DNA from: Niallia taxi
GTDB lineage: Bacteria > Bacillota > Bacilli > Bacillales > Cytobacillaceae
Direction of reading: 5' to 3'
Length of the DNA stretch: 64,000 nucleotides
NCBI RefSeq assembly: GCF_032818155.1
Contig: NZ_CP102589.1
Coordinates: 916,001 to 980,000 of the forward strand
Below the pieces are notes generated by a model. It did not search any database, was not told the origin of the DNA, and saw only the letters and a list, made by a program, of their open reading frames with translations. Shown here in pieces: positions 1 through 64,000 of the stretch. A program made the position numbers and the translations under genes. Each line of letters starts with the position of its first letter. Within the stretch, counting starts at the first letter, position 1.

Positions 1-2
1 TA

Positions 3-260
3 AGTCCGTCAGGGCGATTTATTGCAGGTAATGAGGAGCTAATGAGGCAGCTACTAGAAAGTAGGGCGAAAGTCATCCTTATTACACATAATAGGGATGC
101 AAACCTTTTAAATAAGGCGGACATTGTTTATTATTTAAATGGCGACAGCCATGATAAAACAGGGTTTTCCTCAGAAAGATTCTCGTTAATGTATTTTTTT
201 GATTTTGCTATCGCTTACTATCAAGAGCTTTTTTATAATGAAGAAACAGACGGAAATTAA
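3..260 (+). CDS. RpiR/MurR-family transcriptional regulator, C-terminal SIS domain (5' end outside window)
   Basis: This is the end of a gene that began before the window. The frame is open from base 3 and reads SPSGRF, an alternating Ser/Gly stretch typical of the sugar-phosphate loop of SIS domains. It continues with VILITHNRDANLLNKADIVYYL, matching the 'viaiTn..ds.La..aDi.l' pattern of RpiR-type regulators. The internal ATG at 42 lies inside the SIS fold, so it is not the true start. The N-terminal helix-turn-helix must lie upstream. Family members sense phosphosugars and regulate sugar or cell-wall amino-sugar genes. The ligand and targets cannot be inferred here. A weak GAGAG/CTCTC hairpin and a T-run follow near 281-322. 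Confidence 0.72.
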   Translation, partial: SPSGRFIAGNEELMRQLLESRAKVILITHNRDANLLNKADIVYYLNGDSHDKTGFSSERFSLMYFFDFAIAYYQELFYNEETDGN

Positions 261-400
261 GAATATACTAGCTGGGAAAGTGAGAGTCGTGTCTAATAAA
301 AGGGCAAGCTCTCTTTTTTTTATTAATTTTATGGAAATTTTGGAAAATGTGATATGATAAGCAAAACTCGTTTAAAGGGTCTTGGATATTGATGAAGTAG

Positions 401-850
401 GTGGTCAAAATAAAGGGAAATAAAAGGCTGATAAATGGCTTGCTGCTTGTTTCTGTATGTTTTATCTTTTACATGACGATGTTTCCAAACCGCTATTTAG
501 GGATTGGAATTGAAGAAGGCGGCCATAATTTCATCCCTTTTTTGATGATAAAGGAAATGTTTGTGGATAGATCTGTTTTTACTTTTGTGGTCAATAATTT
601 TGGCAATATCGCTTTGTTTATGCCATTAGGTTTTTTCCTGCCGATGGCTGTCCCGAAATTTAGACATGCCATCCTTGCTACTGTAGCCGGCTGCTGCTTA
701 TCAGCAGTAATTGAATCAATCCAATGGTTCATGAAATACCGGTGGAGTGATGTGGATGATATTATTCTAAATACGATTGGTGCACTTGCTGGCTTCGGAA
801 TTTATAAGGCAGTTTTAAAGGCAAAAGGTCATATTTCTATCTCGTTGTAG
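401..850 (+). CDS. VanZ-like family membrane protein
   Basis: This is a 149-aa integral membrane protein with about four hydrophobic segments (residues ~8-28, 60-80, 87-108 and 124-140). Family features are N-(F)IPF near residue 43, an N-FGNIALFMPLGFFLP segment, and a later W-SDVDDIILNTIGALAGFG segment, where the conserved Asp pair and NTxGA are VanZ hallmarks. VanZ proteins give low-level teicoplanin resistance in enterococci, but most chromosomal homologues have no assigned role. The start is GTG; an in-frame TTG at 384 is followed at once by a stop. The ribosome binding site is weak. The gene stands alone and ends in a strong terminator that overlaps its stop codon. Confidence 0.88.
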   Translation: MVKIKGNKRLINGLLLVSVCFIFYMTMFPNRYLGIGIEEGGHNFIPFLMIKEMFVDRSVFTFVVNNFGNIALFMPLGFFLPMAVPKFRHAILATVAGCCLSAVIESIQWFMKYRWSDVDDIILNTIGALAGFGIYKAVLKAKGHISISL

Positions 851-882
851 GCAGGCTCCATATAATGGAGCCTGCCTTTTTA
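849..882 (+). terminator. Rho-independent terminator of the vanZ-like gene
   Basis: AGGCAGGCTCCA, a 5-nt loop and TGGAGCCTGCC form a perfect stem, followed by TTTTT. The hairpin begins inside the stop codon. Confidence 0.93.
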
Positions 883-1075
883 GTGCGATATGTAATTGCA
901 CTGCAAACTTTCTTGCAAAACATTCTATTATACTAGTGATAATCCGTTTACGATAGTACTAATATAGTGTAATATTTGCATTATATGACAAATAAAAAAC
1001 TAATTTGATAGAGAAGAACTAACATTGCACGATAAAGTAAATTCAGCATGATTATACAAAAGGGAGGGGCGCTAT

Positions 1076-3280
1076 GTGAGCAATAGCTTGATCCAGCAGT
1101 ATATGTACAAAAAGGTCAAAAAAGGCTTGTTACTTGAGGGGGAAGGATCTGATGAAGCTTTTGGCACCCCGAATCTTGATGAACAATTTATCCAAAGAAA
1201 TCTTCAGCCTCTGTTAAGTGATGAGTTGAAGAAGGAAGACGATCCTCCATCCTTCCAATTGCTCCAGCCTGAAACAGGGGAGCTTGTCATTGGACAAGCG
1301 CAGTTATTGCTTTCAGAAAGGTCAGTTTTTACCCATCAGTATATTATCCCGGCCGAGCGTAAGGAAGAGTGGTTAAGAAGTCCAGAAAAGATCTTCCAAA
1401 CGCAGTTCGCAAGCAGTTATGACGAAGGCAGAGAAATAGCTTTAGAAGAATTATCGGATATTCCACGTGAAAAAGCAGAAAATATATTCAGGAAAAAGCA
1501 GGAGTTGTTCTATAGCCTGAAAATAGATGAAAGCATCTTCAAAAAGCTGTTATATGCTTGTTTAGCAGCGGCAGAAAGCGCTAAAACCGTATATATATCG
1601 TTAGACGTACCGCTTACAGAGCAAAATAGACATGCAGTAACATTATTAGAATTGCTGTACATACATTTGCCTTATGCTGCAAGAGAGGTTTTTGGCGCTG
1701 TTTCGTTCCAGAAAGCGGCAGCAAAACAAAAAAATGTTCACCTTATGTTTGTGGAGCAAGGCAGCATCCGGTTAAGAAATCATGTATTCGAAAATCAATT
1801 TGTTTTTGATTTTACAACGAAAAGAATAAGTGGTGTGGATATGGAAGGACAGAAACATGAATACCTCGATTTTGCATATGATGCCCTGCAGACAGCTTCT
1901 AAAATGGATGATTTTTTTCTTTTTGCAGAAAGGGCGCTTAAAGGGCTGAAGCTAGATGATCAGCTGAACATCAGCTATTATGACCGCTTATGTGCCATCT
2001 ATCTGCTCGACGTTATGGATTATGATGGGTATGAACGGGATAAGCTTGGGATTTTACAGCTTTTATTAGCACTGCTCCAAATAAACCATAAAGAAAAACC
2101 GGAAATAATCGAGATAGCGGGAAAAATCCTGCAACGTGAAAAGCTTCAAAAGGACGGAATGATTACGAAAGAATATATGAAGGCAGTGTTTGATATCCAT
2201 CAAATTACTGGTCTCGTTGAAGCAGTGGATTTTACCGTACGAACATTGGCTTATTATCATGAGGAGCCATTGTGTAAAGAGCTTTGGTCCATGCTAGATA
2301 AATATCCACGATTATATAAGCATGTTCTTACATTTATGGATGATATAAAGGGCTCCTATCAAGAGGTAATATCCCTTCATTTAGACGATAAGCTCAGCCA
2401 ACGTCAATCATTGGAAGCATATCTTTCTAATATGGCAAATCTTTTACATGCGCATGTATTCTTTATTGATGACAAGGAATTTGTTAAGCGTGTGAAAAAA
2501 CGGCTGCTAATTGAAGTGAAAATAAGCAGCAGACCATTTGCAATTGCAGAAAAATTCTTTGATTTTTTATGGCAAAATAGCATTCATCCTGCATTTGTGA
2601 GAGCTGTAATGCCAGATATAAAACTCGAGCTTTTGAAGCTTGCTCAATTAGAGCGGCTGCAGCTAGAGGATGTCCGTATCTTCGGTGAGCTGTTTCTGTC
2701 TGCACATGTCATGGAGGATAGTGCTCTTTACAAAAAAGGTGTGGAGGGTGAGATATTTGGACTTCTGCATGCTCTCCATGCTGCATTTTTTGAAAAAATA
2801 GATCATGTCGAGAGCTTAACAGAGCTTGTAGACAGCTACTTGCTGGAAGATACGAAACAAGCTGGCAAAAACATGATAAAAGAAGGTGGACTTTTCCAGC
2901 CATTTGAAAGGCTTGTCCTGTTCTTCCAAAGTAGTGAAGGACGCAGAATAGAGCATGATAAGCTTTTCGCCTTTCTTGCCATTTATAGCTCTGAAACACA
3001 GATGCTTGAGTATATCATGTGGTCTTACAAAAAATATGGAATGCAAGATGGTAATTACGTTCGTGCTTTAAAGGGTTATTTGGTTGGAGACCGTAATTCG
3101 ATTTGGAAGAATAAAGACTATCAGCGTAAATTAAAGGCAATCAGATCCCAATCATTTAAGAAACTCTTAAAGGAAGTGAAGCGGAAAAGGTCAGGTAAGT
3201 TTTCACTTTTGTTCGGCAAGTATGGTTTCTTTTTTGTTTTGCTTGTCCTGCTTGCAGCAGGAGGGTTTTTGTTTATTTAA
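1076..3280 (+). CDS. Large C-terminally anchored protein of unknown function (possible GTPase-associated GAP1-N2-like domain)
   Basis: This 734-aa protein has a mostly helical, Lys/Glu/Leu-rich body and one hydrophobic segment at the extreme C-terminus (YGFFFVLLVLLAAGGFLF). It has no N-terminal signal, so it is probably tail-anchored with the bulk in the cytoplasm. The N-terminus (QQYMYKKVKKGL..., then VFTHQYIIP near residues 82-90) resembles, from memory, the GAP1-N2 module of GTPase-associated proteins in conflict-type systems; this is weak and was not checked by profile search. No neighbouring GTPase or vWA gene is visible to support that reading. The start is GTG: GGGAGGGG is well spaced from it, and the overlapping ATG at 1074 runs straight into TGA. 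A terminator follows. Confidence 0.85.
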   Translation: MSNSLIQQYMYKKVKKGLLLEGEGSDEAFGTPNLDEQFIQRNLQPLLSDELKKEDDPPSFQLLQPETGELVIGQAQLLLSERSVFTHQYIIPAERKEEWLRSPEKIFQTQFASSYDEGREIALEELSDIPREKAENIFRKKQELFYSLKIDESIFKKLLYACLAAAESAKTVYISLDVPLTEQNRHAVTLLELLYIHLPYAAREVFGAVSFQKAAAKQKNVHLMFVEQGSIRLRNHVFENQFVFDFTTKRISGVDMEGQKHEYLDFAYDALQTASKMDDFFLFAERALKGLKLDDQLNISYYDRLCAIYLLDVMDYDGYERDKLGILQLLLALLQINHKEKPEIIEIAGKILQREKLQKDGMITKEYMKAVFDIHQITGLVEAVDFTVRTLAYYHEEPLCKELWSMLDKYPRLYKHVLTFMDDIKGSYQEVISLHLDDKLSQRQSLEAYLSNMANLLHAHVFFIDDKEFVKRVKKRLLIEVKISSRPFAIAEKFFDFLWQNSIHPAFVRAVMPDIKLELLKLAQLERLQLEDVRIFGELFLSAHVMEDSALYKKGVEGEIFGLLHALHAAFFEKIDHVESLTELVDSYLLEDTKQAGKNMIKEGGLFQPFERLVLFFQSSEGRRIEHDKLFAFLAIYSSETQMLEYIMWSYKKYGMQDGNYVRALKGYLVGDRNSIWKNKDYQRKLKAIRSQSFKKLLKEVKRKRSGKFSLLFGKYGFFFVLLVLLAAGGFLFI

Positions 3281-3281
3281 G

Positions 3282-3326
3282 GCAGTAGTTTTGATGTGCA
3301 AACATCAAGACTGCGGCTTTTTTTTA
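3282..3326 (+). terminator. Rho-independent terminator
   Basis: GCAGT-(AG)-TTTTGATG pairs with CATCAA-(G)-ACTGC and is followed by a run of eight T. Confidence 0.85.
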
Positions 3327-3434
3327 TTTTGTCATGTAGAAGTGGTGAATCTTATGTTAAAATAATAGAAAATTATAAATTTTCTTTACAAGACGGTACA
3401 ACTCAGGCCCAATACATACATAACAGGAGGCACT

Positions 3435-5045
3435 ATGCTAAATCACGATCCGCTTTATAATCCATACCCTTCAAAACGAAATACAATATATGCGAAGAAA
3501 GGGATGGTAGCTACTTCCCAGCCCCTTGCAGCCCAAGCTGGAATTGATATTTTGAAGAAAGGCGGCAATGCAGTGGACGCCGCTATTGCAACAGCAGCAG
3601 CTTTAACAGTTGTTGAACCAACATCTAATGGAATTGGCGGAGATGCCTTTGCAATAATTTGGATCAACAATAAGCTGCATGGCTTAAATGCAAGTGGCCC
3701 TGCTCCAAATGCCATTTCAATAGACGCTGTGAAAAATGCTGGCCATAAAGAGATTCCTAAGTATGGTCTGACTCCAGTTACTGTGCCTGGCGCACCTGCG
3801 GCATGGGTGGAACTATCAAAGAAATTTGGAAATCTGCCGTTATCAGAGGTCCTTCAGCCTGCCATTCAATATGCAGAGGAAGGATATCCTGTTTCTGCGA
3901 CATTAGGTCACTTCTGGGAGAAAGCCTATCAAGCATTTTCAAAATCTTGTACAGATGATGTGTATCAAAATTGGTTTGAAACATTTGCGCCAGATGGAAA
4001 GCCACCGAAAATCGGGGAGATATGGAAGTCTGAGTACCACGGCAAAACACTTCGTGCAATCGCAGAGACAAACGGCGAAGCTTTTTATAAAGGGGAAATT
4101 GCCGATAAGATTGACGCGTTTTCTAAGAAATATGGCGGCTACATAAGGAAGGAAGATTTGGAGTCCTATTCACCTGAATGGGTCGACCCGATTTCTGTAC
4201 ACTACAAAGGCTACGATGTTTGGGAGATACCGCCTAATGGTCAAGGCTTAATTGCATTGATGGCATTAAATACGCTGAAAGATGATAAGCTTACAGCAAA
4301 GGAAATACCTGAAACATATCATCTGCAAATTGAGGCGATGAAGCTTGCGTTCACAGATGGTCTTAAATATATTACGGAAGAGGACAAAATGAGCGTGAGA
4401 ACCGCTGATCTTCTATCTGACGAATATGCTAAAGCAAGACGGGGACTTATTGGTGAAACAGCGATTGAGCCAGAGCCAGGCAATCCTCCGAAGGGCGGAA
4501 CAGTCTATCTAGCGGCAGCGGACGAAGAAGGTAATATGGTTTCCTTTATCCAAAGCAACTACATGGGATTCGGTGCAGGCGTTGTTGTACCTGAAACAGG
4601 GATAGCCCTGCAAAACAGAGGCCATGGCTTCAGTCTTGATCCAGACCATGATAATGCCCTTGTACCTGGTAAAAAAACATATCATACAATTATTCCTGGC
4701 TTCATCACAAAAGACAATGAAGCAGTCGGACCGTTTGGGGTAATGGGCGGCTTTATGCAGCCACAAGGCCATTTACAGGTAGCGATGAACTTGATTGATT
4801 TTTCTCTAAACCCGCAATCAGCATTAGATGCGCCGCGTTGGCAATGGGTCGAGAAAAAGGTCGTTCAGATTGAACCATCCTTTCCAGAGCATATTGCACA
4901 TGCATTGGCACGAAAAGGCCATGAGGTGCAATGGGCACTTGACTCTGGATCATTCGGCAGAGGGCAGATTATTGTTCGTAATAAAAACGGCGTTCTTGCA
5001 GGCGGCACAGAGTCGAGAACAGATGGCTGTGTAGCAACTTGGTAA
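3435..5045 (+). CDS. Gamma-glutamyltransferase family protein (YwrD-like)
   Basis: This 536-aa Ntn-hydrolase superfamily protein has the family N-terminus MVATSQPLAAQAG followed by GGNAVDAAIATAAALTVVEP and NGIGGDAF. The small-subunit junction is around residues 354-361 (KGGTVYLA), with Thr356 in the place of the autocleavage and catalytic nucleophile. The GGFMQPQGHLQV stretch near the C-terminus is also characteristic. No signal peptide is visible, unlike secreted Ggt, so a cytoplasmic enzyme resembling B. subtilis YwrD is more likely. The substrate (glutathione, gamma-glutamyl peptide or another amide) cannot be deduced. An AGGAGG site precedes the ATG by seven bases. The gene is monocistronic and ends in a terminator. 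Confidence 0.88.
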   Translation: MLNHDPLYNPYPSKRNTIYAKKGMVATSQPLAAQAGIDILKKGGNAVDAAIATAAALTVVEPTSNGIGGDAFAIIWINNKLHGLNASGPAPNAISIDAVKNAGHKEIPKYGLTPVTVPGAPAAWVELSKKFGNLPLSEVLQPAIQYAEEGYPVSATLGHFWEKAYQAFSKSCTDDVYQNWFETFAPDGKPPKIGEIWKSEYHGKTLRAIAETNGEAFYKGEIADKIDAFSKKYGGYIRKEDLESYSPEWVDPISVHYKGYDVWEIPPNGQGLIALMALNTLKDDKLTAKEIPETYHLQIEAMKLAFTDGLKYITEEDKMSVRTADLLSDEYAKARRGLIGETAIEPEPGNPPKGGTVYLAAADEEGNMVSFIQSNYMGFGAGVVVPETGIALQNRGHGFSLDPDHDNALVPGKKTYHTIIPGFITKDNEAVGPFGVMGGFMQPQGHLQVAMNLIDFSLNPQSALDAPRWQWVEKKVVQIEPSFPEHIAHALARKGHEVQWALDSGSFGRGQIIVRNKNGVLAGGTESRTDGCVATW

Positions 5046-5061
5046 TTGCATAAAAATACTA

Positions 5062-5096
5062 GCCTCAATCGAATTAATTCGGTTGAGGTTTTTTTC
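5062..5096 (+). terminator. Rho-independent terminator
   Basis: CCTCAATCGAATTAATTCGGTTGAGG is almost fully self-complementary and is followed by seven T. Confidence 0.9.
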
Positions 5097-5292
5097 ACAT
5101 ATGGTCAACTAACATTGGCAACATAAAGATTTCTTTGTGTATAATGAAGGCCATTTTTTGCAAATACTTTATATAAACAGGAAATTGCCTGTTGATTAAA
5201 GTGTATTTTGGAGAAAATTGTCTTTTTTTCATTTATTTTTAATGTTTATTTGCTATGATGGTAAATATTTTGACGAGAAAGAGAGAAATAAT

Positions 5293-6216
5293 ATGAAGAA
5301 AAAAATCCTGATAACAATTGGCTCTATTATTGCCGTGCTTGTACTGGGAATTGGTGGATATGCGGCCTATCTTTATCATTATGTGCAAAAGACCGCAGAC
5401 AAGATGTATGAACCAGTGGCGGACGAGGATCAATCTGCTGCAAAACAGCGGGAAGAAAACCTCTCTAACAAAAAGCCTATTTCGATTTTATTAATGGGTG
5501 TGGATGAAAGAGAAGGGGATGTAGGCCGTTCTGACACGCTAATGGTAATGACAGTAAACCCGAAAACAGAAAAGATGCAAATAGTTAGCATCCCAAGGGA
5601 TACGAAAACAGAAATCATCGGGGAAGGCAAAACGACCAAAATCAATGCAGCATACGCCTATGGCGGTGTGAAGATGGCTCTTGATACAGTCGAGAACTTC
5701 ACAAATATTGATATTGACTATTATGCACAAGTAAATATGGAAGCATTAAGCGATCTTGTAGATGCAGTTGGCGGAATTACTGTAAACAACGAACTTGACT
5801 GGATTGATGAGGGCTATTATAAAAAAGGCTATCATTATGAGGAAGGGAACATCCAGCTAGATGGTCCGAAAGCACTTGGTTATGTTCGTATGCGTCATCT
5901 TGATCCAAATGGTGACTTTGGTCGAAATGAGCGTCAGCGTAAAGTATTGACAGCAATTATTGATAAAGCAGCAAGTATTTCCTCTGTGTCTAAATTTGAT
6001 GATATTTTAAATGTACTTGGCAGCAATGTGAAAACAAACATGACTTTTGATGAAATGATGGATATTCAAAAGAACTATCGTGGTGCAAGAAATAATATCG
6101 AACAGTATGAGGTCACAGGAACAGGTGATACTTCAACAGGCACCTATTACTTAGTCGTTTCAGATGAAGAAAAACAAAAAGTACATGATATGCTTGCAGA
6201 TAATTTAGAACAGTAA
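5293..6216 (+). CDS. LytR-CpsA-Psr (LCP) family cell-wall polymer ligase
   Basis: This is a 307-aa membrane-anchored protein with a short basic start, one transmembrane helix (residues ~5-26) and an extracytoplasmic LCP domain. Family motifs are ILLMGVDEREGD near residue 64, GRSDTLMV, VSIPRDT, the K-INAAYAYGG stretch, and RMRHLDPNGDFGRNERQR, which carries the pyrophosphate-binding arginines. LCP proteins move undecaprenyl-linked teichoic acid or other glycopolymers onto peptidoglycan. I chose the ATG at 5293 because it starts directly before the basic and hydrophobic anchor; the longer frame from 5218 would add a non-conserved leader. It is the first of three LCP genes in the window. The neighbours do not tie it to a particular polymer. 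Confidence 0.9.
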   Translation: MKKKILITIGSIIAVLVLGIGGYAAYLYHYVQKTADKMYEPVADEDQSAAKQREENLSNKKPISILLMGVDEREGDVGRSDTLMVMTVNPKTEKMQIVSIPRDTKTEIIGEGKTTKINAAYAYGGVKMALDTVENFTNIDIDYYAQVNMEALSDLVDAVGGITVNNELDWIDEGYYKKGYHYEEGNIQLDGPKALGYVRMRHLDPNGDFGRNERQRKVLTAIIDKAASISSVSKFDDILNVLGSNVKTNMTFDEMMDIQKNYRGARNNIEQYEVTGTGDTSTGTYYLVVSDEEKQKVHDMLADNLEQ

Positions 6217-6241
6217 AGGAGCGGGAAACCGCTCCTTTTTG
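6216..6241 (+). terminator. Rho-independent terminator
   Basis: GGAGCGG-GAAA-CCGCTCC stem-loop followed by five T, immediately after the LCP stop codon. Confidence 0.93.
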
Positions 6242-6612
6242 TTATATATGATAACAAATCTTAGGTGGCTATTTACCGGAAGATTCATTTGTAATTTTTG
6301 GTAGTGTGAGCATCTGCAAGGGGTGCTCCTTGGACAATCTGTTAAACTGGAATAGAACTTAATTAATCAAACAATTAAATAGACACATGCAACAGCTGAG
6401 GCAGAGGTCTTTAATGCCTGCATTCTTAGCTCCTTGATGAGGATAATTCCTAATTTTAAGGCGGTAAAGCAATAGAGGAGATGTAGTTAAAACAAGGTTT
6501 TTACCCTACGTAAAGAAGGCTTTTAGAAAAAGGAACAGGATGAGGCGATTATAGCTCTCCTATTCAAGTAAATCTTGAAGCTTGCCTGATAAGCTAAAAG
6601 GAGGATTTCATT
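6242..6612 (+). other. Non-coding stretch upstream of the aldehyde dehydrogenase gene
   Basis: About 370 bases have no convincing ORF on either strand. A short imperfect palindrome lies near 6308-6330 (GAGCATC...GGTGCTC). I could not assign a promoter or riboswitch. The last bases hold the AGGAGG ribosome binding site of the next gene. Confidence 0.5.
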
Positions 6613-8046
6613 ATGTTATATATAAATGGAGAATGGGTTGAGGCAAGTAGCGGTGAAACGTATCCTGTCCTAAACCCTGCAACAGGGGAGCTTATCGAGG
6701 AAACAGCAAAAGGCGGAAAAAAAGACGCGGAAGCAGCAATAGTTGCTGCAAAGGAGGCATTGTCTGCCTGGTCGAAGCTAACTGCAAAGGACAGATATTT
6801 ATATATAAAGAAGGCAGCAGATATCTTACGCTCTCGTGTTGATTCATTGTCGAGAACAATTACGATGGAAATGGGAAAACCGTTAGCTGAAAGTGCTGGT
6901 GAAGTACAGCTTGCTGCAGAATATCTTGATTGGTATGCAGAAGAAGGAAAACGTATATATGGTGATACCGTTCCATCTAGTTCACCGACGAAAAGAATTC
7001 TTGTCTTAAGACAGCCAATCGGCGTAGTTGGCGCGATTACACCTTGGAATTTTCCGATTGCCATGATCGCAAGAAAAATAGCCCCGGCACTTGCAGCAGG
7101 CTGTACGGTCGTGATAAAGCCAGCAGAGTCAACACCCTTGACTGCTATTGAAGTGTTAAAGGCATTTCATGATGCTGGATTGCCAAAGGGTGTGCTGAAT
7201 CTTGTTCATGGTATGCCACAGGAAATTGGTGACGCTATGATGGAAAGCCCGGATGTTCGTAAAATTACATTCACAGGCTCAACAAAGGTTGGGAAGGAGC
7301 TTGCAAAGCGGGCAGCAGATACGATGAAAAAAATCTCCATGGAACTTGGTGGACATGCTCCATTCCTTATTTTTGAAGATGCGGATCTTGAAAAAGCGGC
7401 AGATGGAGTGATAGCAAGTAAATTCCGGAATGCTGGTCAAACTTGTGTTTGTACAAACCGTGTATATGTACAAAAGAATATTAGTGAGAGATTTGCAGAC
7501 ATCCTGACAGAAAAGATGTCAAAGCTTGTTGTTGGAAATGGTTTAGATACAGGTATTACAATTGGCCCGCTAATTAATGAAAATGCTGTGAAGAAGACAG
7601 TTGAACATGTCAGGGATTCCATTCAAAAAGGAGCAAAGCTGCTAGTAGGCGGTAAAAAGCCTGAAGGTGAACAATTCAAAAACGGCTACTTCTATGAACC
7701 GACTATCCTTGCACATGCAACACATGACATGAAAATAGCAACAGAGGAGACATTTGGTCCTGTTGCGCCTCTTTTTGATTTTGAAACAGAAGAGGAAGCA
7801 GTAGGACTTGCTAACAATACTGTATATGGGCTTGCTGCTTATTTCTATACGAACGATGTTTCCCGGATTTTCCGAGTTTCTGAAGGCTTAGAGTACGGCA
7901 TTATTGGCATCAACGATCCTCTGCCAACAGTTGCACAAGCTCCATTTGGAGGCGTGAAGGAATCTGGGGTTGGCCGTGAAGGCGGTAAATATGGGATTGA
8001 GGATTATTTAGAATATAAATACTTGTCCCTTGAATTAAATATATAA
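6613..8046 (+). CDS. gabD: NAD(P)-dependent aldehyde dehydrogenase, succinate-semialdehyde dehydrogenase type
   Basis: This 477-aa cytoplasmic enzyme oxidises an aldehyde to an acid. The overall pattern is closest to succinate-semialdehyde dehydrogenase, which feeds GABA carbon into the TCA cycle. Visible motifs are PWNFPIAMIARKIAPALAAG (coenzyme site), FTGSTKVGK, MELGGHAPFLIF with general base Glu244, NAGQTC with nucleophile Cys278, and EETFGPVAP. The C-terminus APFGGVKESGVGREGGKYGIEDYLEYKY is typical of GabD. A strong AGGAGG site precedes the ATG. No gabT or gabR gene lies beside it, so a GABA role is not supported by context and the substrate remains an inference. Confidence 0.85.
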   Translation: MLYINGEWVEASSGETYPVLNPATGELIEETAKGGKKDAEAAIVAAKEALSAWSKLTAKDRYLYIKKAADILRSRVDSLSRTITMEMGKPLAESAGEVQLAAEYLDWYAEEGKRIYGDTVPSSSPTKRILVLRQPIGVVGAITPWNFPIAMIARKIAPALAAGCTVVIKPAESTPLTAIEVLKAFHDAGLPKGVLNLVHGMPQEIGDAMMESPDVRKITFTGSTKVGKELAKRAADTMKKISMELGGHAPFLIFEDADLEKAADGVIASKFRNAGQTCVCTNRVYVQKNISERFADILTEKMSKLVVGNGLDTGITIGPLINENAVKKTVEHVRDSIQKGAKLLVGGKKPEGEQFKNGYFYEPTILAHATHDMKIATEETFGPVAPLFDFETEEEAVGLANNTVYGLAAYFYTNDVSRIFRVSEGLEYGIIGINDPLPTVAQAPFGGVKESGVGREGGKYGIEDYLEYKYLSLELNI

Positions 8047-8061
8047 ATTTTTAAGCTGATT

Positions 8062-8106
8062 AAAAGACAATTGCAGCTTCCTTTGAAGAAGGCGATTGTC
8101 TTTAAT
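8062..8106 (+). terminator. Probable Rho-independent terminator
   Basis: AAAGACAAT...ATTGTCTTT pairs around an inner CTTC/GAAG stem. The T-run is short. Confidence 0.65.
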
Positions 8107-8207
8107 TAGCTTGTTTTTGTTTTGTGACTTACAGGGATACAGATTTGCCTTTAACAAATACTAAAAAGGAGCATTGCTCAAAATCTTGTGACGAGAGGAT
8201 GAATAGG

Positions 8208-8822
8208 ATGGGTGTAGAATGGAATCCAGCTCGAAGTGCGCTTGTGATTGTGGATGTGCAAAATGATTATTGTCATAAAGACGGCAGTATAGCCAAGCAA
8301 GGATTGGATGTTTCAATGGCTGAACAAATGCTGCCAAATTTAAAACAAATGATACGTACATGCAAGGAAAACAACGTGCCGGTTATCTACATTCAGACAA
8401 TTCATGAAGACAGCACCGATTCAAAAACCTGGGTGAAAAGATTAAAGAACAAAACCCAAAAGGATCTTTGCCGAAAGAATACATGGGGATCTGAATTTTT
8501 TCACTTGGCTCCAGAGGATGAGGATGTCATCGTTATAAAGCATCGTTACAGTGCTTTTATCAATACAAGATTTGACAGTGTTCTGCGTGCAATGGAGATT
8601 GATACATTGCTCATGGCAGGTGTAAGTACAAATATATGTGTGGAATCGACTGCACGGGATGGATTTATGCTCGACTATGATATTCTGTTATTGTCTGACT
8701 GCACAGGCGCTTTTACTCGTGAAGAGTATGACATGTCATTAAAGACAATTGATAAGTTCTTTGGGAGCGTAACAAGCTCTGCAGAAATTATGGAAAGCTT
8801 GAAGCGGGAAGTTCAGGTTTAA
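8208..8822 (+). CDS. Isochorismatase-family cysteine hydrolase
   Basis: This is a 204-aa Rossmann-like hydrolase. The catalytic triad can be read: Asp16 in VIVDVQNDYC, Lys in VIVIKHRYSAFINTRF, and Cys144 in GVSTNICVESTARDGF. The family cleaves amide-type bonds (nicotinamide, ureidoacrylate, N-carbamoyl compounds) or isochorismate, and the substrate cannot be told from sequence alone. The frame is open from a GTG at 8124, but that start has no ribosome binding site. The ATG at 8208 has GAGAGG nine bases upstream and gives the usual family length. The gene faces the converging chemoreceptor gene, and a shared hairpin lies between them. Confidence 0.86.
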   Translation: MGVEWNPARSALVIVDVQNDYCHKDGSIAKQGLDVSMAEQMLPNLKQMIRTCKENNVPVIYIQTIHEDSTDSKTWVKRLKNKTQKDLCRKNTWGSEFFHLAPEDEDVIVIKHRYSAFINTRFDSVLRAMEIDTLLMAGVSTNICVESTARDGFMLDYDILLLSDCTGAFTREEYDMSLKTIDKFFGSVTSSAEIMESLKREVQV

Positions 8823-8859
8823 CCGCTCATCCTTTCTGGTGACAGCTAAGAAGCAAGAA

Positions 8860-8892
8860 ATAACCCACAAAGCAATTTGCTTTGTGGGGTAC
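8860..8892. terminator. Bidirectional hairpin between converging genes
   Basis: CCCACAAAGCA-AT-TTGCTTTGTGGG is a perfect palindrome between the two converging stop codons. The T-rich flank is better on the minus strand, where it serves the chemoreceptor gene. Confidence 0.75.
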
Positions 8893-8902
8893 CTTACATA
8901 AG

Positions 8903-10603
8903 TTAGATTCTAAAACGTTTTACAACTGTCATCAGCTCTTCAGCCATGCCAGCCAATACTTGTGCAGAAGCCTTAATTTCCTCCATAGAAGCCAATTGTT
9001 CCTCGGTCGATGAAGCAACCTCTTCTGTATTACTGCCGTTAACCTTTGATAAGGAAGCAATCTCATCAGCGGATGCTGAAACACCCTGCACATATGAGGC
9101 GATTTGCTGGATTGTTGCAGTAACCTCTTTAATTTTTGGTGTAACAGATTGTGTGCTGTTCAGAATTTCGCCAAATGTATCAGCTGTTTCTGTTGAAATT
9201 TTGACACCATTCTCTGCTTGTGATTTTGCTTCGTTTAACAAATTCACTGATTCGGCAGTATCCTTTTGAATACCGCTCAATAGTCTGGAGATATCCTTTG
9301 CAGAAACTTGGGACTGCTCCGCAAGCTTACGCACTTCGTCTGCAACAACAGCGAAGCCTTTGCCATTTTCGCCTGCTCTTGCAGCCTCTATAGCAGCATT
9401 CAAGGCAAGGAGGTTCGTTTGTTCAGCAATATTGCTAATAATATCAATGATAGACCCAATTTCCTTCGATCTTTCTGATAATGATGCAATGACAGTGTTG
9501 GAACGATTAACGGAATCAGAGATAGATTCCATTTGTGCCAAGCTGCTGCTAATAGAATTAGAGCCTTTTGCAGCATTATCTGAAGCAGTTTTAGAAAGCT
9601 CGGAAACAGCCTCCGTATCCTTTTCAATTTTCAGGATTCCATCAAGAATATTAAATAAAGAGCTTGAGTTATCATCTGTTTTCGACATAGTAATCTCTGT
9701 TCCGCTGGCAATCTGCTGTATAGAAGAAGTAATATTTTCTGCGGCCCGTGCAGATTGGTCTGCACTTGCATTTAGCTGTTCTGCAGATGAAGCAACATGG
9801 TCTGCATTGCTTGCGATTTTCGTTATCATGTCTTTTAAGCTGTCTTGCATTTGTGTAAATGATTCATTTAAATGATATATTTCATCTTTATTTTTAAGCT
9901 GCATTGGTTCAGTATTTAAATCACCATCTGCAACCTTTTGCATTTTAGATTTAAGCTTGCTGATTGGCCTTACAATAAACAGTGATTGGATAACACCAGC
10001 AGCAATGGCTATAACAGTTGCTGCAATACTGATAATCAGAATGAACAATGTACGAAGCTGTGAATCTTCTTGAGCCGCCGTCATTTTCGGTTCTAAAATT
10101 TCATTATTAAGCCATGTTATTAAGGAGGTTGTTCTATCTGTCAGGTTGTTTGAAATCGGTTCAAGTGCATCCAGTCCGTCCGCAACCGCAGCTGCCTTGT
10201 TTGTGGACGAGCTTGAAAGGCTGTTCATGCTGGAATTAGCCTTCTGAAAGTAATCAGCGTTTAGCTCCTCGATTTGATTCAGTCTATCCTTAGTTTCTTT
10301 AAGTGTTGCAAGCTTTTTACCCTGTTCAACAAGGTTCTTAATATTGCTGTTTGCGCCGTTAAGCTGACTTTTTAACTCGGGAGTTTCATAAAGCATAAAC
10401 CCTCTGTAGCTGGCTACCTGTGTTGCTGTATTTGTTTTGATTTGTTCACTGATTGAACGTAGCTCTTCAACGGTGTTTATAAGATAACCAAAGGATTCCT
10501 CCGTTTTCTTGGAGCTAGTGTAAGAGTAATAGGAAGCAATGCTGAAGATGAGCGAAACGATGATAAAGCTTCCGATAAGTTTTTGTCTAATGCTTATATT
10601 CAT
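8903..10603 (-). CDS. Methyl-accepting chemotaxis protein
   Basis: This is a 566-aa transmembrane chemoreceptor. It has a first membrane helix at about residues 8-28 and an extracytoplasmic ~160-residue four-helix-bundle-type sensor domain. A second membrane helix ([19 protein letters not shown]) is followed by a HAMP domain beginning [12 protein letters not shown]. The long cytoplasmic coiled coil carries the conserved signalling tip [19 protein letters not shown] and VRKLAEQS. The ligand is unknown. I start it at 10603 (MNISIRQ), where AGGGAGAAG precedes the ATG; the frame extends further upstream but has no transmembrane or MCP character there. An excellent sigma-D promoter lies 118 bases upstream, so it should be co-regulated with late flagellar genes. 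Confidence 0.93.
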
Positions 10604-10720
10604 AACCTGTTCTTCTCCCTTTAAAATATGAAATCTGGGAAATGATAACAATCTAACCATCTTTAAATAAATTGGAAATAGACCGTTAGACACTTGTTTC
10701 ATTTCTTTATTGTTCCTTCT

Positions 10721-10747
10721 ATATCGGCAGAATTTCTGGAATATTAA
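10721..10747 (-). promoter_or_regulatory. Sigma-D promoter of the chemoreceptor gene
   Basis: Read on the minus strand: TTAA, 15 bases, then a perfect GCCGATAT -10 element. The B. subtilis sigma-D consensus is TAAA-N15-GCCGATAT. It faces the chemoreceptor gene. Confidence 0.85.
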
Positions 10748-10854
10748 GCCTTTTTTTAATCGGAAAAAACAAAATATACAGAAGTATAATATAGAAGGAA
10801 TTTTTTTTTGACAGAAGGGGTATAGAAGAGCTATAGAGGGGGAGTGGGCTAAAA

Positions 10855-11364
10855 ATGGCAAGAGATGTTACATTGTATTATTTTGAACCAAGTGGCTTTA
10901 TTCCTAATAATCCAACATTCCCTGTTCTTCACTATAAGCAGGTATTCAAACATAATGAGCACAATATCGGCAAGATATTTCGCACTCATAATTGGCGTAA
11001 CAGCTGGGTGGATGGGGTTTTTTCCTATCATCACTATCATAGTGATTCGCATGAGACGCTTGGTATAATGAAGGGATCTGCATTGTTGCAGCTTGGCGGC
11101 GAGCATGGCAGCAAAGTGATTCTTAACGCTGGCGATGTGTTGGTAATCCCAGCAGGAACAGGGCATAAAAAGCTGTCTGGCACACCAGATTTGCAGGTGC
11201 TTGGAGCATATCCAAATGGACAGCATTATAATACGAAAAGGGATACGGAGGAAGACTTTCTTCATTCAACGGAAGAAATTATAAATGCCCCATTTCCTCT
11301 TAAGGACCCTGTATTTGGTGCGCGGGGACCATTAACAGAAATTTGGAAAATAAATCAGGAGTAA
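10855..11364 (+). CDS. Cupin-domain protein (YjlB-like)
   Basis: This is a 169-aa single-domain cupin. The metal-binding motif region reads [25 protein letters not shown], followed by [14 protein letters not shown], which supplies the last histidine of cupin motif 2. The rest matches the B. subtilis YjlB type from memory. Its reaction is unknown; cupins of this size are often small isomerases, dioxygenases or sensors. The ATG has GAGGGGGAG ten bases upstream. The gene is divergent from the chemoreceptor. A TTGACA near 10808 with TATAGA 18 bases later could be its promoter, but that would leave only a very short leader. Confidence 0.85.
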
Positions 11365-11485
11365 ATACCTAATTAATAAAAGGGAAAACAGTTGTTTATA
11401 CCCCTGATTTCCCTTTACATAAATACATAATTTAGGTAATGTTAAGGTAGGCAAAAATATTATTCAAAGGTGGGAATCTGGCTAT

Positions 11486-13222
11486 ATGGTGTATCAAGAT
11501 ATAGTAGAAAAATGGGCTAGCTTTCAAGATTTAGAGTCAAACTTAAAAGCGCAATTACAAGAATTGCAAAAATCTGAAAAACAGCTCGAGGATAGCTTTT
11601 ACAAGCATCTAGAATTTGGCACTGGCGGTATGCGCGGTGAACTTGGACCGGGAATTAACCGTATGAACATTTATACAGTGCGCAAGGCTGCCCAAGGATT
11701 GGGGAAATACATACAAGAACAAGGCAAAGAGGCAATGGAGCGCGGTGTAGCAGTTGCTTATGACTCTCGCCACCAATCACCAGAATTTGCTTTAGAAGTT
11801 GCAAAAGTAGTGGGCAAGCTTGGTATCAAATCTTATGTATTCGAAGAGCTTCGTCCAACCCCTGAGTTATCATATGCAGTGCGTCACCTCAATACATTTG
11901 CTGGTGTTGTTATCACTGCAAGCCATAATCCGCCTGAATATAATGGCTTTAAAGCATATGGAGAAGACGGGGGACAACTTCCTCCAGAAGCTGCAGATGT
12001 TATCATTAAATATGTGAACGCAGTAGAAAATGAGCTTACGATTGAAGTGCTTGAAGAAAAAGAGCTTTTAGATCAAGGCTTATTGACATATATAGGCGCA
12101 GACGTTGATGCAGCGTATGTGGAGCAATTGAAGACAATTCAGCTTAATAAGCTTCCAGAAGCTGAAGACTTAAAAATCGTCTTTACTCCATTACACGGTA
12201 CGGCTAACAAACCAGTGCGTGCAGGACTGCAAGCGTTTGGTTTCGGCAATGTAACAGTTGTTAAAGAGCAAGAGCTGCCAGATGCTAACTTCTCAACAGT
12301 AAAGTCACCAAACCCGGAAGAGCATGCTGCATTTGAGATTGCTATCCGTTACGGAAAAGAAATCGATGCAGATATCCTTTTAGGAACAGATCCAGATGCA
12401 GACCGTCTTGGTGTTGCAGTGAAGGACTTGAATGGTGAGTATACGGTTCTTACAGGTAACCAGTTAGGAGCATTGATGCTGGAATACTTGCTTTCTGAGA
12501 AAAAAGCAAAAGGTATTCTTCCTGAAAATGGTATTGTTATCAAAACAATCGTAACATCTGAAATCGGCAGAACGATTGCAGAAGCTTACGGTATCCCGAC
12601 ACTTGACACATTGACTGGCTTTAAATTCATTGGAGAAAAAATCAAAGAATTTGAACAAACAAACCAGCATACTTTCCTATTCGGTTATGAGGAGAGCTAT
12701 GGTTACTTGATCGGTGACTTTGTACGTGATAAAGATGCAGTCCAATCTGCTATTTTCGCGGCAGAGGTTGCAGCTTACTATAAAGCAAAAGGCATGACAA
12801 TGTTTGAAGGCTTACTTGAAGTATTTGGTAAGTACGGCTTCTATCAAGAAGGACTTGAATCGTTAACACTTAAAGGTAAAGATGGTGCGGAACAAATTTC
12901 CTACATCATGGATACCTTCCGTCAAGATCCTATATCTGAAGTGAAAGGATTGCAAGTAGTTGCAATCGAAGATTATCAGACAAGCAAAAGAACAGAAAGC
13001 GTGAAGGAAATATTAATCGACCTTCCGAAATCTAATGTTATCAAGTACTATTTGGAAGATGGTTCTTGGTTCTGCCTACGTCCATCAGGAACAGAGCCAA
13101 AAGCTAAATTCTATTTCAGTGTTACTAGCCCATCTCTTGAAGAGAGCCAAGCGAAATTAGCTGAGCTGAAAGCTGGCGTGATGGATAAGGTACAAGCGGT
13201 TATCGCATCATACGAGCAATAA
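11486..13222 (+). CDS. pgcA: Alpha-phosphoglucomutase
   Basis: This 578-aa enzyme interconverts glucose-6-phosphate and glucose-1-phosphate, the first committed step toward UDP-glucose for teichoic acid glucosylation and glycolipid anchors. The phosphoserine loop [15 protein letters not shown] places the catalytic Ser at residue 146. The metal loop DPDADR is at 302-307, the sugar-binding GYEESYGYL motif follows, and the phosphate-binding [12 protein letters not shown] is near the C-terminus. Length and sequence fit B. subtilis PgcA (YhxB). The start is the ATG after AAAGGTGGG. It stands alone with a strong terminator, but works with the two GtaB enzymes encoded downstream in this window. Confidence 0.94.
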
Positions 13223-13225
13223 GAA

Positions 13226-13266
13226 GAAGCGGATAAAGCCCACAGGCTTTATCCGCTTTTTTTTGT
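13226..13266 (+). terminator. Rho-independent terminator of pgcA
   Basis: AAGCGGATAAAGCC-caca-GGCTTTATCCGCTT perfect stem followed by a run of eight or more T. Confidence 0.95.
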
Positions 13267-13348
13267 AAAAAAGTAGATTGTTGATAGCTGAGATTTGCCT
13301 GTTATTACCCTTCCAAATTTAAATAATCTATAAAAGAAACATGAGTTT

Positions 13349-13399
13349 TCAATTAGCTAACTTTTGCGTTGTTTATGATTGACGATTTCTCAATTAGCT
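13349..13399 (+). repeat. Direct repeat upstream of ssbB
   Basis: TCAATTAGCT occurs at 13349-13358 and again at 13390-13399, 41 bases apart (about four helical turns), in the ssbB promoter region. It could be an operator, or could be chance in AT-rich DNA. Confidence 0.4.
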
Positions 13400-13444
13400 C
13401 CTTATTTAGTATGATGAGTTTGCTAGGAAGAAAGGGGTGATCCA

Positions 13445-13792
13445 TTGGTAAATCAAGTGACATTAGTTGGAAGATTGACTCGTGATCCTGAATTAAAGCT
13501 GACTCAAGCAGGTACTTCTGTCACTAATATTACGCTTGCAGTTAAGCGGAGCTACAGAAATCAAGCAGGTGAGTATGAAGCAGATTTTATTTCATGCATC
13601 TTCTGGAACAAGGCAGCAGAACATATTGTACATTATTGTCATAAGGGTTTGTTAATTGCCATTATCGGCAGTATCCAGACAAGGAATTATGAAAATCAAG
13701 AAGGAAAAAGAATTTATGTAACGGAAGTCGCTGCTGAATACTTTCGGTTTTTAGAGCCGAAAAGGGAAGAAGAACAGCTCATTACCATTTAA
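13445..13792 (+). CDS. ssbB: Single-stranded DNA-binding protein, SsbB type
   Basis: This 115-aa OB-fold protein lacks the long acidic tail of the housekeeping SsbA, which is the SsbB form. SsbB protects incoming single strands during transformation and is under ComK control in B. subtilis. Family residues include NQVTLVGRLTRDPELK, the aromatic and basic DNA-contact positions in AVKRSYRN and FISCIFWNKAAEHI, and GSIQTRNYENQEGKRIYVTEVAAE. The start is TTG with AAAGGGGTGATCC upstream. It is followed 31 bases later by a 54-aa ORF with a strong ribosome binding site. A possible half ComK box (AAAC-N5-TTTT at 13337-13349) and a 10-bp direct repeat lie upstream. Confidence 0.92.
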   Translation: MVNQVTLVGRLTRDPELKLTQAGTSVTNITLAVKRSYRNQAGEYEADFISCIFWNKAAEHIVHYCHKGLLIAIIGSIQTRNYENQEGKRIYVTEVAAEYFRFLEPKREEEQLITI

Positions 13793-13823
13793 ATTTACTA
13801 AGATTAAAGTAGGAGGTGGCAAA

Positions 13824-13988
13824 ATGAAGGGCAGTAGTGACAACATGTCTGATTTGCTTTCAGCTCTAATATCGATGCAAGCAAAAAATATTAAGCAAAT
13901 GGAACAGCAAAATGTTCGTATTCGGCAATTAGAATTTATAATTCAAGAAGAATTCTCCAGAACGCAACGCTCCGTGCCAACACTCTAA
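13824..13988 (+). CDS. Small protein of unknown function downstream of ssbB
   Basis: This 54-aa ORF begins with ATG, and a near-perfect AGGAGGTGG lies six bases upstream. The product starts MKGSSDNMSDLLSALIS and continues as a Gln/Lys/Glu-rich amphipathic helix (KNIKQMEQQNVRIRQLEFII) that could form a coiled coil. It then ends in a basic Ser/Arg tail. There is no signal peptide or membrane segment. It follows ssbB by 31 bases with no terminator between them, so it is probably co-transcribed and could be part of the competence regulon. I do not recognise the family. Support is the ribosome binding site, the codon pattern and the operon position. Confidence 0.6.
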   Translation: MKGSSDNMSDLLSALISMQAKNIKQMEQQNVRIRQLEFIIQEEFSRTQRSVPTL

Positions 13989-14294
13989 ATTAACTCTTTC
14001 CCAATTTAAGAAAAACAAACTATTTCCTCGTTACAAAAATCTACGGAAAACATAGTCACTTTCTATAGAGAATCAATCCAATTCCCCATATTCTCCTCAC
14101 ACTTAAAGCGTCCTGCAAGACGCTTTTTCTATTATATAAATATAATGCTATTTTTAGATTTATTCCTTTATTCTTAATTATAAAAATCTTTAATTGATAT
14201 GGGAGAGAGTTATATGGTAGATTAGTATGGCTGGTATTTAGCAGTGCAAATTATATATGTAAATAGTATTTTATTTTGACAGGAGGGGTTTCTT
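13989..14294 (+). other. Non-coding spacer before the ABC permease pair
   Basis: AT-rich spacer with no credible ORF. Apart from the terminator at 14104-14130 it holds only the AGGAGGGG ribosome binding site of the next gene. Confidence 0.5.
14104..14130 (+). terminator. Rho-independent terminator of the ssbB transcript
   Basis: AAAGCGTC-ctgcaa-GACGC stem followed by TTTTTCT. Confidence 0.85.
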
Positions 14295-15176
14295 TTGAGG
14301 ATGCTTAAGGGTCCTTTCATCCATTTGCTCAGCTTCTTCTTCTTGCTTTGCTTGGCTGCGTTTCCTCTTGTTTTGTCTAGTGCAGAGGATGGAAATATTT
14401 TATTTAATTTCTTAGGCATGTTTGCCATTATAAAAACATTTATTACTGGGCTTTTTACAGGAGATGCTTATTATTTTATTCAGGGAGATCGGACTGTTTT
14501 TATATTTTCGGTGATAGGAGATAGTTTTGCTTCATCCTTTTATTACTTAATTATGGCAGGTGTAGTAGTGCTCACCCTTACCTTTCTGTTTGGAATTTGG
14601 TTTTGGAAGTTGAACGAGCGGTTTTTTGGTAAAATAATCAGCCTGTTGGGGATATTGCCCGATTTTATTCTGATATTGCTGCTGCAGCTTCTTGTTACGA
14701 TAGTATATAAGAGCTTTGGAATTAAGCTTGCGAAGGTTGCTTCCTTTGATTCTGATAATATGGCTGTATTGCTGCCAGTTATCACATTAATAATAATTCC
14801 ACTATTGTATGCAGTAAAAGCACTAAATGAAAAAACAAAGGATGTGCTGACACAGGATTATATCCTGACAGCGATTGCGAAGGGAATTAAGAAAAAGGAC
14901 ATTTATCTTTATCATGTAACAACAAATGTTACTCCATATTTAAAAGCAGATATGCATAAAGTGTTAGCAATCATGATCAGCAACCTGTTCATTGTGGAAT
15001 ATTTATTTAATTTGAACGGTATTACCGCTCTTTTCTTTCAGACACAAGCTTATTTTGGGTATCAATATAATTTGGTCATATTCTGTCTGGTTGCATTATT
15101 CCTTCTATATGGAGCAGTATTTTTATTATTGTACATGCTGATTATTCTGATAGAAAGGATCTTGAAATATGATTAA
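14295..15176 (+). CDS. ABC transporter permease, oligopeptide/dipeptide DppB-like
   Basis: This is a 293-aa polytopic membrane protein with about six membrane segments and the binding-protein-dependent permease pattern. An EAA-like loop is visible around residues 195-240 (YILTAIAKGIKKKDIYLYHV..., then MHKVLAIMISNLFIVEYLF). It resembles the first permease of peptide or nickel importers but is divergent. The start is TTG at 14295, six bases after AGGAGGGG; the next ATG at 14301 is slightly far from that site. It overlaps the next permease gene by eight bases, so they are translationally coupled. No ATPase or solute-binding protein gene is adjacent, so the substrate is unknown. Confidence 0.83.
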   Translation: MRMLKGPFIHLLSFFFLLCLAAFPLVLSSAEDGNILFNFLGMFAIIKTFITGLFTGDAYYFIQGDRTVFIFSVIGDSFASSFYYLIMAGVVVLTLTFLFGIWFWKLNERFFGKIISLLGILPDFILILLLQLLVTIVYKSFGIKLAKVASFDSDNMAVLLPVITLIIIPLLYAVKALNEKTKDVLTQDYILTAIAKGIKKKDIYLYHVTTNVTPYLKADMHKVLAIMISNLFIVEYLFNLNGITALFFQTQAYFGYQYNLVIFCLVALFLLYGAVFLLLYMLIILIERILKYD

Positions 15177-16089
15177 GTGGAATATACAGCTTGTTTCAGG
15201 AATTATTTTATTAGCCTTTTTTGTACTGATAGGACTTTTTGGTTCATACATTGCGCCATATCCTCCAGATTATAAGATGAAGGTTGGCTATATGGAGACT
15301 GATAATGGAACAGAATTTGTGGCACCGCCATTAGCGCCATCTAAGGAATTCCTGTTGGGAACAGACAAATGGGGAAAGGATATTCTCTCCCTTATTCTTC
15401 ATGGTGCGAAATATACTGTATTTACAGTTTTAATCGTTGCAGCAGTCAGGCTACTAGCAGGAGGAATTGCTGGTGTCTTCGGCGGTTTGACAGCAAGCGG
15501 CAAAAAAAGAGGGAAGCAGGGGCGGATTACATTATTGACGAGCATACCACCGGTTATTCTTATCTACTTTATTATGCTTGGAATTAATATTAATCCAAGC
15601 CTGTCATCCTTTGCGCTCATTTTTATTCAAGGAGTGCTGATGGCCGCACTTGGTGTGCCTGGTGTATATAATGTTGTTTATTCTAAAACGGCGGAAATAA
15701 AAGAAAATCTATATATTATGGCCTCCGTAACCCTTGGCGGGAATAAAAGTCATCTTTTGAAAAAGCATATTTGGCCAATTCTTAAAGGTGATTTTATTAT
15801 TTTGTATTTAAATGAAACGATTCAAGTGCTTCATTTAATGGGGCAATTGGCGATATTTAACTTGTTTTTCGGAGGAACGGAATTCCAGCCAGACTTCTCT
15901 ATCTATCTGTCTATGACAAATGAATGGTCTGGATTAATTGGACAGTCACGCTCATTCCTGTCTTATTCTCAATGGATTCTTATCTATCCTCTTATAGCTT
16001 TTATTCTGTTTTTACTTTCTTTTTATCTTATTTCGCAAGGCTTAAGTCAACAAAGCAGAAAAAGCCATCGGAAAAATACTTATATTTAA
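15169..16089 (+). CDS. ABC transporter permease, oligopeptide/dipeptide DppC-like
   Basis: This is a 306-aa partner permease. Typical DppC/OppC N-terminal features are visible: one membrane helix, then GSYIAPYPPDYK and the LLGTDKWGKDILSLILHGAKYTVF stretch (compare 'LGTDxxGRDvlSrliyGaR'). The EAA loop lies near YIMASVTLGGNKSHLLKKHIWPIL. About five or six membrane spans follow. It overlaps the upstream permease by eight bases (ATGATTAAG runs across the previous TAA). The pair must borrow an ATPase encoded elsewhere or act in a non-transport role. The glucose-1-phosphate uridylyltransferase gene starts 72 bases later with no clear terminator between, so read-through is possible. Confidence 0.84.
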   Translation: MIKWNIQLVSGIILLAFFVLIGLFGSYIAPYPPDYKMKVGYMETDNGTEFVAPPLAPSKEFLLGTDKWGKDILSLILHGAKYTVFTVLIVAAVRLLAGGIAGVFGGLTASGKKRGKQGRITLLTSIPPVILIYFIMLGININPSLSSFALIFIQGVLMAALGVPGVYNVVYSKTAEIKENLYIMASVTLGGNKSHLLKKHIWPILKGDFIILYLNETIQVLHLMGQLAIFNLFFGGTEFQPDFSIYLSMTNEWSGLIGQSRSFLSYSQWILIYPLIAFILFLLSFYLISQGLSQQSRKSHRKNTYI

Positions 16090-16161
16090 TAGTGTTGGTG
16101 ATAGTTTATCCTGACGAAAACAAGGGAAAAGACTCCTATAATTATTAGGAGGGAATACACC

Positions 16162-17070
16162 ATGAAAAAAGTTAGGAAGGCTATCATACCAGCAGCAGGA
16201 CTTGGAACTAGATTTCTGCCTGCAACAAAAGCAATGCCAAAGGAAATGCTGCCAATCGTTGATAAGCCAACAATTCAGTACATAGTTGAAGAAGCAGTCG
16301 CTTCCGGAATTGAGGACATTATTATTGTTACTGGAAAGGGAAAAAGATCGATTGAGGATCATTTTGACAGTGCCAATGATTTGGAATGGAATCTTGAAGC
16401 GAAGGGTAAGGAGGATTTGCTGAATAAAGTCCGATTTGCCTCGAATTTAGCTGACATTCACTATATTCGCCAAAAGGAGCCCAAAGGACTAGGACATGCT
16501 GTTTGGTGTGCAAGAAACTTCATCGGTGATGAGCCATTTGCTGTACTGCTAGGAGATGATATTGTCCAAAGTGGTATCCCATGCTTAAAACAGCTCATTA
16601 ATGAATTCGAGGAAACACAATCATCCATTATTGGTGTTCAGCAAGTTCCAAAAGAGGTAACAGACAGGTACGGTATTGTTGATCCTGGAGAAAATAAGGG
16701 CAGAAGATATCAAGTGAAAAACTTTGTGGAAAAACCTGAAAAAGGAACGGCACCCTCCAATTTAGCTATTCTTGGCAGATATATACTAACACCGGAAATT
16801 TTCATGTTCTTGGAAAAACAACAGACAGGTGCGGGCGGTGAAATTCAATTAACAGATGCCATTCAGCAGCTGAACCAAATTCAACGTGTGTTTGCATATG
16901 ATTTTGAGGGTGAGCGATATGATGTCGGAGAAAAGCTAGGATTTGTAAAAACAACAATTGACTTTGCTTTGCAAAATGAGGAAATAAAAGATGAAGTGTT
17001 TAAGTTTCTGCATGATAGAATTTCGAAGATGAAGGATGAAAAAAGAATAGATGTGGAGCAGTATGGATAA
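16162..17070 (+). CDS. gtaB: UTP-glucose-1-phosphate uridylyltransferase (first copy)
   Basis: This 302-aa enzyme makes UDP-glucose from UTP and glucose-1-phosphate, supplying teichoic acid glucosylation and membrane glycolipids. The nucleotide-binding start [51 protein letters not shown]-type metal site (VLLGDDIV) and [15 protein letters not shown] are family hallmarks. The ATG follows TAGGAGGG. The first ~60 residues are almost identical to a second copy at 24118, while the middle part (around residues 120-180) differs, so the duplication is not brand new. A hairpin terminator follows. PgcA, encoded upstream, provides its substrate. Confidence 0.94.
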
Positions 17071-17090
17071 AAAGCACAGAAACGTTTTAC

Positions 17091-17130
17091 AGGGCAAACA
17101 TTTCAAATCTGAAGTGTTTGTCTTATTTTA
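17091..17130 (+). terminator. Rho-independent terminator of the first gtaB
   Basis: GGCAAACATTTCA-aatc-TGAAGTGTTTGTC stem followed by a T-rich tail. Confidence 0.82.
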
Positions 17131-17205
17131 CATAAACTGTGCTATGAATTTCACATATATCCATTAAAAATGTTTTTAAAAGAATTTTCAGAAAGTTAGG
17201 TTAAG

Positions 17206-17361
17206 CTATTTATCTGATTGTTTTTTATCTGAAAGAAATGAACTTACTTGTTTACTTGTAAGGCCTAAACGCTTTGCCTCAAGCACCAATTCTAACCATT
17301 CACTATCTAGTTCTGCTGGATCTCCAGTTTCTAGTTCTTTTACTGGTAACAAATTTAACAC
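17206..17361 (-). CDS. SinI-family small anti-repressor
   Basis: This 51-aa ORF was found by reading the minus strand. The core LDSEWLELVLEAKRLGLTSKQ, then VSSFLS, matches the SinI dimerisation domain (B. subtilis SinI has LDQEWVELMVEAKEANISPEEIRKYL). SinI binds the repressor SinR and relieves repression of matrix genes, shifting cells from motility to biofilm. The start is GTG at 17361 with AGGAGG eleven bases upstream. A cyclic-di-GMP-I riboswitch directly precedes it, and a short stem (CCTTAT/ATAAGG) overlaps the ribosome binding site. No SinR-like gene is next to it, so the partner must be encoded elsewhere or the protein acts on another helix-turn-helix regulator. Confidence 0.82.
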   Translation of the reverse strand: MLNLLPVKELETGDPAELDSEWLELVLEAKRLGLTSKQVSSFLSDKKQSDK

Positions 17362-17390
17362 CGTAATAAAAACCTCCTTATATTCTCATA
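17362..17390 (-). promoter_or_regulatory. Putative expression platform: ribosome-binding-site sequestering stem
   Basis: Read on the minus strand, directly after the aptamer: CCTTAT-gagaat-ATAAGG, with the second arm running into AGGAGG of the SinI-like gene. The first arm overlaps the end of the aptamer, so ligand binding and stem formation could be coupled. No T-run is present, which favours control of translation over termination. Confidence 0.55.
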
Positions 17391-17478
17391 AGGTGACCCA
17401 GCCATCATAGCAGTAGAGCTGCCTTAGATCTGTAGCTTTGCGTCCCACTCTTTCAAATGGTTTGCCTTTATCTTGGAT
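17389..17478 (-). ncRNA. Cyclic-di-GMP-I (GEMM-I) riboswitch
   Basis: Read on the minus strand, the element has GGCAAACC, a GAAA tetraloop closing a short stem (ACCATTTGAAAGAGTGG), then the highly conserved GGGACGCAAAGC. This is followed by CTAAGG, a second hairpin (GCAG/CTGC), TATGATGGC and finally TGGGTCACC. Order and spacing match the GEMM-I aptamer, including the tetraloop, its receptor region and the conserved GACGCAAAGC core where c-di-GMP stacks. It lies immediately upstream of the SinI-like gene, so c-di-GMP should control that gene's expression. Direction of control (on or off) cannot be settled by eye. Confidence 0.92.
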
Positions 17479-17638
17479 AATTTGTTTTGCTCGTTTCTCT
17501 TACTACAAGTTGAAAAGTCTTTTAAAAACATATATCTATTTTACCACTTTTTGTTCACAATTTAAAAGTCTTTAGCAGTGTAAAGTTTCGACAAATTCCA
17601 ACAATATCAAGCTTCTAATGAAAGAAACTAGACGATAA

Positions 17639-17667
17639 TTGTAACATTAGCTAATTTTCTATATAAT
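17639..17667 (+). promoter_or_regulatory. Sigma-A promoter of tagA
   Basis: TTGTAA, 17 bases, then TATAAT, ending 35 bases before the tagA start. Confidence 0.75.
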
Positions 17668-17702
17668 GAAGCTACATTATGCAAGGCAGGAGACTGTAAC
17701 AG

Positions 17703-18461
17703 ATGGAAAAGACGTGGATGGGAAATATCGGGGTGAACGTGCTTCATACAAATGAAGCAATCGTCGAAGTCATAAATAAATTAAAGTATAAACATAAATC
17801 AAATGTATTCTTTCTAAATGACCATTGTTATAACTTGGCACAGAAGGATAAAAGCTATTTACATCTTCTTAATGATAGTGACTTTTTATTAAATGATGGC
17901 ATTGGGATAGAAATAGGAGCAAAGCTGTTTGGATTTTCTTTTAAGGAAAACTTAAATGGGACCGATTTTATTCCAGCATTATTTGACAGGCTTAAAGAGG
18001 AAAAAGACAGACAATATAATGTCTATTTGCTTGGTGCAAAGCCTGGTGTTGCTAAAGCAGCTCTTGATAAGCTGCAGCAGCAATTTCCTCATTTAAAGTT
18101 TGTTGGAGAACAGCATGGTTATTTCGATGTGGACAGCAATGAAGCCATCATTACTGACATTAATAACAAACAAACCGATATACTACTTGTCGGCTTTGGT
18201 ATGCCGATACAGGAAAAATGGATTGCTGATAATCGGGAAAAGCTGAACTGTACGCTTGCTTTTGCAGTCGGTGCTTTTTTAGACTTTTCATCAGGACAAT
18301 CCGTCAGAGCTCCAGGAATATTTAGAAAGCTGCGGCTTGAATGGCTTTATCGTATGCTGAAGGAACCGAAAAGGTTGTGGAAGCGTAATTTGGTTGGTCA
18401 CCTTGAATTCTTTTATTATGTTTTAAAAAATAGGAGAAAAAAATTAAATGCTGCAGACTAA
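17703..18461 (+). CDS. tagA: N-acetylglucosaminyldiphosphoundecaprenol N-acetyl-beta-D-mannosaminyltransferase (TagA/TarA)
   Basis: This 252-aa WecG/TagA/CpsF family enzyme adds ManNAc to GlcNAc-PP-undecaprenol made by TagO. It is the second step of the wall teichoic acid linkage unit, at the inner face of the membrane. Family residues include GVNVLHTNEAI near the start, LLNDGIGIEIGAKLFG with the catalytic Asp, NGTDFIPALF, the VYLLGAKPGV nucleotide region, and GMPIQEKWI. The C-terminal RAPGIFRKLRLEWLYRMLKEPKRLWKRN is the amphipathic membrane-contact tail. The ATG follows GGCAGGAGA. A good sigma-A promoter lies upstream. A dispersed repeat starts exactly at the stop codon. Confidence 0.94.
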   Translation: MEKTWMGNIGVNVLHTNEAIVEVINKLKYKHKSNVFFLNDHCYNLAQKDKSYLHLLNDSDFLLNDGIGIEIGAKLFGFSFKENLNGTDFIPALFDRLKEEKDRQYNVYLLGAKPGVAKAALDKLQQQFPHLKFVGEQHGYFDVDSNEAIITDINNKQTDILLVGFGMPIQEKWIADNREKLNCTLAFAVGAFLDFSSGQSVRAPGIFRKLRLEWLYRMLKEPKRLWKRNLVGHLEFFYYVLKNRRKKLNAAD

Positions 18462-18731
18462 GAGGCTGGGACATAATAATAAACTCTCATTCAAAACCGA
18501 ACTATTTAATCGTTTATTGATTAATGGTTTGGTTTTTTATGTTTTCCATTTAATAAACAATAATTAAAAATCTTAGTGGAATGGAGCGAGTGGGTGTAGC
18601 GTAATGCAACGTTCTATTTAATAGCTGTAATCTATCTTATAATCCATGCTCCATTGTTTCGGAGGTAGATGTAATTATTTAACATTCATGTTTAGATAGG
18701 TAATATTTTGTTTTGCCTCATCCCCTTTTTT
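18459..18731 (+). repeat. Dispersed intergenic repeat, copy A
   Basis: The element starts AAGAGGCTGGGACATAA, overlapping the tagA stop codon. It continues with a hairpin arm ACCGAACTATTTAATC...GATTAATGGTTTGGTTTTTT that can terminate transcription. Then come CTTAGTGGAATGGAGCG, AGTGGGTGTAGCGTAATG and AGATGTAATTATTTAACATTCATGTTTAGA, ending in a decayed TTTTGCCTCATCCCCTTTTTT. The same blocks in the same order occur at 25011-25258; the central block also occurs reversed at 22624-22840. The right end no longer matches the left inverted end. Confidence 0.8.
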
Positions 18732-18877
18732 GATAGGGAAATTTGCACCTGTATAAAGTATGAAAAAAGGAAATTTTGCCAATGAAAATTTTTTTCTAAC
18801 TGGCTATGTGCTAAAATGAAAATATACGGGTATTAATAGACTGTGAGAAAAAATAATGTAAATAAAGGGGATATAAT

Positions 18878-19843
18878 ATGATACTAGTAGTAGGCGGTGC
18901 CGGCTATATCGGCAGTCATCTAGTAAAAGAACTGGTGGAAAAAGAAGAGGTTATCGTCCTTGATAACTTGGCGACAGGCCATCAGGAATCTGTGGATGAA
19001 AGAGCAGTATTTATTAAAGGAGATTTAGGAAATGCGGAAGATTTAGAACCGATATTCTCTAAATATCCAATTAAAGCTGTCATGCATTTTGCTGCGTTCA
19101 GTCTTGTTGGTGAATCAGTGCAGGATCCATTTAAATACTATGAAAATAACGTTGCTAATACTTTAACATTGTTGAAAACGATGCTTAAATTTAATGTGAA
19201 AAACTTTATTTTTTCATCAACAGCAGCTACATACGGTATTCCTGAAGAAGAAATTATCTTAGAAAAATCCAATACAACTCCAATTAATCCTTATGGTCGC
19301 TCCAAGCTGATGGTAGAGCAAATCTTGGCTGATTTTCATGAGGCTTACGGGTTGAATTATGTTGTTTTTCGTTATTTTAATGCTGCAGGTGCTCATCAAT
19401 CAGGAGAAATCGGTGAGAAGCATGACCCTGAAACACATTTGATTCCAATTATATTGCAGCATTTATTAGGTCAAAGAGAGTCTATTTCTGTTTTTGGAAC
19501 AGACTATCCGACAGAGGATGGGACATGTATCCGCGATTACATCCATGTAACAGATTTGGCAGCTGCTCATATTAAGGGAGCTGAAGCACTATTGGATGGA
19601 AGCAAAAAGGCAGAAACGTATAATCTCGGAAATGGTGTAGGTTATTCTGTCAAAGAAGTTATTGAAACATGTGAAAATGTTACAGGCAAAAAGGCAAATG
19701 TTGTGTTAGCTGAAAGACGGGCAGGAGATCCTGCAAGACTTGTTGCTTCTTCAAATAAAATATATGAGGATCTTGGCTGGAAAGCAGAAAGAGGCTTAGA
19801 ATCCATTATTCAAAGTGCTTGGGAATGGCATAAAAAAGCATGA
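18878..19843 (+). CDS. galE: UDP-glucose 4-epimerase
   Basis: This 321-aa extended short-chain dehydrogenase/reductase interconverts UDP-glucose and UDP-galactose (or the GlcNAc/GalNAc pair). The NAD loop is GGAGYIGSHL at residues 6-15, the catalytic Ser region is SSTAATYG, and the Tyr139-x3-Lys143 pair lies in YGRSK. The FNAAGAH and RDYIHVTDLA motifs are typical of GalE. It is placed between teichoic acid genes and next to two gtaB copies, which suggests a role in wall or surface polysaccharide precursors and not in galactose catabolism; no galK or galT is near. The ATG follows AAAGGGG. A terminator follows the gene. Confidence 0.93.
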   Translation: MILVVGGAGYIGSHLVKELVEKEEVIVLDNLATGHQESVDERAVFIKGDLGNAEDLEPIFSKYPIKAVMHFAAFSLVGESVQDPFKYYENNVANTLTLLKTMLKFNVKNFIFSSTAATYGIPEEEIILEKSNTTPINPYGRSKLMVEQILADFHEAYGLNYVVFRYFNAAGAHQSGEIGEKHDPETHLIPIILQHLLGQRESISVFGTDYPTEDGTCIRDYIHVTDLAAAHIKGAEALLDGSKKAETYNLGNGVGYSVKEVIETCENVTGKKANVVLAERRAGDPARLVASSNKIYEDLGWKAERGLESIIQSAWEWHKKA

Positions 19844-19847
19844 TGTT

Positions 19848-19887
19848 AAAGCGGAGAAATGCACCCTGCATTTCTTCGTTTTTTTCT
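19848..19887 (+). terminator. Rho-independent terminator of galE
   Basis: GAGAAATGCA-ccc-TGCATTTCTTC stem followed by seven T. Confidence 0.85.
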
Positions 19888-19921
19888 TACATACAAAAAA
19901 GTGATCGGATGGTGTTGTCAT

Positions 19922-20308
19922 ATGAAAGTCAATAAAGTGCATCATATAGCTATTATTTGCAGTAATTATCAAGTATCTAAGTCCTTTTATGTCGATATTT
20001 TAGGGTTTAAACCGATTAGAGAAGTGTTTCGAGATGAGCGTAATTCATATAAACTCGACCTTATGGTAAACGATGTTTATCAGCTAGAACTATTCTCATT
20101 TCCTAATCCAAAGAAAAGGCCGAGTTATCCAGAAGCAGCAGGCTTGCGACATATCGCATTTGAGGTGGATGACATTGCTGAAACAGTATCTTATTTACAA
20201 AGTCAATCTATAGAAGTCGAAGATATTCGCCGTGATGAGTTTACAGATAAAAGATTTACATTTTTTGCGGATCCAGATGGACTGCCTATCGAAATTTATG
20301 AGAAATAA
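19922..20308 (+). CDS. VOC (glyoxalase/bleomycin-resistance) family protein
   Basis: This 128-aa vicinal-oxygen-chelate protein has two beta-alpha-beta-beta-beta modules. Metal-binding positions can be seen: His in VHHIAIICSNY, Glu in LELFSFP, His in LRHIAFEVDD, and Glu in GLPIEIYEK. It resembles the B. subtilis YwkD / SMU508-type proteins, whose reaction is not established. The frame extends upstream to 19859, but that part overlaps the galE terminator and is not conserved; the ATG at 19922 begins the domain directly. The ribosome binding site (GGATGGTG) is modest. It is followed by a long non-coding stretch. Confidence 0.86.
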   Translation: MKVNKVHHIAIICSNYQVSKSFYVDILGFKPIREVFRDERNSYKLDLMVNDVYQLELFSFPNPKKRPSYPEAAGLRHIAFEVDDIAETVSYLQSQSIEVEDIRRDEFTDKRFTFFADPDGLPIEIYEK

Positions 20309-20321
20309 CAGTATTCGAGTT

Positions 20322-20423
20322 TTATTTTGAACCCTTGAATTTAGAAAGAATGCTAAGTGTTTGCAAGATGAATTGCTTGTCCTGTGTAGTTAGTAGTCTC
20401 CAGCTTCCTGCTTTTATTTTCAT
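20322..20423 (-). CDS. Possible small peptide gene (33 aa)
   Basis: The minus-strand ATG at 20423 has AAAGGATG about six bases upstream. The product MKIKAGSWRLLTTQDKQFI and a short continuation is basic and amphipathic, with no membrane segment. The longer frame from 20510 would add a hydrophobic leader without a ribosome binding site. I do not recognise it. It could be a regulatory peptide or chance. Confidence 0.3.
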   Translation of the reverse strand: MKIKAGSWRLLTTQDKQFILQTLSILSKFKGSK

Positions 20424-20737
20424 GATTATCATCCTTTCATTGGGATTTTGTTTTTCATATAATACATATACCGCATTCGGTTGAATAAGAAACAACAAAA
20501 ATATCAACAAATGCTGACAGTTTATTTCCCGAGAAATTTCAGGAAATTTCCTTATTCGAGTTTGTTTTGTATAATTTCGTCAAAAATTGGTTTGTGAGAG
20601 TGTGTAATTGCTTTTAATTTGTACGAGCTTTTAAAATGTTTTTAGTTGTGTAAGTGATGGTTTCATTTGAAAGGGAAGGTGTGCGTTGTAAATTTGTAGG
20701 GGTTACTATTACTTCTAACAACATCTTAACATAATAG
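20424..20737. other. Non-coding stretch between the VOC gene and the tagB terminator
   Basis: AT-rich sequence in which I see no gene, repeat or assignable promoter. Confidence 0.45.
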
Positions 20738-20774
20738 TTTAAAAAACGACTGAAGAAAAATCTTCAGTCGTTTA
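20738..20774 (-). terminator. Rho-independent terminator of the tagD-tagB operon
   Basis: On the minus strand: AAACGACTGAAGA-tttt-TCTTCAGTCGTTT followed by T's. The hairpin overlaps the last codons and stop of tagB. Confidence 0.92.
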
Positions 20775-21936
20775 ACCATTTTGTTATTAGTGCGGCAACA
20801 TTCTCACTTGCTTTGCCTGTGGAATATTCGTTCCAGCGCTTATGAAATGTTTCTACTCGTTTCAGATCATAGCTGTCTTTTTCCAAAATAATGGCCAATT
20901 CCTCTGTTGTATAGGCAACAGGTCCAGGGACGAGCTTTTCGTAATCTGTCCAAAATCCTCTGTCTTTTGCATAACTTTCAAGATCGTATGGGAAGAATAC
21001 CATTGGTCTTCTCATAAAGGAATACTCAAAAGGGATAGAGGAATAATCTGTGATGAGCAGGTCTGTAATCAAAAGTAATTCATTTATATATGGATATTGT
21101 GATACATCATAGACAGTGCCATCCATTTCAGGTATATCTGCTTTTTCTTTAATGGAGGGGTGGAGTCTAATCAGCATAATAGTGTCATCACTGAGCTTCG
21201 TTTTTAATAATGGTAAATCTAGCTTGGCATTTGTAATCCCATTATTTCCGCCCCTAAAGGTTGGGGCATATAATACGATTTTTTTGTTTTCAAGCTGTGG
21301 GTACTCTTTGTATATTTTTTTGATTGTTTCGTTTTTGCGTGTCTCATCAAGGAAAATATCAGTACGAGGTATTCCTGTGTGAATGATTTGCTGCTCTTGG
21401 ATGGAGAATGCTTCATGAAAAATAGTATCCATCTCATGTGAACCAGTTATTACATATTGAAACTGACTGTATACATCCTTGAATCGCTGATTTGCTTTGC
21501 TTGTCCGCGACTGAATACTCGAATCCTTTAAGCCGAACGTTTTAATGGCACCAGCAGCATGCCAGATTTGCAGCACTTTAACATTTGGCTTAAATCGAAT
21601 GCTAGATAGAAAACCGAAATAATTATCAAGAACAACTACCTTTGCTGTTGCAAGATGCCGTATTCCTGTAAGGAAATGCAATGGCTTACGGGGTGTGAAA
21701 TCAAGTACCTCACCAATTTGTTTTTCTTCCAGCAATTTTTTCGTTTGTGTTGTTGTTGCAAGAAAAATAGAGCGGCTATTTGCAGCGGTTTTTATTAGCT
21801 TTTCATTTATATCCAGCGTATTTTCTGGAAAAGACACACAAAAAACTATTTTCTTTTGTTGCTGGAATAGACTGCTAATCCGAAACAACAAAGAAAATAG
21901 CATTAAATAGAAGGAAATCGCAAGTTCCCTTATCAT
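20764..21936 (-). CDS. tagB: CDP-glycerol:glycerophosphotransferase, teichoic acid primase TagB type
   Basis: This 390-aa peripheral membrane enzyme transfers glycerol-phosphate from CDP-glycerol onto the ManNAc-GlcNAc-PP-lipid, priming wall teichoic acid. Motifs of the TagB/TagF fold are QIWHAAGAIKTFGLKD (catalytic His), TGIPRTDIF, YAPTFRGG, RLHPSI and DLLITDYSSIPFEYSFMRRP. An N-terminal hydrophobic, basic stretch (residues 1-30) fits membrane association. Its length is close to B. subtilis TagB (381 aa). I start at 21936, where the ATG lies one base after the tagD stop; a longer frame to 22014 would run inside tagD. It is the second gene of a tagD-tagB operon and ends in a terminator. Confidence 0.9.
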   Translation of the reverse strand: MIRELAISFYLMLFSLLFRISSLFQQQKKIVFCVSFPENTLDINEKLIKTAANSRSIFLATTTQTKKLLEEKQIGEVLDFTPRKPLHFLTGIRHLATAKVVVLDNYFGFLSSIRFKPNVKVLQIWHAAGAIKTFGLKDSSIQSRTSKANQRFKDVYSQFQYVITGSHEMDTIFHEAFSIQEQQIIHTGIPRTDIFLDETRKNETIKKIYKEYPQLENKKIVLYAPTFRGGNNGITNAKLDLPLLKTKLSDDTIMLIRLHPSIKEKADIPEMDGTVYDVSQYPYINELLLITDLLITDYSSIPFEYSFMRRPMVFFPYDLESYAKDRGFWTDYEKLVPGPVAYTTEELAIILEKDSYDLKRVETFHKRWNEYSTGKASENVAALITKWLND

Positions 21937-21937
21937 A

Positions 21938-22330
21938 TTACTTAACCTTGAATAAATCCTTTTTGATTTTAGAAGTGGAAATTCCAACAGTCCTTGGCAG
22001 GTAAACAACTTCACAATGATCTTTCAAGAAGTCGAACTTGCCTTCCCAGTCATCTCCCATTACAAATACATCGATGTTGTGGTCGATAACGTCTGTAACC
22101 TTTTGATCCCAATGGTGTTCAGGAATTACTTCATCAACATAACGGATAGCTTCTAAAATCATTTTTCTGTTTTCATAGCTGTGGTAAGCCTTTTTATCTT
22201 TAATTGCATTAAACTCATCGCTAGAAAGAGCTACTGTCAAATGGTCGCCAAGCTCTTTTGCTCTTTTAAGAATATTGATATGACCCCAGTGCAATAAATC
22301 GAAGGTGCCATAAGTGATTACTTTTTTCAT
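21938..22330 (-). CDS. tagD: Glycerol-3-phosphate cytidylyltransferase
   Basis: This 130-aa enzyme makes CDP-glycerol from CTP and glycerol-3-phosphate, the activated donor for TagB, TagF and possibly the flagellar fusion protein at 58408. The nucleotidyltransferase motif is GTFDLLHWGHINILKRA (HxGH), and the second signature is RTVGISTSKIKK. Its length matches TagD of B. subtilis (129 aa). The ATG at 22330 has AGGAGG seven bases upstream; the frame extends to 22357 without a site. tagB follows after one base. Its presence, with no ribitol-phosphate genes in view, points to a poly(glycerol-phosphate) wall teichoic acid. Confidence 0.95.
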   Translation of the reverse strand: MKKVITYGTFDLLHWGHINILKRAKELGDHLTVALSSDEFNAIKDKKAYHSYENRKMILEAIRYVDEVIPEHHWDQKVTDVIDHNIDVFVMGDDWEGKFDFLKDHCEVVYLPRTVGISTSKIKKDLFKVK

Positions 22331-22623
22331 TTGTATCCTCCTATATGAAGTTCCCATAGTCGTTATAATAACAGCCAGTCATTCTGCTATATTATTGCAT
22401 TGCAAGCAAATGTGCATGGATGGTTATCCAAGTTGTTTCTCATAGTTCTTAAATTTATGATATATTGTTTCCTAATTACCTTATTTTAAAACCTTTCCAC
22501 CATTCTGACAAGTATTTCTATATTATTCGACAGCGTCTTTCACAAAAATGAAAAAACATTGAAAAATATGTCATAATAGCGGGTGGTTGTTATAGGACTT
22601 TATGTTTAAATGATGCCTGGCTT

Positions 22624-22840
22624 TAAAATTAGTTCATTTCATTGCGCTGCGCCCACTCGCTTTCCGCAGGGGAGGAAGATGAGCCTCCTCCGTCTGCGCC
22701 TGCGGGGTCTCATCCTTTCCTCTATTACCCTTAGTAGTCGATTGGACTCCGCTCCATTCCACTAAGAAATATTCGAATAGATATAAAAAATAATGAAAAA
22801 ACCGAACTAATAGGCACGATGGCTAAAGTAGTTCGGTTTT
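22624..22840 (-). repeat. Dispersed intergenic repeat, copy B (with GC-rich core)
   Basis: Read on the minus strand: a hairpin AAAACCGAACTA...TAGTTCGGTTTTTT, then CTTAGTGGAATGGAGCGGA, a GC-rich palindromic core (GATGAGACCCCGCAGG... paired with CCTGCGGAAAGCGAGTGGG and GAGGAGGCTCATC), then GCGCAGCGCAATGAAATGAAC. Copies A and C share the flanking blocks but have lost most of this core. Core composition is clearly GC-richer than the surroundings. The first hairpin lies just after the LCP gene on the same strand and can serve as its terminator. Confidence 0.78.
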
Positions 22841-22842
22841 AT
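22798..22842 (-). terminator. Terminator-like hairpin after the second LCP gene
   Basis: AAAACCGAACTA...TAGTTCGGTTTT stem within the repeat, with T's on the minus-strand 3' side. Confidence 0.72.
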
Positions 22843-22879
22843 TATCAGGATATAATATAGCTTTCCAGCCTAGAGTGTA

Positions 22880-23809
22880 TTACTTAACTGATAAATGGTC
22901 TTTCAAAGCTGTTTGAATTTTTGTTTTTTCTGCATCATCTACGAGTAAATACCAAATACCGTCAATTTTCTGACCTGTACCATTAATTGTAAATTGCTCA
23001 ATATTTCCGGCAGCTTGTTTATAATTTTTTTGAATATTTACCATTTCATCAAATGTAAGGTTCGTTTTAATATTTTTACTTAAAGCATCAAAAATATCGT
23101 CGAAGTTCGTTAATGAATTAAGACTCGCACCTTCCTTTAGCACAGCTTGGATGATCATGCGCTGTCTTAGCTGACGTCCGAAGTCTCCGCGAGGGTCCTC
23201 ATAACGCATCCGGGAGAATTTAAGAGCTTTTTCTCCGTTAAGGGTAACCTCTCCTTTTGGGAAATGAACACCTTCATACGTGAAATCAAGGTCATTATTT
23301 ACAGTGACTCCGCCGACAGAATCAACTATATCCTTAAAACCTTCCATATTGATTTGCATATAATAATCAATAGGTATGTCTAGGAAGTTTTCGACAGTGT
23401 CCATAGACATTGCCACACCACCAAATGCATAAGCGTGATTTATCTTATCTGTTGTTCCATGGCCAACAATTTCTGTACGTGTATCACGAGGAATGCTGAG
23501 CATTTTTACAGATTTTTTCTCTGGGTTAACGGTCATAACAATCATTGTATCTGATCTTCCACTGTCTCCGTCGCGTTCATCGACACCGAGCATTAATACG
23601 GAGAAAGGCTCCTGTTGCTCTAAATTTAACGTTTCTGTCCGTTTTGTTGTTTCTCTGTCAACAGGCTTGTGCATTGAATCCACGGCATTTGAAAGGGAAT
23701 TAAAAACAGTATATACGTAAGCACCGATTCCTATTAAGAGAATCAGCAATATAATGCCGGTGATTCGCAGCCATTTTCGTTTTTTCTTTTTCGGTTTTTC
23801 CGATCTCAT
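22880..23809 (-). CDS. LytR-CpsA-Psr (LCP) family cell-wall polymer ligase
   Basis: This 309-aa protein has a very basic start (RSEKPKKKKRKWLR), one membrane helix (residues ~15-36) and an extracytoplasmic LCP domain. Motifs are VLMLGVDERDGDSGRSDTMIV, SIPRDTRTEI, INHAYAFGGVAM and FSRMRYEDPRGDFGRQLRQR. The ATG follows GGAGG with ten bases between. It resembles the LCP protein at 5293 closely in motif order and length. Its position among tagA, tagB, tagD and tagF suggests it attaches teichoic acid to peptidoglycan; B. subtilis TagT/TagU are the nearest functional models. The repeat hairpin downstream probably ends its transcript. Confidence 0.91.
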   Translation of the reverse strand: MRSEKPKKKKRKWLRITGIILLILLIGIGAYVYTVFNSLSNAVDSMHKPVDRETTKRTETLNLEQQEPFSVLMLGVDERDGDSGRSDTMIVMTVNPEKKSVKMLSIPRDTRTEIVGHGTTDKINHAYAFGGVAMSMDTVENFLDIPIDYYMQINMEGFKDIVDSVGGVTVNNDLDFTYEGVHFPKGEVTLNGEKALKFSRMRYEDPRGDFGRQLRQRMIIQAVLKEGASLNSLTNFDDIFDALSKNIKTNLTFDEMVNIQKNYKQAAGNIEQFTINGTGQKIDGIWYLLVDDAEKTKIQTALKDHLSVK

Positions 23810-24117
23810 GTTCTGCTATAACCTCCATAACTTGACAATTTTTGATAAAACTACTTTTAAGATAGCAGAAAAGACCTGGTTTGAATATAAAATTCAGCAA
23901 ATTTATTATATTAATAATTGTTTATAGAAGGGATGTGTTGCTTCAATAGGCTGAAAATGAGTTTATCTATTGTGTATGAATTAGATATGCCGCTTTTTTG
24001 TATACTAATAAAGGTATAAACTAAAATAGTAACTTTTGCCCTGTCTGTAATCGGTGGACAATAAATAATATTGCATTTAAAATAGAGGTAAGATAGGAAT
24101 TATTTGGAGGTAAATAC
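23810..24117. other. Divergent intergenic region between LCP and second gtaB
   Basis: About 300 bases with two outward-facing genes, so it must hold both promoters. A TATACT at about 24000 is a possible -10 element toward gtaB, but no clear -35 partner was found. No ORF or RNA element was recognised. Confidence 0.45.
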
Positions 24118-25011
24118 ATGTCTAAAGTTAGAAAAGCGATAATACCAGCTGCAGGTCTTGGAACTAGATTTTTGCCGGCTACAAAAGCAATGCCAAAGGA
24201 AATGCTACCAATTGTTGACAAACCGACTATCCAATACATTGTTGAAGAAGCGGTTGCTTCAGGCATCGAAGACATTATCATTGTTACTGGAAAAGGGAAA
24301 AGAGCAATCGAGGACCATTTCGATAATGCATGGGAATTGGAAGAGAACTTAGTTGCAAAAGAGAAGTTTGACCTTCTCGATAAAGTAAAAGAATCATCCA
24401 ATGTAGACATTCACTATATCCGCCAAAAGGAACCAAAAGGTTTAGGACATGCTGTATGGTGTGCAAGAAACTTCATTGGTGATGAGCCGTTTGCCGTGTT
24501 GTTAGGTGATGACATTGTGGACAGTGACGATCCATGTTTAGGTCAATTAATGTCCCAATACGATGAAACATTATCTTCTGTTATTGGTGTACAGGTTGTA
24601 CCTGATGCAGAAACACATCGCTATGGTATCGTTGATCCAATTGAAGGATCTGGAAGAAGACACCAAGTGAAAAAATTCGTGGAGAAACCAAAGCAAGGCA
24701 CAGCTCCATCTAATTTGGCAATTATCGGCCGCTATATTTTCACTCCGGAAATTTTCCGATTCTTAGAAGAACAAGAAGTAGGCGCAGGCGGCGAAATTCA
24801 GCTGACAGATGCAATCGAAAAGCTGAACCAAATCCAAAGAGTGTTTGCTTATGAGTTTGAAGGCAATAGATATGATGTTGGGGAGCAATTGGGCTTTATC
24901 CAAACAACAATCGAGCTTGCTTTAAAGCGTGATGATATTAAAGATAAATTGGAAGTATATTTGAAAGACCTTGTTGGAAACATGCAGGACGAGCCTGTTA
25001 ATAATAAATAA
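24118..25011 (+). CDS. gtaB: UTP-glucose-1-phosphate uridylyltransferase (second copy)
   Basis: This 297-aa paralogue of the enzyme at 16162 has the same motifs: [54 protein letters not shown] and [20 protein letters not shown]. The two proteins agree almost completely in the first 60 and central catalytic regions and differ mainly at residues ~75-95, ~122-165 and the C-terminus. The ATG follows TTTGGAGG. Two complete copies flank the tagA-tagD-LCP block. One may supply teichoic acid glucosylation and the other glycolipid or surface glycan synthesis; this is inference. Dispersed repeat copy C begins at its stop codon. Confidence 0.94.
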
Positions 25012-25258
25012 AGAGGCTGGGACATAAGTATGTGAACCAGCATAAAGACCGAACTATTTAATCAACTATTGATTAAATAGTTCGGTTTTTTTGTTTTTAG
25101 TTTTAATGCGATAATTAGAAATCTTAGTGCAGCGCAATGAAACGAACTAACTTTAACTCAAAATGCTATTTAGACACAACCTTCATTTTTCAAATTTAGA
25201 TGTAATTTTATTATTCGTGTTTAGAAAGGTTATCTTTTGATTTGTCCCAGCCTCTTTT
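25011..25258 (+). repeat. Dispersed intergenic repeat, copy C (intact inverted ends)
   Basis: The element is 248 bp, bounded by perfect 14-bp inverted ends: AAGAGGCTGGGACA at the left, adjoining the gtaB stop, and TGTCCCAGCCTCTT at the right. Inside are a strong hairpin (ACCGAACTATTTAATCAA...TTGATTAAATAGTTCGGT plus T7), CTTAGTG, CAGCGCAATGAAACGAAC and AGATGTAATTTTATTATTCGTGTTTAGA. It carries no ORF. The inverted ends and copy number recall a miniature non-autonomous element or the GAGGCTGGGACA-type repeats known in other Firmicutes. The inner hairpin should also terminate gtaB transcription. Confidence 0.85.
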
Positions 25259-25314
25259 TATACGAAGATTACTAAAAAGAGGAATTGATTCCAAGTATTT
25301 TCAGCTAATGCTAT

Positions 25315-25341
25315 TAAACAAAACGCCTATCTACTCGATAT
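25315..25341 (+). promoter_or_regulatory. Probable sigma-D promoter of the PA14 autolysin
   Basis: TAAA, 15 bases, then CTCGATAT, two mismatches from the sigma-D -10 consensus GCCGATAT and with ideal spacing, about 30 bases before the start codon. The B. subtilis glucosaminidase gene lytD is also sigma-D dependent. Confidence 0.68.
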
Positions 25342-25377
25342 TAATAGTATATTAAACTATTAAAACAATTGAGGTGT

Positions 25378-28300
25378 ATGGTTATAAAAAAATTACTGAG
25401 CAAGAAGGCTGCCTTTTTGGTGTTTTTTTCTATTTTTGGACTGTTATTAATTAACCCTGAGCATAAACTAGCAGCGGATACAGGCTGGTCAGGGGATTTT
25501 TATAATAATACCAATCTATCTGAAACGGGAATCTCTGTACAATTTCCAAGTCTCCACTTGAATTGGGGCTATGATAAGCCTATGAGTGGTGTTAATGCAA
25601 ATAATTTTTCAGCGTCATTTACAACGAAGCTGAATGTGCAAGAAAGCCAGCGCGATTATTTTCTCCAAACCTTTGCAGATGACGGTGTCAGAATGTATGT
25701 GGATGATAAGCTATCAATTGATAGCTGGAGCAAATCTGGCCAAACCATTTCGAAACCAATCAATCTGACTGCTGGTGTTCATAATGTCAAAACAGAGTAT
25801 AGTGAGGCAGGAGGCAAAGCGATCCTGTTTTCTGATGTGCTGCCTTTTGACAGCTGGGTTGGTTATTTGTACAATAACACGACAAAAAAAGGTGCTCCAG
25901 AGGATGCGCTTCTATATACACCTACTAGTAACAGCGATTTGTCTTTTAACTATGGCTATAATGCACCTGGTGCAAAAAATATCGGCAGTAACAATTTTTC
26001 GATGAAGCTTTACACATACAAAAAGCTTGCTGCAGGGCAGTATGTTATTCATACAAAATCTGACGATGCTATTCAAATTTTTATAGATAATAAGAAGGTG
26101 TTAGAGAAAACAAGTCCAGGAGAGGAACAAATTATCGTCGATGTGGCTAACTCCTCGCAAGGAAGCACCCATGCTATTAGAGTGGAATATGTGGAGAAAA
26201 CAGGGAAAAGCTATCTAGACTTTTCCATTACACCTGTGAAGGAAGAGCTGGCTGAAAGCTCATGGCTTGCCGCTTATTATAACAGTACAACTGCTGCGGG
26301 AATCGGCAATGTATATGGAGGCAACAGCAGCACAAGCAAAATCAGCAATGTGTTTTATAACTGGAAAACTGCTGCACCGAACACTAAGACAGCGAAGGAT
26401 AATTTTTCTGCTTCCTATTATAAACTATTGAATAAAGGTGATTACTTTGTTCATACAATTGCTGATGATGGAATAAGTGCGACTATTAATGGACAACCAT
26501 TATTTAATCGCTGGTCATCCTCCTCAGGTAAAGAGAATAAGGCAGTGATTCCAAATCTGCAGTCTGCAGGTATACTGAAAATCAACTATTTAGAAAAGAC
26601 TGGCGGTGCGTTTGTTAGTGCAGATGTGCTTCCGTATGGACAGTGGCTAGGTTATTATTATGCAAATACTAGTTTAAAAGGAGTCCCTGCTAACAAAAAA
26701 ATCATCAAGGGCGATGGAAACGGGGCATTCAGCTTTGATGCTGGCACTGGCGCTCCTGCTGCGGGTGTTCCAGTTAATAATTATACGGCCCAGTTTATTA
26801 CTGCAATGAAGCTGACTGCAGGTGATTATGTACTTCGTTATAGTGCAGATGATGGTATACGAGTTTATGTTGATGATAAGCTAGTGCTGGACAAATGGAC
26901 TAGCTCCAATTCTTCTGAAAACACAGTGAAAATCAATATAAATGATATAGCGACAACAGATGCCGCTAAAAAGGATGTTCACTGGATTAAAGTTCAATAT
27001 CTAGAGAAAAGCGGGAAGTCAAAGCTTAACTTCGACATAAAACCATTACAGCAATCAGTGACGACAAGTGATTGGCTTAATGTGTTTTATCCAAACAAAA
27101 CGCTGACAGGAACTGGAACAGTAATTGGCGGGAAATACGCTAAGACAAAAATCAGTTCAATTCAGTATAAATGGAATAAAAATGCGCCTCTTGCGGGTAT
27201 TCCTGCAGATGGCTTTTCGGCATCCTTCTTGAAAAAAATAACTGGAGGTCAAGATTACTTTGTTTCAACATTTGCAGACGATGGCATGCGGGTGAAGGTA
27301 GACAACAAATCTGTTATCAATCGCTGGAGTAACTCAGGCGGTGTATATAACAATGGATTAATTACAAGCTTGAGCTCTGGCGAACATGTTATCCAGGCTG
27401 ATTATTATGATAATACTGGCAGTGCCTATGCTTATGCAGATGTACAGCCATTAGGAAACTGGATTGCCTATTATTATAACAATACGACACTGACAGGAGC
27501 ACCGGTGGCATCTAAGGGTGTTAATAACAGTAACAGCATGACATTGACTCAGAATTTTGGAACAGCAGCACCGGCAGCTTCTGTTAATGCAGACGGATTT
27601 TCGGCGAAATATGTGACTGCGAAAAGAATCGAAGCTGGGGAGTATGTTATTCGTGGTCTTTCTGATGACGGTATTCAAGTATTTATTGATGGACAACCAG
27701 TCATTGATCAATGGAATAACGGCTCTTACAGAGAGAAGGCTACAAAGGTAAAGATTGCTGATACGAAGGACGGTAATATTCATTGGATAAAAGTGCGTTA
27801 TTACGATAATAAGGGAACAGCGAAATTCGAGCTTTCTTTTGTCCCATATACTGCTGAAAATCTAGTCAACAGCACTGGCTGGTATGCAGAATATTATCCG
27901 AAAATTATCGGTGCTGATGAGACTCCTGCTTATACTTTGTCTGACAATGTTCAACCAGTTGTCATCGGCGGACAGAATTCGATTAACAAAATAACAGCTG
28001 TTAATTTCGATTGGGGAACAGGATCGCCAGCAAGCACACTTGGTACAGATAAATTCTCTGCCATTTACAGAAAGACAGTGGAAATAACAGAGGATGGATT
28101 GTACAACTTTACGGTCCAAGCAGATGATGGAGTCATTCTGGAAATCGATGGTGAAAGAGTGATAAATTCATGGGAAAGCACCTCAAGCGGCAAGCGCGAA
28201 GTTACTGGCTATAAGCTTGCGAAGGGGACACATGAATTTGTCCTAAAATATTATGATAATACTGGTAAAGCATCTGTTAGCTTTGAAATGAAGAAAACAA

Positions 28301-29310
28301 AAGCTGTCTATACAGCATATGATTACTTAAATTATTCGTTGGCTGACGCAGCTGCTATTCAAGCTAGTAAATCTGCCCAAACTGATAAGAAGTATAAAGC
28401 ATATGTCAGAGAGGATGTCTTCTCTTATATAAGCAGCTACAGTGGTTACGGGTTGATTAATAGTGGCAGCTGGAATGTGAGAGGTGGAGCTAGCCTAAAT
28501 GATTGGATAATTGGCAAGTTCTCAACAGGAGATAAAGTAACCATTTTGTCAAAAACAGCTAAGGACAGTAGCGGGTATTACTGGTATGAAGTAGACTTCT
28601 ACAAATACTATGATGAAATAGCTGCAGCAACGACTGACATGCCTGCCCAATACAGACTATCTTACAATTATTGGGTTAATGCTGGTCCTGCAGACATCCA
28701 ATATTATTTGAATCCGGATAATTTCATGAGTGATGAAAAGCAGAAGCTGCAGTTCTTGAAGCTTTCAGCAAGTGCAAGCTTAAATGAGGCAGAGGTAAAC
28801 GCAAAAATTCTTGTCGGAAAAGGGATCTTCGCAGAAAAGGCGAGCTCGTTTATAGAGGCAGGCAAACAGTATGGAATAAATGAAATTTACTTGATTTCCC
28901 ATGCATTGCTGGAAACAGGCAATGGTTTTTCAGAGCTGGCAACTGGAGTTACCGTTTCTAGTGTTGACGGTAAGGCAGTTGAACCGATGAAGGTTTATAA
29001 TATGTACGGAATAGGAGCATATGATGCTTCGCCAACACAAAGCGGATCTGAATATGCATACAAGCATGGCTGGACAACCCCAGAAAAAGCTATTATCGGC
29101 GGAGCAGAGTTCATCGGCAAAAATTATATTAATAATGCCACATACCAACAAGACACACTTTATAAAATGAGATGGAATTCCAATAATCCAGGAGTGCATC
29201 AATACGCAACAGATATAGGGTGGGCAAGTAAACAAGTGAATCGCATGAAATCCTTGTATGATTTGCTTGATTCCTATGAAATGTACTTTGAAATTCCGAT
29301 ATATAAATGA
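25378..29310 (+). CDS. Secreted multi-PA14-repeat cell-wall hydrolase with C-terminal glucosaminidase domain (LytD-like)
   Basis: This is a ~1310-aa exported protein. A signal peptide (basic MVIKKLLSKK, hydrophobic core, cleavage near KLAA-DT) leads into seven successive PA14-like repeats of roughly 130 residues. Each repeat has an aromatic W..YYNNT opening, a central W/F...AP.....FSA block and a calcium-type ADDG.....DG(K)..I..W motif. An SH3-like segment follows (about YVREDVFSYISSYSG to SGYYWYEVDFY). The C-terminal N-acetylglucosaminidase domain ends the protein, with probable catalytic Glu1179 in HALLETGNGFSELA. PA14 modules bind carbohydrate, so the repeats may hold the enzyme on glycan or teichoic acid. 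The start is uncertain: GAGGTG sits only one base before the ATG at 25378, and a TTG at 25369 is possible. Confidence 0.9.
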   Translation: MVIKKLLSKKAAFLVFFSIFGLLLINPEHKLAADTGWSGDFYNNTNLSETGISVQFPSLHLNWGYDKPMSGVNANNFSASFTTKLNVQESQRDYFLQTFADDGVRMYVDDKLSIDSWSKSGQTISKPINLTAGVHNVKTEYSEAGGKAILFSDVLPFDSWVGYLYNNTTKKGAPEDALLYTPTSNSDLSFNYGYNAPGAKNIGSNNFSMKLYTYKKLAAGQYVIHTKSDDAIQIFIDNKKVLEKTSPGEEQIIVDVANSSQGSTHAIRVEYVEKTGKSYLDFSITPVKEELAESSWLAAYYNSTTAAGIGNVYGGNSSTSKISNVFYNWKTAAPNTKTAKDNFSASYYKLLNKGDYFVHTIADDGISATINGQPLFNRWSSSSGKENKAVIPNLQSAGILKINYLEKTGGAFVSADVLPYGQWLGYYYANTSLKGVPANKKIIKGDGNGAFSFDAGTGAPAAGVPVNNYTAQFITAMKLTAGDYVLRYSADDGIRVYVDDKLVLDKWTSSNSSENTVKININDIATTDAAKKDVHWIKVQYLEKSGKSKLNFDIKPLQQSVTTSDWLNVFYPNKTLTGTGTVIGGKYAKTKISSIQYKWNKNAPLAGIPADGFSASFLKKITGGQDYFVSTFADDGMRVKVDNKSVINRWSNSGGVYNNGLITSLSSGEHVIQADYYDNTGSAYAYADVQPLGNWIAYYYNNTTLTGAPVASKGVNNSNSMTLTQNFGTAAPAASVNADGFSAKYVTAKRIEAGEYVIRGLSDDGIQVFIDGQPVIDQWNNGSYREKATKVKIADTKDGNIHWIKVRYYDNKGTAKFELSFVPYTAENLVNSTGWYAEYYPKIIGADETPAYTLSDNVQPVVIGGQNSINKITAVNFDWGTGSPASTLGTDKFSAIYRKTVEITEDGLYNFTVQADDGVILEIDGERVINSWESTSSGKREVTGYKLAKGTHEFVLKYYDNTGKASVSFEMKKTKAVYTAYDYLNYSLADAAAIQASKSAQTDKKYKAYVREDVFSYISSYSGYGLINSGSWNVRGGASLNDWIIGKFSTGDKVTILSKTAKDSSGYYWYEVDFYKYYDEIAAATTDMPAQYRLSYNYWVNAGPADIQYYLNPDNFMSDEKQKLQFLKLSASASLNEAEVNAKILVGKGIFAEKASSFIEAGKQYGINEIYLISHALLETGNGFSELATGVTVSSVDGKAVEPMKVYNMYGIGAYDASPTQSGSEYAYKHGWTTPEKAIIGGAEFIGKNYINNATYQQDTLYKMRWNSNNPGVHQYATDIGWASKQVNRMKSLYDLLDSYEMYFEIPIYK

Positions 29311-29314
29311 TAAC

Positions 29315-29346
29315 GGAGCCAGCACGAATTGGAGTGCTGGCTTTTA
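29315..29346 (+). terminator. Rho-independent terminator of the autolysin gene
   Basis: GCCAGCAC-gaattgga-GTGCTGGC stem followed by TTTTA. Confidence 0.88.
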
Positions 29347-29716
29347 CTTGTTTTCAAAGCATATAAGTTTTAAAATGGTCTTCATAGAAAAAAAGGGATT
29401 TTGCTTTGTTCGAACCCCTGTAGGAGAAATTAGTTTCTGTAGGCTTTTAGTGAATTGATCCAAAAGTAAAAACAATAGATTTTAAAGAAGGCTTTATACT
29501 GTTTGACAGCACATAAATAAAGGTAAGAATTAGGTCGGAATTCCTAGAAAAATCAAAAGTAAAATTACTTATTTTTGCTTGCTTGCTCCATAATGATAGG
29601 TTAATGTTTAAGAAAATCTGCAAAATGTGTATAATAATAAAATGGTTACTTTTGTAAAAGAAGTGAATCGTTCTAATACATAGTGTATTTGATAATGAAG
29701 AGGCGGTGTTTTTATA
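29347..29716 (+). other. Non-coding stretch upstream of the glycosyltransferase gene
   Basis: About 370 AT-rich bases without a credible gene. TATAAT at 29630-29635 is a possible -10 element, though its -35 (TTTAAG) is poor. Confidence 0.45.
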
Positions 29717-31261
29717 GTGTCAAACTATAATAAAAAACAATTCGAAGCGCAAAATAAAATTGAGTATAATAATGATGGCTACTATGTCTACAATAAAAAA
29801 AGCAGCATATTCAGTGCATTGAAAAAGAAGAAGGAAAAGCTGTTGACTGTTGTTACACCTGTTTATAATGCTGAAAAATACTTAAGCAAAACAGTTGATT
29901 CTGTTATTAATCAAACAATCGGTTTTGATAATGTGGAATATATTCTTGTCGATGACGGGTCAAATGATAATTCTCGTCCGATGCTGTTGGAATATGCTCA
30001 GAAATACCAGAATATGATGGTTGTTTTTCTAAAGGAAAATACAGGAACCCCTGCACAGCCAAGAAACTTAGGAATAGAACTGGCAACAGCTCCTTATATT
30101 ACGTTCCTTGATGCAGATGACTGGTTGGAGAATAACGGTCTTGAAGTTCTTTACAATATCCTGAAAGAAACTAACGATGATTATGTTGTCGGCAAAACAA
30201 TCCAGGTAGAGAATAAATCTACTAAAATAGTTGGTGAGCATGAATCCTGCAAAGAAAGAAGAGGTATTCAAGCAACGTCCATTCCTCATATTTTTCAGCA
30301 TTTAGGACCGCGTTCAAGAATGATGAAGACAAGTCTGTTGAGAGATAACAATATTCGTTATCCGGAAATGAAGTATGCAGAGGACAAGCAGTTCTTTATC
30401 GATGTGCTTGTTGCAACTAAAACAATTTCAACTACGACTAATGTTATTTACTATTTGAACAGGCTTGATGAAAATGATGCTTCCTTAACGAAACAAACAA
30501 GCATCATGCAGAAAATGGATACAAACATTAAAGTAATTGACTATGTAAAGGCAAAGAAGCTTGATGAAAAAACAGAAAAGATGATTTTAAATCGTCTTTA
30601 TGAATTTGATTGCATCACTAGATTCTTTAATCGTCAGCATTTCTTCAAGAGTAAAAACAAGCAGGCGTATTATGACAAATTTAATGAAGTGATTGAAACA
30701 ACGAAGGATCTCAGCTACTCTATTGAGGATCAATTCTTCCACCCAATCAATAAGGTCGTTTATAATATGTTCCTTAATGGTGAACAGGATAAAATTGCTG
30801 ACTTGTTTAAATGGGACAAAAAGGAAAAAGTAAAAGACATTGTCATTCTGGAAAATGAGCCATATATGGTAACACCTTTTGAAGACAAGAAGCATATTCG
30901 TGTTTCTATGGCAGGCTTCTATGAAGAGGGAGCTTTCGGTGAAAGCGACTATGTTTTGGACTTCCATTTGTATGGTGATTCTATTGATAATGTTAATGAT
31001 ATAATCTTGCGTGACAGGGGCAATACAGTAAATCAATATTCCTTTGAGCTTGAAAGAATCGATAAGCATCATTTCCGCTTGACGCTTCCATTGACAACAA
31101 TGCTTGAGTTTGGGAAGGGAAGCTATGCAATATTCATCCGTTATAATGAATATCAAAAGATTAGCTTAATTCGTATGGACTATACGCAAAAAGTGATGGA
31201 TAAAAAGCTGTACCAGTTCTATACAACAATCAATTCAAATCTTGGCTTGAATATTAAGTAA
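29717..31261 (+). CDS. Family 2 glycosyltransferase, probable wall teichoic acid glycosyltransferase (TarS/GgaA-like)
   Basis: This is a 514-aa cytoplasmic enzyme. A ~40-residue polar leader is followed by a GT-A domain: LTVVTPVYNAEKYLSKTVDSV, YILVDDGSNDNS, GTPAQPRNLGIELA, then the DXD metal motif in TFLDADDWLE. A long C-terminal part (residues ~320-514) contains a beta-rich segment not seen in simple GT2 enzymes. This layout recalls S. aureus TarS/TarP, which add GlcNAc to teichoic acid, and B. subtilis GgaA. The sugar donor is unknown; UDP-glucose, or a hexosamine made with GalE, are candidates. The start is GTG with AGGCGGTG upstream. Position just before tagF supports a teichoic acid role. 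Confidence 0.83.
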   Translation: MSNYNKKQFEAQNKIEYNNDGYYVYNKKSSIFSALKKKKEKLLTVVTPVYNAEKYLSKTVDSVINQTIGFDNVEYILVDDGSNDNSRPMLLEYAQKYQNMMVVFLKENTGTPAQPRNLGIELATAPYITFLDADDWLENNGLEVLYNILKETNDDYVVGKTIQVENKSTKIVGEHESCKERRGIQATSIPHIFQHLGPRSRMMKTSLLRDNNIRYPEMKYAEDKQFFIDVLVATKTISTTTNVIYYLNRLDENDASLTKQTSIMQKMDTNIKVIDYVKAKKLDEKTEKMILNRLYEFDCITRFFNRQHFFKSKNKQAYYDKFNEVIETTKDLSYSIEDQFFHPINKVVYNMFLNGEQDKIADLFKWDKKEKVKDIVILENEPYMVTPFEDKKHIRVSMAGFYEEGAFGESDYVLDFHLYGDSIDNVNDIILRDRGNTVNQYSFELERIDKHHFRLTLPLTTMLEFGKGSYAIFIRYNEYQKISLIRMDYTQKVMDKKLYQFYTTINSNLGLNIK

Positions 31262-31277
31262 TGTAAGCAATTCTGTA

Positions 31278-31320
31278 CCCTATAGTGCGGGTCTTATGCC
31301 CGCAGCTATAGGTTTTTTTC
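31278..31320 (+). terminator. Rho-independent terminator
   Basis: CCTATAG-T-GCGGG...CCCGC-A-GCTATAGG long stem followed by seven T. Confidence 0.93.
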
Positions 31321-31380
31321 ATTTTTGTGACAAAAATGAAAATAGTCTAACACAGTTGAGCATCGTACTTCTAAATAAGT

Positions 31381-31409
31381 TTGAAATCCATTCACGTTAC
31401 CTATATAAT
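31381..31409 (+). promoter_or_regulatory. Sigma-A promoter of the tagF operon
   Basis: TTGAAA, 17 bases, TATAAT: a near-consensus promoter 60 bases before the tagF start. Confidence 0.8.
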
Positions 31410-31468
31410 GTTTGATAGATTGTAAAGTACGTGAATTTAGGTACTGTATGTTTGAGAGGAGTAGCATA

Positions 31469-33601
31469 ATGAGTGAATCTGGATATGTTCATAAACAGGC
31501 ACATAAGGTAATTATTGATAACGATCAATTATCCGTAAAGTTCTGTTTTAAACATGAATTGCTTGAAGCAAAGCAGACAAGCCTTGTACTAATACAAAGA
31601 GGCTCTGAAAATGTAATAGAGGGGTCTATCAAGCAAATTGACATAAATGAAGATTTTGGAATTTATGAATCGGCAATCAGCCTTACTGAAAATAAAGAGG
31701 AATTGATCAAGACATCTACATGGGACTTGTATTTGCTTGTGAAGGATGAAGACACAGAGACAGAGACAGACACAGACACAGAGAAGAAATTTAGAATAAA
31801 AAGCAATAAGGCAGCATTGGAGCTTAATTATTATATGTTTGCTGAAGCTGGCACAATGTTTTATGCTTATACCACGAATAAAGGCAATGTTTCCTTCAGA
31901 ACGGTTCAACAGAGGATTATTGCTAACATTGAGGAAGCCCATTTAACAAATGGAAGTCTTGTACATATTTCTGGATATGGCTTTAATCCGCAGTCACAGC
32001 AGGCTCCTGTCGAAAAAAGGCTGATTATCACAAATAATATTAATGAAGAAGTATTTAATATTTCCCTTGAGGATAACAAAAGAAGCGATTTGCAGGAAAT
32101 GTACGGTGGTAACAACCATAATTACGAAACAATTGGTTTCGAAGGTAAGATTGATTTAAGCCAATATCTTTTCCAGTCAGAAGCAATCTTTTATCGCCTC
32201 TATCTGGAGCTTTCTTATGAAGAAAACGGCGAAATAGTAAAAGTATTAAGCCCAAGATTAAAGTTTATTTCCTTTAATCCAAAATATAAAAGACAAAAAA
32301 GTATTATTTCAACTGTATATGGAAAGAAAAGAGTGCTGCTTAAATCAACAGCAAAAAATAATTATCTATCCCTTAAAGTGGCGGACTACAATGCAAAACA
32401 AGAGCTGAAAAGCAGAATTAAAGGCAAGCTTGTGCGCATTAAAAGAAGCAGAAAAGCGAAAAAGCTCTTTAAGCTTGCATTTAAAATGCTCGGCATGCTT
32501 CCAGCAAGCAAGAAAACAGTTATATTTGAAAGCTTCTTAGGAAAACAGTATAGTGACAGTCCAAGAGCAATTTATGAATATTTGAAAGAGAATCATCCAG
32601 AGTATAAGCTGTACTGGAGTGTTGATAAAAGATTTATCCAAAACTTTGAGAACAGAGGTATCAATATTACGCCAAGATTCTCAGTTAAATGGCTATTCAG
32701 GATGGCTAGGGCACAATATTGGGTCAGCAACAGCCGTTTGCCTTTGTGGATTCCTAAGCCAAAGAACACGACATATTTACAGACATGGCATGGCACGCCA
32801 CTAAAACGTCTAGCAGCAGATATGGATGAAGTGCATATGCCTGGCACGAACACGAAAAAGTACAAAAGAAACTTCCTTAAAGAAGCAAGCAACTGGGATT
32901 ATCTCGTTTCTCCGAATGCGTACTCTAGTGAAATCTTTGCAAGAGCATTTGATTTCGACAGGAAGATGATTGAATCAGGCTATCCGCGTAATGATGCATT
33001 GATTAATGATAACCATGTTGATAACATTACAGCGATTAAAGAAAAGTTTGCTTTACCACTTGATAAAAAAATCATCCTATATGCACCGACATGGAGAGAT
33101 GACCAGTTTTATGGTAAAGGAAAATACAAGTTTGATTTGGAGTTAAAACTCGATCAGCTAAAAGAAGAGCTAGGCGATGACTATATCGTTATTTTGAGAA
33201 TGCACTATTTAGTGGCAGAGAATTTAGATCTAACTCCATATGTTGGTTTTGCATACGACTTTTCAAATTATGAGGATATCAGAGAGCTATACTTGATATC
33301 TGATTTGTTGATTACCGATTATTCTTCCGTATTCTTCGATTACGGTAACTTAAGAAGACCGATGATCTTCTACGTATATGATATAGACACATATCGCGAC
33401 AAGCTGCGTGGCTTTTACTTTGACTTTGAGCAGAAGGCACCAGGTCCATTGGCAAAAACGACGGATGAAGTTATTGCATATATCCGTCAAGCGGAAAAGG
33501 AGCCTCTTAACGAACAATTCGAGGAGTTCTATAATACGTTTTGTTATTTGGAAGATGGGGAAGCATCTAAGAGAGTGGTTGAAGAAGTATTCCTTAAGTA
33601 G
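31469..33601 (+). CDS. tagF: CDP-glycerol:poly(glycerophosphate) glycerophosphotransferase (TagF)
   Basis: This 710-aa peripheral membrane polymerase extends poly(glycerol-phosphate) from CDP-glycerol. Residues 1-~270 are a beta-rich N-terminal domain. A basic helical segment (residues ~275-345, many Lys/Arg) probably contacts the membrane. The catalytic C-terminal half carries QTWHGTPLKRL with His441, SGYPRNDAL, YAPTWRDDQFYG, RMHYLVAENLD with the second catalytic His, and SDLLITDYSSVFFDYGNLRRP. Length is close to B. subtilis TagF (746 aa). The ATG at 31469 has GAGAGGAG eight bases upstream; the earlier in-frame start has none. A short Asp/Thr/Glu microsatellite interrupts the N-terminal domain. 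tagG follows after 75 bases. Confidence 0.93.
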   Translation: MSESGYVHKQAHKVIIDNDQLSVKFCFKHELLEAKQTSLVLIQRGSENVIEGSIKQIDINEDFGIYESAISLTENKEELIKTSTWDLYLLVKDEDTETETDTDTEKKFRIKSNKAALELNYYMFAEAGTMFYAYTTNKGNVSFRTVQQRIIANIEEAHLTNGSLVHISGYGFNPQSQQAPVEKRLIITNNINEEVFNISLEDNKRSDLQEMYGGNNHNYETIGFEGKIDLSQYLFQSEAIFYRLYLELSYEENGEIVKVLSPRLKFISFNPKYKRQKSIISTVYGKKRVLLKSTAKNNYLSLKVADYNAKQELKSRIKGKLVRIKRSRKAKKLFKLAFKMLGMLPASKKTVIFESFLGKQYSDSPRAIYEYLKENHPEYKLYWSVDKRFIQNFENRGINITPRFSVKWLFRMARAQYWVSNSRLPLWIPKPKNTTYLQTWHGTPLKRLAADMDEVHMPGTNTKKYKRNFLKEASNWDYLVSPNAYSSEIFARAFDFDRKMIESGYPRNDALINDNHVDNITAIKEKFALPLDKKIILYAPTWRDDQFYGKGKYKFDLELKLDQLKEELGDDYIVILRMHYLVAENLDLTPYVGFAYDFSNYEDIRELYLISDLLITDYSSVFFDYGNLRRPMIFYVYDIDTYRDKLRGFYFDFEQKAPGPLAKTTDEVIAYIRQAEKEPLNEQFEEFYNTFCYLEDGEASKRVVEEVFLK
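31751..31785 (+). repeat. Hexanucleotide-type microsatellite inside tagF
   Basis: A run built of GACACA and GAGACA units encodes DTETETDTDTE in the N-terminal domain. Gain or loss of six-base units would keep the frame. Confidence 0.75.
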
Positions 33602-33676
33602 AGCAATCTTGCTTAAAGCTTACATTAAAAAGCCCATTTAGTCCTATTTGGCTTATGAGAGAAGGGTTAGGTTTAC

Positions 33677-34495
33677 ATGGTTTCAATGTTTAAAGTGTTA
33701 AAAGAACAATATGATAATTTTCATTTGATCAATAGACTGGCTGCATATGAACTGAAAAGCGCCAATAACAATAACTATTTGGGAAGCTTATGGGAGCTGT
33801 TGAACCCTGCTATCCAAATTGCGATTTATTGGTTTGTGTTTGGTTTTGTTCAGAACAGACCGGCTGTTGAATATGGCGATGGAAAATACGCTTTCTTTCC
33901 ATGGATGCTAGCAGGTATCACTTTATGGTTCTTCATTTATCCGTCGATAACACATGGATCGAAATCGATTTATACAAGGCTGAAGATGGTGTCTCGCATG
34001 AATTTTCCGTTGAGTGCAATACCATCCTATGTAATTTTATCCAAGCTGATGCCGCAATTGCTGTTAATGCTTGTGACAATCATTATTTTTCAGTTTATGG
34101 GATTACCTATTAACATATACTATTTGCAGCTTCCATACTTTTTGGTTGTAACAATTCTATTTTTGTTTTCATTGTCCTTAATCACATCAACCATTTCAAC
34201 AATTGTGAGGGACTTTCAAATGCTTGTTCAATCATTGATGAGAGTACTGCTTTATACTACACCAATACTTTGGCCGATACAGGATCGTTTTGGTGAAAAA
34301 TTACAATTAATAATGCAATTGAACCCGTTTTATTATTTAATTGAAGGTGTCCGCTATTCTCTTTTAGGTGAAGGCTGGTTCTTCATCGAGCATGGCTGGC
34401 TGACCCTTTATTTCTGGGCAATTATGCTTGTCTTCCTATTCCTTGGTTCGTATTTACATGTAAGGTTCAGAAGGCATTTTATTGATTTCTTATAA
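33677..34495 (+). CDS. tagG: Teichoic acid ABC exporter, permease subunit
   Basis: This 272-aa ABC-2-type permease has six predicted membrane spans (about residues 40-60, 72-92, 115-142, 150-175, 183-203 and 243-263). The N-terminus LAAYELKSANNNNYLGSLWELLNPAIQIAIYWFVFGF is the classic polysaccharide/polyol-phosphate export signature. With TagH it moves lipid-linked teichoic acid across the membrane. The start is the ATG at 33677 (AGAAGGGTTAGG upstream); an ATG three codons later is an alternative. It lies between tagF and tagH, with tagH beginning 13 bases after its stop. Confidence 0.93.
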   Translation: MVSMFKVLKEQYDNFHLINRLAAYELKSANNNNYLGSLWELLNPAIQIAIYWFVFGFVQNRPAVEYGDGKYAFFPWMLAGITLWFFIYPSITHGSKSIYTRLKMVSRMNFPLSAIPSYVILSKLMPQLLLMLVTIIIFQFMGLPINIYYLQLPYFLVVTILFLFSLSLITSTISTIVRDFQMLVQSLMRVLLYTTPILWPIQDRFGEKLQLIMQLNPFYYLIEGVRYSLLGEGWFFIEHGWLTLYFWAIMLVFLFLGSYLHVRFRRHFIDFL

Positions 34496-34508
34496 TGGAA
34501 GTGATTGT

Positions 34509-35318
34509 ATGACTAAATCTGTCGTAGTGAAGAACTTGACGAAAAGATATAAACTATACAGCAACAACAAGGAAAAAATGATGGATATTTTTTTGCCGAA
34601 GAGCTATGGTGAGCCGTTTTATGCACTTAGAGATGTCAGCTTTACTGCGGAAAAAGGCGATACAATCGGCTTTGTCGGCATAAATGGTTCAGGTAAATCA
34701 ACGCTTTCCAACATTATTGCAGGCATCGTTCCAGAAACGAGCGGCACTGTTGAGATAGATGGACAGGCTTCCTTGATTGCTGTTGCAGCAGGGCTTAATA
34801 ACCAGCTGACAGGCAGGGAAAACATTGAGCTTAAATGCTTGATGCTCGGCTTCAGCAAAGAAAAGATTAAAGCACTTGAGCCAGATATCATTGAGTTTGC
34901 TGAATTAGGCAAGTTCATTGATCAGCCTGTTAAATCCTACAGCAGCGGGATGCGTTCCCGTCTTGGTTTTGCGATTTCTGTTCATACAGATCCAGATGTA
35001 CTTATCATTGATGAAGCATTGTCTGTTGGGGATAAGGCGTTCGGTGAGAAGTGCTTGGAGAAAATGCAGGAATTTAAGGAACGAGGCAAAACAATGTTCT
35101 TTGTCAGCCATTCCATCGGCCAAATGAAGAAATTCTGTGAAAAAGCGATTTGGCTTGAATTTGGCCAGGTGAAAATGGAAGGCAGTATTAAGGATGTTAT
35201 TCCCGCTTACGAAAAATTTATGGACGATTACAAAAAGATGTCTAATAAAGAGAAAAAGCAGTATCGGGAAAATGCCTTTAAAGACCGAAGTGAAGAAAAG
35301 GAAAAAGCACATAGTTAA
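34509..35318 (+). CDS. tagH: Teichoic acid ABC exporter, ATP-binding subunit
   Basis: This 269-aa ATPase drives the TagG exporter. Walker A is GINGSGKST, the signature motif is YSSGMRSRLGF, and Walker B is VLIIDEALSVGD, followed by FFVSHSIGQMKKFC. It ends after a short, Lys/Glu-rich tail and lacks the long C-terminal extracytoplasmic extension of B. subtilis TagH (527 aa), so it resembles the S. aureus TarH form (264 aa). I start at 34509 (MTKSVVVKNLTKRY), which has GGAAGTGAT before it; the frame to 34482 overlaps tagG. A strong terminator closes the tagF-tagG-tagH unit. Confidence 0.93.
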   Translation: MTKSVVVKNLTKRYKLYSNNKEKMMDIFLPKSYGEPFYALRDVSFTAEKGDTIGFVGINGSGKSTLSNIIAGIVPETSGTVEIDGQASLIAVAAGLNNQLTGRENIELKCLMLGFSKEKIKALEPDIIEFAELGKFIDQPVKSYSSGMRSRLGFAISVHTDPDVLIIDEALSVGDKAFGEKCLEKMQEFKERGKTMFFVSHSIGQMKKFCEKAIWLEFGQVKMEGSIKDVIPAYEKFMDDYKKMSNKEKKQYRENAFKDRSEEKEKAHS

Positions 35319-35322
35319 TTAT

Positions 35323-35368
35323 TGCAGCATTCAAAAGGGAAACCTTGATTTGAATGCTGTTTTTTTTG
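35323..35368 (+). terminator. Rho-independent terminator of the tagFGH unit
   Basis: GCAGCATTCAAA...TTTGAATGCTG stem followed by eight T. Confidence 0.93.
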
Positions 35369-35575
35369 CCTTTTTCGTCATGGAATGGCTGGCAATAGAG
35401 AAAAAGCGGAAATTTATCAGTAAGATGGAGAATTTATGTCCATATTATAAGTAAAGAGTGCAACTTTTGCTTGTGATGCTACGTCTAATATTATATATTT
35501 ATAAAAGGTTTTAATTATTTGTAATTTATATGTAAACTATCATGAAGAAATTAAAGGATTTATTAAGATGAAATA

Positions 35576-35584
35576 TGCTATAAT
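35576..35584 (+). promoter_or_regulatory. Extended -10 promoter of tagO
   Basis: TGCTATAAT is an extended -10 element (TGn plus perfect TATAAT), 75 bases before the tagO start. No good -35 was seen, as expected for this class. Confidence 0.65.
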
Positions 35585-35659
35585 CAGTCTTGAAAAAATA
35601 TAAGCTTAAGAAGAAAGCGCAAATGCCTAAAATACAAAAGGGGCATTGGGGAGGATCTT

Positions 35660-36721
35660 ATGATTTATATAATGCTTATTACATGTTTTTTTGGATCCAT
35701 CATACTTACTCCTTTAGTGAAAAAACTGGCATTTAAATTAGGAGCGGTTGATAAACCAGAACAGCGTAAAGTGCATCTGAAAATAATGCCCCGAATGGGC
35801 GGTTTAGCAATATATATCAGCTTCATTATCGGAGCTTTAATTATTAATCCGAACAAGGATTACCATTTTCCGATTTTAATCGGGAGCACCATCATCATTA
35901 TTACAGGCATATTAGATGATATTTATAATTTGTCTGCAAAAATCAAATTCCTGACACAAACATTGGCAGCTGCTGTTGTCGTTATCTGGGGTGGAGTACA
36001 GGTCGAATTCATTAACCTGCCGTTCGGCGGTCAAATCGAGTTTGGATTCCTGGATATTCCGATTACCATTCTTTGGATCGTTGGGATTACAAATGCGATT
36101 AATTTGATTGATGGTCTTGATGGACTAGCTGCAGGAGTTTCCTCTATCGCCTTATTCACGATTACAGGTATGGCGATGATTATGGGGAACGGCTATGTTA
36201 TTGCCATATCCTCGATTGCTCTTGCGAGTACATTAGGATTTTTATTCTTTAACTTTTATCCGGCGAAGATCTTTATGGGCGATACAGGAGCATTATTCCT
36301 TGGTTATATTATTGCTGTTATGTCCCTGCTGGGCTTCAAAAACGTAACATTAATCTCATTCGTTATTCCAGTGATTATCCTAGGTGTGCCGATTTCTGAC
36401 ACGTTTTTCGCGATAATACGCAGGCTTATTAATAAGCAGCCACTATCTGCACCAGATAAATCACATCTGCATCATTGTCTGCTCAATATTGGCTTTACAC
36501 ATAGACAAACAGTCATCATTATTTATGCGATGGCAACATTCTTTGGATTAGTGGCAGTTATTTTCTCGCAAGCGAAGGTGTGGGGAGCAATTCTCCTAAT
36601 CGCTACAGTACTGCTAATTATTGAGTTGTTTGTTGAAAAGATAGGACTTGTCGGCAAGAACTATAAACCTATCCTGAAATTCATTAATGATATTCGATAC
36701 GCAGCAGATAAAGAGCGTTAA
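35660..36721 (+). CDS. tagO: Undecaprenyl-phosphate N-acetylglucosamine-1-phosphate transferase
   Basis: This 353-aa polytopic membrane enzyme (about ten or eleven spans) transfers GlcNAc-1-phosphate to undecaprenyl phosphate, the first step of wall teichoic acid and related polymers. Motifs are KPEQRKVHLKIMPRMGGLAI near the start, GILDDIYNLSAKIKFL with the Asp pair, NLIDGLDGLAAG, FMGDTGALFLGY and DKSHLHHCLL (the HxHH motif). The ATG follows GGGGAGG. The gene stands at the junction of the wall region and the deg/com/flagellar region, the same place as in B. subtilis. A bidirectional terminator follows. Confidence 0.94.
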   Translation: MIYIMLITCFFGSIILTPLVKKLAFKLGAVDKPEQRKVHLKIMPRMGGLAIYISFIIGALIINPNKDYHFPILIGSTIIIITGILDDIYNLSAKIKFLTQTLAAAVVVIWGGVQVEFINLPFGGQIEFGFLDIPITILWIVGITNAINLIDGLDGLAAGVSSIALFTITGMAMIMGNGYVIAISSIALASTLGFLFFNFYPAKIFMGDTGALFLGYIIAVMSLLGFKNVTLISFVIPVIILGVPISDTFFAIIRRLINKQPLSAPDKSHLHHCLLNIGFTHRQTVIIIYAMATFFGLVAVIFSQAKVWGAILLIATVLLIIELFVEKIGLVGKNYKPILKFINDIRYAADKER

Positions 36722-36727
36722 AGCACA

Positions 36728-36765
36728 TAAAAAAGCTTACCTGAATGGGTAAGCTTTTTTTTTGT
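36728..36765. terminator. Bidirectional terminator between tagO and the converging genes
   Basis: AAAAAAGCTTACC-tgaat-GGGTAAGCTTTTTTTTT: A-run, perfect stem, T-run. Confidence 0.92.
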
Positions 36766-36772
36766 TATGTGG

Positions 36773-36907
36773 TTACAGATCATCATCTGTAATGCTCTCT
36801 AGTGCCGGCATTACATCCTCTTCATCATCCATAAGGAATGAATCATGTTCTGAAAACAACGGCCTTTCAAGCGCATAATTAATTAAAGACCAAACTGATT
36901 TAATCAT
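36773..36907 (-). CDS. Small acidic protein of unknown function (candidate)
   Basis: This is a 44-aa ORF between two terminators. The ATG at 36907 has TGAGGGAAA upstream (GAGGG eight bases away). The product MIKSVWSLINYALERPLFSE and its continuation HDSFLMDDEEDVMPALESI ends in a strongly acidic tail (TDDDL). There is no membrane helix or signal. The same frame runs much further upstream, but that part is the low-complexity antisense-frame shadow of the LCP gene tail and is not coding. I do not recognise the family. The compact gene-sized unit with its own ribosome binding site supports it; comparative data are lacking. Confidence 0.42.
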   Translation of the reverse strand: MIKSVWSLINYALERPLFSEHDSFLMDDEEDVMPALESITDDDL

Positions 36908-36983
36908 GGTTGTTTCCCTCATTCTTGGTAGTTTAACAGCATCAATAGTATTTACAAAAACTAACCGTTTTATAGGGGAAATA

Positions 36984-37022
36984 TAAAAAAAAAGAAGATG
37001 GACTGCTTGTCCATCTTCTTTA
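36984..37022 (-). terminator. Rho-independent terminator of the third LCP gene
   Basis: On the minus strand: AAAGAAGATGGA-caagcag-TCCATCTTCTTT followed by a T-run, six bases after the stop codon. Confidence 0.92.
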
Positions 37023-37028
37023 GTAAAA

Positions 37029-38264
37029 TTAATTAGTTGTACCTGTTGATTCAGAATAAGTCGAATCTGTAGTAGTTGTGCCTGTACTATCTGTCGTACC
37101 GGTAGTGCTGTCTGTTGTGCTTTCAGAAGAAGTATCAGTAGTGCTGTCTGTTGTGCTTTCAGAAGAAGTATCAGTAGTGCTGTCTGTTGTGCTTTCAGAA
37201 GAAGTATCAGTAGTGCCAGTAGTATCAGTTGTTGAATCTGTATCTGTACTGTTTGTATCAGAAAGCTCCTCACTGATTCCAAGATGCTCCTGCAGGATTG
37301 CTTTCGTTTCTTCTAATGCCGTTTGATCTAATTGATAAATATACTTACCGTCCACGTTGCCATCACTGCCTTGTAATGTCAGAGTTTCCACTTGCAATCC
37401 GTTTTCAGCAGTTGCATATGCAAGAAGTGATTGAATGTTGCTGAAAGAAAGGTCTGTTGTCATATTATCGCCGACAGCTTCCATCAGCTTCGAATATTTC
37501 GTAATCGCTTGAGCAGAAACTGCTTTGTTCATAACTGCTTTCATAATCAATTGCTGACGTTTGCCGCGCTCAATGTCATTATCAATTTTTCTTGTTCTTG
37601 CAAGGGCTAAAGCCTGCTCGCCATTAAGTGTTTGCAAGCCTTTTTCTAAATGAATAGCATTAGAGCCTTTTTGGTCCTTTGAGTTTTGCTCTGTGAATGT
37701 AACTGGAACGTCCACTTCAATTCCGTCAAGTGCGTTAACTACATCCATAAAGGCATCAAAGTTCATTTTTGCATAGTAATCGACAGGTACGTCTAACAGA
37801 TTTTCCACTGTTTCAATTGTTGAGCTCACACCACCGAAATAATGGGCATGGGTGATTTTATCACTATAGCCTCGTTCAGGGATGTACACATAGGAATCCC
37901 GTGGTATGCTTAGCAGCTTAACTGATTTTTCCTTTTCATTTAATGTTGCAAGCATTAGTGCATCCGAGCGGGATCTTGTTGTGCCAGAAGATGAAGAGCG
38001 TTTTTCACTGTCATCGACTCCGATAAATAAAATGGATATATCGTCAATGTCTGGGTCTACTGCTGAACTGCGTAGGGAAGAATCCCTATCGATTGGCTGA
38101 TAAGAGTCATCTGCTACCGATTTAGCCTTTGTATAAAGGAATGCCCCGTATCCTATTCCACTTGCAACAATGACAAGCAGCGGCACAAGGATAAATGTCA
38201 GGATTTTTTTCCTCTTTCGCTTCTTTTTATTATAATTAACATAAGATTCTCTATTCGATGCCAT
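37029..38264 (-). CDS. tagV: LytR-CpsA-Psr (LCP) family ligase with Ser/Thr/Asp repeat tail
   Basis: This is a 411-aa type II membrane protein: basic N-terminus (KKKRKRKK), one helix (residues ~22-44), then the LCP domain. Domain motifs are SILFIGVDDSEK, SRSDALMLATL, LLSIPRDSYVYIP, ITHAHYFGG and LARTRKIDNDIERGKRQQ. It ends in about 75 residues of Ser/Thr/Asp/Glu/Gly low complexity, including three perfect TDTSSESTTDST repeats, which could span the wall or be glycosylated. Place between tagO and yvyE matches B. subtilis tagV (yvhJ); the symbol rests on that synteny. The ATG at 38264 has AAAGGAG six bases upstream. A terminator follows directly. Confidence 0.91.
   Translation of the reverse strand: MASNRESYVNYNKKKRKRKKILTFILVPLLVIVASGIGYGAFLYTKAKSVADDSYQPIDRDSSLRSSAVDPDIDDISILFIGVDDSEKRSSSSGTTRSRSDALMLATLNEKEKSVKLLSIPRDSYVYIPERGYSDKITHAHYFGGVSSTIETVENLLDVPVDYYAKMNFDAFMDVVNALDGIEVDVPVTFTEQNSKDQKGSNAIHLEKGLQTLNGEQALALARTRKIDNDIERGKRQQLIMKAVMNKAVSAQAITKYSKLMEAVGDNMTTDLSFSNIQSLLAYATAENGLQVETLTLQGSDGNVDGKYIYQLDQTALEETKAILQEHLGISEELSDTNSTDTDSTTDTTGTTDTSSESTTDSTTDTSSESTTDSTTDTSSESTTDSTTGTTDSTGTTTTDSTYSESTGTTN
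37102..37209 (-). repeat. Three identical 36-bp tandem repeats in the LCP tail
   Basis: Units 37102-37137, 37138-37173 and 37174-37209 appear identical, and a partial fourth begins at 37210. Each encodes 12 residues, so unit changes keep the reading frame. Confidence 0.92.
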
Positions 38265-38401
38265 TGGTTTCTCCTTTAAGCGTTGATTTTGGAAACTAGT
38301 CATAGCCATTACATTAATCTTATCTTACTATCTCATCCCATAATAATAACTAGTGTTTTATTTCTTGTTAAGGAATTTTTTAATAAGAGAAGGGAAAATA
38401 T

Positions 38402-39034
38402 TCATATAAGAGTTTCTAAATAAACGGCTTCTTTTTCTTTTAGTATGCCTTGGCCATTCGTTAATTCTGTCATCCAATTCTTGTAGGTTTGGATTTTTTC
38501 GGTCTCGACATATACATCAATCTCAACAGACTCCAGATAATGGATTTCTTTTAATTGATAAGGGGAGGTTCTTAATTCATTCTCTATTTTACCGAGGAAT
38601 GTATAGTCAATTTTAACGCCAATAATTGTCATTAGTTTTCTTTCCACGACTCCTGTCGCAGTTATACCCTCTGAGGCCGATTTTCCGTATGCACGGATAA
38701 GGCCGCCGGCTCCCAGCTTAATTCCCCCGAAATAGCGAGTAACGACAACCACTGTATCTTTCAGTTTTCTTTTCTTCAGCACTTCTAAGATTGGTACACC
38801 GGCTGTTCCGCTTGGCTCTCCATCGTCATTTGCTTTTTGGATTTGGTCATTTTCGCCAATTAAATATGCTGAACAGTTATGGGTTGCATCTTTATGCTTC
38901 TTTTTAATATCTATGATAAACGCTTGTGCTTCTTCTTCACTAGTTGAAGTGCAAACATGTGCGATGAAACGCGATTTCTGTATGACGATCTCATGTTCTC
39001 CATAACCTTTTACAGTATGGTAGCAAGGAAGCAT
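38402..39034 (-). CDS. yvyE: YigZ/IMPACT family protein
   Basis: This 210-aa cytoplasmic protein has an N-terminal UPF0029/IMPACT domain and a C-terminal DUF1949 ferredoxin-like domain (residues ~138-205). Diagnostic segments are KSRFIAHVCTSTSEEEAQAFI, ATHNCSAYLIG, NDDGEPSGTAGVPILEVL and VVVVTRYFGGIKLGAGGLIRAYG. The family is linked to translation control and nutrient response (IMPACT binds Gcn1 in eukaryotes); the bacterial function is unresolved. The start at 39034 has AAAGGAG nine bases upstream; an overlapping ATG two bases earlier is in another frame. As in B. subtilis, it lies divergent from degS and next to the LCP gene. Confidence 0.93.
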   Translation of the reverse strand: MLPCYHTVKGYGEHEIVIQKSRFIAHVCTSTSEEEAQAFIIDIKKKHKDATHNCSAYLIGENDQIQKANDDGEPSGTAGVPILEVLKKRKLKDTVVVVTRYFGGIKLGAGGLIRAYGKSASEGITATGVVERKLMTIIGVKIDYTFLGKIENELRTSPYQLKEIHYLESVEIDVYVETEKIQTYKNWMTELTNGQGILKEKEAVYLETLI

Positions 39035-39527
39035 TCATAACAGCTCCTTTCTAAATAAAAAAAGCAAAAATGTTTGTTATAACGAACAAATAAGAATATA
39101 ATATTTTATAGCCTTATTTCATTATAATTCGACATTCTTCATTCTTCAATTGTTGATGTGTTTGTAACAGAATTTTAATATTAGTCCGATATTGCCATGT
39201 TATAATAAGTAAAACTCCATGCCTAAAAAGTCCCTGATAAAAAAGCAGTCATATTGAAAGTGGATAGGTAAATGCAAGGAGCAGCTTGATATCAGCCGTA
39301 TTTTTTGTAAATGCTAAATAGGGCAAAGGACATTTATTCCGTATAAAAAATATTCCTTAAAAATTTCTTAATTAGGTAAATAGTATTACTTTAATTGGGT
39401 ATAATATATGTCTATATAACGATTTTATATTATTTACCCATGAAATTATACATATTTTCCACTTTCACGCTAAAATAAGATTTGATACAGGAAGGGTTTT
39501 CAACCTTTTTGGAGGAATTATATAATT
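39035..39527 (+). other. Long regulatory intergenic region upstream of degS
   Basis: About 490 AT-rich bases without an ORF of note. TATAAT at 39410-39415 is a possible degS -10 element; a -35 is not clear (TACTTT). The unusual length suggests upstream control sites, but no specific site was identified. Confidence 0.5.
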
Positions 39528-40670
39528 ATGATAATAAGGAAATTTGATACAAAAACACTAGATTTTATTTTAGAAAAAATGGTTGAGACAGTCAGCTCCA
39601 GCAAGGATGAAATATTTCGCATTGGAGAACAGTGTCGAAAGGATTATGAAAAGCTGACCGAAGAGCTAAAGGAAATAAGGAATCTAGTCCTTCAAACAAT
39701 TGAAGAGGGAGATAAGCTTGAAGCACAATCCCGCTTTGCGAGAAAACGCCTGTCAGAGGTGAGTAAGCATTTCAACGAGTACTCTGAGGTAGAAGTGCGT
39801 GAAGCATATGAAAAAGCGCATAGCCTGCAAATGGACTTAAGCATGAACCGGCATCTGGAAAAGCAATATCGAGACAGACGTGACGATATTGAAAGAAGGC
39901 TGATCGGTTTGGATGAGACGATTGAACGGGCAGATCATCTTGTTACACAAATCACAGTCGTAATGAAATACTTGATTAGTGATTTGAAGCAGGTCGGAGA
40001 AGTACTTGAGGATGCGAAGCAAAAGCAGGATTTCGGCTTGAAAATAATTGGGGCCCAAGAGGAAGAGCGGAAAAGACTCTCACGGGAAATTCATGATGGA
40101 CCTGCCCAAATGATGGCAAATGTCATGATGCGCTCTGATTTAATAGAAAGAATATATAAGGAGCATGGCGCGCAGGAAGCATTTGAAGAGATAAAAAATC
40201 TTAAGCTTATGGTTCGCAGCGCACTCTATGAAGTGAGAAGAATCATCTACGACCTTCGCCCGATGGCACTCGATGATTTAGGTCTTGTTCCAACATTAAA
40301 GAAATACTTAAAAACGACGGAAGAATATTATCAAACAGCAAGTATCGGCTTTACAACAATAGGCAAGGACTTCAGACTGCCAAACAAATATGAGGTAGCG
40401 CTGTTCCGGCTTATTCAGGAATCAGTTCAAAATGCATTAAAGCATGCCGAAGCCAAGACAATCCTCGTAAAAATAGAAATGAGGCGCGATCAAGTTATTG
40501 TTGTCATCAAAGACGATGGTAAAGGCTTTGACAAAAGTGTTAAAAAACAGGAATCTTTTGGTTTAATAGGGATGAGAGAAAGAGTAGAATTGCTCGAAGG
40601 GGAATTATCAATTGATTCAAAAATTGGAGCAGGGACGCTCGTCATGATTAATGTTCCAGTTAAAAATTAA
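39528..40670 (+). CDS. degS: Two-component sensor histidine kinase DegS
   Basis: This is a 380-aa soluble kinase without membrane helices. The long N-terminal coiled-coil sensor region (residues ~1-175) is DegS-specific. It is followed by a HisKA_3 box RKRLSREIHDGPAQ with phospho-acceptor His189, the same number as in B. subtilis, and an ATPase domain with VQNALKHAEA (N box) and DDGKGFD. It phosphorylates DegU and controls degradative enzymes, competence, motility and poly-gamma-glutamate. The ATG follows TTGGAGG. degU starts 36 bases after its stop. Confidence 0.95.
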   Translation: MIIRKFDTKTLDFILEKMVETVSSSKDEIFRIGEQCRKDYEKLTEELKEIRNLVLQTIEEGDKLEAQSRFARKRLSEVSKHFNEYSEVEVREAYEKAHSLQMDLSMNRHLEKQYRDRRDDIERRLIGLDETIERADHLVTQITVVMKYLISDLKQVGEVLEDAKQKQDFGLKIIGAQEEERKRLSREIHDGPAQMMANVMMRSDLIERIYKEHGAQEAFEEIKNLKLMVRSALYEVRRIIYDLRPMALDDLGLVPTLKKYLKTTEEYYQTASIGFTTIGKDFRLPNKYEVALFRLIQESVQNALKHAEAKTILVKIEMRRDQVIVVIKDDGKGFDKSVKKQESFGLIGMRERVELLEGELSIDSKIGAGTLVMINVPVKN

Positions 40671-40706
40671 TGAAATTGATAAGTGAGATTAGGGGAGGCG
40701 AAACAA

Positions 40707-41396
40707 TTGGCTACAACGAAAATAGTTATTATAGATGATCATCAATTGTTCAGGGAAGGTGTTAAACGTATCCTGGATTTTGAATCAAGCTTTGAGGTTG
40801 TCGCAGAAGGTGATGACGGTTCACAAGCTATCCAATTGGTAGAGCAATATGAGCCGGATGTAACAATCATGGATATTAATATGCCGACAACAAATGGTGT
40901 GGAGGCAACAAGACAATTGCTGGAGAAATTTCCAGATACAAAGGTTATTATCCTGTCGATTCATGATGATGAAAACTATGTAACACATGCATTGAAAACA
41001 GGTGCAAGTGGCTATCTGTTGAAGGAAATGGATGCAGATGCACTTGTAGAAGCAGTTAAAGTGGTTGCTGATGGCGGATCTTATCTTCATCCGAAAGTAA
41101 CTCATAATCTTGTTAATGAATACCGCAGGTTAGCATTGGAAGAGACAGGCGGCGGAGATCATTATGTACAAACAGTTGAAATAAGAAGACCGCTTCATCT
41201 TCTGACGCGCCGTGAGTGCGAAGTGCTGCAGCTTCTTGCAGATGGAAAAAGCAACAGGGGTATTGGGGAAGCGTTGTTCATAAGTGAAAAAACAGTTAAG
41301 AACCATGTCAGCAATATTTTGCAAAAAATGAATGTTAATGACCGTACTCAAGCAGTTGTTGTTGCAATCAAAAACGGTTGGGTAGAAGTACGATAA
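40707..41396 (+). CDS. degU: Two-component response regulator DegU
   Basis: This 229-aa NarL-type regulator has a receiver domain with DDHQLFREG at the start and phosphorylatable Asp56 in [12 protein letters not shown]. The C-terminal LuxR helix-turn-helix is [40 protein letters not shown]. The length equals B. subtilis DegU exactly when translation starts at the TTG at 40707, which lies eight bases after GGGGAGG. The frame from the GTG at 40683 would place the ribosome binding site inside the gene, so I reject that start. It forms an operon with degS and ends in a terminator. In B. subtilis it links motility, competence and biofilm formation. Confidence 0.95.
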
Positions 41397-41424
41397 AAGC
41401 TTCCTTATGGGGAGCTTTTTTTAT
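41395..41424 (+). terminator. Rho-independent terminator of degSU
   Basis: AAAAGCTTCC-ttat-GGGGAGCTTTTTTT stem and T-run overlapping the degU stop codon. Confidence 0.9.
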
Positions 41425-41576
41425 TTGCTTAAAATAAATGTCGATTCCTGTCCTAAAACATGGGCAGGAATCCACTTTTTTGTCAAAAAAGCAGCGGAAA
41501 TAGTAAAATATTCCTATGTCCATCATATGGCGAATAGTGCAGAATATTCATAGATATAGGGATAGGAGTGTTTGAG

Positions 41577-41708
41577 ATGAGCGGAGTTTGTATTCTTTCA
41601 AACGCTGAGCTGATAAAAGCATATCACCTGGCGGTATCCTTAAAGTTGGAGGAAGAATTTATCTCCATATTATTCGAAGAAGTAAATCGTCGGGAACTGA
41701 CTGTTTGA
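41577..41708 (+). CDS. sda: Sporulation checkpoint inhibitor Sda family protein
   Basis: This 43-aa product reads MSGVCILSNAELIKAYHLAV and then SLKLEEEFISILFEEVNRRE. The spacing LS-x2-ELI-x2-Y-x-A-x4-L-x2-FI-x2-(I/L)-x3-(E/I)-x-RR-x-L matches B. subtilis Sda ([20 protein letters not shown]...). Sda is a helical hairpin that binds the phosphorelay kinase KinA and blocks its autophosphorylation when DNA replication is disturbed, delaying sporulation. The ATG has AGGAGTG upstream at good spacing. It sits alone between the degU terminator and fakB. No clear DnaA box was found by eye in its short upstream region. Confidence 0.85.
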   Translation: MSGVCILSNAELIKAYHLAVSLKLEEEFISILFEEVNRRELTV

Positions 41709-41844
41709 TTCTTTTCATATATGAATCAGTATAAGATACCTTTTTGACTATAATAATAAAATTAGCCTATATTTGGTGCAAATATTTTGTTTTTTAGTTA
41801 AAATATACATACAACTGTATAGATAAGGAAGGTATTATATAAAA

Positions 41845-42684
41845 ATGAAAACAGCTATTGTAACAGATAGTACTGCTTATATAACGAAAGAAGTAAGAGA
41901 CAAATATGATATACATATGATTCCGTTGACAGTTGTGTTTGACAACGAGATTTATGAAGAGGAAGTAGACTTGCAAGCAGGTCAATTTTATGAAGAAGTG
42001 AAGTCAAAGGCACTTCCGACTACCTCTCAGCCGTCAATTGGGAAATTTGCTGAACTGTTTGAGCAGCTTTCAAAGGAATATGATGAAGTAATCAGCATTC
42101 ATCTATCAAGCGGTATTAGCGGTACATACCAGGGCGCAATTACTGCCGGCAATATGGTGGATAATATTAATGTATTTGCTTTTGATACAGAAATAAGCTG
42201 TATGGTCCAAGGTTTTTATGCTATAGAAGCTGCTAAGCTTGCCAAATCGGGCAAAACGGCAGCAGATATTATTCCTGTACTGGAAGAGCTCAAAAAAACA
42301 AGCCATGCCTACTTCATGGTAGATGATTTAGCTCATTTGCAGCGGGGAGGACGCTTGTCCAGTGCCCAAGCATTAATTGGCAGCCTGCTTCAGGTTAAAC
42401 CATTGCTGCACTTCGCTGATAAGGTAATTGTTCCGTTTGAAAAAATCAGAACAAGAAAAAAAGCGATGAAACGAATTGTTGATTTGCTTGCAGAAGCAAC
42501 AAACGGAGAAGAGTACCAAGCAGTAATAATTCATGCGAACAGAGAAGAAGAAGCAATCGAATGGAAAGCAGAGCTTGCTGAAAGATATCCTAATATTGAA
42601 TTTTCCATCAGCTACTTTGGTGCTGTCATCGGAACTCATCTTGGTGAGGGTTCGATGGGGCTTGGCTGGATGAAAAAAATCTGA
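41845..42684 (+). CDS. fakB: DegV/FakB family fatty-acid-binding protein
   Basis: This 279-aa cytoplasmic protein binds a fatty acid and presents it to the kinase FakA, forming acyl-phosphate for phospholipid synthesis. The N-terminal TDSTAYI motif, PLTVVFDNEIYEE, TSQPSIGKFAELFEQL, HLSSGISGTYQGA and the DLAHLQRGGRLSSAQALIGSLLQVKPLL segment define the family; the C-terminal GAVIGTHLGEGSMGLGW closes the fold. The B. subtilis counterpart (YviA) occupies the same place between degU and comFA. The ATG follows AAGGAAGG. A terminator follows, so comFA has its own promoter. Confidence 0.92.
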   Translation: MKTAIVTDSTAYITKEVRDKYDIHMIPLTVVFDNEIYEEEVDLQAGQFYEEVKSKALPTTSQPSIGKFAELFEQLSKEYDEVISIHLSSGISGTYQGAITAGNMVDNINVFAFDTEISCMVQGFYAIEAAKLAKSGKTAADIIPVLEELKKTSHAYFMVDDLAHLQRGGRLSSAQALIGSLLQVKPLLHFADKVIVPFEKIRTRKKAMKRIVDLLAEATNGEEYQAVIIHANREEEAIEWKAELAERYPNIEFSISYFGAVIGTHLGEGSMGLGWMKKI

Positions 42685-42688
42685 ACAA

Positions 42689-42727
42689 TGGCCTATCTAA
42701 TGGAGAATTAGATAGGCTCTTATTTTT
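42689..42727 (+). terminator. Rho-independent terminator of fakB
   Basis: GCCTATCTAAT-ggaga-ATTAGATAGGC stem followed by TCTTATTTTT. Confidence 0.87.
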
Positions 42728-42836
42728 GTTAGAAGGAATGCGTAGGATAAATAGAGAAGATAATAGAGGAACATAGAAAACAACGGAAGGAGGATCAATA
42801 ATACATCATACAAAAATTCTATAAGGAGGCTAAGTT

Positions 42837-44342
42837 ATGCTTTTTAGAGTTTCACCTGAAAATGAACTTCTTCCCACCCTCACCTACAGTCATGGACTGT
42901 CCCGAATAATTGATCTCCCTTGCCATCCGCGCACAATAAACCCAAGCTTTCCCTACAACAAAAAACTTCAAGCAGCACTACAAGGCAAAAAATTATTACT
43001 GGAGGAGACCAACTTCTCATTAGAAGAAATTCAAACACATTATAGGAATGGATATTGCACGTATCAGCCAGCAATGATAAAAAACCACAAGCAAATAATG
43101 TGTGTGCGTTGTGGAAATAACCAGCTGAACCTATTTGCGTCCTTTCATTGTGCACGGTGCAGGCGGAAATGCACCTATTGCCGTAATTGTGTCATGATGG
43201 GTAGACTTTCCGAATGCACCCCTCTATTAAGCTGGACAGGTCCGGATACACCAATACCTGCTGCATGCAGGCTCGATTGGCAAGGAACATTATCATCAGG
43301 GCAGCAGCACGCTTCTGAAAAGATTGTAGCAGCAGTCGAACAAAGTATGGAGATGCTTGTCTGGGCAGTATGTGGAGCAGGGAAAACAGAGCTTTTATTT
43401 AAAGGCATCGAAAGGGCACTTCAGTTGAAAAAGAGAGTGTGTATTGCCACACCAAGAACAGATGTTGTGCTTGAATTGGCACCGAGACTGCAGCAGGTTT
43501 TTCCTGATATAAATGTAATCGCGTTATATGGAGGCAGCGAGGATAAGCTGACATACAGCCCTCTCCTCATTAGCACAACACATCAGCTTTATCGTTACGA
43601 GAAGGCATTTGATCTTGTTATCCTTGATGAGATGGATGCATTTCCGTATTCGGTAGATAAAACGCTGCAGTATGCAGTGAGAAAAGCAAGGAAACAAAAC
43701 TCTTCAATGGTATATTTAACAGCTACTCCCAACAAAAGCTGGCAACGAAAATGCCAAGATAACAAAATTGACTATGTCACAATTCCGGCACGCTTTCATC
43801 AACATCCACTTCCCGTCCCGCAATTTGTTTGGTGTGGAAATTGGGAAAAGAAGCTCCACCGAGAAAAGCTGCCATTCACGCTGCTTACTTGGTTGAAGGA
43901 AAGATTAATCACGGATAGGCAGGTTTTATTGTTTTTACCGAAAATCGCTTATTTACAAAAGGTTATGTCAATATTGAGTCAGCTGGACAGCAATATCGAA
44001 TCTGTTTATGCCGCCGACCCCATGCGGGTGGAAAAGGTGAAAAGGATGAGAAATAAGGAAATAAAGTTACTGATTACTACGACGATCTTGGAAAGAGGTG
44101 TTACTTTTCCTAATATTGATGTTGCTGTGTTAGGTGCAGAAGATGCTGTGTTTACTGCAAGTGCACTAATTCAAATTGCTGGCAGAGCAGGGAGAAGCGT
44201 TAAAAATCCATTTGGTGACGTCGCTTTTTTTCATTACGGAAAAACGAAAAGTATGGTAGAGGCAAAACAGCAGATTACCAACAGTAATAAGGAAGCAGCA
44301 AAAAAGGGTATGCTCCTGCCTGGGATGGGAGGGGAAAAATGA
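42837..44342 (+). CDS. comFA: Competence ATP-dependent DNA helicase/translocase ComFA
   Basis: This 501-aa superfamily 2 ATPase drives uptake of single-stranded DNA through ComEC during transformation. A four-pair Cys zinc-binding region (MCVRCGNNQL...HCARCRRKCTYCRNC) at residues ~83-125 precedes the helicase core. Walker A is AVCGAGKTE with Lys183, followed by the DEMDAFP box, TATPN, and the C-terminal LITTTILERGVTFPNIDVAVLG and QIAGRAGRS motifs. It is somewhat longer than B. subtilis ComFA (463 aa). The ATG follows AGGAGG. It overlaps comFC by four bases, and comFB is absent between them. No clear ComK box pair was found upstream. Confidence 0.95.
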   Translation: MLFRVSPENELLPTLTYSHGLSRIIDLPCHPRTINPSFPYNKKLQAALQGKKLLLEETNFSLEEIQTHYRNGYCTYQPAMIKNHKQIMCVRCGNNQLNLFASFHCARCRRKCTYCRNCVMMGRLSECTPLLSWTGPDTPIPAACRLDWQGTLSSGQQHASEKIVAAVEQSMEMLVWAVCGAGKTELLFKGIERALQLKKRVCIATPRTDVVLELAPRLQQVFPDINVIALYGGSEDKLTYSPLLISTTHQLYRYEKAFDLVILDEMDAFPYSVDKTLQYAVRKARKQNSSMVYLTATPNKSWQRKCQDNKIDYVTIPARFHQHPLPVPQFVWCGNWEKKLHREKLPFTLLTWLKERLITDRQVLLFLPKIAYLQKVMSILSQLDSNIESVYAADPMRVEKVKRMRNKEIKLLITTTILERGVTFPNIDVAVLGAEDAVFTASALIQIAGRAGRSVKNPFGDVAFFHYGKTKSMVEAKQQITNSNKEAAKKGMLLPGMGGEK

Positions 44343-45031
44343 ATTGTACGATTTGCTTAAGCTCATTAAGGCCAGTTTTAAATTGGACTAATTTGGTTAA
44401 GAGACAAAAGACTTTTTTATTATGTGAGGACTGTATTAGCAAATTGGAGATAATTGAAGGAGAACGCTGTAATTTGTGCTGTCGTCCCTTTGCTTTAGTA
44501 GATGCTCGCTTCAAAAAAGGGGATGTTTGTCTTGATTGCTATAAATGGGAAAGCAACCCGAGTTGGAAAGGCATGCTGGACGGAAACACCTCGATTTTTC
44601 GTTATAATGATTTTTTGAAAGAGAAGATTGCACAATTTAAATATAGAGGAGATCATCAAGTTGCAGGCGCTTTTGCTGAATATTTTCCGAAGAGCTTGGT
44701 GAAAGGGAGATTTGTCACTCCTATGCCATTAAGTGCTGAAAGGTTGTACGAAAGGGGCTTTAATCAAGCAGAAGCAATTCTTGAGTATGCTCAAATAAAG
44801 TATAAACCGCTTTTAACCCGAACCCATGGTGAAAAACAATCAAAGAAAGAACGGCAGGACCGATTGGAAAATACTGCTGCCTTTTCTGCGGCAATTAATA
44901 CTGGTTGTAATGCTCAACATGTTCTATTGGTTGACGATATATATACTACAGGTGCAACAGTAAGGCAGGCAGCAAAAGTGTTAAAGGCCGCAGGTGCAAT
45001 CACAGTCTATTCCTTTACTATTGCAAGATGA
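44339..45031 (+). CDS. comFC: Competence-associated phosphoribosyltransferase-like protein ComFC
   Basis: This 230-aa protein has N-terminal zinc-finger cysteines (CTICL..., LCEDCI, CNLCCRPF, CLDCY) and a phosphoribosyltransferase-type domain whose PRPP loop reads VLLVDDIYTTGATVRQAA. ComFC interacts with ComFA and other uptake proteins and is needed for efficient transformation. The ATG overlaps the comFA stop (ATGA), so the two are translationally coupled. YvyF follows 25 bases after its stop, with its ribosome binding site in the gap. Confidence 0.93.
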   Translation: MNCTICLSSLRPVLNWTNLVKRQKTFLLCEDCISKLEIIEGERCNLCCRPFALVDARFKKGDVCLDCYKWESNPSWKGMLDGNTSIFRYNDFLKEKIAQFKYRGDHQVAGAFAEYFPKSLVKGRFVTPMPLSAERLYERGFNQAEAILEYAQIKYKPLLTRTHGEKQSKKERQDRLENTAAFSAAINTGCNAQHVLLVDDIYTTGATVRQAAKVLKAAGAITVYSFTIAR

Positions 45032-45056
45032 CGATACTAATGGAGGGAAAGAAACA

Positions 45057-45455
45057 ATGGCTGATTTAGCTAATTGTCCTAAGTGTGGGGACATTTATGT
45101 TGTAAATAATCTTAGGGATATTTGCCCTAAGTGCTATAAAAAAGAAGAAGAGGATTATGAGAAGGTATATCAATTCATCCGTAAAAAGCAAAACAGAACA
45201 GCACCAATGGAGCAAGTTGTAGCAAATACGGGTGTGGAAAAATCGTTAATATATAAATGGATAAAAAAAGGTCGAATTAAGCTGTCCCAATTTCCAAACT
45301 TAGGGTATCCTTGTGCGAAATGTGGCACTCAAATTAGAGAAGGTAAGCTTTGTACAAGCTGTTTATCTAGCCTTCAGGGGGATATAAAGAGTTTAGAAGT
45401 AGAAGAAGAACGGAAAAGAAAGGAAAAATCGTCCACTTATTTTTCAGGAAAATAA
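45057..45455 (+). CDS. yvyF: Flagellar-operon-associated zinc-ribbon protein YvyF
   Basis: This 132-aa protein has paired Cys-x2-Cys motifs near both ends (CPKCGDIYVV...CPKCY, and CAKCGTQ...CTSCL). A helix-turn-helix-like centre lies between them (VVANTGVEKSLIYKWIKKGRI). In B. subtilis the gene lies in the comF-flgM region and the product has been connected with flagellar regulation, but its exact role is unclear. I start at 45057, where GGAGGG precedes the ATG; the longer frame starting at 44994 overlaps comFC. A hairpin without a T-run follows at about 45476-45502. Confidence 0.87.
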   Translation: MADLANCPKCGDIYVVNNLRDICPKCYKKEEEDYEKVYQFIRKKQNRTAPMEQVVANTGVEKSLIYKWIKKGRIKLSQFPNLGYPCAKCGTQIREGKLCTSCLSSLQGDIKSLEVEEERKRKEKSSTYFSGK

Positions 45456-45640
45456 TTTGAGTGTGATACTAATGATCTGGGGCTGTGCATGACAGCCCAG
45501 ATGACACTGCTTTCCTTCTTCTTATCACCCCAGGAAACAAGCCTCACGACACGATTTCTTCAATATAGTAAAATACTCTTGGTTTTTTTGTTTTAAATTA
45601 GTCTTTTTGGCGCATTTTAAGAAAAAGCGAAGGAAATGTT

Positions 45641-45666
45641 TAAATAAAACGCTAATCATCCGATAC
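45641..45666 (+). promoter_or_regulatory. Sigma-D promoter of the flgM operon
   Basis: TAAA, 14 bases, TCCGATAC, compared with the consensus TAAA-N15-GCCGATAT; 48 bases before flgM. A sigma-D promoter here matches B. subtilis. Confidence 0.75.
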
Positions 45667-45713
45667 TAGGTGTAGAGCTTTTCTGTACGGAAAAAAGAAA
45701 GCGAGGAATTACG

Positions 45714-45992
45714 ATGAAAATTAATAATTATGGAACACAAGGAATTAACCCATACAAAAAACAAGTCAATAAAATAGATCAAGTAAAATCAGAGGCTGTA
45801 AAGGGAACAGATAAAATTGAAATTTCTTCTGCAGCTAAAGAGCTTCAGCAAGTGACACAAGTGTCACAAGCAAGAACTGAAAAAATAGAAGCACTTAAAA
45901 AGGAAATCCAAAATGGCACATATCAAGTCCGTGCAGAAGATGTTGCGAGCAGCATCGTGAATTTCTATACGAAAAATAATCAAGCTAACTAA
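45714..45992 (+). CDS. flgM: Anti-sigma-D factor FlgM
   Basis: This 92-aa protein binds sigma-D (SigD/FliA) and holds it inactive until the hook-basal body is complete. The N-terminal half is polar and presumably unstructured (NPYKKQVNKIDQVKSE); the C-terminal half holds the sigma-binding helices (ISSAAKELQQVTQVSQARTEKIEALKKEIQNGTYQV, with DKIEISS just before). The ATG follows AGCGAGG. It is first in the flgM-flgN-flgK-flgL unit and has its own sigma-D promoter, giving negative feedback on its own transcription. Confidence 0.93.
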   Translation: MKINNYGTQGINPYKKQVNKIDQVKSEAVKGTDKIEISSAAKELQQVTQVSQARTEKIEALKKEIQNGTYQVRAEDVASSIVNFYTKNNQAN

Positions 45993-46013
45993 TTTTTAGA
46001 AGGAGGGTCTCTA

Positions 46014-46511
46014 ATGTCTGCGTTCTTATTGATTGAAGTGCTGGAAGAGCTCGTCAACTCCCATGCAAAGCTGTATGAGGTGGCGAAAAACAAAACAGAG
46101 ATCATAAAGAAGGGGGATATTGAGTCCCTTCAGCAAGTGATGAAAGATGAGCAAGCGCAAGTCATGAGCATTCAAAAGCTGGAAGCGGCAAGAATGGAAG
46201 TTTGCCGAAAAATTGTCAAGACCGTTCACAATCCTACCATTTCAGATTGCCTGGAGCTGCTGCAGCCAGCAGATGCCAAGCGAGCAGAGGAAATAGCAGA
46301 TAAGCTGCGAAGCATCATAAGTGAATTAAAAGATGCGAATACGTTGAATCAGCAGCTGTTAAGACAATCAATGCAATTTGTAAATGTATCATTAAGCTTG
46401 TTAAAACCAACAAAGCAAAGCCTAAACTACGGAAAACCGGTAAACGGAAACACTGTACAAACAGACAGCATCGGAAAAATATCAAGCAGTCTTTTAAATA
46501 TGAAAGCATAA
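46014..46511 (+). CDS. flgN: Flagellar export chaperone FlgN (YvyG)
   Basis: This 165-aa, almost wholly helical protein has the FlgN domain in residues ~5-140, with the typical LIEVLEELVNSHAKLYEVAKNKTEIIKKGDIESL start and an NQQLLRQSMQFVNVSLSLLKP end. FlgN keeps the hook-filament junction proteins FlgK and FlgL soluble and delivers them to the export gate. Both clients are encoded directly downstream. The ATG is preceded by GAAGGAGGG. It lies 21 bases after flgM. Confidence 0.92.
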   Translation: MSAFLLIEVLEELVNSHAKLYEVAKNKTEIIKKGDIESLQQVMKDEQAQVMSIQKLEAARMEVCRKIVKTVHNPTISDCLELLQPADAKRAEEIADKLRSIISELKDANTLNQQLLRQSMQFVNVSLSLLKPTKQSLNYGKPVNGNTVQTDSIGKISSSLLNMKA

Positions 46512-46523
46512 TGGAGGATAATC

Positions 46524-48086
46524 ATGGGATCAACCTTTATGGGGCTTGAAACAGCCAGAAGAGGGCTAGTCGCACAGCAAAGTGCACTTTATACAACAGG
46601 AAACAATATTTCAAATGCTAATACACTTGGCTACACTCGTCAAAGAGTAGATTTAGAGCAATCACAAAGCTTTCCAGGAGTTGGACAAAATGCTCCAAGG
46701 ATTGCCGGGCAATTAGGTACAGGTGTTGTTGCAGGTTCTGTAAATAGAATCAGAGACAGCTTCCTTGATACACAATACCGTTCAGAGTCAAGTAAGCTTG
46801 GTTATTGGGAGAATCGTTCTGCAGCATTAAGTAACTTAGAGACGATTATGAATGAACCATCTGAGTCGGGTTTGTCTACGTCTATGGATTCTTTCTGGGA
46901 GTCATTGCAGGATTTAGCAACAGATCCACAGAACTCAGGGGCACGTGCTGTTGTGCGTCAGCGTGGGATTGCAGTTTCGGAAACATTTAACTATTTGTAT
47001 AAAACAGTAGCAGCAGAAAAAAGTGATGCAAAAAATGAACTTGGTGTTGCGGAAAAGGCTGTAAATACAATTCTTAGCCAGCTTGACCAGGTTAACAAAC
47101 AAATTGGCAGTGTGGAGCCAAATGGCTACTTGCCAAATGATTTATATGATCAAAGGGACAGCTTGCTTGATGAACTTTCTTCGTATGCAAACATTAAAGT
47201 CTCTTATGAAGCATCTGGTGGCCACTCACTTGCACAAGCGGAAGGAAAAGCAATTGTTACGCTTGTTGATGATAAAGGTAACTCGTTAGGAACATTGGTA
47301 GATAAAAATGGTTATAACACGTTTAAGGTTAACAGTAATGCTGATGATAGTGCTGTAAAAAGCATAACAATCGGAGATAACGAGATTAATATAAATGACT
47401 ATGAATCTACTGGAAAATTAAAGAGTATTGTAGAAGCATATGGCTATGAAGATGCAGATGGTAATAAAGCTGGAATATATAATGATATGCTGACAGAATT
47501 AGATAATTTAGCATATACATTTGCGACAAAGTTCAATGAGGTTCACCAGCAAGGGATGAGCCCGAACGAAATTAAAGCTGGCGAAAACCAGTCTATTTCC
47601 TTCTTTGCTGACGCAGAAAGTGCTGATGGTTCCATTACAGATCGAAGCGGCTTTGCAAGCAGAATTTCGATTTCCGCTAGCATCGAGAGCAGCTTAGATA
47701 ATATTGCGAATGCTGATCCTGGTACAGATCCAACGAAAGCGACACTTGGGGATGCGACAATTGTTAGCAAATTGGCTGACATCATCAACCAAAGCTATGA
47801 TTATGGAAACAATTCACAGACTTCTAACTTCCGTAACTATTATGAAGGTGTAATTGGAAGTATGGCAGTTAGTGCACAGGAAGCAGAAAAGATGTCTTCC
47901 AATGCGACAACACTACAGCAGACTGTTGAAAACAAACGAATGAGTACAAGCGCTGTTTCTTTGGATGAAGAAATGACGAATATGATTCAATTCCAGCAGG
48001 CTTATAATGCAGCTGCAAGAATGATTTCTTTAACGGATGAACTTTTAGATACGATAATAAACGGCATGGGTGTCGGAGGGAGATAG
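46524..48086 (+). CDS. flgK: Flagellar hook-associated protein 1 (FlgK)
   Basis: This 520-aa protein forms the first ring of the hook-filament junction. The conserved N-terminus has FMGLETARRGLVAQQSALYTTGNNISNANTLGYTRQRVD; the C-terminal rod segment has SLDEEMTNMIQFQQAYNAAARMISLTDELLDTIINGMG. Middle residues (~200-440) are variable, as usual. No export signal peptide is present, as expected for type III export. The ATG follows TGGAGG. It lies 12 bases after flgN and 11 before flgL. Confidence 0.95.
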   Translation: MGSTFMGLETARRGLVAQQSALYTTGNNISNANTLGYTRQRVDLEQSQSFPGVGQNAPRIAGQLGTGVVAGSVNRIRDSFLDTQYRSESSKLGYWENRSAALSNLETIMNEPSESGLSTSMDSFWESLQDLATDPQNSGARAVVRQRGIAVSETFNYLYKTVAAEKSDAKNELGVAEKAVNTILSQLDQVNKQIGSVEPNGYLPNDLYDQRDSLLDELSSYANIKVSYEASGGHSLAQAEGKAIVTLVDDKGNSLGTLVDKNGYNTFKVNSNADDSAVKSITIGDNEININDYESTGKLKSIVEAYGYEDADGNKAGIYNDMLTELDNLAYTFATKFNEVHQQGMSPNEIKAGENQSISFFADAESADGSITDRSGFASRISISASIESSLDNIANADPGTDPTKATLGDATIVSKLADIINQSYDYGNNSQTSNFRNYYEGVIGSMAVSAQEAEKMSSNATTLQQTVENKRMSTSAVSLDEEMTNMIQFQQAYNAAARMISLTDELLDTIINGMGVGGR

Positions 48087-48097
48087 GTGATTAAGCA

Positions 48098-48985
48098 ATG
48101 CGCGTAACACAATCAATGCTTTCAGCAAACAGCTTGCGTAATATTAGCAGCAGTTATAATAAGCTGAACCAATTATCTAACCAAGTCTCAACAGGGAAAA
48201 AAATCACAAAGCCATCAGATGATCCAGTTGTAGCGATGAAGGGGATGTACTACCGCTCCAGTCTGTCAGAGGTGGAGCAATATAAACGTAACCTTTCAGA
48301 GCTGTACCTGTGGATGGATAACTCAGAGTCAGCAATGAACCAGGCTAGTTCAGGATTAGACCGTGTCAGAGAATTGCTTGTTCAAGGGAAAACAGATACA
48401 AATGGCAAGGATGAAAGAAATGCAATCGCTGAGGAAATCAATCAAATCAAAGAAGATTTAGTGAATGTAGCTAACACGAAGGTAAATGGAAAATATCTTT
48501 TCCACGGTACAGATGTTTCTAATCCACCTGTAACAGCAGGAGATCCGCCGCAGGTCGCAGCGAACTTAACAGATGGGTCAATTGACAGCTATAAAGTAGA
48601 GGTTTCAAGTGGTGTCACTATGAAAGCGAACGTGAACCCTGCAACATTCAATCAAGAGATGTTTGATGTTGTTCAAGAAATCCAAGACAAAATGGCAAAC
48701 AACGATAGTACTGGTTTGGATGATTTGCTGACAAGACTTGATTCTGTCATGAACTCTTTATCAGGCGAAAAGTCAGAGCTTGGTGCAAGATATAACCGTT
48801 TAGAAATGGTTGAATCAAGAATTGATGCACAGGAAGTACTTGCGAACAAGGTTCTTTCAGACAATGAAGACGTAGATATGGAAGTTGCCATCACAAACCT
48901 GTCTGTGCAGCAAAGTGTTCATAATGCTTCATTGAGTGTAGGAGCAAAAATCATCCAAACTTCATTGATTGACTTTTTGAGATGA
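48098..48985 (+). CDS. flgL: Flagellar hook-associated protein 3 (FlgL)
   Basis: This 295-aa flagellin-like junction protein sits between FlgK and the filament. The N-terminal QSMLSANSLRNISSSYNKLNQLSNQVSTGKKITKPSDDPV and the C-terminal LAITNLSVQQ-type helix (VAITNLSVQQSVHNASLSVGAKIIQTSLIDFLR) are characteristic. The start is the ATG at 48098, about nine bases after TAGGTGATT. The gene is followed by a gap of ~140 bases with a terminator hairpin. Confidence 0.94.
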   Translation: MRVTQSMLSANSLRNISSSYNKLNQLSNQVSTGKKITKPSDDPVVAMKGMYYRSSLSEVEQYKRNLSELYLWMDNSESAMNQASSGLDRVRELLVQGKTDTNGKDERNAIAEEINQIKEDLVNVANTKVNGKYLFHGTDVSNPPVTAGDPPQVAANLTDGSIDSYKVEVSSGVTMKANVNPATFNQEMFDVVQEIQDKMANNDSTGLDDLLTRLDSVMNSLSGEKSELGARYNRLEMVESRIDAQEVLANKVLSDNEDVDMEVAITNLSVQQSVHNASLSVGAKIIQTSLIDFLR

Positions 48986-49076
48986 TGTAAGCAAGTTCCT
49001 TCATTATTCAGGCTGATGAGCTCATTTTGAGCATGTTATCTATGTCGAATATCACCTGAATATAGGAGAAACAGTG

Positions 49077-49108
49077 AAGCTATTCTGAAAGGAATAGCTT
49101 TTTTTTAT
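49077..49108 (+). terminator. Terminator-like hairpin between flgL and yviE
   Basis: AAGCTATTC-tgaaag-GAATAGCTT followed by eight T. It may partly separate the flgM-flgL unit from yviE-fliW-csrA. Confidence 0.85.
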
Positions 49109-49127
49109 AGAAAGGAGAGTGTTTTGT

Positions 49128-49718
49128 ATGCAAATTCCGCAAATTAGAATTGAATCAACTCCTGGCAAGCTAGGACTGACAATACTCCAACCGCAAGTTT
49201 CTATGGAGCAAAGGCCTGCTGATTTGCATATTGAGCAACCGGAGGCGATTCTGACAATCGACAAAAAGGCAGCCACTTTAACAATCGATCAAACAGAAGC
49301 GAGAGCATATGAAGGAATGAAAACAAGAGAAAGATTCATTGATGATTATGTTCGAAAAGGCCGCCAAGAATGGCTGAAGGGGATTGCAAGGCGAGTGCAG
49401 GAAGCAGACCAGCTTGGAGCAATTCAAAATAAAGGTAAGCCAATCCAAGCAATTGCGAAGCGAAATAGCGAAGGTCCTCAGAAGGAGTTTGGGCTCGGCT
49501 GGATACCTCCGGCAAACAGTGTCAAAATTAACTATGATCCTGGCTATGTAAAAACAAATGTTGAAACTCGTGATCCAATTATTGAAGTGAATCAAAATAA
49601 GCCAATAATTGATTATACGCCTGGAAAGGTTATCACAGAGTTAGTTCAATATCCAAGTTTAGAAATTCATTTTGAAAATTTAAAGTCCAATGGGGTAAAC
49701 TATCAACAATCAAACTAA
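49128..49718 (+). CDS. yviE: DUF6470 family flagellar-cluster protein YviE
   Basis: This 196-aa protein of unknown function lies between flgL and fliW in Bacillus. It consists of short beta-strand-like repeats of the type IRIESTPGKLGL, LHIEQPEAILTI and LTIDQTEARAYE, followed by a helical linker and a C-terminal part rich in V/I-E-V patterns (PIIEVNQNKPIIDYTPGKV). No membrane or signal segment is visible. I start at the ATG at 49128 rather than the GTG at 49119 because the AAAGGAGAG site is better spaced for the ATG. fliW follows after 14 bases. Confidence 0.86.
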   Translation: MQIPQIRIESTPGKLGLTILQPQVSMEQRPADLHIEQPEAILTIDKKAATLTIDQTEARAYEGMKTRERFIDDYVRKGRQEWLKGIARRVQEADQLGAIQNKGKPIQAIAKRNSEGPQKEFGLGWIPPANSVKINYDPGYVKTNVETRDPIIEVNQNKPIIDYTPGKVITELVQYPSLEIHFENLKSNGVNYQQSN

Positions 49719-49732
49719 AAGGACTGATGTAA

Positions 49733-50179
49733 TTGAAAATCAATACAAGATTTCATGGGGAAAAAGAAATAACAGACAAGGAAATAATCCATTTTCCAAA
49801 GGGAATTCCTGCTTTTGAAGAGGAAAGACAATTTGTTATATTGCCAATCGATGAGCAAGAGCATGTTTTTATCCTTCAATCAGTAACAAATGAAAACCTT
49901 GGTTTTGTTATTGCCAATCCTTTTGTTTTTTTTAAGGAATATGAGTTTGACCTGGAAGAGCCTATCACAAGCTTTTTAGAATTAGAGTCTGAAAAAGAAG
50001 TTCTCTTGTTTACCATTCTGACAGTGCAGGACCCATTTCCAAATTCAACAGCTAACCTGCAAGCGCCTATTGTGTTGAACATGAAAAACAATAAGGCCCA
50101 GCAAATCATTCTAAACCTGCCGCATTATAAGACAAAGCACAGTATTTTTTCACAACAATCAGAAGCGGTAAAGGGGTGA
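49733..50179 (+). CDS. fliW: Flagellar assembly factor FliW
   Basis: This 148-aa cytoplasmic protein binds free flagellin or, when flagellin is exported, binds CsrA and relieves repression of hag translation. Key family segments are [48 protein letters not shown] and [20 protein letters not shown]. The start is TTG with AAAAGGACTGATG upstream. It is separated from csrA by four bases, a coupling conserved in flagellated Firmicutes. With five flagellins encoded downstream, FliW has several possible binding partners. Confidence 0.94.
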
Positions 50180-50183
50180 GGAG

Positions 50184-50405
50184 ATGCTTGTACTATCAAG
50201 AAAAGTTGGAGAAGTAATCAAAATAGGCAATGATATTGAATTGACTGTCGTGTCTGTCAGCGGAGACCAAGTGAAGATAGGCATAAAAGCACCTAAACAA
50301 GTTGAAATACACCGCAAGGAAATTTTTGATCAAATTTATAACGAGAATAAAGCAGCATCTGTTGATATAAGCAGTGTTTTAAATGTCTTTAAAAAAAATC
50401 AATAA
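50184..50405 (+). CDS. csrA: Translational regulator CsrA
   Basis: This 73-aa RNA-binding homodimer begins [20 protein letters not shown] and continues [22 protein letters not shown], which includes the conserved RNA-contact residues (L4, R6 and R44 in the VEIHRKEI region). A C-terminal extension ([14 protein letters not shown]) is typical of Bacillus CsrA and is the FliW-contact region. It represses flagellin translation by binding GGA motifs in the hag leader. Five such leaders follow, each with a consensus site. The ATG follows GGTGAGGAG. It overlaps no other gene, and the first flagellin promoter starts just after its stop. Confidence 0.95.
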
Positions 50406-50412
50406 AAAATAT

Positions 50413-50438
50413 TAAACAAAAAATTCTCCTGCCGATAT
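50413..50438 (+). promoter_or_regulatory. Sigma-D promoter of flagellin gene 1
   Basis: TAAA, 14 bases, perfect GCCGATAT, followed by ATAA. Confidence 0.92.
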
Positions 50439-50450
50439 ATAAGTTAGAGA

Positions 50451-50474
50451 GGGGAAGGGCGGCCGACCTTCCCC
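50451..50474 (+). promoter_or_regulatory. 5'-terminal leader hairpin of flagellin gene 1
   Basis: GGGGAAGG-gcggccga-CCTTCCCC forms a perfect eight-pair stem very close to the expected transcription start. Confidence 0.75.
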
Positions 50475-50490
50475 AATCCTAAAAAATGAA

Positions 50491-50508
50491 GTCCACAAGG
50501 ATGTGGAC
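50491..50508 (+). promoter_or_regulatory. CsrA-binding hairpin in leader 1
   Basis: GTCCACAAGGATGTGGAC: a stem with AAGGAT in the loop. ACAAGGATGT equals the CsrA SELEX consensus core (ACARGGAUGU). A second GGA lies in the ribosome binding site (GGAGGAG). Confidence 0.88.
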
Positions 50509-50535
50509 AGAACATTCACGGAGGAGAAATTTACA

Positions 50536-51351
50536 ATGAGAATCAATCATAATATTGCTGCATTAAACACTTACCGTCAATTGAGCTCTGCAACAACTGC
50601 TCAATCTAAATCAATGGAGAAATTGTCTTCAGGTCAACGTATCAACCGTGCTGGTGACGATGCTGCTGGTCTAGCAATCTCTGAAAAAATGCGTGGACAA
50701 ATCCGCGGTTTGGATCAAGCATCTCGTAACTCACAAGATGGTATCTCTTTAATCCAAACAGCTGAAGGTGCATTGAACGAAACACATGCAATCCTTCAAC
50801 GTATGCGTGAGCTAGCTGTACAAGGTGGTAACGACACTAACACTACTGATGACAGAACTCAAATTCAAACAGAATTAAACCAATTAATGTCTGAAGTTGA
50901 CCGTATTGCAAATACAACTGAATTCAATACGCAAAACCTATTAAAAGGTTCTTTCTCAGCAACACTACAAGTAGGAGCTAATAATGGACAAACTATTAAC
51001 TTCTCAATTAGTGGAATGGGTGCAGCTAGTCTTGGTCTTACAGCTGCTAAAATTTCAGTAGGCACTAACTTGCTTGCAAGTGGAGCAATTTCAACACTTG
51101 ATGCTGCAATCAAGTCAGTTTCTACACAACGTTCAAACTTAGGTGCATTGCAAAACCGCCTAGAGCACACAATCAACAACTTGGATACATCTTCTGAGAA
51201 CTTGACTGCTGCTGAATCTCGCGTTCGTGACGTAGACATGGCGAAAGAAATGATGACGCAAACGAAGAACTCTATTCTTGCTCAAGCAGCTCAATCAATG
51301 CTTGCTCAAGCAAACCAACAGCCACAAGGCGTATTACAATTACTTCAATAA
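50536..51351 (+). CDS. hag: Flagellin 1 (type A)
   Basis: This 271-aa short flagellin consists only of the D0/D1 core. The N-terminal [76 protein letters not shown] region and the C-terminal region from [16 protein letters not shown] to QGVLQLLQ are shared with the other four copies. The only variable part is residues ~115-205. Types A copies 1 and 5 have [19 protein letters not shown] and [14 protein letters not shown]. The ATG at 50536 follows GGAGGAG; the upstream GTG lies inside the CsrA hairpin and is rejected. No D2/D3 domain is present. Confidence 0.96.
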
Positions 51352-51373
51352 TATGTATCATTCTTTTATCAAA

Positions 51374-51407
51374 AGAGGATTGTCTATTTTTAGACAGTCC
51401 TTTTTTG
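51374..51407 (+). terminator. Terminator of flagellin gene 1
   Basis: AGGATTGTCTA...TAGACAGTCCT stem and T6. Confidence 0.9.
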
Positions 51408-51481
51408 TTTTTAAGTTATCCATGTCTATTTTTATTAATACACAAAAGCTCTGAAGGAAAGTTATTGGGAATATCTACATG

Positions 51482-51508
51482 TTAATGAGGGAATCGAATT
51501 CCCGATAT
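51482..51508 (+). promoter_or_regulatory. Sigma-D promoter of flagellin gene 2
   Basis: TTAA, 15 bases, CCCGATAT. Confidence 0.88.
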
Positions 51509-51520
51509 ATAAAGTAGAGA

Positions 51521-51544
51521 GGGAAAGAGCTGCAGAACTTTCCT
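51521..51544 (+). promoter_or_regulatory. 5'-terminal leader hairpin of flagellin gene 2
   Basis: GGGAAAG pairs with CTTTCCT. The sequence differs from leader 1 but pairing is kept (covariation). Confidence 0.65.
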
Positions 51545-51563
51545 GATCAAAAAAAACTTTAAC

Positions 51564-51581
51564 GTTCACAAGGATGTGGAC
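51564..51581 (+). promoter_or_regulatory. CsrA-binding hairpin in leader 2
   Basis: GTTCACAAGGATGTGGAC: the same AAGGAT loop. One C-G pair is replaced by a U-G wobble, so the stem is kept. Confidence 0.86.
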
Positions 51582-51608
51582 ACTTACATTCAGGGAGGAA
51601 AAATTACA

Positions 51609-52421
51609 ATGAGAATCAACCATAATATCGCTGCATTAAACACATATCGTCAATTAAGCTCTGCAACAAACGCACAATCTAAATCAATGGAGAAATTGTC
51701 TTCAGGTCAACGTATCAACCGTGCTGGTGATGATGCCGCTGGACTGGCTATTTCTGAAAAAATGCGTGGACAAATCCGCGGCTTGGATCAAGCATCACGT
51801 AACTCACAAGATGGTATCTCTTTAATCCAAACAGCTGAAGGTGCATTAAACGAAACACATGCAATCCTGCAACGTATGCGTGAGCTAGCTGTTCAAGGAG
51901 GTAACGATACAAACACGAGTGATGATAGAGCACAAATCAAAACAGAAATCGATCAGTTAACAAAGGAAATCGACCGTATTGCCGATACAACGGAATTCAA
52001 CACACAAAACCTATTAAAAGGTTCATTCTCTGCGACGCTTCAAGTAGGAGCTAACGATGGTCAAACAATTAACTTCTCTATCAGCGCAATGGGTGCAGGT
52101 GGTCTTGGGATTTCTGGAACAATCAGTGTTGGAACAAATGCTGAAGCTGGTGCTTCTATCTCTGCTCTTGATAAAGCAATCAAAACAGTTTCTACACAAC
52201 GTTCAAACCTTGGTGCATTGCAAAACCGCTTAGAGCATACAATCAATAACTTAGATACATCATCTGAGAACTTGACTGCGGCTGAATCTCGCGTTCGTGA
52301 CGTAGACATGGCGAAAGAAATGATGACACAAACGAAGAATTCTATTCTTTCTCAAGCAGCTCAATCAATGCTTGCACAAGCTAACCAACAACCACAAGGC
52401 GTATTGCAATTACTTCAGTAA
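51609..52421 (+). CDS. hag: Flagellin 2 (type B)
   Basis: This is a 270-aa D0/D1-only flagellin. Its ends are the same as the other copies. The variable region (residues ~115-205) is of type B: TEIDQLTKEIDRIADTTEF, then ISAMGAGGLGISGTISVGTNAEAGASISALDKAIK. It is almost identical to copy 4, differing visibly only at DTNTSDD (TTDD in copy 4) and GAGGLG (GAEGLG in copy 4). The ATG follows GGGAGG. It has its own sigma-D promoter, CsrA hairpin and terminator. Confidence 0.96.
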   Translation: MRINHNIAALNTYRQLSSATNAQSKSMEKLSSGQRINRAGDDAAGLAISEKMRGQIRGLDQASRNSQDGISLIQTAEGALNETHAILQRMRELAVQGGNDTNTSDDRAQIKTEIDQLTKEIDRIADTTEFNTQNLLKGSFSATLQVGANDGQTINFSISAMGAGGLGISGTISVGTNAEAGASISALDKAIKTVSTQRSNLGALQNRLEHTINNLDTSSENLTAAESRVRDVDMAKEMMTQTKNSILSQAAQSMLAQANQQPQGVLQLLQ

Positions 52422-52439
52422 TTTAAATAATTTGTTTTA

Positions 52440-52474
52440 AAAGGAGTGCTTGATTTTAAGGTATTCCTTTTTTC
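52440..52474 (+). terminator. Terminator-like hairpin of flagellin gene 2
   Basis: AAGGAGTGCTT...AAGGTATTCCTTTTTT: imperfect stem with T6. Confidence 0.65.
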
Positions 52475-52700
52475 TTTATTGAGTCAGGTCGGCAATCGTA
52501 TTACGTTGAGGTGTTTTTTGACCTGCTATGTGAAATGGTGGATGGGGATACTAGACACTTTTAATAGAGATTCTTTTAAAAATTTATTCTACTAAAGAAG
52601 TTTTTGTTATTCTGAAATAATTAATGGTGATGAATCTGTAAAATGAAAACTATATTATTTAGTGGTATAACCTACCATTAAAGAAAGGTTAATAATAAGT
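52475..52700 (+). other. Spacer between flagellin genes 2 and 3
   Basis: AT-rich; no ORF, repeat or flagellin-like remnant recognised. Confidence 0.45.
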
Positions 52701-52727
52701 TAAATAGAAAAAATGATATACCGATAT
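52701..52727 (+). promoter_or_regulatory. Sigma-D promoter of flagellin gene 3
   Basis: TAAA, 15 bases, ACCGATAT. Confidence 0.9.
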
Positions 52728-52740
52728 ATAAATTAGAGAG

Positions 52741-52760
52741 GGGAGGAGCGGCCGCTTCCC
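52741..52760 (+). promoter_or_regulatory. 5'-terminal leader hairpin of flagellin gene 3
   Basis: GGGAGG pairs with CTTCCC through one G-U pair around an AGCGGCCG loop. Confidence 0.6.
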
Positions 52761-52779
52761 TAATTCTAAAAATTATAAA

Positions 52780-52797
52780 GCCCACAAGGATGTGGAC
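52780..52797 (+). promoter_or_regulatory. CsrA-binding hairpin in leader 3
   Basis: CCACAAGGATGTGG core stem with the same loop. The outer pairing is weakened by one C-A mismatch. Confidence 0.82.
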
Positions 52798-52821
52798 CTA
52801 AATTCAAGGAGGAAATTTAAA

Positions 52822-53631
52822 ATGAGAATCAATCATAATATTGCTGCATTAAACACATATCGTCAATTAAGTTCAGCTACAAACGCTCAATCAAAATCAA
52901 TGGAAAAATTGTCTTCAGGTCAACGTATTAACCGTGCTGGTGACGACGCTGCTGGACTAGCAATCTCTGAAAAAATGCGTGGACAAATCCGCGGTTTGGA
53001 TCAAGCATCTCGTAACTCACAAGATGGTATCTCTTTAATCCAAACAGCTGAAGGTGCATTGAACGAAACACATGCAATCCTTCAACGTATGCGTGAGCTA
53101 GCTGTACAAGGTGGTAACGATACTAACACTACTGATGACAGAATACAAATTCAAACAGAGTTGACTCAATTGACTTCTGAAATTGACCGTATTGCTAATA
53201 CAACTGAGTTCAATACACAAAACCTACTAGGTGGTTCTTTCTCTGCAACTCTACAAGTAGGGGCTAATGATGGACAAACAATCAACTTCTCTATTTCTAA
53301 GATGGATAGTGCTGGATTATCTGTTGGATCACTTAGCGTGACTTCAAACGCAGCTGCAAGCTCATCTATCTCTAAATTAGATGAAGCAATCAAAACAGTT
53401 TCCACACAACGTTCAAACCTTGGTGCATTACAAAACCGTCTAGAGCACACAATCAACAACTTGGATACATCATCTGAGAACTTGACTGCAGCTGAATCTC
53501 GCGTTCGTGACGTAGACATGGCGAAAGAAATGATGACACAAACAAAGAATTCTATCCTTTCTCAAGCAGCTCAATCAATGCTTGCGCAAGCAAATCAACA
53601 ACCACAAGGTGTACTACAATTGCTTCAATAA
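52822..53631 (+). CDS. hag: Flagellin 3 (type C)
   Basis: This is a 269-aa D0/D1-only flagellin and the only type C copy. The variable segment reads [32 protein letters not shown], then SKMDSAGLSVGSLSVTSNAAASSSISKLDEAIK. It shares the conserved ends with the other copies, so it can co-assemble or be exchanged by recombination. The ATG at 52822 follows AAGGAGG; the longer frame starts inside the CsrA hairpin. It occupies the centre of the array and is flanked downstream by the relic of another flagellin gene. Confidence 0.96.
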   Translation: MRINHNIAALNTYRQLSSATNAQSKSMEKLSSGQRINRAGDDAAGLAISEKMRGQIRGLDQASRNSQDGISLIQTAEGALNETHAILQRMRELAVQGGNDTNTTDDRIQIQTELTQLTSEIDRIANTTEFNTQNLLGGSFSATLQVGANDGQTINFSISKMDSAGLSVGSLSVTSNAAASSSISKLDEAIKTVSTQRSNLGALQNRLEHTINNLDTSSENLTAAESRVRDVDMAKEMMTQTKNSILSQAAQSMLAQANQQPQGVLQLLQ

Positions 53632-53646
53632 TGAGTATTATATGGA

Positions 53647-53681
53647 GAAGGGCTTCCAGTTTTAAAGGAAGCCCTTTTTCT
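53647..53681 (+). terminator. Terminator of flagellin gene 3
   Basis: GGGCTTCC...GGAAGCCC stem followed by T5. Confidence 0.92.
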
Positions 53682-53956
53682 ATAATTCCCCAACAGTATA
53701 TTAGTTACTAGTTTTTTAATAAATTCTTTTTCCTAGAATTAATGGTTTGAATAAATAATTTCATATTTCCTTTCTTTCCTCATGATAGGAATTACCTACT
53801 AAACTTTGTTTACAGTAAAACTGTTAGTGCTTGTAAACTAATTGCTTTTGCAGATTTAGAGAGAAGTTTTTTGAATGAATTAATTAGTACTCAATCTTCA
53901 TTATCACGACAATTATTATCATGATTTCTATACTGAATTTAATAATTTGATTGGAT

Positions 53957-54024
53957 AGTCTATAAACAAGGAATAGGTTTCTTAAGCAAGTCAACTAGCA
54001 CAAGGTGTAATTCAATTGTTTTAA
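53957..54024 (+). pseudogene. 3' relic of a sixth flagellin gene
   Basis: The last 39 bases, 53986-54024, translate as ASQLAQGVIQLF-stop, an obvious decayed version of the flagellin end [17 protein letters not shown]. The DNA also aligns (GCAAGTCAACTAGCACAAGG against GCAAATCAACAACCACAAGG). Upstream, ATAAACAAGGAATAGG resembles ACAAACAAAGAATTCT of the intact genes, with a deletion of about 30 bases between. The remainder of the gene is gone. A flagellin-type terminator hairpin follows at the usual distance. GCAGATTTAGAGAGAAG near 53851 could be a degraded promoter/leader. Confidence 0.78.
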
Positions 54025-54045
54025 TAATTTTAATCATTTTTGTAA

Positions 54046-54078
54046 AAGGATTACCTATTAATAGGTAGTCCTTCTTTG
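54046..54078 (+). terminator. Terminator retained after the flagellin relic
   Basis: AGGATTACCTATT-AATAGGTAGTCCT stem followed by TCTTT. The hairpin is intact although the gene before it is lost. Confidence 0.75.
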
Positions 54079-54211
54079 TAGTTTAACCTTTATGTTCTCT
54101 AGCAGTAATGTGTTTATACACTAATTTAAATTAAGAAGGTGGATGATAAAAAAACTCTAACACATGGGCTTATACTAAATAAGTTGTTGTATTCATGGAA
54201 TAATCTACCGG

Positions 54212-54238
54212 TTAACTAGGAAGTTGTTTTCCCGATAT
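54212..54238 (+). promoter_or_regulatory. Sigma-D promoter of flagellin gene 4
   Basis: TTAA, 15 bases, CCCGATAT. Confidence 0.88.
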
Positions 54239-54290
54239 ATAAAGTAGGGAGGGGAGGAGCGGCCGCTTACCTAATCCCAAAAACTATAAA

Positions 54291-54308
54291 GTCCACAAGG
54301 ATGTGGAC
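54291..54308 (+). promoter_or_regulatory. CsrA-binding hairpin in leader 4
   Basis: GTCCACAAGGATGTGGAC, identical to leader 1. Confidence 0.88.
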
Positions 54309-54334
54309 ACCTAAATTCAAGGAGGAAAATTAAA

Positions 54335-55147
54335 ATGAGAATTAATCACAATATCGCTGCATTAAACACATACCGTCAATTAAGCTCTGCAACAAACGCT
54401 CAATCTAAATCAATGGAAAAATTGTCTTCAGGTCAACGTATCAACCGTGCTGGTGACGATGCTGCTGGTTTAGCAATCTCTGAAAAAATGCGTGGACAAA
54501 TCCGCGGCTTGGATCAAGCATCTCGTAACTCACAAGATGGTATCTCTTTAATCCAAACAGCTGAAGGTGCATTGAACGAAACACATGCAATCCTTCAACG
54601 TATGCGTGAGCTAGCTGTACAAGGTGGTAATGATACAAACACTACTGATGATAGAGCACAAATCAAAACAGAAATTGACCAATTAACAAAAGAAATAGAT
54701 CGTATTGCCGATACAACGGAATTCAACACACAAAACCTATTAAAAGGTTCATTCTCTGCGACGCTTCAAGTAGGAGCTAACGATGGTCAAACAATTAACT
54801 TCTCTATCAGCGCAATGGGGGCTGAAGGCCTTGGGATTTCTGGAACAATCAGCGTTGGAACAAATGCTGAAGCTGGTGCTTCTATCTCTGCTCTTGATAA
54901 AGCAATCAAAACAGTTTCTACACAACGTTCAAACCTTGGTGCATTACAAAACCGCTTAGAGCATACAATCAACAACTTAGATACATCATCTGAGAACTTG
55001 ACTGCAGCTGAATCTCGCGTTCGTGACGTAGACATGGCGAAAGAAATGATGACGCAAACGAAGAATTCTATTCTTTCTCAAGCAGCTCAATCAATGCTTG
55101 CACAAGCTAACCAACAACCACAAGGTGTACTACAATTACTTCAATAA
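54335..55147 (+). CDS. hag: Flagellin 4 (type B)
   Basis: This is a 270-aa D0/D1-only flagellin of type B, nearly identical to copy 2 in both conserved and variable regions (TEIDQLTKEIDRIADTTEF; GAEGLGISGTISVGTNAEAGASISALDKA). Long stretches of the variable region are also identical to copy 2 at the DNA level, including synonymous positions, which points to recent duplication or gene conversion. The ATG follows AAGGAGG. It has its own sigma-D promoter, CsrA hairpin and terminator, although the 5' stem in its leader has one mismatch. Confidence 0.96.
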   Translation: MRINHNIAALNTYRQLSSATNAQSKSMEKLSSGQRINRAGDDAAGLAISEKMRGQIRGLDQASRNSQDGISLIQTAEGALNETHAILQRMRELAVQGGNDTNTTDDRAQIKTEIDQLTKEIDRIADTTEFNTQNLLKGSFSATLQVGANDGQTINFSISAMGAEGLGISGTISVGTNAEAGASISALDKAIKTVSTQRSNLGALQNRLEHTINNLDTSSENLTAAESRVRDVDMAKEMMTQTKNSILSQAAQSMLAQANQQPQGVLQLLQ

Positions 55148-55167
55148 TTTATTTAATATCTTTCAAG

Positions 55168-55205
55168 AAAGAGGACTGTCAATATGCGACTGTCCTCTTT
55201 TTGCT
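55168..55205 (+). terminator. Terminator of flagellin gene 4
   Basis: AGAGGAC...GTCCTCT stem followed by T5. Confidence 0.85.
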
Positions 55206-55432
55206 TTTTTTACGACGTATAAGATGAATATATCCTTTTTTGTATGAAATGCAGTGTATAAGTGAATAATAAATATAATGATATTGTGAACTTGGGTTCT
55301 TTAATTTCTTTGTGAATGCTCCTCTTTGCTTATATGGGATTGTTCTTATTGGTGACATAGTATGTCTTATATCCTTTATAAAGTTTTTGTAGTCCTAGAG
55401 ATTTAAATTATAAAAACTTTATAAAAACAGGT
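55206..55432 (+). other. Spacer between flagellin genes 4 and 5
   Basis: AT-rich; no ORF, repeat or RNA element recognised. Confidence 0.45.
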
Positions 55433-55458
55433 TAAACAAAAAACTATCTGTCCGATAT
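55433..55458 (+). promoter_or_regulatory. Sigma-D promoter of flagellin gene 5
   Basis: TAAA, 14 bases, TCCGATAT. Confidence 0.9.
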
Positions 55459-55508
55459 ATAAAGTAGAGCGGGGAAGACAAATTCTCTCTTGCTTTAAAA
55501 ATAAGAAT

Positions 55509-55526
55509 GTCCACAAGGATGTGGAC
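55509..55526 (+). promoter_or_regulatory. CsrA-binding hairpin in leader 5
   Basis: GTCCACAAGGATGTGGAC, identical to leaders 1 and 4, although the rest of leader 5 has diverged strongly. Confidence 0.88.
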
Positions 55527-55552
55527 ACCAAATTCAAGGAGGAAGCTTTACA

Positions 55553-56368
55553 ATGAGAATTAATCACAATATCGCTGCATTAAACACTTACCGTCAATTG
55601 AGCTCTGCAACAACTGCTCAATCTAAATCAATGGAGAAATTGTCTTCAGGACAACGTATCAACCGTGCTGGTGACGACGCTGCTGGTCTAGCAATCTCTG
55701 AAAAAATGCGTGGACAAATCCGCGGTTTGGATCAAGCATCTCGTAACTCACAAGATGGTATCTCTTTAATCCAAACAGCTGAAGGTGCATTGAACGAAAC
55801 ACATGCAATCCTACAACGTATGCGTGAGCTAGCTGTTCAAGGTGGTAACGACACTAACACTACTGATGACAGAACTCAAATTCAAACAGAATTAAACCAA
55901 TTAATGTCTGAAGTTGACCGTATTGCAAATACAACTGAATTCAATACGCAAAACCTATTAAAAGGTTCTTTCTCAGCAACACTACAAGTAGGAGCTAATA
56001 ATGGACAAACTATTAACTTCTCAATTAGTGGAATGGGTGCAACTAGTCTTGGTCTTACAGCTGCTAAAATTTCAGTAGGAACTAACACGCTTGCAAGTAG
56101 CACAATTTCAACTCTTGATGCTGCAATCAAGTCAGTTTCTACACAACGCTCAAACTTAGGTGCATTGCAAAACCGCCTAGAGCACACAATCAACAACTTG
56201 GATACATCTTCTGAGAACTTGACTGCTGCTGAATCTCGCGTTCGTGACGTAGACATGGCGAAAGAAATGATGACGCAAACGAAGAACTCTATTCTTGCTC
56301 AAGCAGCTCAATCAATGCTTGCTCAAGCAAACCAACAGCCACAAGGCGTGCTTCAATTACTTCAATAA
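55553..56368 (+). CDS. hag: Flagellin 5 (type A)
   Basis: This is a 271-aa D0/D1-only flagellin of type A, differing from copy 1 at only a handful of residues in the variable region (GATSLG for [16 protein letters not shown] for [10 protein letters not shown]). DNA identity with copy 1 is very high across that region, including silent sites. The ATG follows AAGGAGG. It is the last flagellin and sits directly before the glycosyltransferase block. Its terminator ends only about 33 bases before the next start codon, so read-through of this gene's sigma-D transcript is the simplest way to express that block. Confidence 0.96.
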
Positions 56369-56391
56369 TAAAATACTTTAGTAGTTCTATT

Positions 56392-56432
56392 GAAATATCG
56401 TGCTTCGTTTTATTAAAGCACGATATTTTTAT
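56392..56432 (+). terminator. Terminator of flagellin gene 5
   Basis: AAATATCGTGCTT...AAGCACGATATTT stem followed by TTATT. The T-run is short, so it may be leaky. Confidence 0.83.
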
Positions 56433-56462
56433 TAGCATTATTAATAATCAGGAGGAATAATC

Positions 56463-58379
56463 GTGAATATAAAAGTATCATTATGCATGATTGTAAAAAA
56501 CGAAGAGAATGTATTGGATCGCTGCTTGGCATCAGTGGCACATTTAGTTGATGAAGTGATTATTGTAGATACAGGGTCAACTGACAAAACGAAGGAAATT
56601 GCAAGTAAATATACGTCTAAATTATATGACTTTGAATGGGTTAATGATTTTTCGGCTGCAAGAAATTATGCTGCAGAACATGCAACTGGTGACTGGATTT
56701 TAGTATTAGATGCTGATGAATTTATTGATGAGGAAAATTATCAAGAATTTTTAAACGGATTAGAAGAGGATAATGGCGAATTTGACACATATGGTGTTAA
56801 AATAATCAACTTTACTGGTTTGTATGGAGAGAAATTAGTTCAAAATTATCATGACCGTGTGTATAAAAATAACAAAGAGATTGCCTATTATCGTGCTATT
56901 CATGAACAATTAAAGGGTGTTGATGGACAATCACTGAACGGAAGTATAGCAAAGCTTTCGGTATTTCACTCTGGATATATGAATCAAACTGTTGCAGAAA
57001 AGGGAAAGAATGAAAGGAATAAAGACCTTCTTGATAAAGAAATGCAAGAAAGTAATAATGCATTTGATTACTTCAATTTAGGTAATGAATATTATTCTCA
57101 AGGAGAGTTTGAAGAGGCATTAAAAGCATATACAAAAGCTTATAACTTAAAGAGCAGTTATCAATTATCATGGGTTGCATCTACTGTAATCCAGATAATA
57201 AGTGTGTTAATACAATTAAAGAGATATAATGATGCAGTTAATGTGATAGATGACTCTATTGAGCTATATCCAGGCTCATTTGAAATGATCTTCTTAAAAG
57301 GTGAAATTAGTTTTGTTAGAGGACAATATGATGATGCCAAGTATTACTTTGAAGAGATAATAAACAATAGTGAAAAGTATAATCATACAATCTTAAGACC
57401 AGACTTAAAAGATCAAATGCCCCACAGAAGGCTTGGAGATATATACAACTACGAGAAGGTATATGACAAAGCTATTTATCACTATATGAACGTACTGAAT
57501 ATAAATAAGTTGGATAGTGACAGCATAATAAAGATTATTTTCATCCTAAATAAATTCCATACTGAAGATGAGATTATACAATTTATTGAAAGAAATGACC
57601 TGATTAATAAAAATAATTTAAGCTATTACATGACAGGGTGTTTTGATATTGGGAAACCAAATATAATTGAACCTTTTCTAAAATATAATAATGAAGACAA
57701 ACTGTTAGAGAAAATATACAAACTAAAAAATTACTGTTTAACTGGCACAGGAAATATTGAAGAATTTAATGACTTGTTAAATCCTAAATTAGTTGAGCGT
57801 TTAAATCAGAAACAAATGTTAAACATTATTGACTTATATTTTTTAAGAAGTAGGCTCTTAGAAGGAAATCAATCACCTTTGCTTATTACTGCCTTTGAGA
57901 AAGATGAGCATGTAAGTATGTTGGTTAAATTATTGAATAATTTAACAGTCGGAAAATTAGATGAGGCGGAATTATTTTTAGGTTCTCTTCAAATCCTTAT
58001 GAACTATAAGAAATATGATCTAGCATCCAATTTATTAAATAATAAACAGTTATTAACAGATTCTGCACTTGTGAAGGCAGCAGCTATTCTTTATGAGAAT
58101 GATTTTAAAGGAGAGGGTCTTCAATTATACAATGCATGTGACTGGGATGTTTATACTGAACAAGATTTCCTGAATATAATAAATGGTCTATTTGAAACTG
58201 GAAATGATCCGAATGCTATTGAATTCACAAAATATGCTAATTTGTTATTCGAAAATGACTTCAGATTCTATAAAATCTTACTGGAGAACCCAATTGATGA
58301 TCACCTGTTTAATACTACAGTAAAAAAAGCGTTAGAGACTTTTAAAGGAAGCGTTTATTTGGAAAAGTATCTATTATAG
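56463..58379 (+). CDS. GT2 glycosyltransferase with TPR domain, probable flagellin glycosyltransferase
   Basis: This is a 638-aa cytoplasmic protein. A GT-A domain (residues 1-~200) has KVSLCMIVKNEENVLDRCLASV, EVIIVDTGSTDKTKE, FSAARNYAAEHATGDWILVLDADEF with the DXD metal motif, and an AIHEQL segment. The rest is helical with TPR-like repeats (FDYFNLGNEYYSQGEFEEALKAYTKAYNL is the clearest), suited to gripping a protein acceptor. This resembles SunS-type and flagellar GT2-TPR enzymes. The start is GTG with AGGAGG six bases upstream. It is the first gene of a three-gene block placed between flagellin 5 and flaG. The sugar donor is unknown. Confidence 0.87.
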   Translation: MNIKVSLCMIVKNEENVLDRCLASVAHLVDEVIIVDTGSTDKTKEIASKYTSKLYDFEWVNDFSAARNYAAEHATGDWILVLDADEFIDEENYQEFLNGLEEDNGEFDTYGVKIINFTGLYGEKLVQNYHDRVYKNNKEIAYYRAIHEQLKGVDGQSLNGSIAKLSVFHSGYMNQTVAEKGKNERNKDLLDKEMQESNNAFDYFNLGNEYYSQGEFEEALKAYTKAYNLKSSYQLSWVASTVIQIISVLIQLKRYNDAVNVIDDSIELYPGSFEMIFLKGEISFVRGQYDDAKYYFEEIINNSEKYNHTILRPDLKDQMPHRRLGDIYNYEKVYDKAIYHYMNVLNINKLDSDSIIKIIFILNKFHTEDEIIQFIERNDLINKNNLSYYMTGCFDIGKPNIIEPFLKYNNEDKLLEKIYKLKNYCLTGTGNIEEFNDLLNPKLVERLNQKQMLNIIDLYFLRSRLLEGNQSPLLITAFEKDEHVSMLVKLLNNLTVGKLDEAELFLGSLQILMNYKKYDLASNLLNNKQLLTDSALVKAAAILYENDFKGEGLQLYNACDWDVYTEQDFLNIINGLFETGNDPNAIEFTKYANLLFENDFRFYKILLENPIDDHLFNTTVKKALETFKGSVYLEKYLL

Positions 58380-58407
58380 AAAAGGATTATTCAAAAGGGG
58401 TTAAAGA

Positions 58408-61017
58408 ATGATTATTGATATTGTATTAGTGTATGCCGCTGGCCGCGGTGGTTTAGAAGATGTTGTAGCTACAGTCAGCGAGGAACTGACAAAAAAAGGG
58501 CATAGGGTAAGGTTTTTTCAATCTTATCCTTCTCTAAATCCAGACTGGGAACAGGGTCTGCCTGAACTCTATTACTATGGAGAAATGGGAAACCTTGAAA
58601 GTGAAACACTGCAATCATTGTCCAAAGGATATGCTAATAAATTAAAAGAGGCAGGAAAGCCAGATATTGTCCTTGCGACACATGCACCAAGTATAAGTTA
58701 TATATGTCGTTCTGCTATTTCTAGTGTGGAAGGAAAGATGGCCCCAGTACTTTCATGGCTTCATGGCCCACCTGAATATTATGGAAATGAAAACATGTTA
58801 AGATACAGCGAAGCTCATCTTGCTATATCCTCTCAAATTGGCGAAAGCATAGGTAAAAATACTTTTGAAGGACAACCAGTTTATAATGTGGGAAATCCTG
58901 TCATTAGAAATGAGTTTGAGACGATAAATAGAAGTGAAGGAAGAACATTAGAGCTTCTTTATGTTGGAAGGCTTCATCAGCATCAAAAAAGGCTAGACAT
59001 TCTTTTTAAAGGACTAGAATTACTGGAAGCTGATTGGAGACTTCATTGCATAGGGGAAGGACCGGATGGAGATGAAATAAGAAACTTAGCAGATAAGCTG
59101 GGAATCAAGGATCAGATCCTGTTTCATGGCTGGCAGGAAAATCCATGGGATGTTGTAGAAGAAGTTTCTGCGCTAGTTATGAGCTCTGACTATGAAGGCC
59201 TTCCACTCGTTCTTATGGAAGCGCTTGGGAGAGGAATACCTGTTATTTCTACAAATTGCAGTGGTGCATCAGATATTATTAATGATGGGGAAAACGGTTG
59301 GATTTACCCAATTGGAGACTTCCATGCTCTTGCTAATATCCTTCAAAAAATCGGGGAAGATCAGAGCATATTGCCTTCTGTTGAAACATGTAAGGCAAGT
59401 GTTCAAAAGTTCCACTATTTAAAGGTTGTTGATAATATTGAGATGATTTTGAAGTATCATCATGAACTGTTTTTGCAGCAATCTGATAACAGGGTTTCTC
59501 ACATTGTAAAAGATAATTCCTATTGGAAATCTCAAGTTGTTAATAATATTCTTGATTCTGTTATTAATGGAATTGAATATTTAGGTACAACAAGGGAGAC
59601 TGTTATACAGGAAAAACTTGCGGATTATTTCTCACGAGAATTTATGGAACTTATTCAGCAGGATGACCAAATAGTAGACGATAAGGAAAAAGTGATAGCA
59701 TACGTTTGTTATCCTAAGGTTGACTTAATCGATTATACATTCATGAAGGCTAAAGTAAGCTTTCTGTTAGTTAATGATATTCAAGATGGGGATACTTCCA
59801 CTAAAGAAAAGCTGCATTATTCTGCAAGGCTTTTCAATGAAAATGGCAAATGGAAAATTTCAGAACTTATCTTAGCAGATGATTACCCGATTGAATCGCG
59901 TCCAAAAAAAGAGCGAAAACAAAAGGTACTCTTAGTAACTACTTCTAACAGCAGTTCTTCTAATACGGCTGCTTTATATAAAAATATGCCTAAACACATT
60001 TCAGATAGCTTTGAAGTGGAAATTACAGAGCAAAGACTGACAGATGAGTATTATCAAAAGGTCCTTGCTGCAGATATACTTGTACTGACAGAAGCGAATG
60101 TCATTTTTGATAAGGAACAAAATGTTCCAAACCAAACGATAATTGATTTATGGCATGGTTTTCCATTAAAGGCAATGGGACATGCAGATAGAAATGAAGC
60201 AGACCGAAACGCTGTGACAGAAAGATGGAAAAATATCGACTATGTTTGCTCATATTCAGATAAATTTAGTGAAATGATGACGCAATGTTTTAAAGTTGAT
60301 CCAGAAATATTCCAAATTACGGGAATGCCTCGAAATGATTTGTTAATAAATTCTCATCTTAATATAGATAAGTCTGTTCTGGAAAGATTATTCCAAATCA
60401 AAACAGAGGGTAAAAAGTTTATCATGTTTATGCCGACATATCGAAAGGCAGCTTTTAATAACAGACAGGATACAACATTGAATAGAAACCATTTTTTTGG
60501 ATTGGAAAGATTTAATTCAAATGAGTTTACTGCGTTTTTGAAAAAAAATAATTTGGAATTGATTGTAAAATTCCATCCAGTTGAAGAACAATATATGCTG
60601 AAAAATGGAATTGAACTAGGAGAACATGTTCATTTGTTGACACATGAAATGCTATTTGAAAATAATTTGGATATGTATGATGTTTTAGGCAAGTTCGATT
60701 TGCTGATGACAGATTATTCTTCTGTATACTTTGATTATTTGTTGATTGATAAACCAATTATTTTTCTTCCTATTGACGTAGAGCAGTATAAGACAACAAG
60801 AGGATTTATCTTAGGTGAATATGATAAGTGGACACCAGGAGCAAAAGTGACGACTCAGGAACAACTTCAGGAAGAAGTTCTAACAAACTTAAAAGACAGT
60901 GAGAAGTTTGCTGCAGAAAGAGCAAAGGTACGTGATATTGTTCATTATTATCAAGATGATGTTTCATCGTCCAGAGTTTGGGATTTCATAAAGCAAAGGG
61001 CCATTTCTAACAATTGA
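58408..61017 (+). CDS. Fusion of GT4 glycosyltransferase and CDP-glycerol:glycerophosphotransferase, candidate flagellin modification enzyme
   Basis: This 869-aa protein has three parts. Residues 1-~345 are a GT-B/GT4 glycosyltransferase (AAGRGGLEDVVATVSEELTKKGH; LLYVGRLHQHQKRLDIL; then SSDYEGLPLVLMEALGRGIPVISTNCSGASDII). Residues ~360-505 are a linker domain of NTF2-like appearance ending ARLFNENGKWKISELIL. Residues ~510-869 are a TagB/TagF-type glycerophosphotransferase: IDLWHGFPLKAMG with His583, GMPRNDLLI, FMPTYRKAAF, VKFHPVEEQY and DLLMTDYSSVYFDYLL with Asp769. All catalytic motifs of both halves are present. It lies between two GT2-TPR genes in the flagellin locus, so glycosyl plus glycerol-phosphate decoration of flagellin is inferred. 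The ATG follows AAAGGGG. Confidence 0.88.
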   Translation: MIIDIVLVYAAGRGGLEDVVATVSEELTKKGHRVRFFQSYPSLNPDWEQGLPELYYYGEMGNLESETLQSLSKGYANKLKEAGKPDIVLATHAPSISYICRSAISSVEGKMAPVLSWLHGPPEYYGNENMLRYSEAHLAISSQIGESIGKNTFEGQPVYNVGNPVIRNEFETINRSEGRTLELLYVGRLHQHQKRLDILFKGLELLEADWRLHCIGEGPDGDEIRNLADKLGIKDQILFHGWQENPWDVVEEVSALVMSSDYEGLPLVLMEALGRGIPVISTNCSGASDIINDGENGWIYPIGDFHALANILQKIGEDQSILPSVETCKASVQKFHYLKVVDNIEMILKYHHELFLQQSDNRVSHIVKDNSYWKSQVVNNILDSVINGIEYLGTTRETVIQEKLADYFSREFMELIQQDDQIVDDKEKVIAYVCYPKVDLIDYTFMKAKVSFLLVNDIQDGDTSTKEKLHYSARLFNENGKWKISELILADDYPIESRPKKERKQKVLLVTTSNSSSSNTAALYKNMPKHISDSFEVEITEQRLTDEYYQKVLAADILVLTEANVIFDKEQNVPNQTIIDLWHGFPLKAMGHADRNEADRNAVTERWKNIDYVCSYSDKFSEMMTQCFKVDPEIFQITGMPRNDLLINSHLNIDKSVLERLFQIKTEGKKFIMFMPTYRKAAFNNRQDTTLNRNHFFGLERFNSNEFTAFLKKNNLELIVKFHPVEEQYMLKNGIELGEHVHLLTHEMLFENNLDMYDVLGKFDLLMTDYSSVYFDYLLIDKPIIFLPIDVEQYKTTRGFILGEYDKWTPGAKVTTQEQLQEEVLTNLKDSEKFAAERAKVRDIVHYYQDDVSSSRVWDFIKQRAISNN

Positions 61018-61033
61018 AAGATTAGGTACTGAC

Positions 61034-62089
61034 ATGAAAATATCGTTAGCAATGATAGTCAAAAATGAAGAGAAATCAGTAACAAAATGTATTCTAAATG
61101 CAAAAAAAATAGTGGATGAAATTGTGGTAGTAGATACTGGATCTACAGATAGCACACTTAAGGTCTTGAAGGAGTTTTCTCACATAAATCTTTTTCGATT
61201 TCAGTGGGAAAACGATTTTTCAAAGGCCCGTAATTTTGCAATTGAACAATGCACGGGCGACTATATTCTAGTATTAGACGCAGACGAGTATGTAACATTC
61301 GGCAAAAGAAGTGAGCTTGAAAAAATAATGAAGCAACACCAAATTGGCAGGATGAAAATCGTCAGCAAATTTAAGAAAGACGGCCAAGTATATGAGGCAA
61401 GCTCGTATATCTCTAGGTTTTTTCCGAAAGAGGTTCGTTTCACTGGAGCTATTCATGAACAGCTTGAATCTAATTTGCCAAGAGTTGATATGAAGCTGAC
61501 TGTAGCTCATACTGGCTATTTGGATAAGGAAAAAGGCTCTAGAAATATACCGATTCTTCATCAAGAGCTTGAGAAGTATCCCAATGATGCCTACTACCAT
61601 TATCAACTTGGGAAGGAATACAGATTAAAACGAGAATTTCAACAATCTTGGCTGTACTTGATGAAGGCGTACAAGCTAGCGGATGATCGTTATGCCTATT
61701 ACAACCAGCTCATATTGGAGCTATTGCAAACAGGGAAGGAACTGGCTGATAAAGGCACCATCTCTGTAATTGTTGAAAACGAGATAAAGCTTAAACATGT
61801 TACAGATTTTCATTTTTATAAAGGGCTGTTTTATCTAGATTATTGCCTAAAGCACTTGGAAGAAGCGATAAACCTGCTTCCTAATATTGAAGCAAGCTTC
61901 CTGGAATGTATTGCGATTAGCAAGAAAAAGCATATCGAATATCTATCAGGAACGGCCAGCTTTCTAGCGCTTTACAATTTAGGCGTTTATTATGAAGCAA
62001 TTGGCGCTGTACCAAATGCTAAAAGGTATTATATGGAGTCTGCTAAACTTGGTTATGAACCAGCCAAGACACGGCTCTCCGCTATGTAA
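61034..62089 (+). CDS. GT2 glycosyltransferase with short TPR domain
   Basis: This 351-aa enzyme is related to the one at 56463. Its GT-A domain has KISLAMIVKNEEKSVTKCIL, EIVVVDTGSTDSTLK, FSKARNFAIEQCTGDYILVLDADEY and FTGAIHEQLES; the helical C-terminal part has YHYQLGKEYRLKREFQQSWLYLMKAYKL and a final TPR (FLALYNLGVYYEAIGAVPNAKRYYMESAKLG). It is half the size of the first GT2-TPR, with fewer repeats. It starts 16 bases after the fusion gene and is the last gene of the block. A strong terminator follows. It probably adds a further sugar to the same acceptor or to another flagellar protein; this is inference. Confidence 0.87.
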   Translation: MKISLAMIVKNEEKSVTKCILNAKKIVDEIVVVDTGSTDSTLKVLKEFSHINLFRFQWENDFSKARNFAIEQCTGDYILVLDADEYVTFGKRSELEKIMKQHQIGRMKIVSKFKKDGQVYEASSYISRFFPKEVRFTGAIHEQLESNLPRVDMKLTVAHTGYLDKEKGSRNIPILHQELEKYPNDAYYHYQLGKEYRLKREFQQSWLYLMKAYKLADDRYAYYNQLILELLQTGKELADKGTISVIVENEIKLKHVTDFHFYKGLFYLDYCLKHLEEAINLLPNIEASFLECIAISKKKHIEYLSGTASFLALYNLGVYYEAIGAVPNAKRYYMESAKLGYEPAKTRLSAM

Positions 62090-62095
62090 TTGGAA

Positions 62096-62141
62096 AGGGA
62101 AGGCAGTTTGGCATTTTTGTCGAACTGCCTTCCCTTTTTAT
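62096..62141 (+). terminator. Rho-independent terminator of the glycosyltransferase block
   Basis: GGGAAGGCAGTT...AACTGCCTTCCC strong stem followed by T5. Confidence 0.93.
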
Positions 62142-62167
62142 AAACACAGGAAAGAAGCCGCCGATAT
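62141..62167 (+). promoter_or_regulatory. Sigma-D promoter of flaG-fliD
   Basis: TAAA, 15 bases, GCCGATAT: a perfect match to the sigma-D consensus, 38 bases before flaG. Confidence 0.95.
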
Positions 62168-62204
62168 AATGGTGGTAGTATATATTTTTTAGGGGGAAAT
62201 GCCT

Positions 62205-62570
62205 ATGATAGAAAAGTATTCTTCAAATGGCGTCTATTCAGCTCAACAGCTCAAAACCAGTGAGAATATTGTGACGAAGGGTAACGATGCAACTACCGAA
62301 CCACAAGTAGAGGAGAATAAGGCTGTAAATCTTGTCGATAAGGAAAAAGAGAGAAAAAACCTAGAAGGCTTGATGGCCAGCTTAAATGATTTCATGCCTG
62401 CACACACATCCCTTAAATTCCAGCTTCATGATAAGCTGGAGGAGTATTATGTGCAAGTTATTGATGATCAAACAAAAGAGGTAATAAGAGAGATACCCTC
62501 AGAAAAGATGCTTGATATTCATGCTGCGATGAAAGAGTATTTGGGCTTAATGGTAGACAAAAAAATTTGA
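62205..62570 (+). CDS. flaG: Flagellar protein FlaG (YvyC)
   Basis: This is a 121-aa protein with a polar N-terminus (~40 residues) and the FlaG domain LEGLMASLNDFMPAHTSLKFQLHDKLEEYYVQVIDDQTKEVIREIPSEKMLDIHAAMKEYLGLM. The RxIPSEKMLD motif is diagnostic. FlaG proteins influence filament length and are encoded beside fliD. I prefer the ATG at 62205 because AGGGGG lies eight bases upstream; for the ATG at 62199 it would be only two bases away. It is the first gene after a perfect sigma-D promoter. Confidence 0.92.
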   Translation: MIEKYSSNGVYSAQQLKTSENIVTKGNDATTEPQVEENKAVNLVDKEKERKNLEGLMASLNDFMPAHTSLKFQLHDKLEEYYVQVIDDQTKEVIREIPSEKMLDIHAAMKEYLGLMVDKKI

Positions 62571-62576
62571 TGCATA

Positions 62577-62621
62577 CATTGACAGCATCTTTTGCATGTA
62601 TAGGAATAGATGCTGTCACCC
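62577..62621 (+). other. Hairpin between flaG and fliD
   Basis: TGACAGCATC...GATGCTGTCA stem without a following T-run. It is not a classic terminator and might protect or process the mRNA. Confidence 0.55.
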
Positions 62622-62803
62622 TAAAAAAACTACATTTGATTTTTTAAATAAACACCATTTATAAATAGGTAAAAAGTAAGATATCTTAATAAAATGTTAA
62701 AGGCTGAATAGGACTGGCCGATAATAATAGTAATCAATGATTATATTTAAAAAATAGCAACACACTATTGATTTAAATATAAAAAAAGTACGAGGTGAGG
62801 AAT

Positions 62804-64000
62804 TTGGTTTTAAGAATAGGCGGACTTGCAAGCGGCATGGATATCGACTCCTTAGTAGAACAGCTAATGACTGCGGAAAGAGTTCCGTTGGACAAGTTGA
62901 ATCAAAAGAAAACATATACAGAGTGGCAGCGAGACGACTATCGCGAAATGAACACCTTGCTACTGTCATTAGACACGCTAATGTCAGAAGGCGTCGCAAA
63001 GCAGTCGACATTTATTAAGAAGACGATTAATTCATCCAATTCAGATGCATTGGGTGTTAAAAATATAACGTCTACAGTTGATTTTTCAGGTTCCATACAA
63101 ATAGACAAGCTGGCAACTGCTGCTTCTATGCGAAGTGGAACAACCGCTGATGGAAAAACTGGTATTACAAACTACACTACAACTGGAACATTAGATTCTT
63201 ATAATATAACTGGAAGCAAAATAACAGTATCTGCTATTGATGCAAATGGAGTTATGTCTAGTAAAGATATAACATTTGATCCTAAAACAGATACGATGGA
63301 TTCACTTATTTCAAGAATAAATCAGCAATCAGGTGTGACAGCATTTTATGATCCGAATTCCAATCAAATTTCTTTTACTGCGAAAAATACTGGGGATATT
63401 AAAGACGGACCTGAAATCTCACTTAGTACTGACGGAACTTTGCTAGATGTTCTAAAGTTGGGTACGAGCAATACTGATACTACGCAAGGTGTTAATACTA
63501 ACGGAACAAATGCTGAATTTATATACAATGGTGTGGCGACAACAAGATCTTCCAACACCTTCCGCATCAACGGTGTTGAACTGACACTTAAACAAGTCAC
63601 AGAATCAGGCAAGCCAGTAACGTTCTCATCAACGGCTGATGTTGATTCTATTTATGACTCGATTAAAACCTTCGTGGATAAATATAACGAAATAATTGAC
63701 AAGATTAGCGATAAAATTGGGGAAACAAAATACAGGGACTATGCTCCGTTGTCTGATGCGCAAAAGAAAGAGATGACAGATGATGACATTGAAAAGTGGG
63801 AAGAAAAGGCGAAGAGTGGAACACTAAAAAATGATCAAATCCTTTCCAGTGTCTTAACTAAAATGCGTTCAAGTCTTGGCTCTATTGTGAACACAGGAGG
63901 AGCATTCAAAAGACTTTCTGATATTGGAATTTCCACTACAAACAACTATTTAGAAGGCGGCAAGCTGGAAATCAATGAAGACAAGCTAAAGGAAGCAATC
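62804..64000 (+). CDS. fliD: Flagellar filament cap protein FliD (3' end outside window)
   Basis: The reading frame is open from the TTG at 62804 to the last base, giving 399 residues of the cap protein that folds exported flagellin at the filament tip. The N-terminus LRIGGLASGMDIDSLVEQLMTAERVPLDKLNQKKTYTEWQRDDYREMN is unmistakable FliD. Later segments NTFRINGVELTLKQV, DSIKTFVDKYNEIIDKIS and LSDIGISTTNNYLEGGKLEINEDKLKEAI also fit. The start is TTG with CGAGGTGAGG upstream. It follows flaG and is presumably transcribed from the same sigma-D promoter. The missing C-terminus, and usually fliS and fliT, should follow beyond 64000. Confidence 0.95.
   Translation, partial: MVLRIGGLASGMDIDSLVEQLMTAERVPLDKLNQKKTYTEWQRDDYREMNTLLLSLDTLMSEGVAKQSTFIKKTINSSNSDALGVKNITSTVDFSGSIQIDKLATAASMRSGTTADGKTGITNYTTTGTLDSYNITGSKITVSAIDANGVMSSKDITFDPKTDTMDSLISRINQQSGVTAFYDPNSNQISFTAKNTGDIKDGPEISLSTDGTLLDVLKLGTSNTDTTQGVNTNGTNAEFIYNGVATTRSSNTFRINGVELTLKQVTESGKPVTFSSTADVDSIYDSIKTFVDKYNEIIDKISDKIGETKYRDYAPLSDAQKKEMTDDDIEKWEEKAKSGTLKNDQILSSVLTKMRSSLGSIVNTGGAFKRLSDIGISTTNNYLEGGKLEINEDKLKEAI

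Follow-up and report, generated by a model that had tools for sequence, protein, structure and literature searches.

Three consecutive genes downstream of the flagellin genes of Niallia taxi (56463-62089 in the window, the 64,000-nucleotide stretch of contig NZ_CP102589.1 analysed here) probably form a flagellin glycosylation unit whose glycan would be extended with glycerol-phosphate from CDP-glycerol (Table 1). This reading builds on domains, catalytic residues, a conserved flagellar locus, domain swaps and a link to tagD, all of which were computed. The original prediction had already proposed that the three genes build such a glycan, and comparative genomics lent it partial support. In the proposed pathway, the GmaR-like enzyme GT2-TPR A would place the first sugar, probably O-GlcNAc, on flagellin in the cytoplasm, and further sugars would come from the GT4 half of the central fusion protein and from GT2 B. 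TagD would make CDP-glycerol, and the TagF-like half of the fusion would move sn-glycerol-3-phosphate onto the glycan. After export, the filament would display a negatively charged, phosphodiester-bearing glycan. The order of the steps, the identity of the sugars, the glycerol-phosphate moiety and flagellin as the acceptor, rather than FliD or another filament protein, are the predicted elements of this scheme.

Table 1. Features of the flagellar neighbourhood, tagD and the PF04464 genes in the window.
Feature	Position	Strand	Evidence
TagB-like PF04464 protein	20764..22014	-	PF04464 E 8.5e-83
tagD, glycerol-3-phosphate cytidylyltransferase	21938..22357	-	TIGR01518 E 6e-63, above cut-off
TagF-like PF04464 protein, 729 aa	31412..33601	+	NCBIfam TarF; PF04464
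Flagellin 1	50536..51351	+	
Flagellin 2	51609..52421	+	
Flagellin 3	52822..53631	+	
Flagellin 4	54335..55147	+	
Flagellin 5	55553..56368	+	
Terminator-like hairpin between flagellin 5 and GT2-TPR A	56385..56436	+	-16.3 kcal/mol, z -4.5
GT2-TPR glycosyltransferase A, GmaR-like, 638 aa	56463..58379	+	PF00535 and TPR (Pfam); PDB GmaR
GT4/TagF-like fusion, 869 aa	58408..61017	+	ORF with ATG start, no internal stops
GT4 half of fusion, residues 1-345, WaaB-like	58408..59442	+	PF00534; PDB
Middle region of fusion, residues 346-500	59443..59907	+	Alignment
TagF-like phosphotransferase half, residues 501-869	59908..61017	+	PF04464; PDB matches
His583, counterpart of TagF H444	60154..60156	+	Alignment to 3l7i
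His723, counterpart of TagF H584	60574..60576	+	Alignment to 3l7i
Asp769 of TDYSS	60712..60714	+	Position in sequence
GT2 glycosyltransferase B, 351 aa	61034..62089	+	PF00535; PDB GmaR 22ao E 3.1e-28
Strong terminator-like hairpin 3' of GT2 B	62092..62142	+	-36.3 kcal/mol, z -10.4
flaG	62199..62570	+	PF03646; NF005834 above cut-off
fliD, truncated by window end	62795..64000	+	Match found in 13/13 genus genomes

Domains and catalytic residues of the fusion protein

That a GT4 glycosyltransferase and a TagB/TagF-type domain are joined in one protein, as originally described, was borne out by Pfam: PF00534 matched residues 173-319 (E 1.1e-29, 103.7 bits against a cut-off of 26.4) and PF04464 (Glyphos_transf) residues 535-861 (E 3.5e-60, 204.3 bits against 22.1). 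The top PDB match of the GT4 half was WaaB (5n80, E 8.8e-39), and the alignment located the donor-binding residues R188 and K194 as well as two glutamates, E263 and E271, which we take to be the two Glu of the EX7E motif. By the PF00534 cut-off, the donor Arg/Lys and both of these Glu, the fusion classifies as a GT4 member. The TagF-like half matched TarL (2.4e-15), TagF (4e-15) and Cps3D (1.4e-11) in the PDB. His583 in WHGFP (residues 582-586) and Asp769 in TDYSS (starting at residue 768) had been placed correctly by the original prediction; His723 is an additional residue absent from it. A profile search had been proposed there to confirm both active sites, and the catalytic residues of GT4 and TagF were indeed present. 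By its profile and its two catalytic His, the fusion is assigned to the TagB/TagF-type members of PF04464, with alditol-phosphate transfer as the predicted activity. It fell below the NCBIfam equivalog cut-offs for TarF (73.9 against 550 bits), TarL (70.5 against 1000) and TarB (53.4 against 500), and is not classed as any of these three named Tar equivalogs. The TagF-like half is distant from characterised enzymes (E about 1e-15), so donor choice is not readable from the domain.

For the middle region, Pfam gave just a weak match to PF16800 (IseA, E 0.0032), under the cut-off, and no family was assigned; the region is shared with the GT4 proteins of genome G458 and, partly, G411. The sole match in a named-relative search of the genome contigs was a Photorhabdus GT4 protein (29%). 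An AlphaFold model of the whole fusion from a 4-row alignment was too poor for use (mean pLDDT 44.5, pTM 0.30).

Donor drift occurs among GT-B folds. The TagF-like half could by now work as a conventional GT-B glycosyltransferase or as a scaffold without catalytic activity, and the degenerate-looking GT4 half in the fusions of G569 and G411 indicates that halves can decay. We nevertheless consider such a fate of the TagF-like half very improbable: the counterparts of H583 and H723 and the TDYSS Asp were retained in 7/7 domain-bearing proteins of the alignment, dN/dS over this half was 0.10-0.12 in pairs among G000, G005 and G006, and the domain is linked to tagD (see below). The whole fusion gene gave dN/dS values of 0.11-0.14 in three pairs among the same genomes, and both halves are under purifying selection.

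Flagellar neighbourhood and its conservation

The fusion gene had been described as lying after the flagellins and before flaG, between two GT2-TPR glycosyltransferases. The order stood, but GT2 B had no TPR match in Pfam at E 0.01. Its likeness to TPR proteins consisted of a weak NCBIfam match (TIGR00540, E 0.0039) and alignment to the first part of GT2-TPR A, and the two enzymes were 37% identical over 230 columns. GT2-TPR A is of GmaR type, with a GT2 domain followed by TPR and similarity to GmaR in the PDB (22ao, residues 5-199, E 3.7e-55; 7x9s, residues 236-384, E 8.4e-24). GmaR, described as transferring GlcNAc to flagellin in Listeria (an O-GlcNAc transferase; PMC9638930), was the closest solved relative of both A and B, but it has an additional antirepressor domain. 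SunS, a peptide S-glycosyltransferase, was also matched by both GT2 enzymes, under the cut-off. The only long ORFs between flagellin 5 and flaG were those of the fusion and the two GT2 enzymes, and the hairpin 3' of GT2 B closes the predicted three-gene unit. A scan for sigma-70 promoters was at chance level (33 found, 33.5 expected).

Full-length orthologs of the fusion were located between hag and flaG in four further species, with identities of 87% and 92%, and of 41-42% in another family. The interval is thus constant in five species of two families. In the congeners G005 and G006, gene order was identical from the last flagellin through fliD, and G569 and G411 carry full-length fusions in the other family. 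Domain swaps were found as well. In G313 and G570, the TagF-like domain forms a fusion with the homolog of GT2-TPR A instead, and the gene that follows encodes the GT4 (the Pfam check covers G313). G617 has the TagF-like gene right next to tagD, flanked by homologs of GT2-TPR A and GT2 B and close to flaG/fliD. G458 (genome 93% complete) has the GT4 and middle part without a fused TagF half. In G569, the hag-flaG interval lacks a GT2-TPR gene and the GT4 half no longer has the counterparts of R188 and K194, which leaves the acceptor of this fusion uncertain. In order and class searches, 18 genomes, G000 excluded, had a TagF-like-domain match, and in 8/18 it lay in a flagellar locus; taking 0.5% of the genome as flagellar, the binomial chance of this is 2e-14, a figure for illustration only, since we chose the 0.5% ourselves, the genomes share ancestry and the search started from a flagellar-locus sequence. 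The conserved place, the swapped domain fusions and the GmaR-like partners argue for flagellin as the probable target, in line with the original prediction.

A different protein occupies the place of the fusion in the congeners G002 and G011. Against PF04464 it gave 17.3 bits, below the cut-off, in one genome and nothing in the other, and a profile comparison with the TagF-like set returned 2% probability (E 0.024, 102 columns); we do not claim it as a TagF-like relative. HP and TTDSS motifs are visible in it.

PF04464 enzymes are classically teichoic-acid enzymes, and a teichoic-acid-like cluster lies about 22-41 kb off in the window. The fusion might accordingly serve wall teichoic acid, lipoteichoic acid or an exopolysaccharide, with an incidental flagellar placement, and relatives of the domain are indeed found in teichoic-acid and polysaccharide clusters, with tagB/tagD or polysaccharide genes as neighbours in G025, G508, G546 and G026. 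Against this stand the interval shared by five species of two families, the two species in which the domain is joined to a GT2-TPR homolog and the separate TagB-like and TagF-like proteins of the genome. In a tree of 23 sequences, moreover, the TagF-like domain was separated from the TagB/TagF-like proteins with a support of 100/100, and four relatives had no PF04464 match outside the flagellar locus at E 1e-5 (G075, G454, G617, G076). We therefore judge a role in the wall or in exopolysaccharide improbable. The 13 flagellar-locus TagF-like domains of the same tree were all on one side of a branch (support 77/71). In a 30-row tree, the flagellar label required 2 changes and formed a single group in only 10% of bootstrap trees.

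Source of CDP-glycerol

The CDP-glycerol had been proposed to come from the nearby tagD. This gene lies 36 kb from the fusion, in what reads as a wall-teichoic-acid cluster, so its nearness is weak evidence and was dropped as support for CDP-glycerol use by the fusion. The donor itself gained support from relatives in which tagD and PF04464 are confined to the flagellar locus: G075, G454 and G617 each have a single tagD and a single PF04464 match, both in that locus, and all three such genes of G076 (one tagD, two PF04464) lie there as well. By sequence search, the flagellar locus is in some species the sole site of CDP-glycerol and TagF-type genes. If the proposal is true, such species would be clean, testable systems, and CDP-glycerol, usually taken as a cell-wall precursor, would also supply a protein modification, in some species perhaps that of flagella only. 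The annotation of PF04464 genes, which are often taken as markers of wall teichoic acid, would then change.

Overall, tagD was found in 13/14 genomes having the TagF-like domain in the flagellar locus. A flagellar-locus homolog was present in G914 without any tagD match, and G458 had three PF04464 genes and likewise no tagD match; PF04464 enzymes are therefore not always accompanied by tagD. Of the eight loci that are of GT2 type or bear a fusion (G000, G005, G006, G411, G569, G313, G570, G617), only that of G617 has tagD within the flagellar stretch; the other seven genomes have the gene outside it, where it may work for the wall.

In this genome, tagD was the sole TIGR01518 match. The TagB-like protein of the window (top NCBIfam match TarB, 204.8 bits, cut-off 500) and its TagF-like protein (TarF, E 1.9e-140, 468 bits, cut-off 550; PF04464, 430 bits) miss the Tar cut-offs too, yet score far above the fusion. 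PF01128 gave one strong match (1.9e-74) and one weak match (2.8e-8, above the cut-off) in a 456-aa frame, presumably GlmU. CDP-ribitol was set aside as a donor in this genome on the assumption that the single strong match is the isoprenoid enzyme IspD. One strong IspD match was found per genome in 13/13 genomes, so nothing pointed to a CDP-ribitol enzyme of TarI type.

Relation to known systems

The original prediction knew of no characterised Bacillus flagellar system of this design. The idea is less new than it supposed, with precedents in Clostridioides difficile, Pseudomonas aeruginosa and enterobacterial flag-2 loci; in the open-access PMC literature, the arrangement is known in outline from a handful of other bacteria and not in its present form, and we claim no first for TagF-like flagellin modification. 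In C. difficile 630, the TagF-like CD0244 is described as required for the type A flagellin glycan, with CD0240 as the glycosyltransferase; the glycan is proposed to carry N-methyl-phosphothreonine, with CDP-threonine as donor and cd0241-cd0243 as dedicated genes (PMC10714395). PA1091 (FgtA) of P. aeruginosa PAO1 is presented in the same source as a predicted glycosyltransferase/TagF-like fusion, the flagellin sugar bearing a phosphodiester-linked unknown group. As far as these descriptions go, the systems share a glycosyltransferase and a TagF-like phosphotransferase at a flagellin locus, in one protein in PA1091; the present locus differs from type A in that the fusion partner is a GT4 and relatives carry tagD. 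It may work like type A flagellin modification, but with no cd0241-cd0243-type genes among its long ORFs between hag and flaG we do not file it as a member; the comparison is one of published descriptions.

By analogy with the type A system, flagellin could be the target but receive a phospho-alcohol other than glycerol-phosphate, delivered by its own CDP-activated precursor; CD0244 is a predicted CDP-threonine user acting on flagellin GlcNAc (PMC10714395). G914, with the domain in its flagellar locus, no tagD match and a nucleotidyltransferase-like gene nearby, is consistent with this. We regard such a donor as unlikely, if worth serious attention: no cd0241-cd0243-type genes occur among the long ORFs of the hag-flaG interval, which from the last flagellin to flaG include no cytidylyltransferase of its own, no phosphatase-like gene and no methyltransferase, and the single TIGR01518 match here and the flagellar-locus-only tagD of four relatives point to glycerol-phosphate.

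Enterobacterial flag-2 VR1 loci are reported to contain TagB, TagD and LtaS orthologs, and teichoic-acid-like flagellin glycans were proposed (PMC6993521). They have in common with the present locus teichoic-acid-type genes beside flagellin glycosyltransferases, but belong to another flagellar system and phylum, and neither a GT4-TagF fusion nor any chemistry appears in the relevant passages of that paper. Among the flagellin glycosylation islands of Geobacillus, that of G. thermoglucosidans DSM 2542 has tagD and pgs, read by the authors as a phospholipid-type flagellin modification; the word "teichoic" is absent from the main text (PMC5109656).

The glycerol-phosphate-bearing glycan favoured here would place a charged phosphodiester on filaments, which could affect bundling, adhesion and phage attachment. 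Going further, the fusion might be a chain former, its alternating GT4 and TagF-like halves building a short poly(glycosyl-glycerol-phosphate) on flagellin, i.e. a protein-linked teichoic acid, much as the halves of the capsule polymerases Cps3D and Cps7D alternate. The domain would then have moved between GT4 and GmaR-like partners, and in some species enzymes of this family would use CDP-glycerol for flagellin only; we think this elaborate version rather doubtful. Cps3D and Cps7D, which use CDP-glycerol and a UDP-sugar according to the account in PMC5974469, likewise have a TagF-like and a GT-B domain within a single polypeptide. The domain order of Cps3D is reversed, and both enzymes are polymer makers of Gram-negative hosts with the capsule as their target, whereas the locus here is flagellar.

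Domains and setting of the fusion protein

A profile search of both halves of the fusion protein, which the original prediction had proposed as a check, matched PF00534 in the GT4 half (E 1.1e-29) and PF04464, the TagB/TagF-type family, in the C-terminal half (E 3.5e-60), confirming that the two domains are joined in one 869-aa protein. The closest solved relative of the GT4 half was WaaB (E 8.8e-39), and those of the TagF-like half were TarL (E 2.4e-15), TagF (E 4e-15) and Cps3D (E 1.4e-11). His583, singled out beforehand, fell on TagF H444, and His723 aligned with TagF H584. One study reports that Ala at the matching histidines of Cps1B and Cps7D abolished polymer synthesis (PMC5974469). The fusion reached none of the named Tar equivalog cut-offs, and a family search with the ~155-residue region between the halves identified no family. 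Among three close orthologs, dN/dS was 0.09–0.12 for the GT4 half, 0.10–0.12 for the TagF-like half and 0.16–0.24 for the middle region. The genome (G000) encoded three PF04464 proteins, all within the window: the fusion, one TagB-like and one TagF-like protein. The G+C content was uneven over 56463–61017, as though the parts were of different origins (GT2-TPR A 0.30, GT4 half 0.396, middle plus TagF-like half 0.329, window 0.376).

The fusion gene is separated from its neighbours by 28 and 16 bases. Terminator-like hairpins bracketed the three genes: one (z −4.5) followed the last flagellin ahead of GT2-TPR A, and a strong one (z −10.4) followed GT2 B. A scan with a SigD consensus and no chance control placed no site immediately upstream of GT2-TPR A. 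From these gaps, hairpins and sites, the three genes look like a single unit, into which transcription may read through from the last flagellin gene. The best PDB relative of both GT2-TPR A (E 3.7e-55) and GT2 B (E 3.1e-28) was GmaR; each also had a sub-threshold match to the peptide S-glycosyltransferase SunS. GmaR glycosylates flagellin with GlcNAc through its N-terminal domain, and recognition of flagellin is proposed for its TPR domain (PMC9638930). The five flagellins differed mostly in a short central stretch and were otherwise nearly identical, the first resembling the fifth and the second the fourth; G006 and G002, two congeners, also had five flagellin genes.

Features of the window and of stretches (L) from compared genomes (G)
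Feature	Position	Strand	Remark
Wall-teichoic-acid-like cluster	16162–36721		GalU, TagA-like, GalE, TagB-like, TagD, LytR-type, TagF-like, ABC permease, TagO/WecA-like
PA14/glucosaminidase protein			1313 aa; within the 16162–36721 cluster
SigD-type sites	50412/50413, 52701, 55433, 62141, 62698
Five tandem flagellin genes	50536–56368		269–271 aa
GT2-TPR A	56463–58379	+
Fusion	58408–61017	+	869 aa
GT2 B	61034–62089	+
Replacing protein, G002	L064:3649–5139		HP and TTDSS motifs; no confident family
Replacing protein, G011	L076:3337–4818		as in G002
ORF between flagellin and flaG, G008	L066:2272–3273		looks like a LAGLIDADG-type endonuclease by its motif
ORF between flagellin and flaG, G009	L069:2119–3021		as in G008
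Fusion, G569	L101:9073–11577
Fusion, G411	L102:9739–12285
Nucleotidyltransferase-like gene, G914	L125:7351–8046		near TagF-like gene; no tagD in stretch
Nucleotidyltransferase-like gene, G106	L083:7904–8617		near TagF-like gene; no tagD in stretch

Distribution and shuffling of the domains

In the genus search (13 genomes), fusion orthologs were found in G005 (87%) and G006 (92%), with the order from last flagellin to fliD unchanged; G005 had an additional GT2-like gene between its flagellins. G002 and G011 kept the GT2 pair, but their middle gene encoded a different protein of 493–496 aa; the gene between the two GT2 genes is an exchangeable middle gene. G007 and G012 carried islands with a Maf-like gene. 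In the stretches read from the other six congeners, blastp against the window proteins only found no ORF of at least 100 aa matching the window glycosyltransferases (the G010 interval was split over two contigs). Flagellin length was 269–271 aa among the five genomes of the GT2 type; G007 and G012 had flagellins of 374 aa, and the remaining six congeners had flagellins of 363–649 aa.

Searched at E 1e-30, 193 genomes of the family gave full-length fusions only in G000, G005 and G006, and an order-wide search of 397 genomes (E 1e-42) added G569 and G411 (41–42%), both between hag and flaG. At most the four (family) or two (order) best first-look candidates were scored per genome, and misses are possible. 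Both added fusions were altered at R188 and K194, the donor-binding residues of the GT4 half, with a gap nearby, and retained the three checked residues of the TagF-like half.

Two further genomes, G313 (1009 aa; checked with Pfam) and G570 (1004 aa), encoded the TagF-like domain fused to a GT2-TPR A homolog between hag and flaG, followed directly by a separate GT4 gene. In G458, GT4 plus middle part formed a stand-alone protein (48% over 491 aa) followed by a distant PF04464 gene, and in G411 a GT4-plus-middle gene preceded the full fusion. Through these arrangements, every pair of the three activities occurs in one chain or in adjoining genes in some species.

Domain matches of the order search lay in a flagellin locus in 7 of 12 genomes (G000, G569, G411, G313, G570, G523, G454); the stretch read held no flagellar gene in the other five (G026, G106, G508, G025, G546). 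Among seven further genomes from the class search, the domain adjoined flaG and fliD in two (G617, G914; the stretch read did not include the flagellin gene), and five showed no flagellar gene in the stretch read (G881, G756, G827, G765, G828). Family and genus searches placed it in the flagellin locus of G005, G006, G007, G075 and G076. In the order search, matches to the GT4 part only were flagellar in one of five genomes (G458) and lay among polysaccharide-type genes in four (G038, G455, G339, G388). A tree of 23 domains placed all 13 from flagellar loci together on a single side of one branch (support 77/71; 81% of bootstraps; shuffles as low, 0/500). In a 30-row tree the flagellar label needed two changes (shuffles as low, 0/500), with one group in 10% of bootstraps. 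TagB-like and TagF-like proteins branched off separately with support 100/100.

Supply of CDP-glycerol, the proposed donor

The original prediction drew CDP-glycerol from a nearby tagD. In the window, 36 kb separate this gene from the fusion; it belongs to the teichoic-acid-like cluster and has an evident alternative role. A tagD scoring above its curated cut-off was present in 13 of the 14 genomes that carry the domain in a flagellar locus, G914 being the one with none. It lay inside the flagellar locus in five (G075, G076, G454, G523, G617) and outside the flagellar stretch read in G005, G006, G411, G569, G313 and G570, where it may have another use as in the window. In G075, G454 and G617 the locus tagD was the sole match of the genome and the locus PF04464 gene the sole one at E 1e-5; in G076 the flagellar locus held the genome's single tagD and both of its PF04464 genes. 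These four genomes are estimated to be 99–100% complete (G076 contamination 6%). In them, no PF04464 enzyme is left for CDP-glycerol to supply outside that locus. G523 gave six PF04464 matches, and another tagD besides the one in its locus also exceeded the cut-off. In G012, whose Maf-type locus lacks the domain, the first of two stretches (19.9 kb) contained no tagD, a single case.

Each of 13 genomes had one strong IspD match, so a TarI-type CDP-ribitol enzyme was not seen in this search. The other matches were weak (E 6e-11 or weaker), in frames of 456–512 aa, except 235 aa in G914, which was the nucleotidyltransferase-like gene of the flagellar locus. This gene and its G106 counterpart may make another activated donor. 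G458, without the fused domain, had no tagD match either (genome 93% complete) and two further PF04464 genes elsewhere, so these must use a different donor or tagD was missed.

Proposed mechanism and known systems

From the domains, residues, synteny, shuffling and link to tagD, which computation established, we infer every chemical part of the following mechanism. GT2-TPR A would start a glycan on flagellin, the GT4 half and GT2 B would extend it, and the TagF-like half would add glycerol-phosphate from CDP-glycerol; within the fusion, the acceptor may be handed on between the two active sites. Against this, G914 needs a different donor, and G569 lacks a GT2-TPR between hag and flaG, while its GT4 half appears degenerate. 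The TagF-like domain is also, judged by sequence, distant from characterised enzymes, and its relatives occur in polysaccharide or teichoic-acid loci as well.

A TagF-like activity for a flagellin glycan, as proposed here, has parallels in C. difficile CD0244 and P. aeruginosa PA1091. According to PMC10714395, CD0244 loss left FliC peptides with GlcNAc only, an earlier study having seen no clear change, and both activities are predicted in one protein for PA1091. Elsewhere, a teichoic-acid-like flagellin glycan is proposed for flag-2 loci (PMC6993521), and a tagD reported in a Geobacillus flagellin island is interpreted as a sign of phospholipid modification (PMC5109656). GT-B/TagF-like fusions are described in PMC5974469 as capsule polymerases, with both domains in one chain as here, whereas the present locus is flagellar. 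Searches of open-access papers turned up neither a GT4-TagF fusion encoded beside flagellin genes nor a demonstration of glycerol-phosphate on flagellin.
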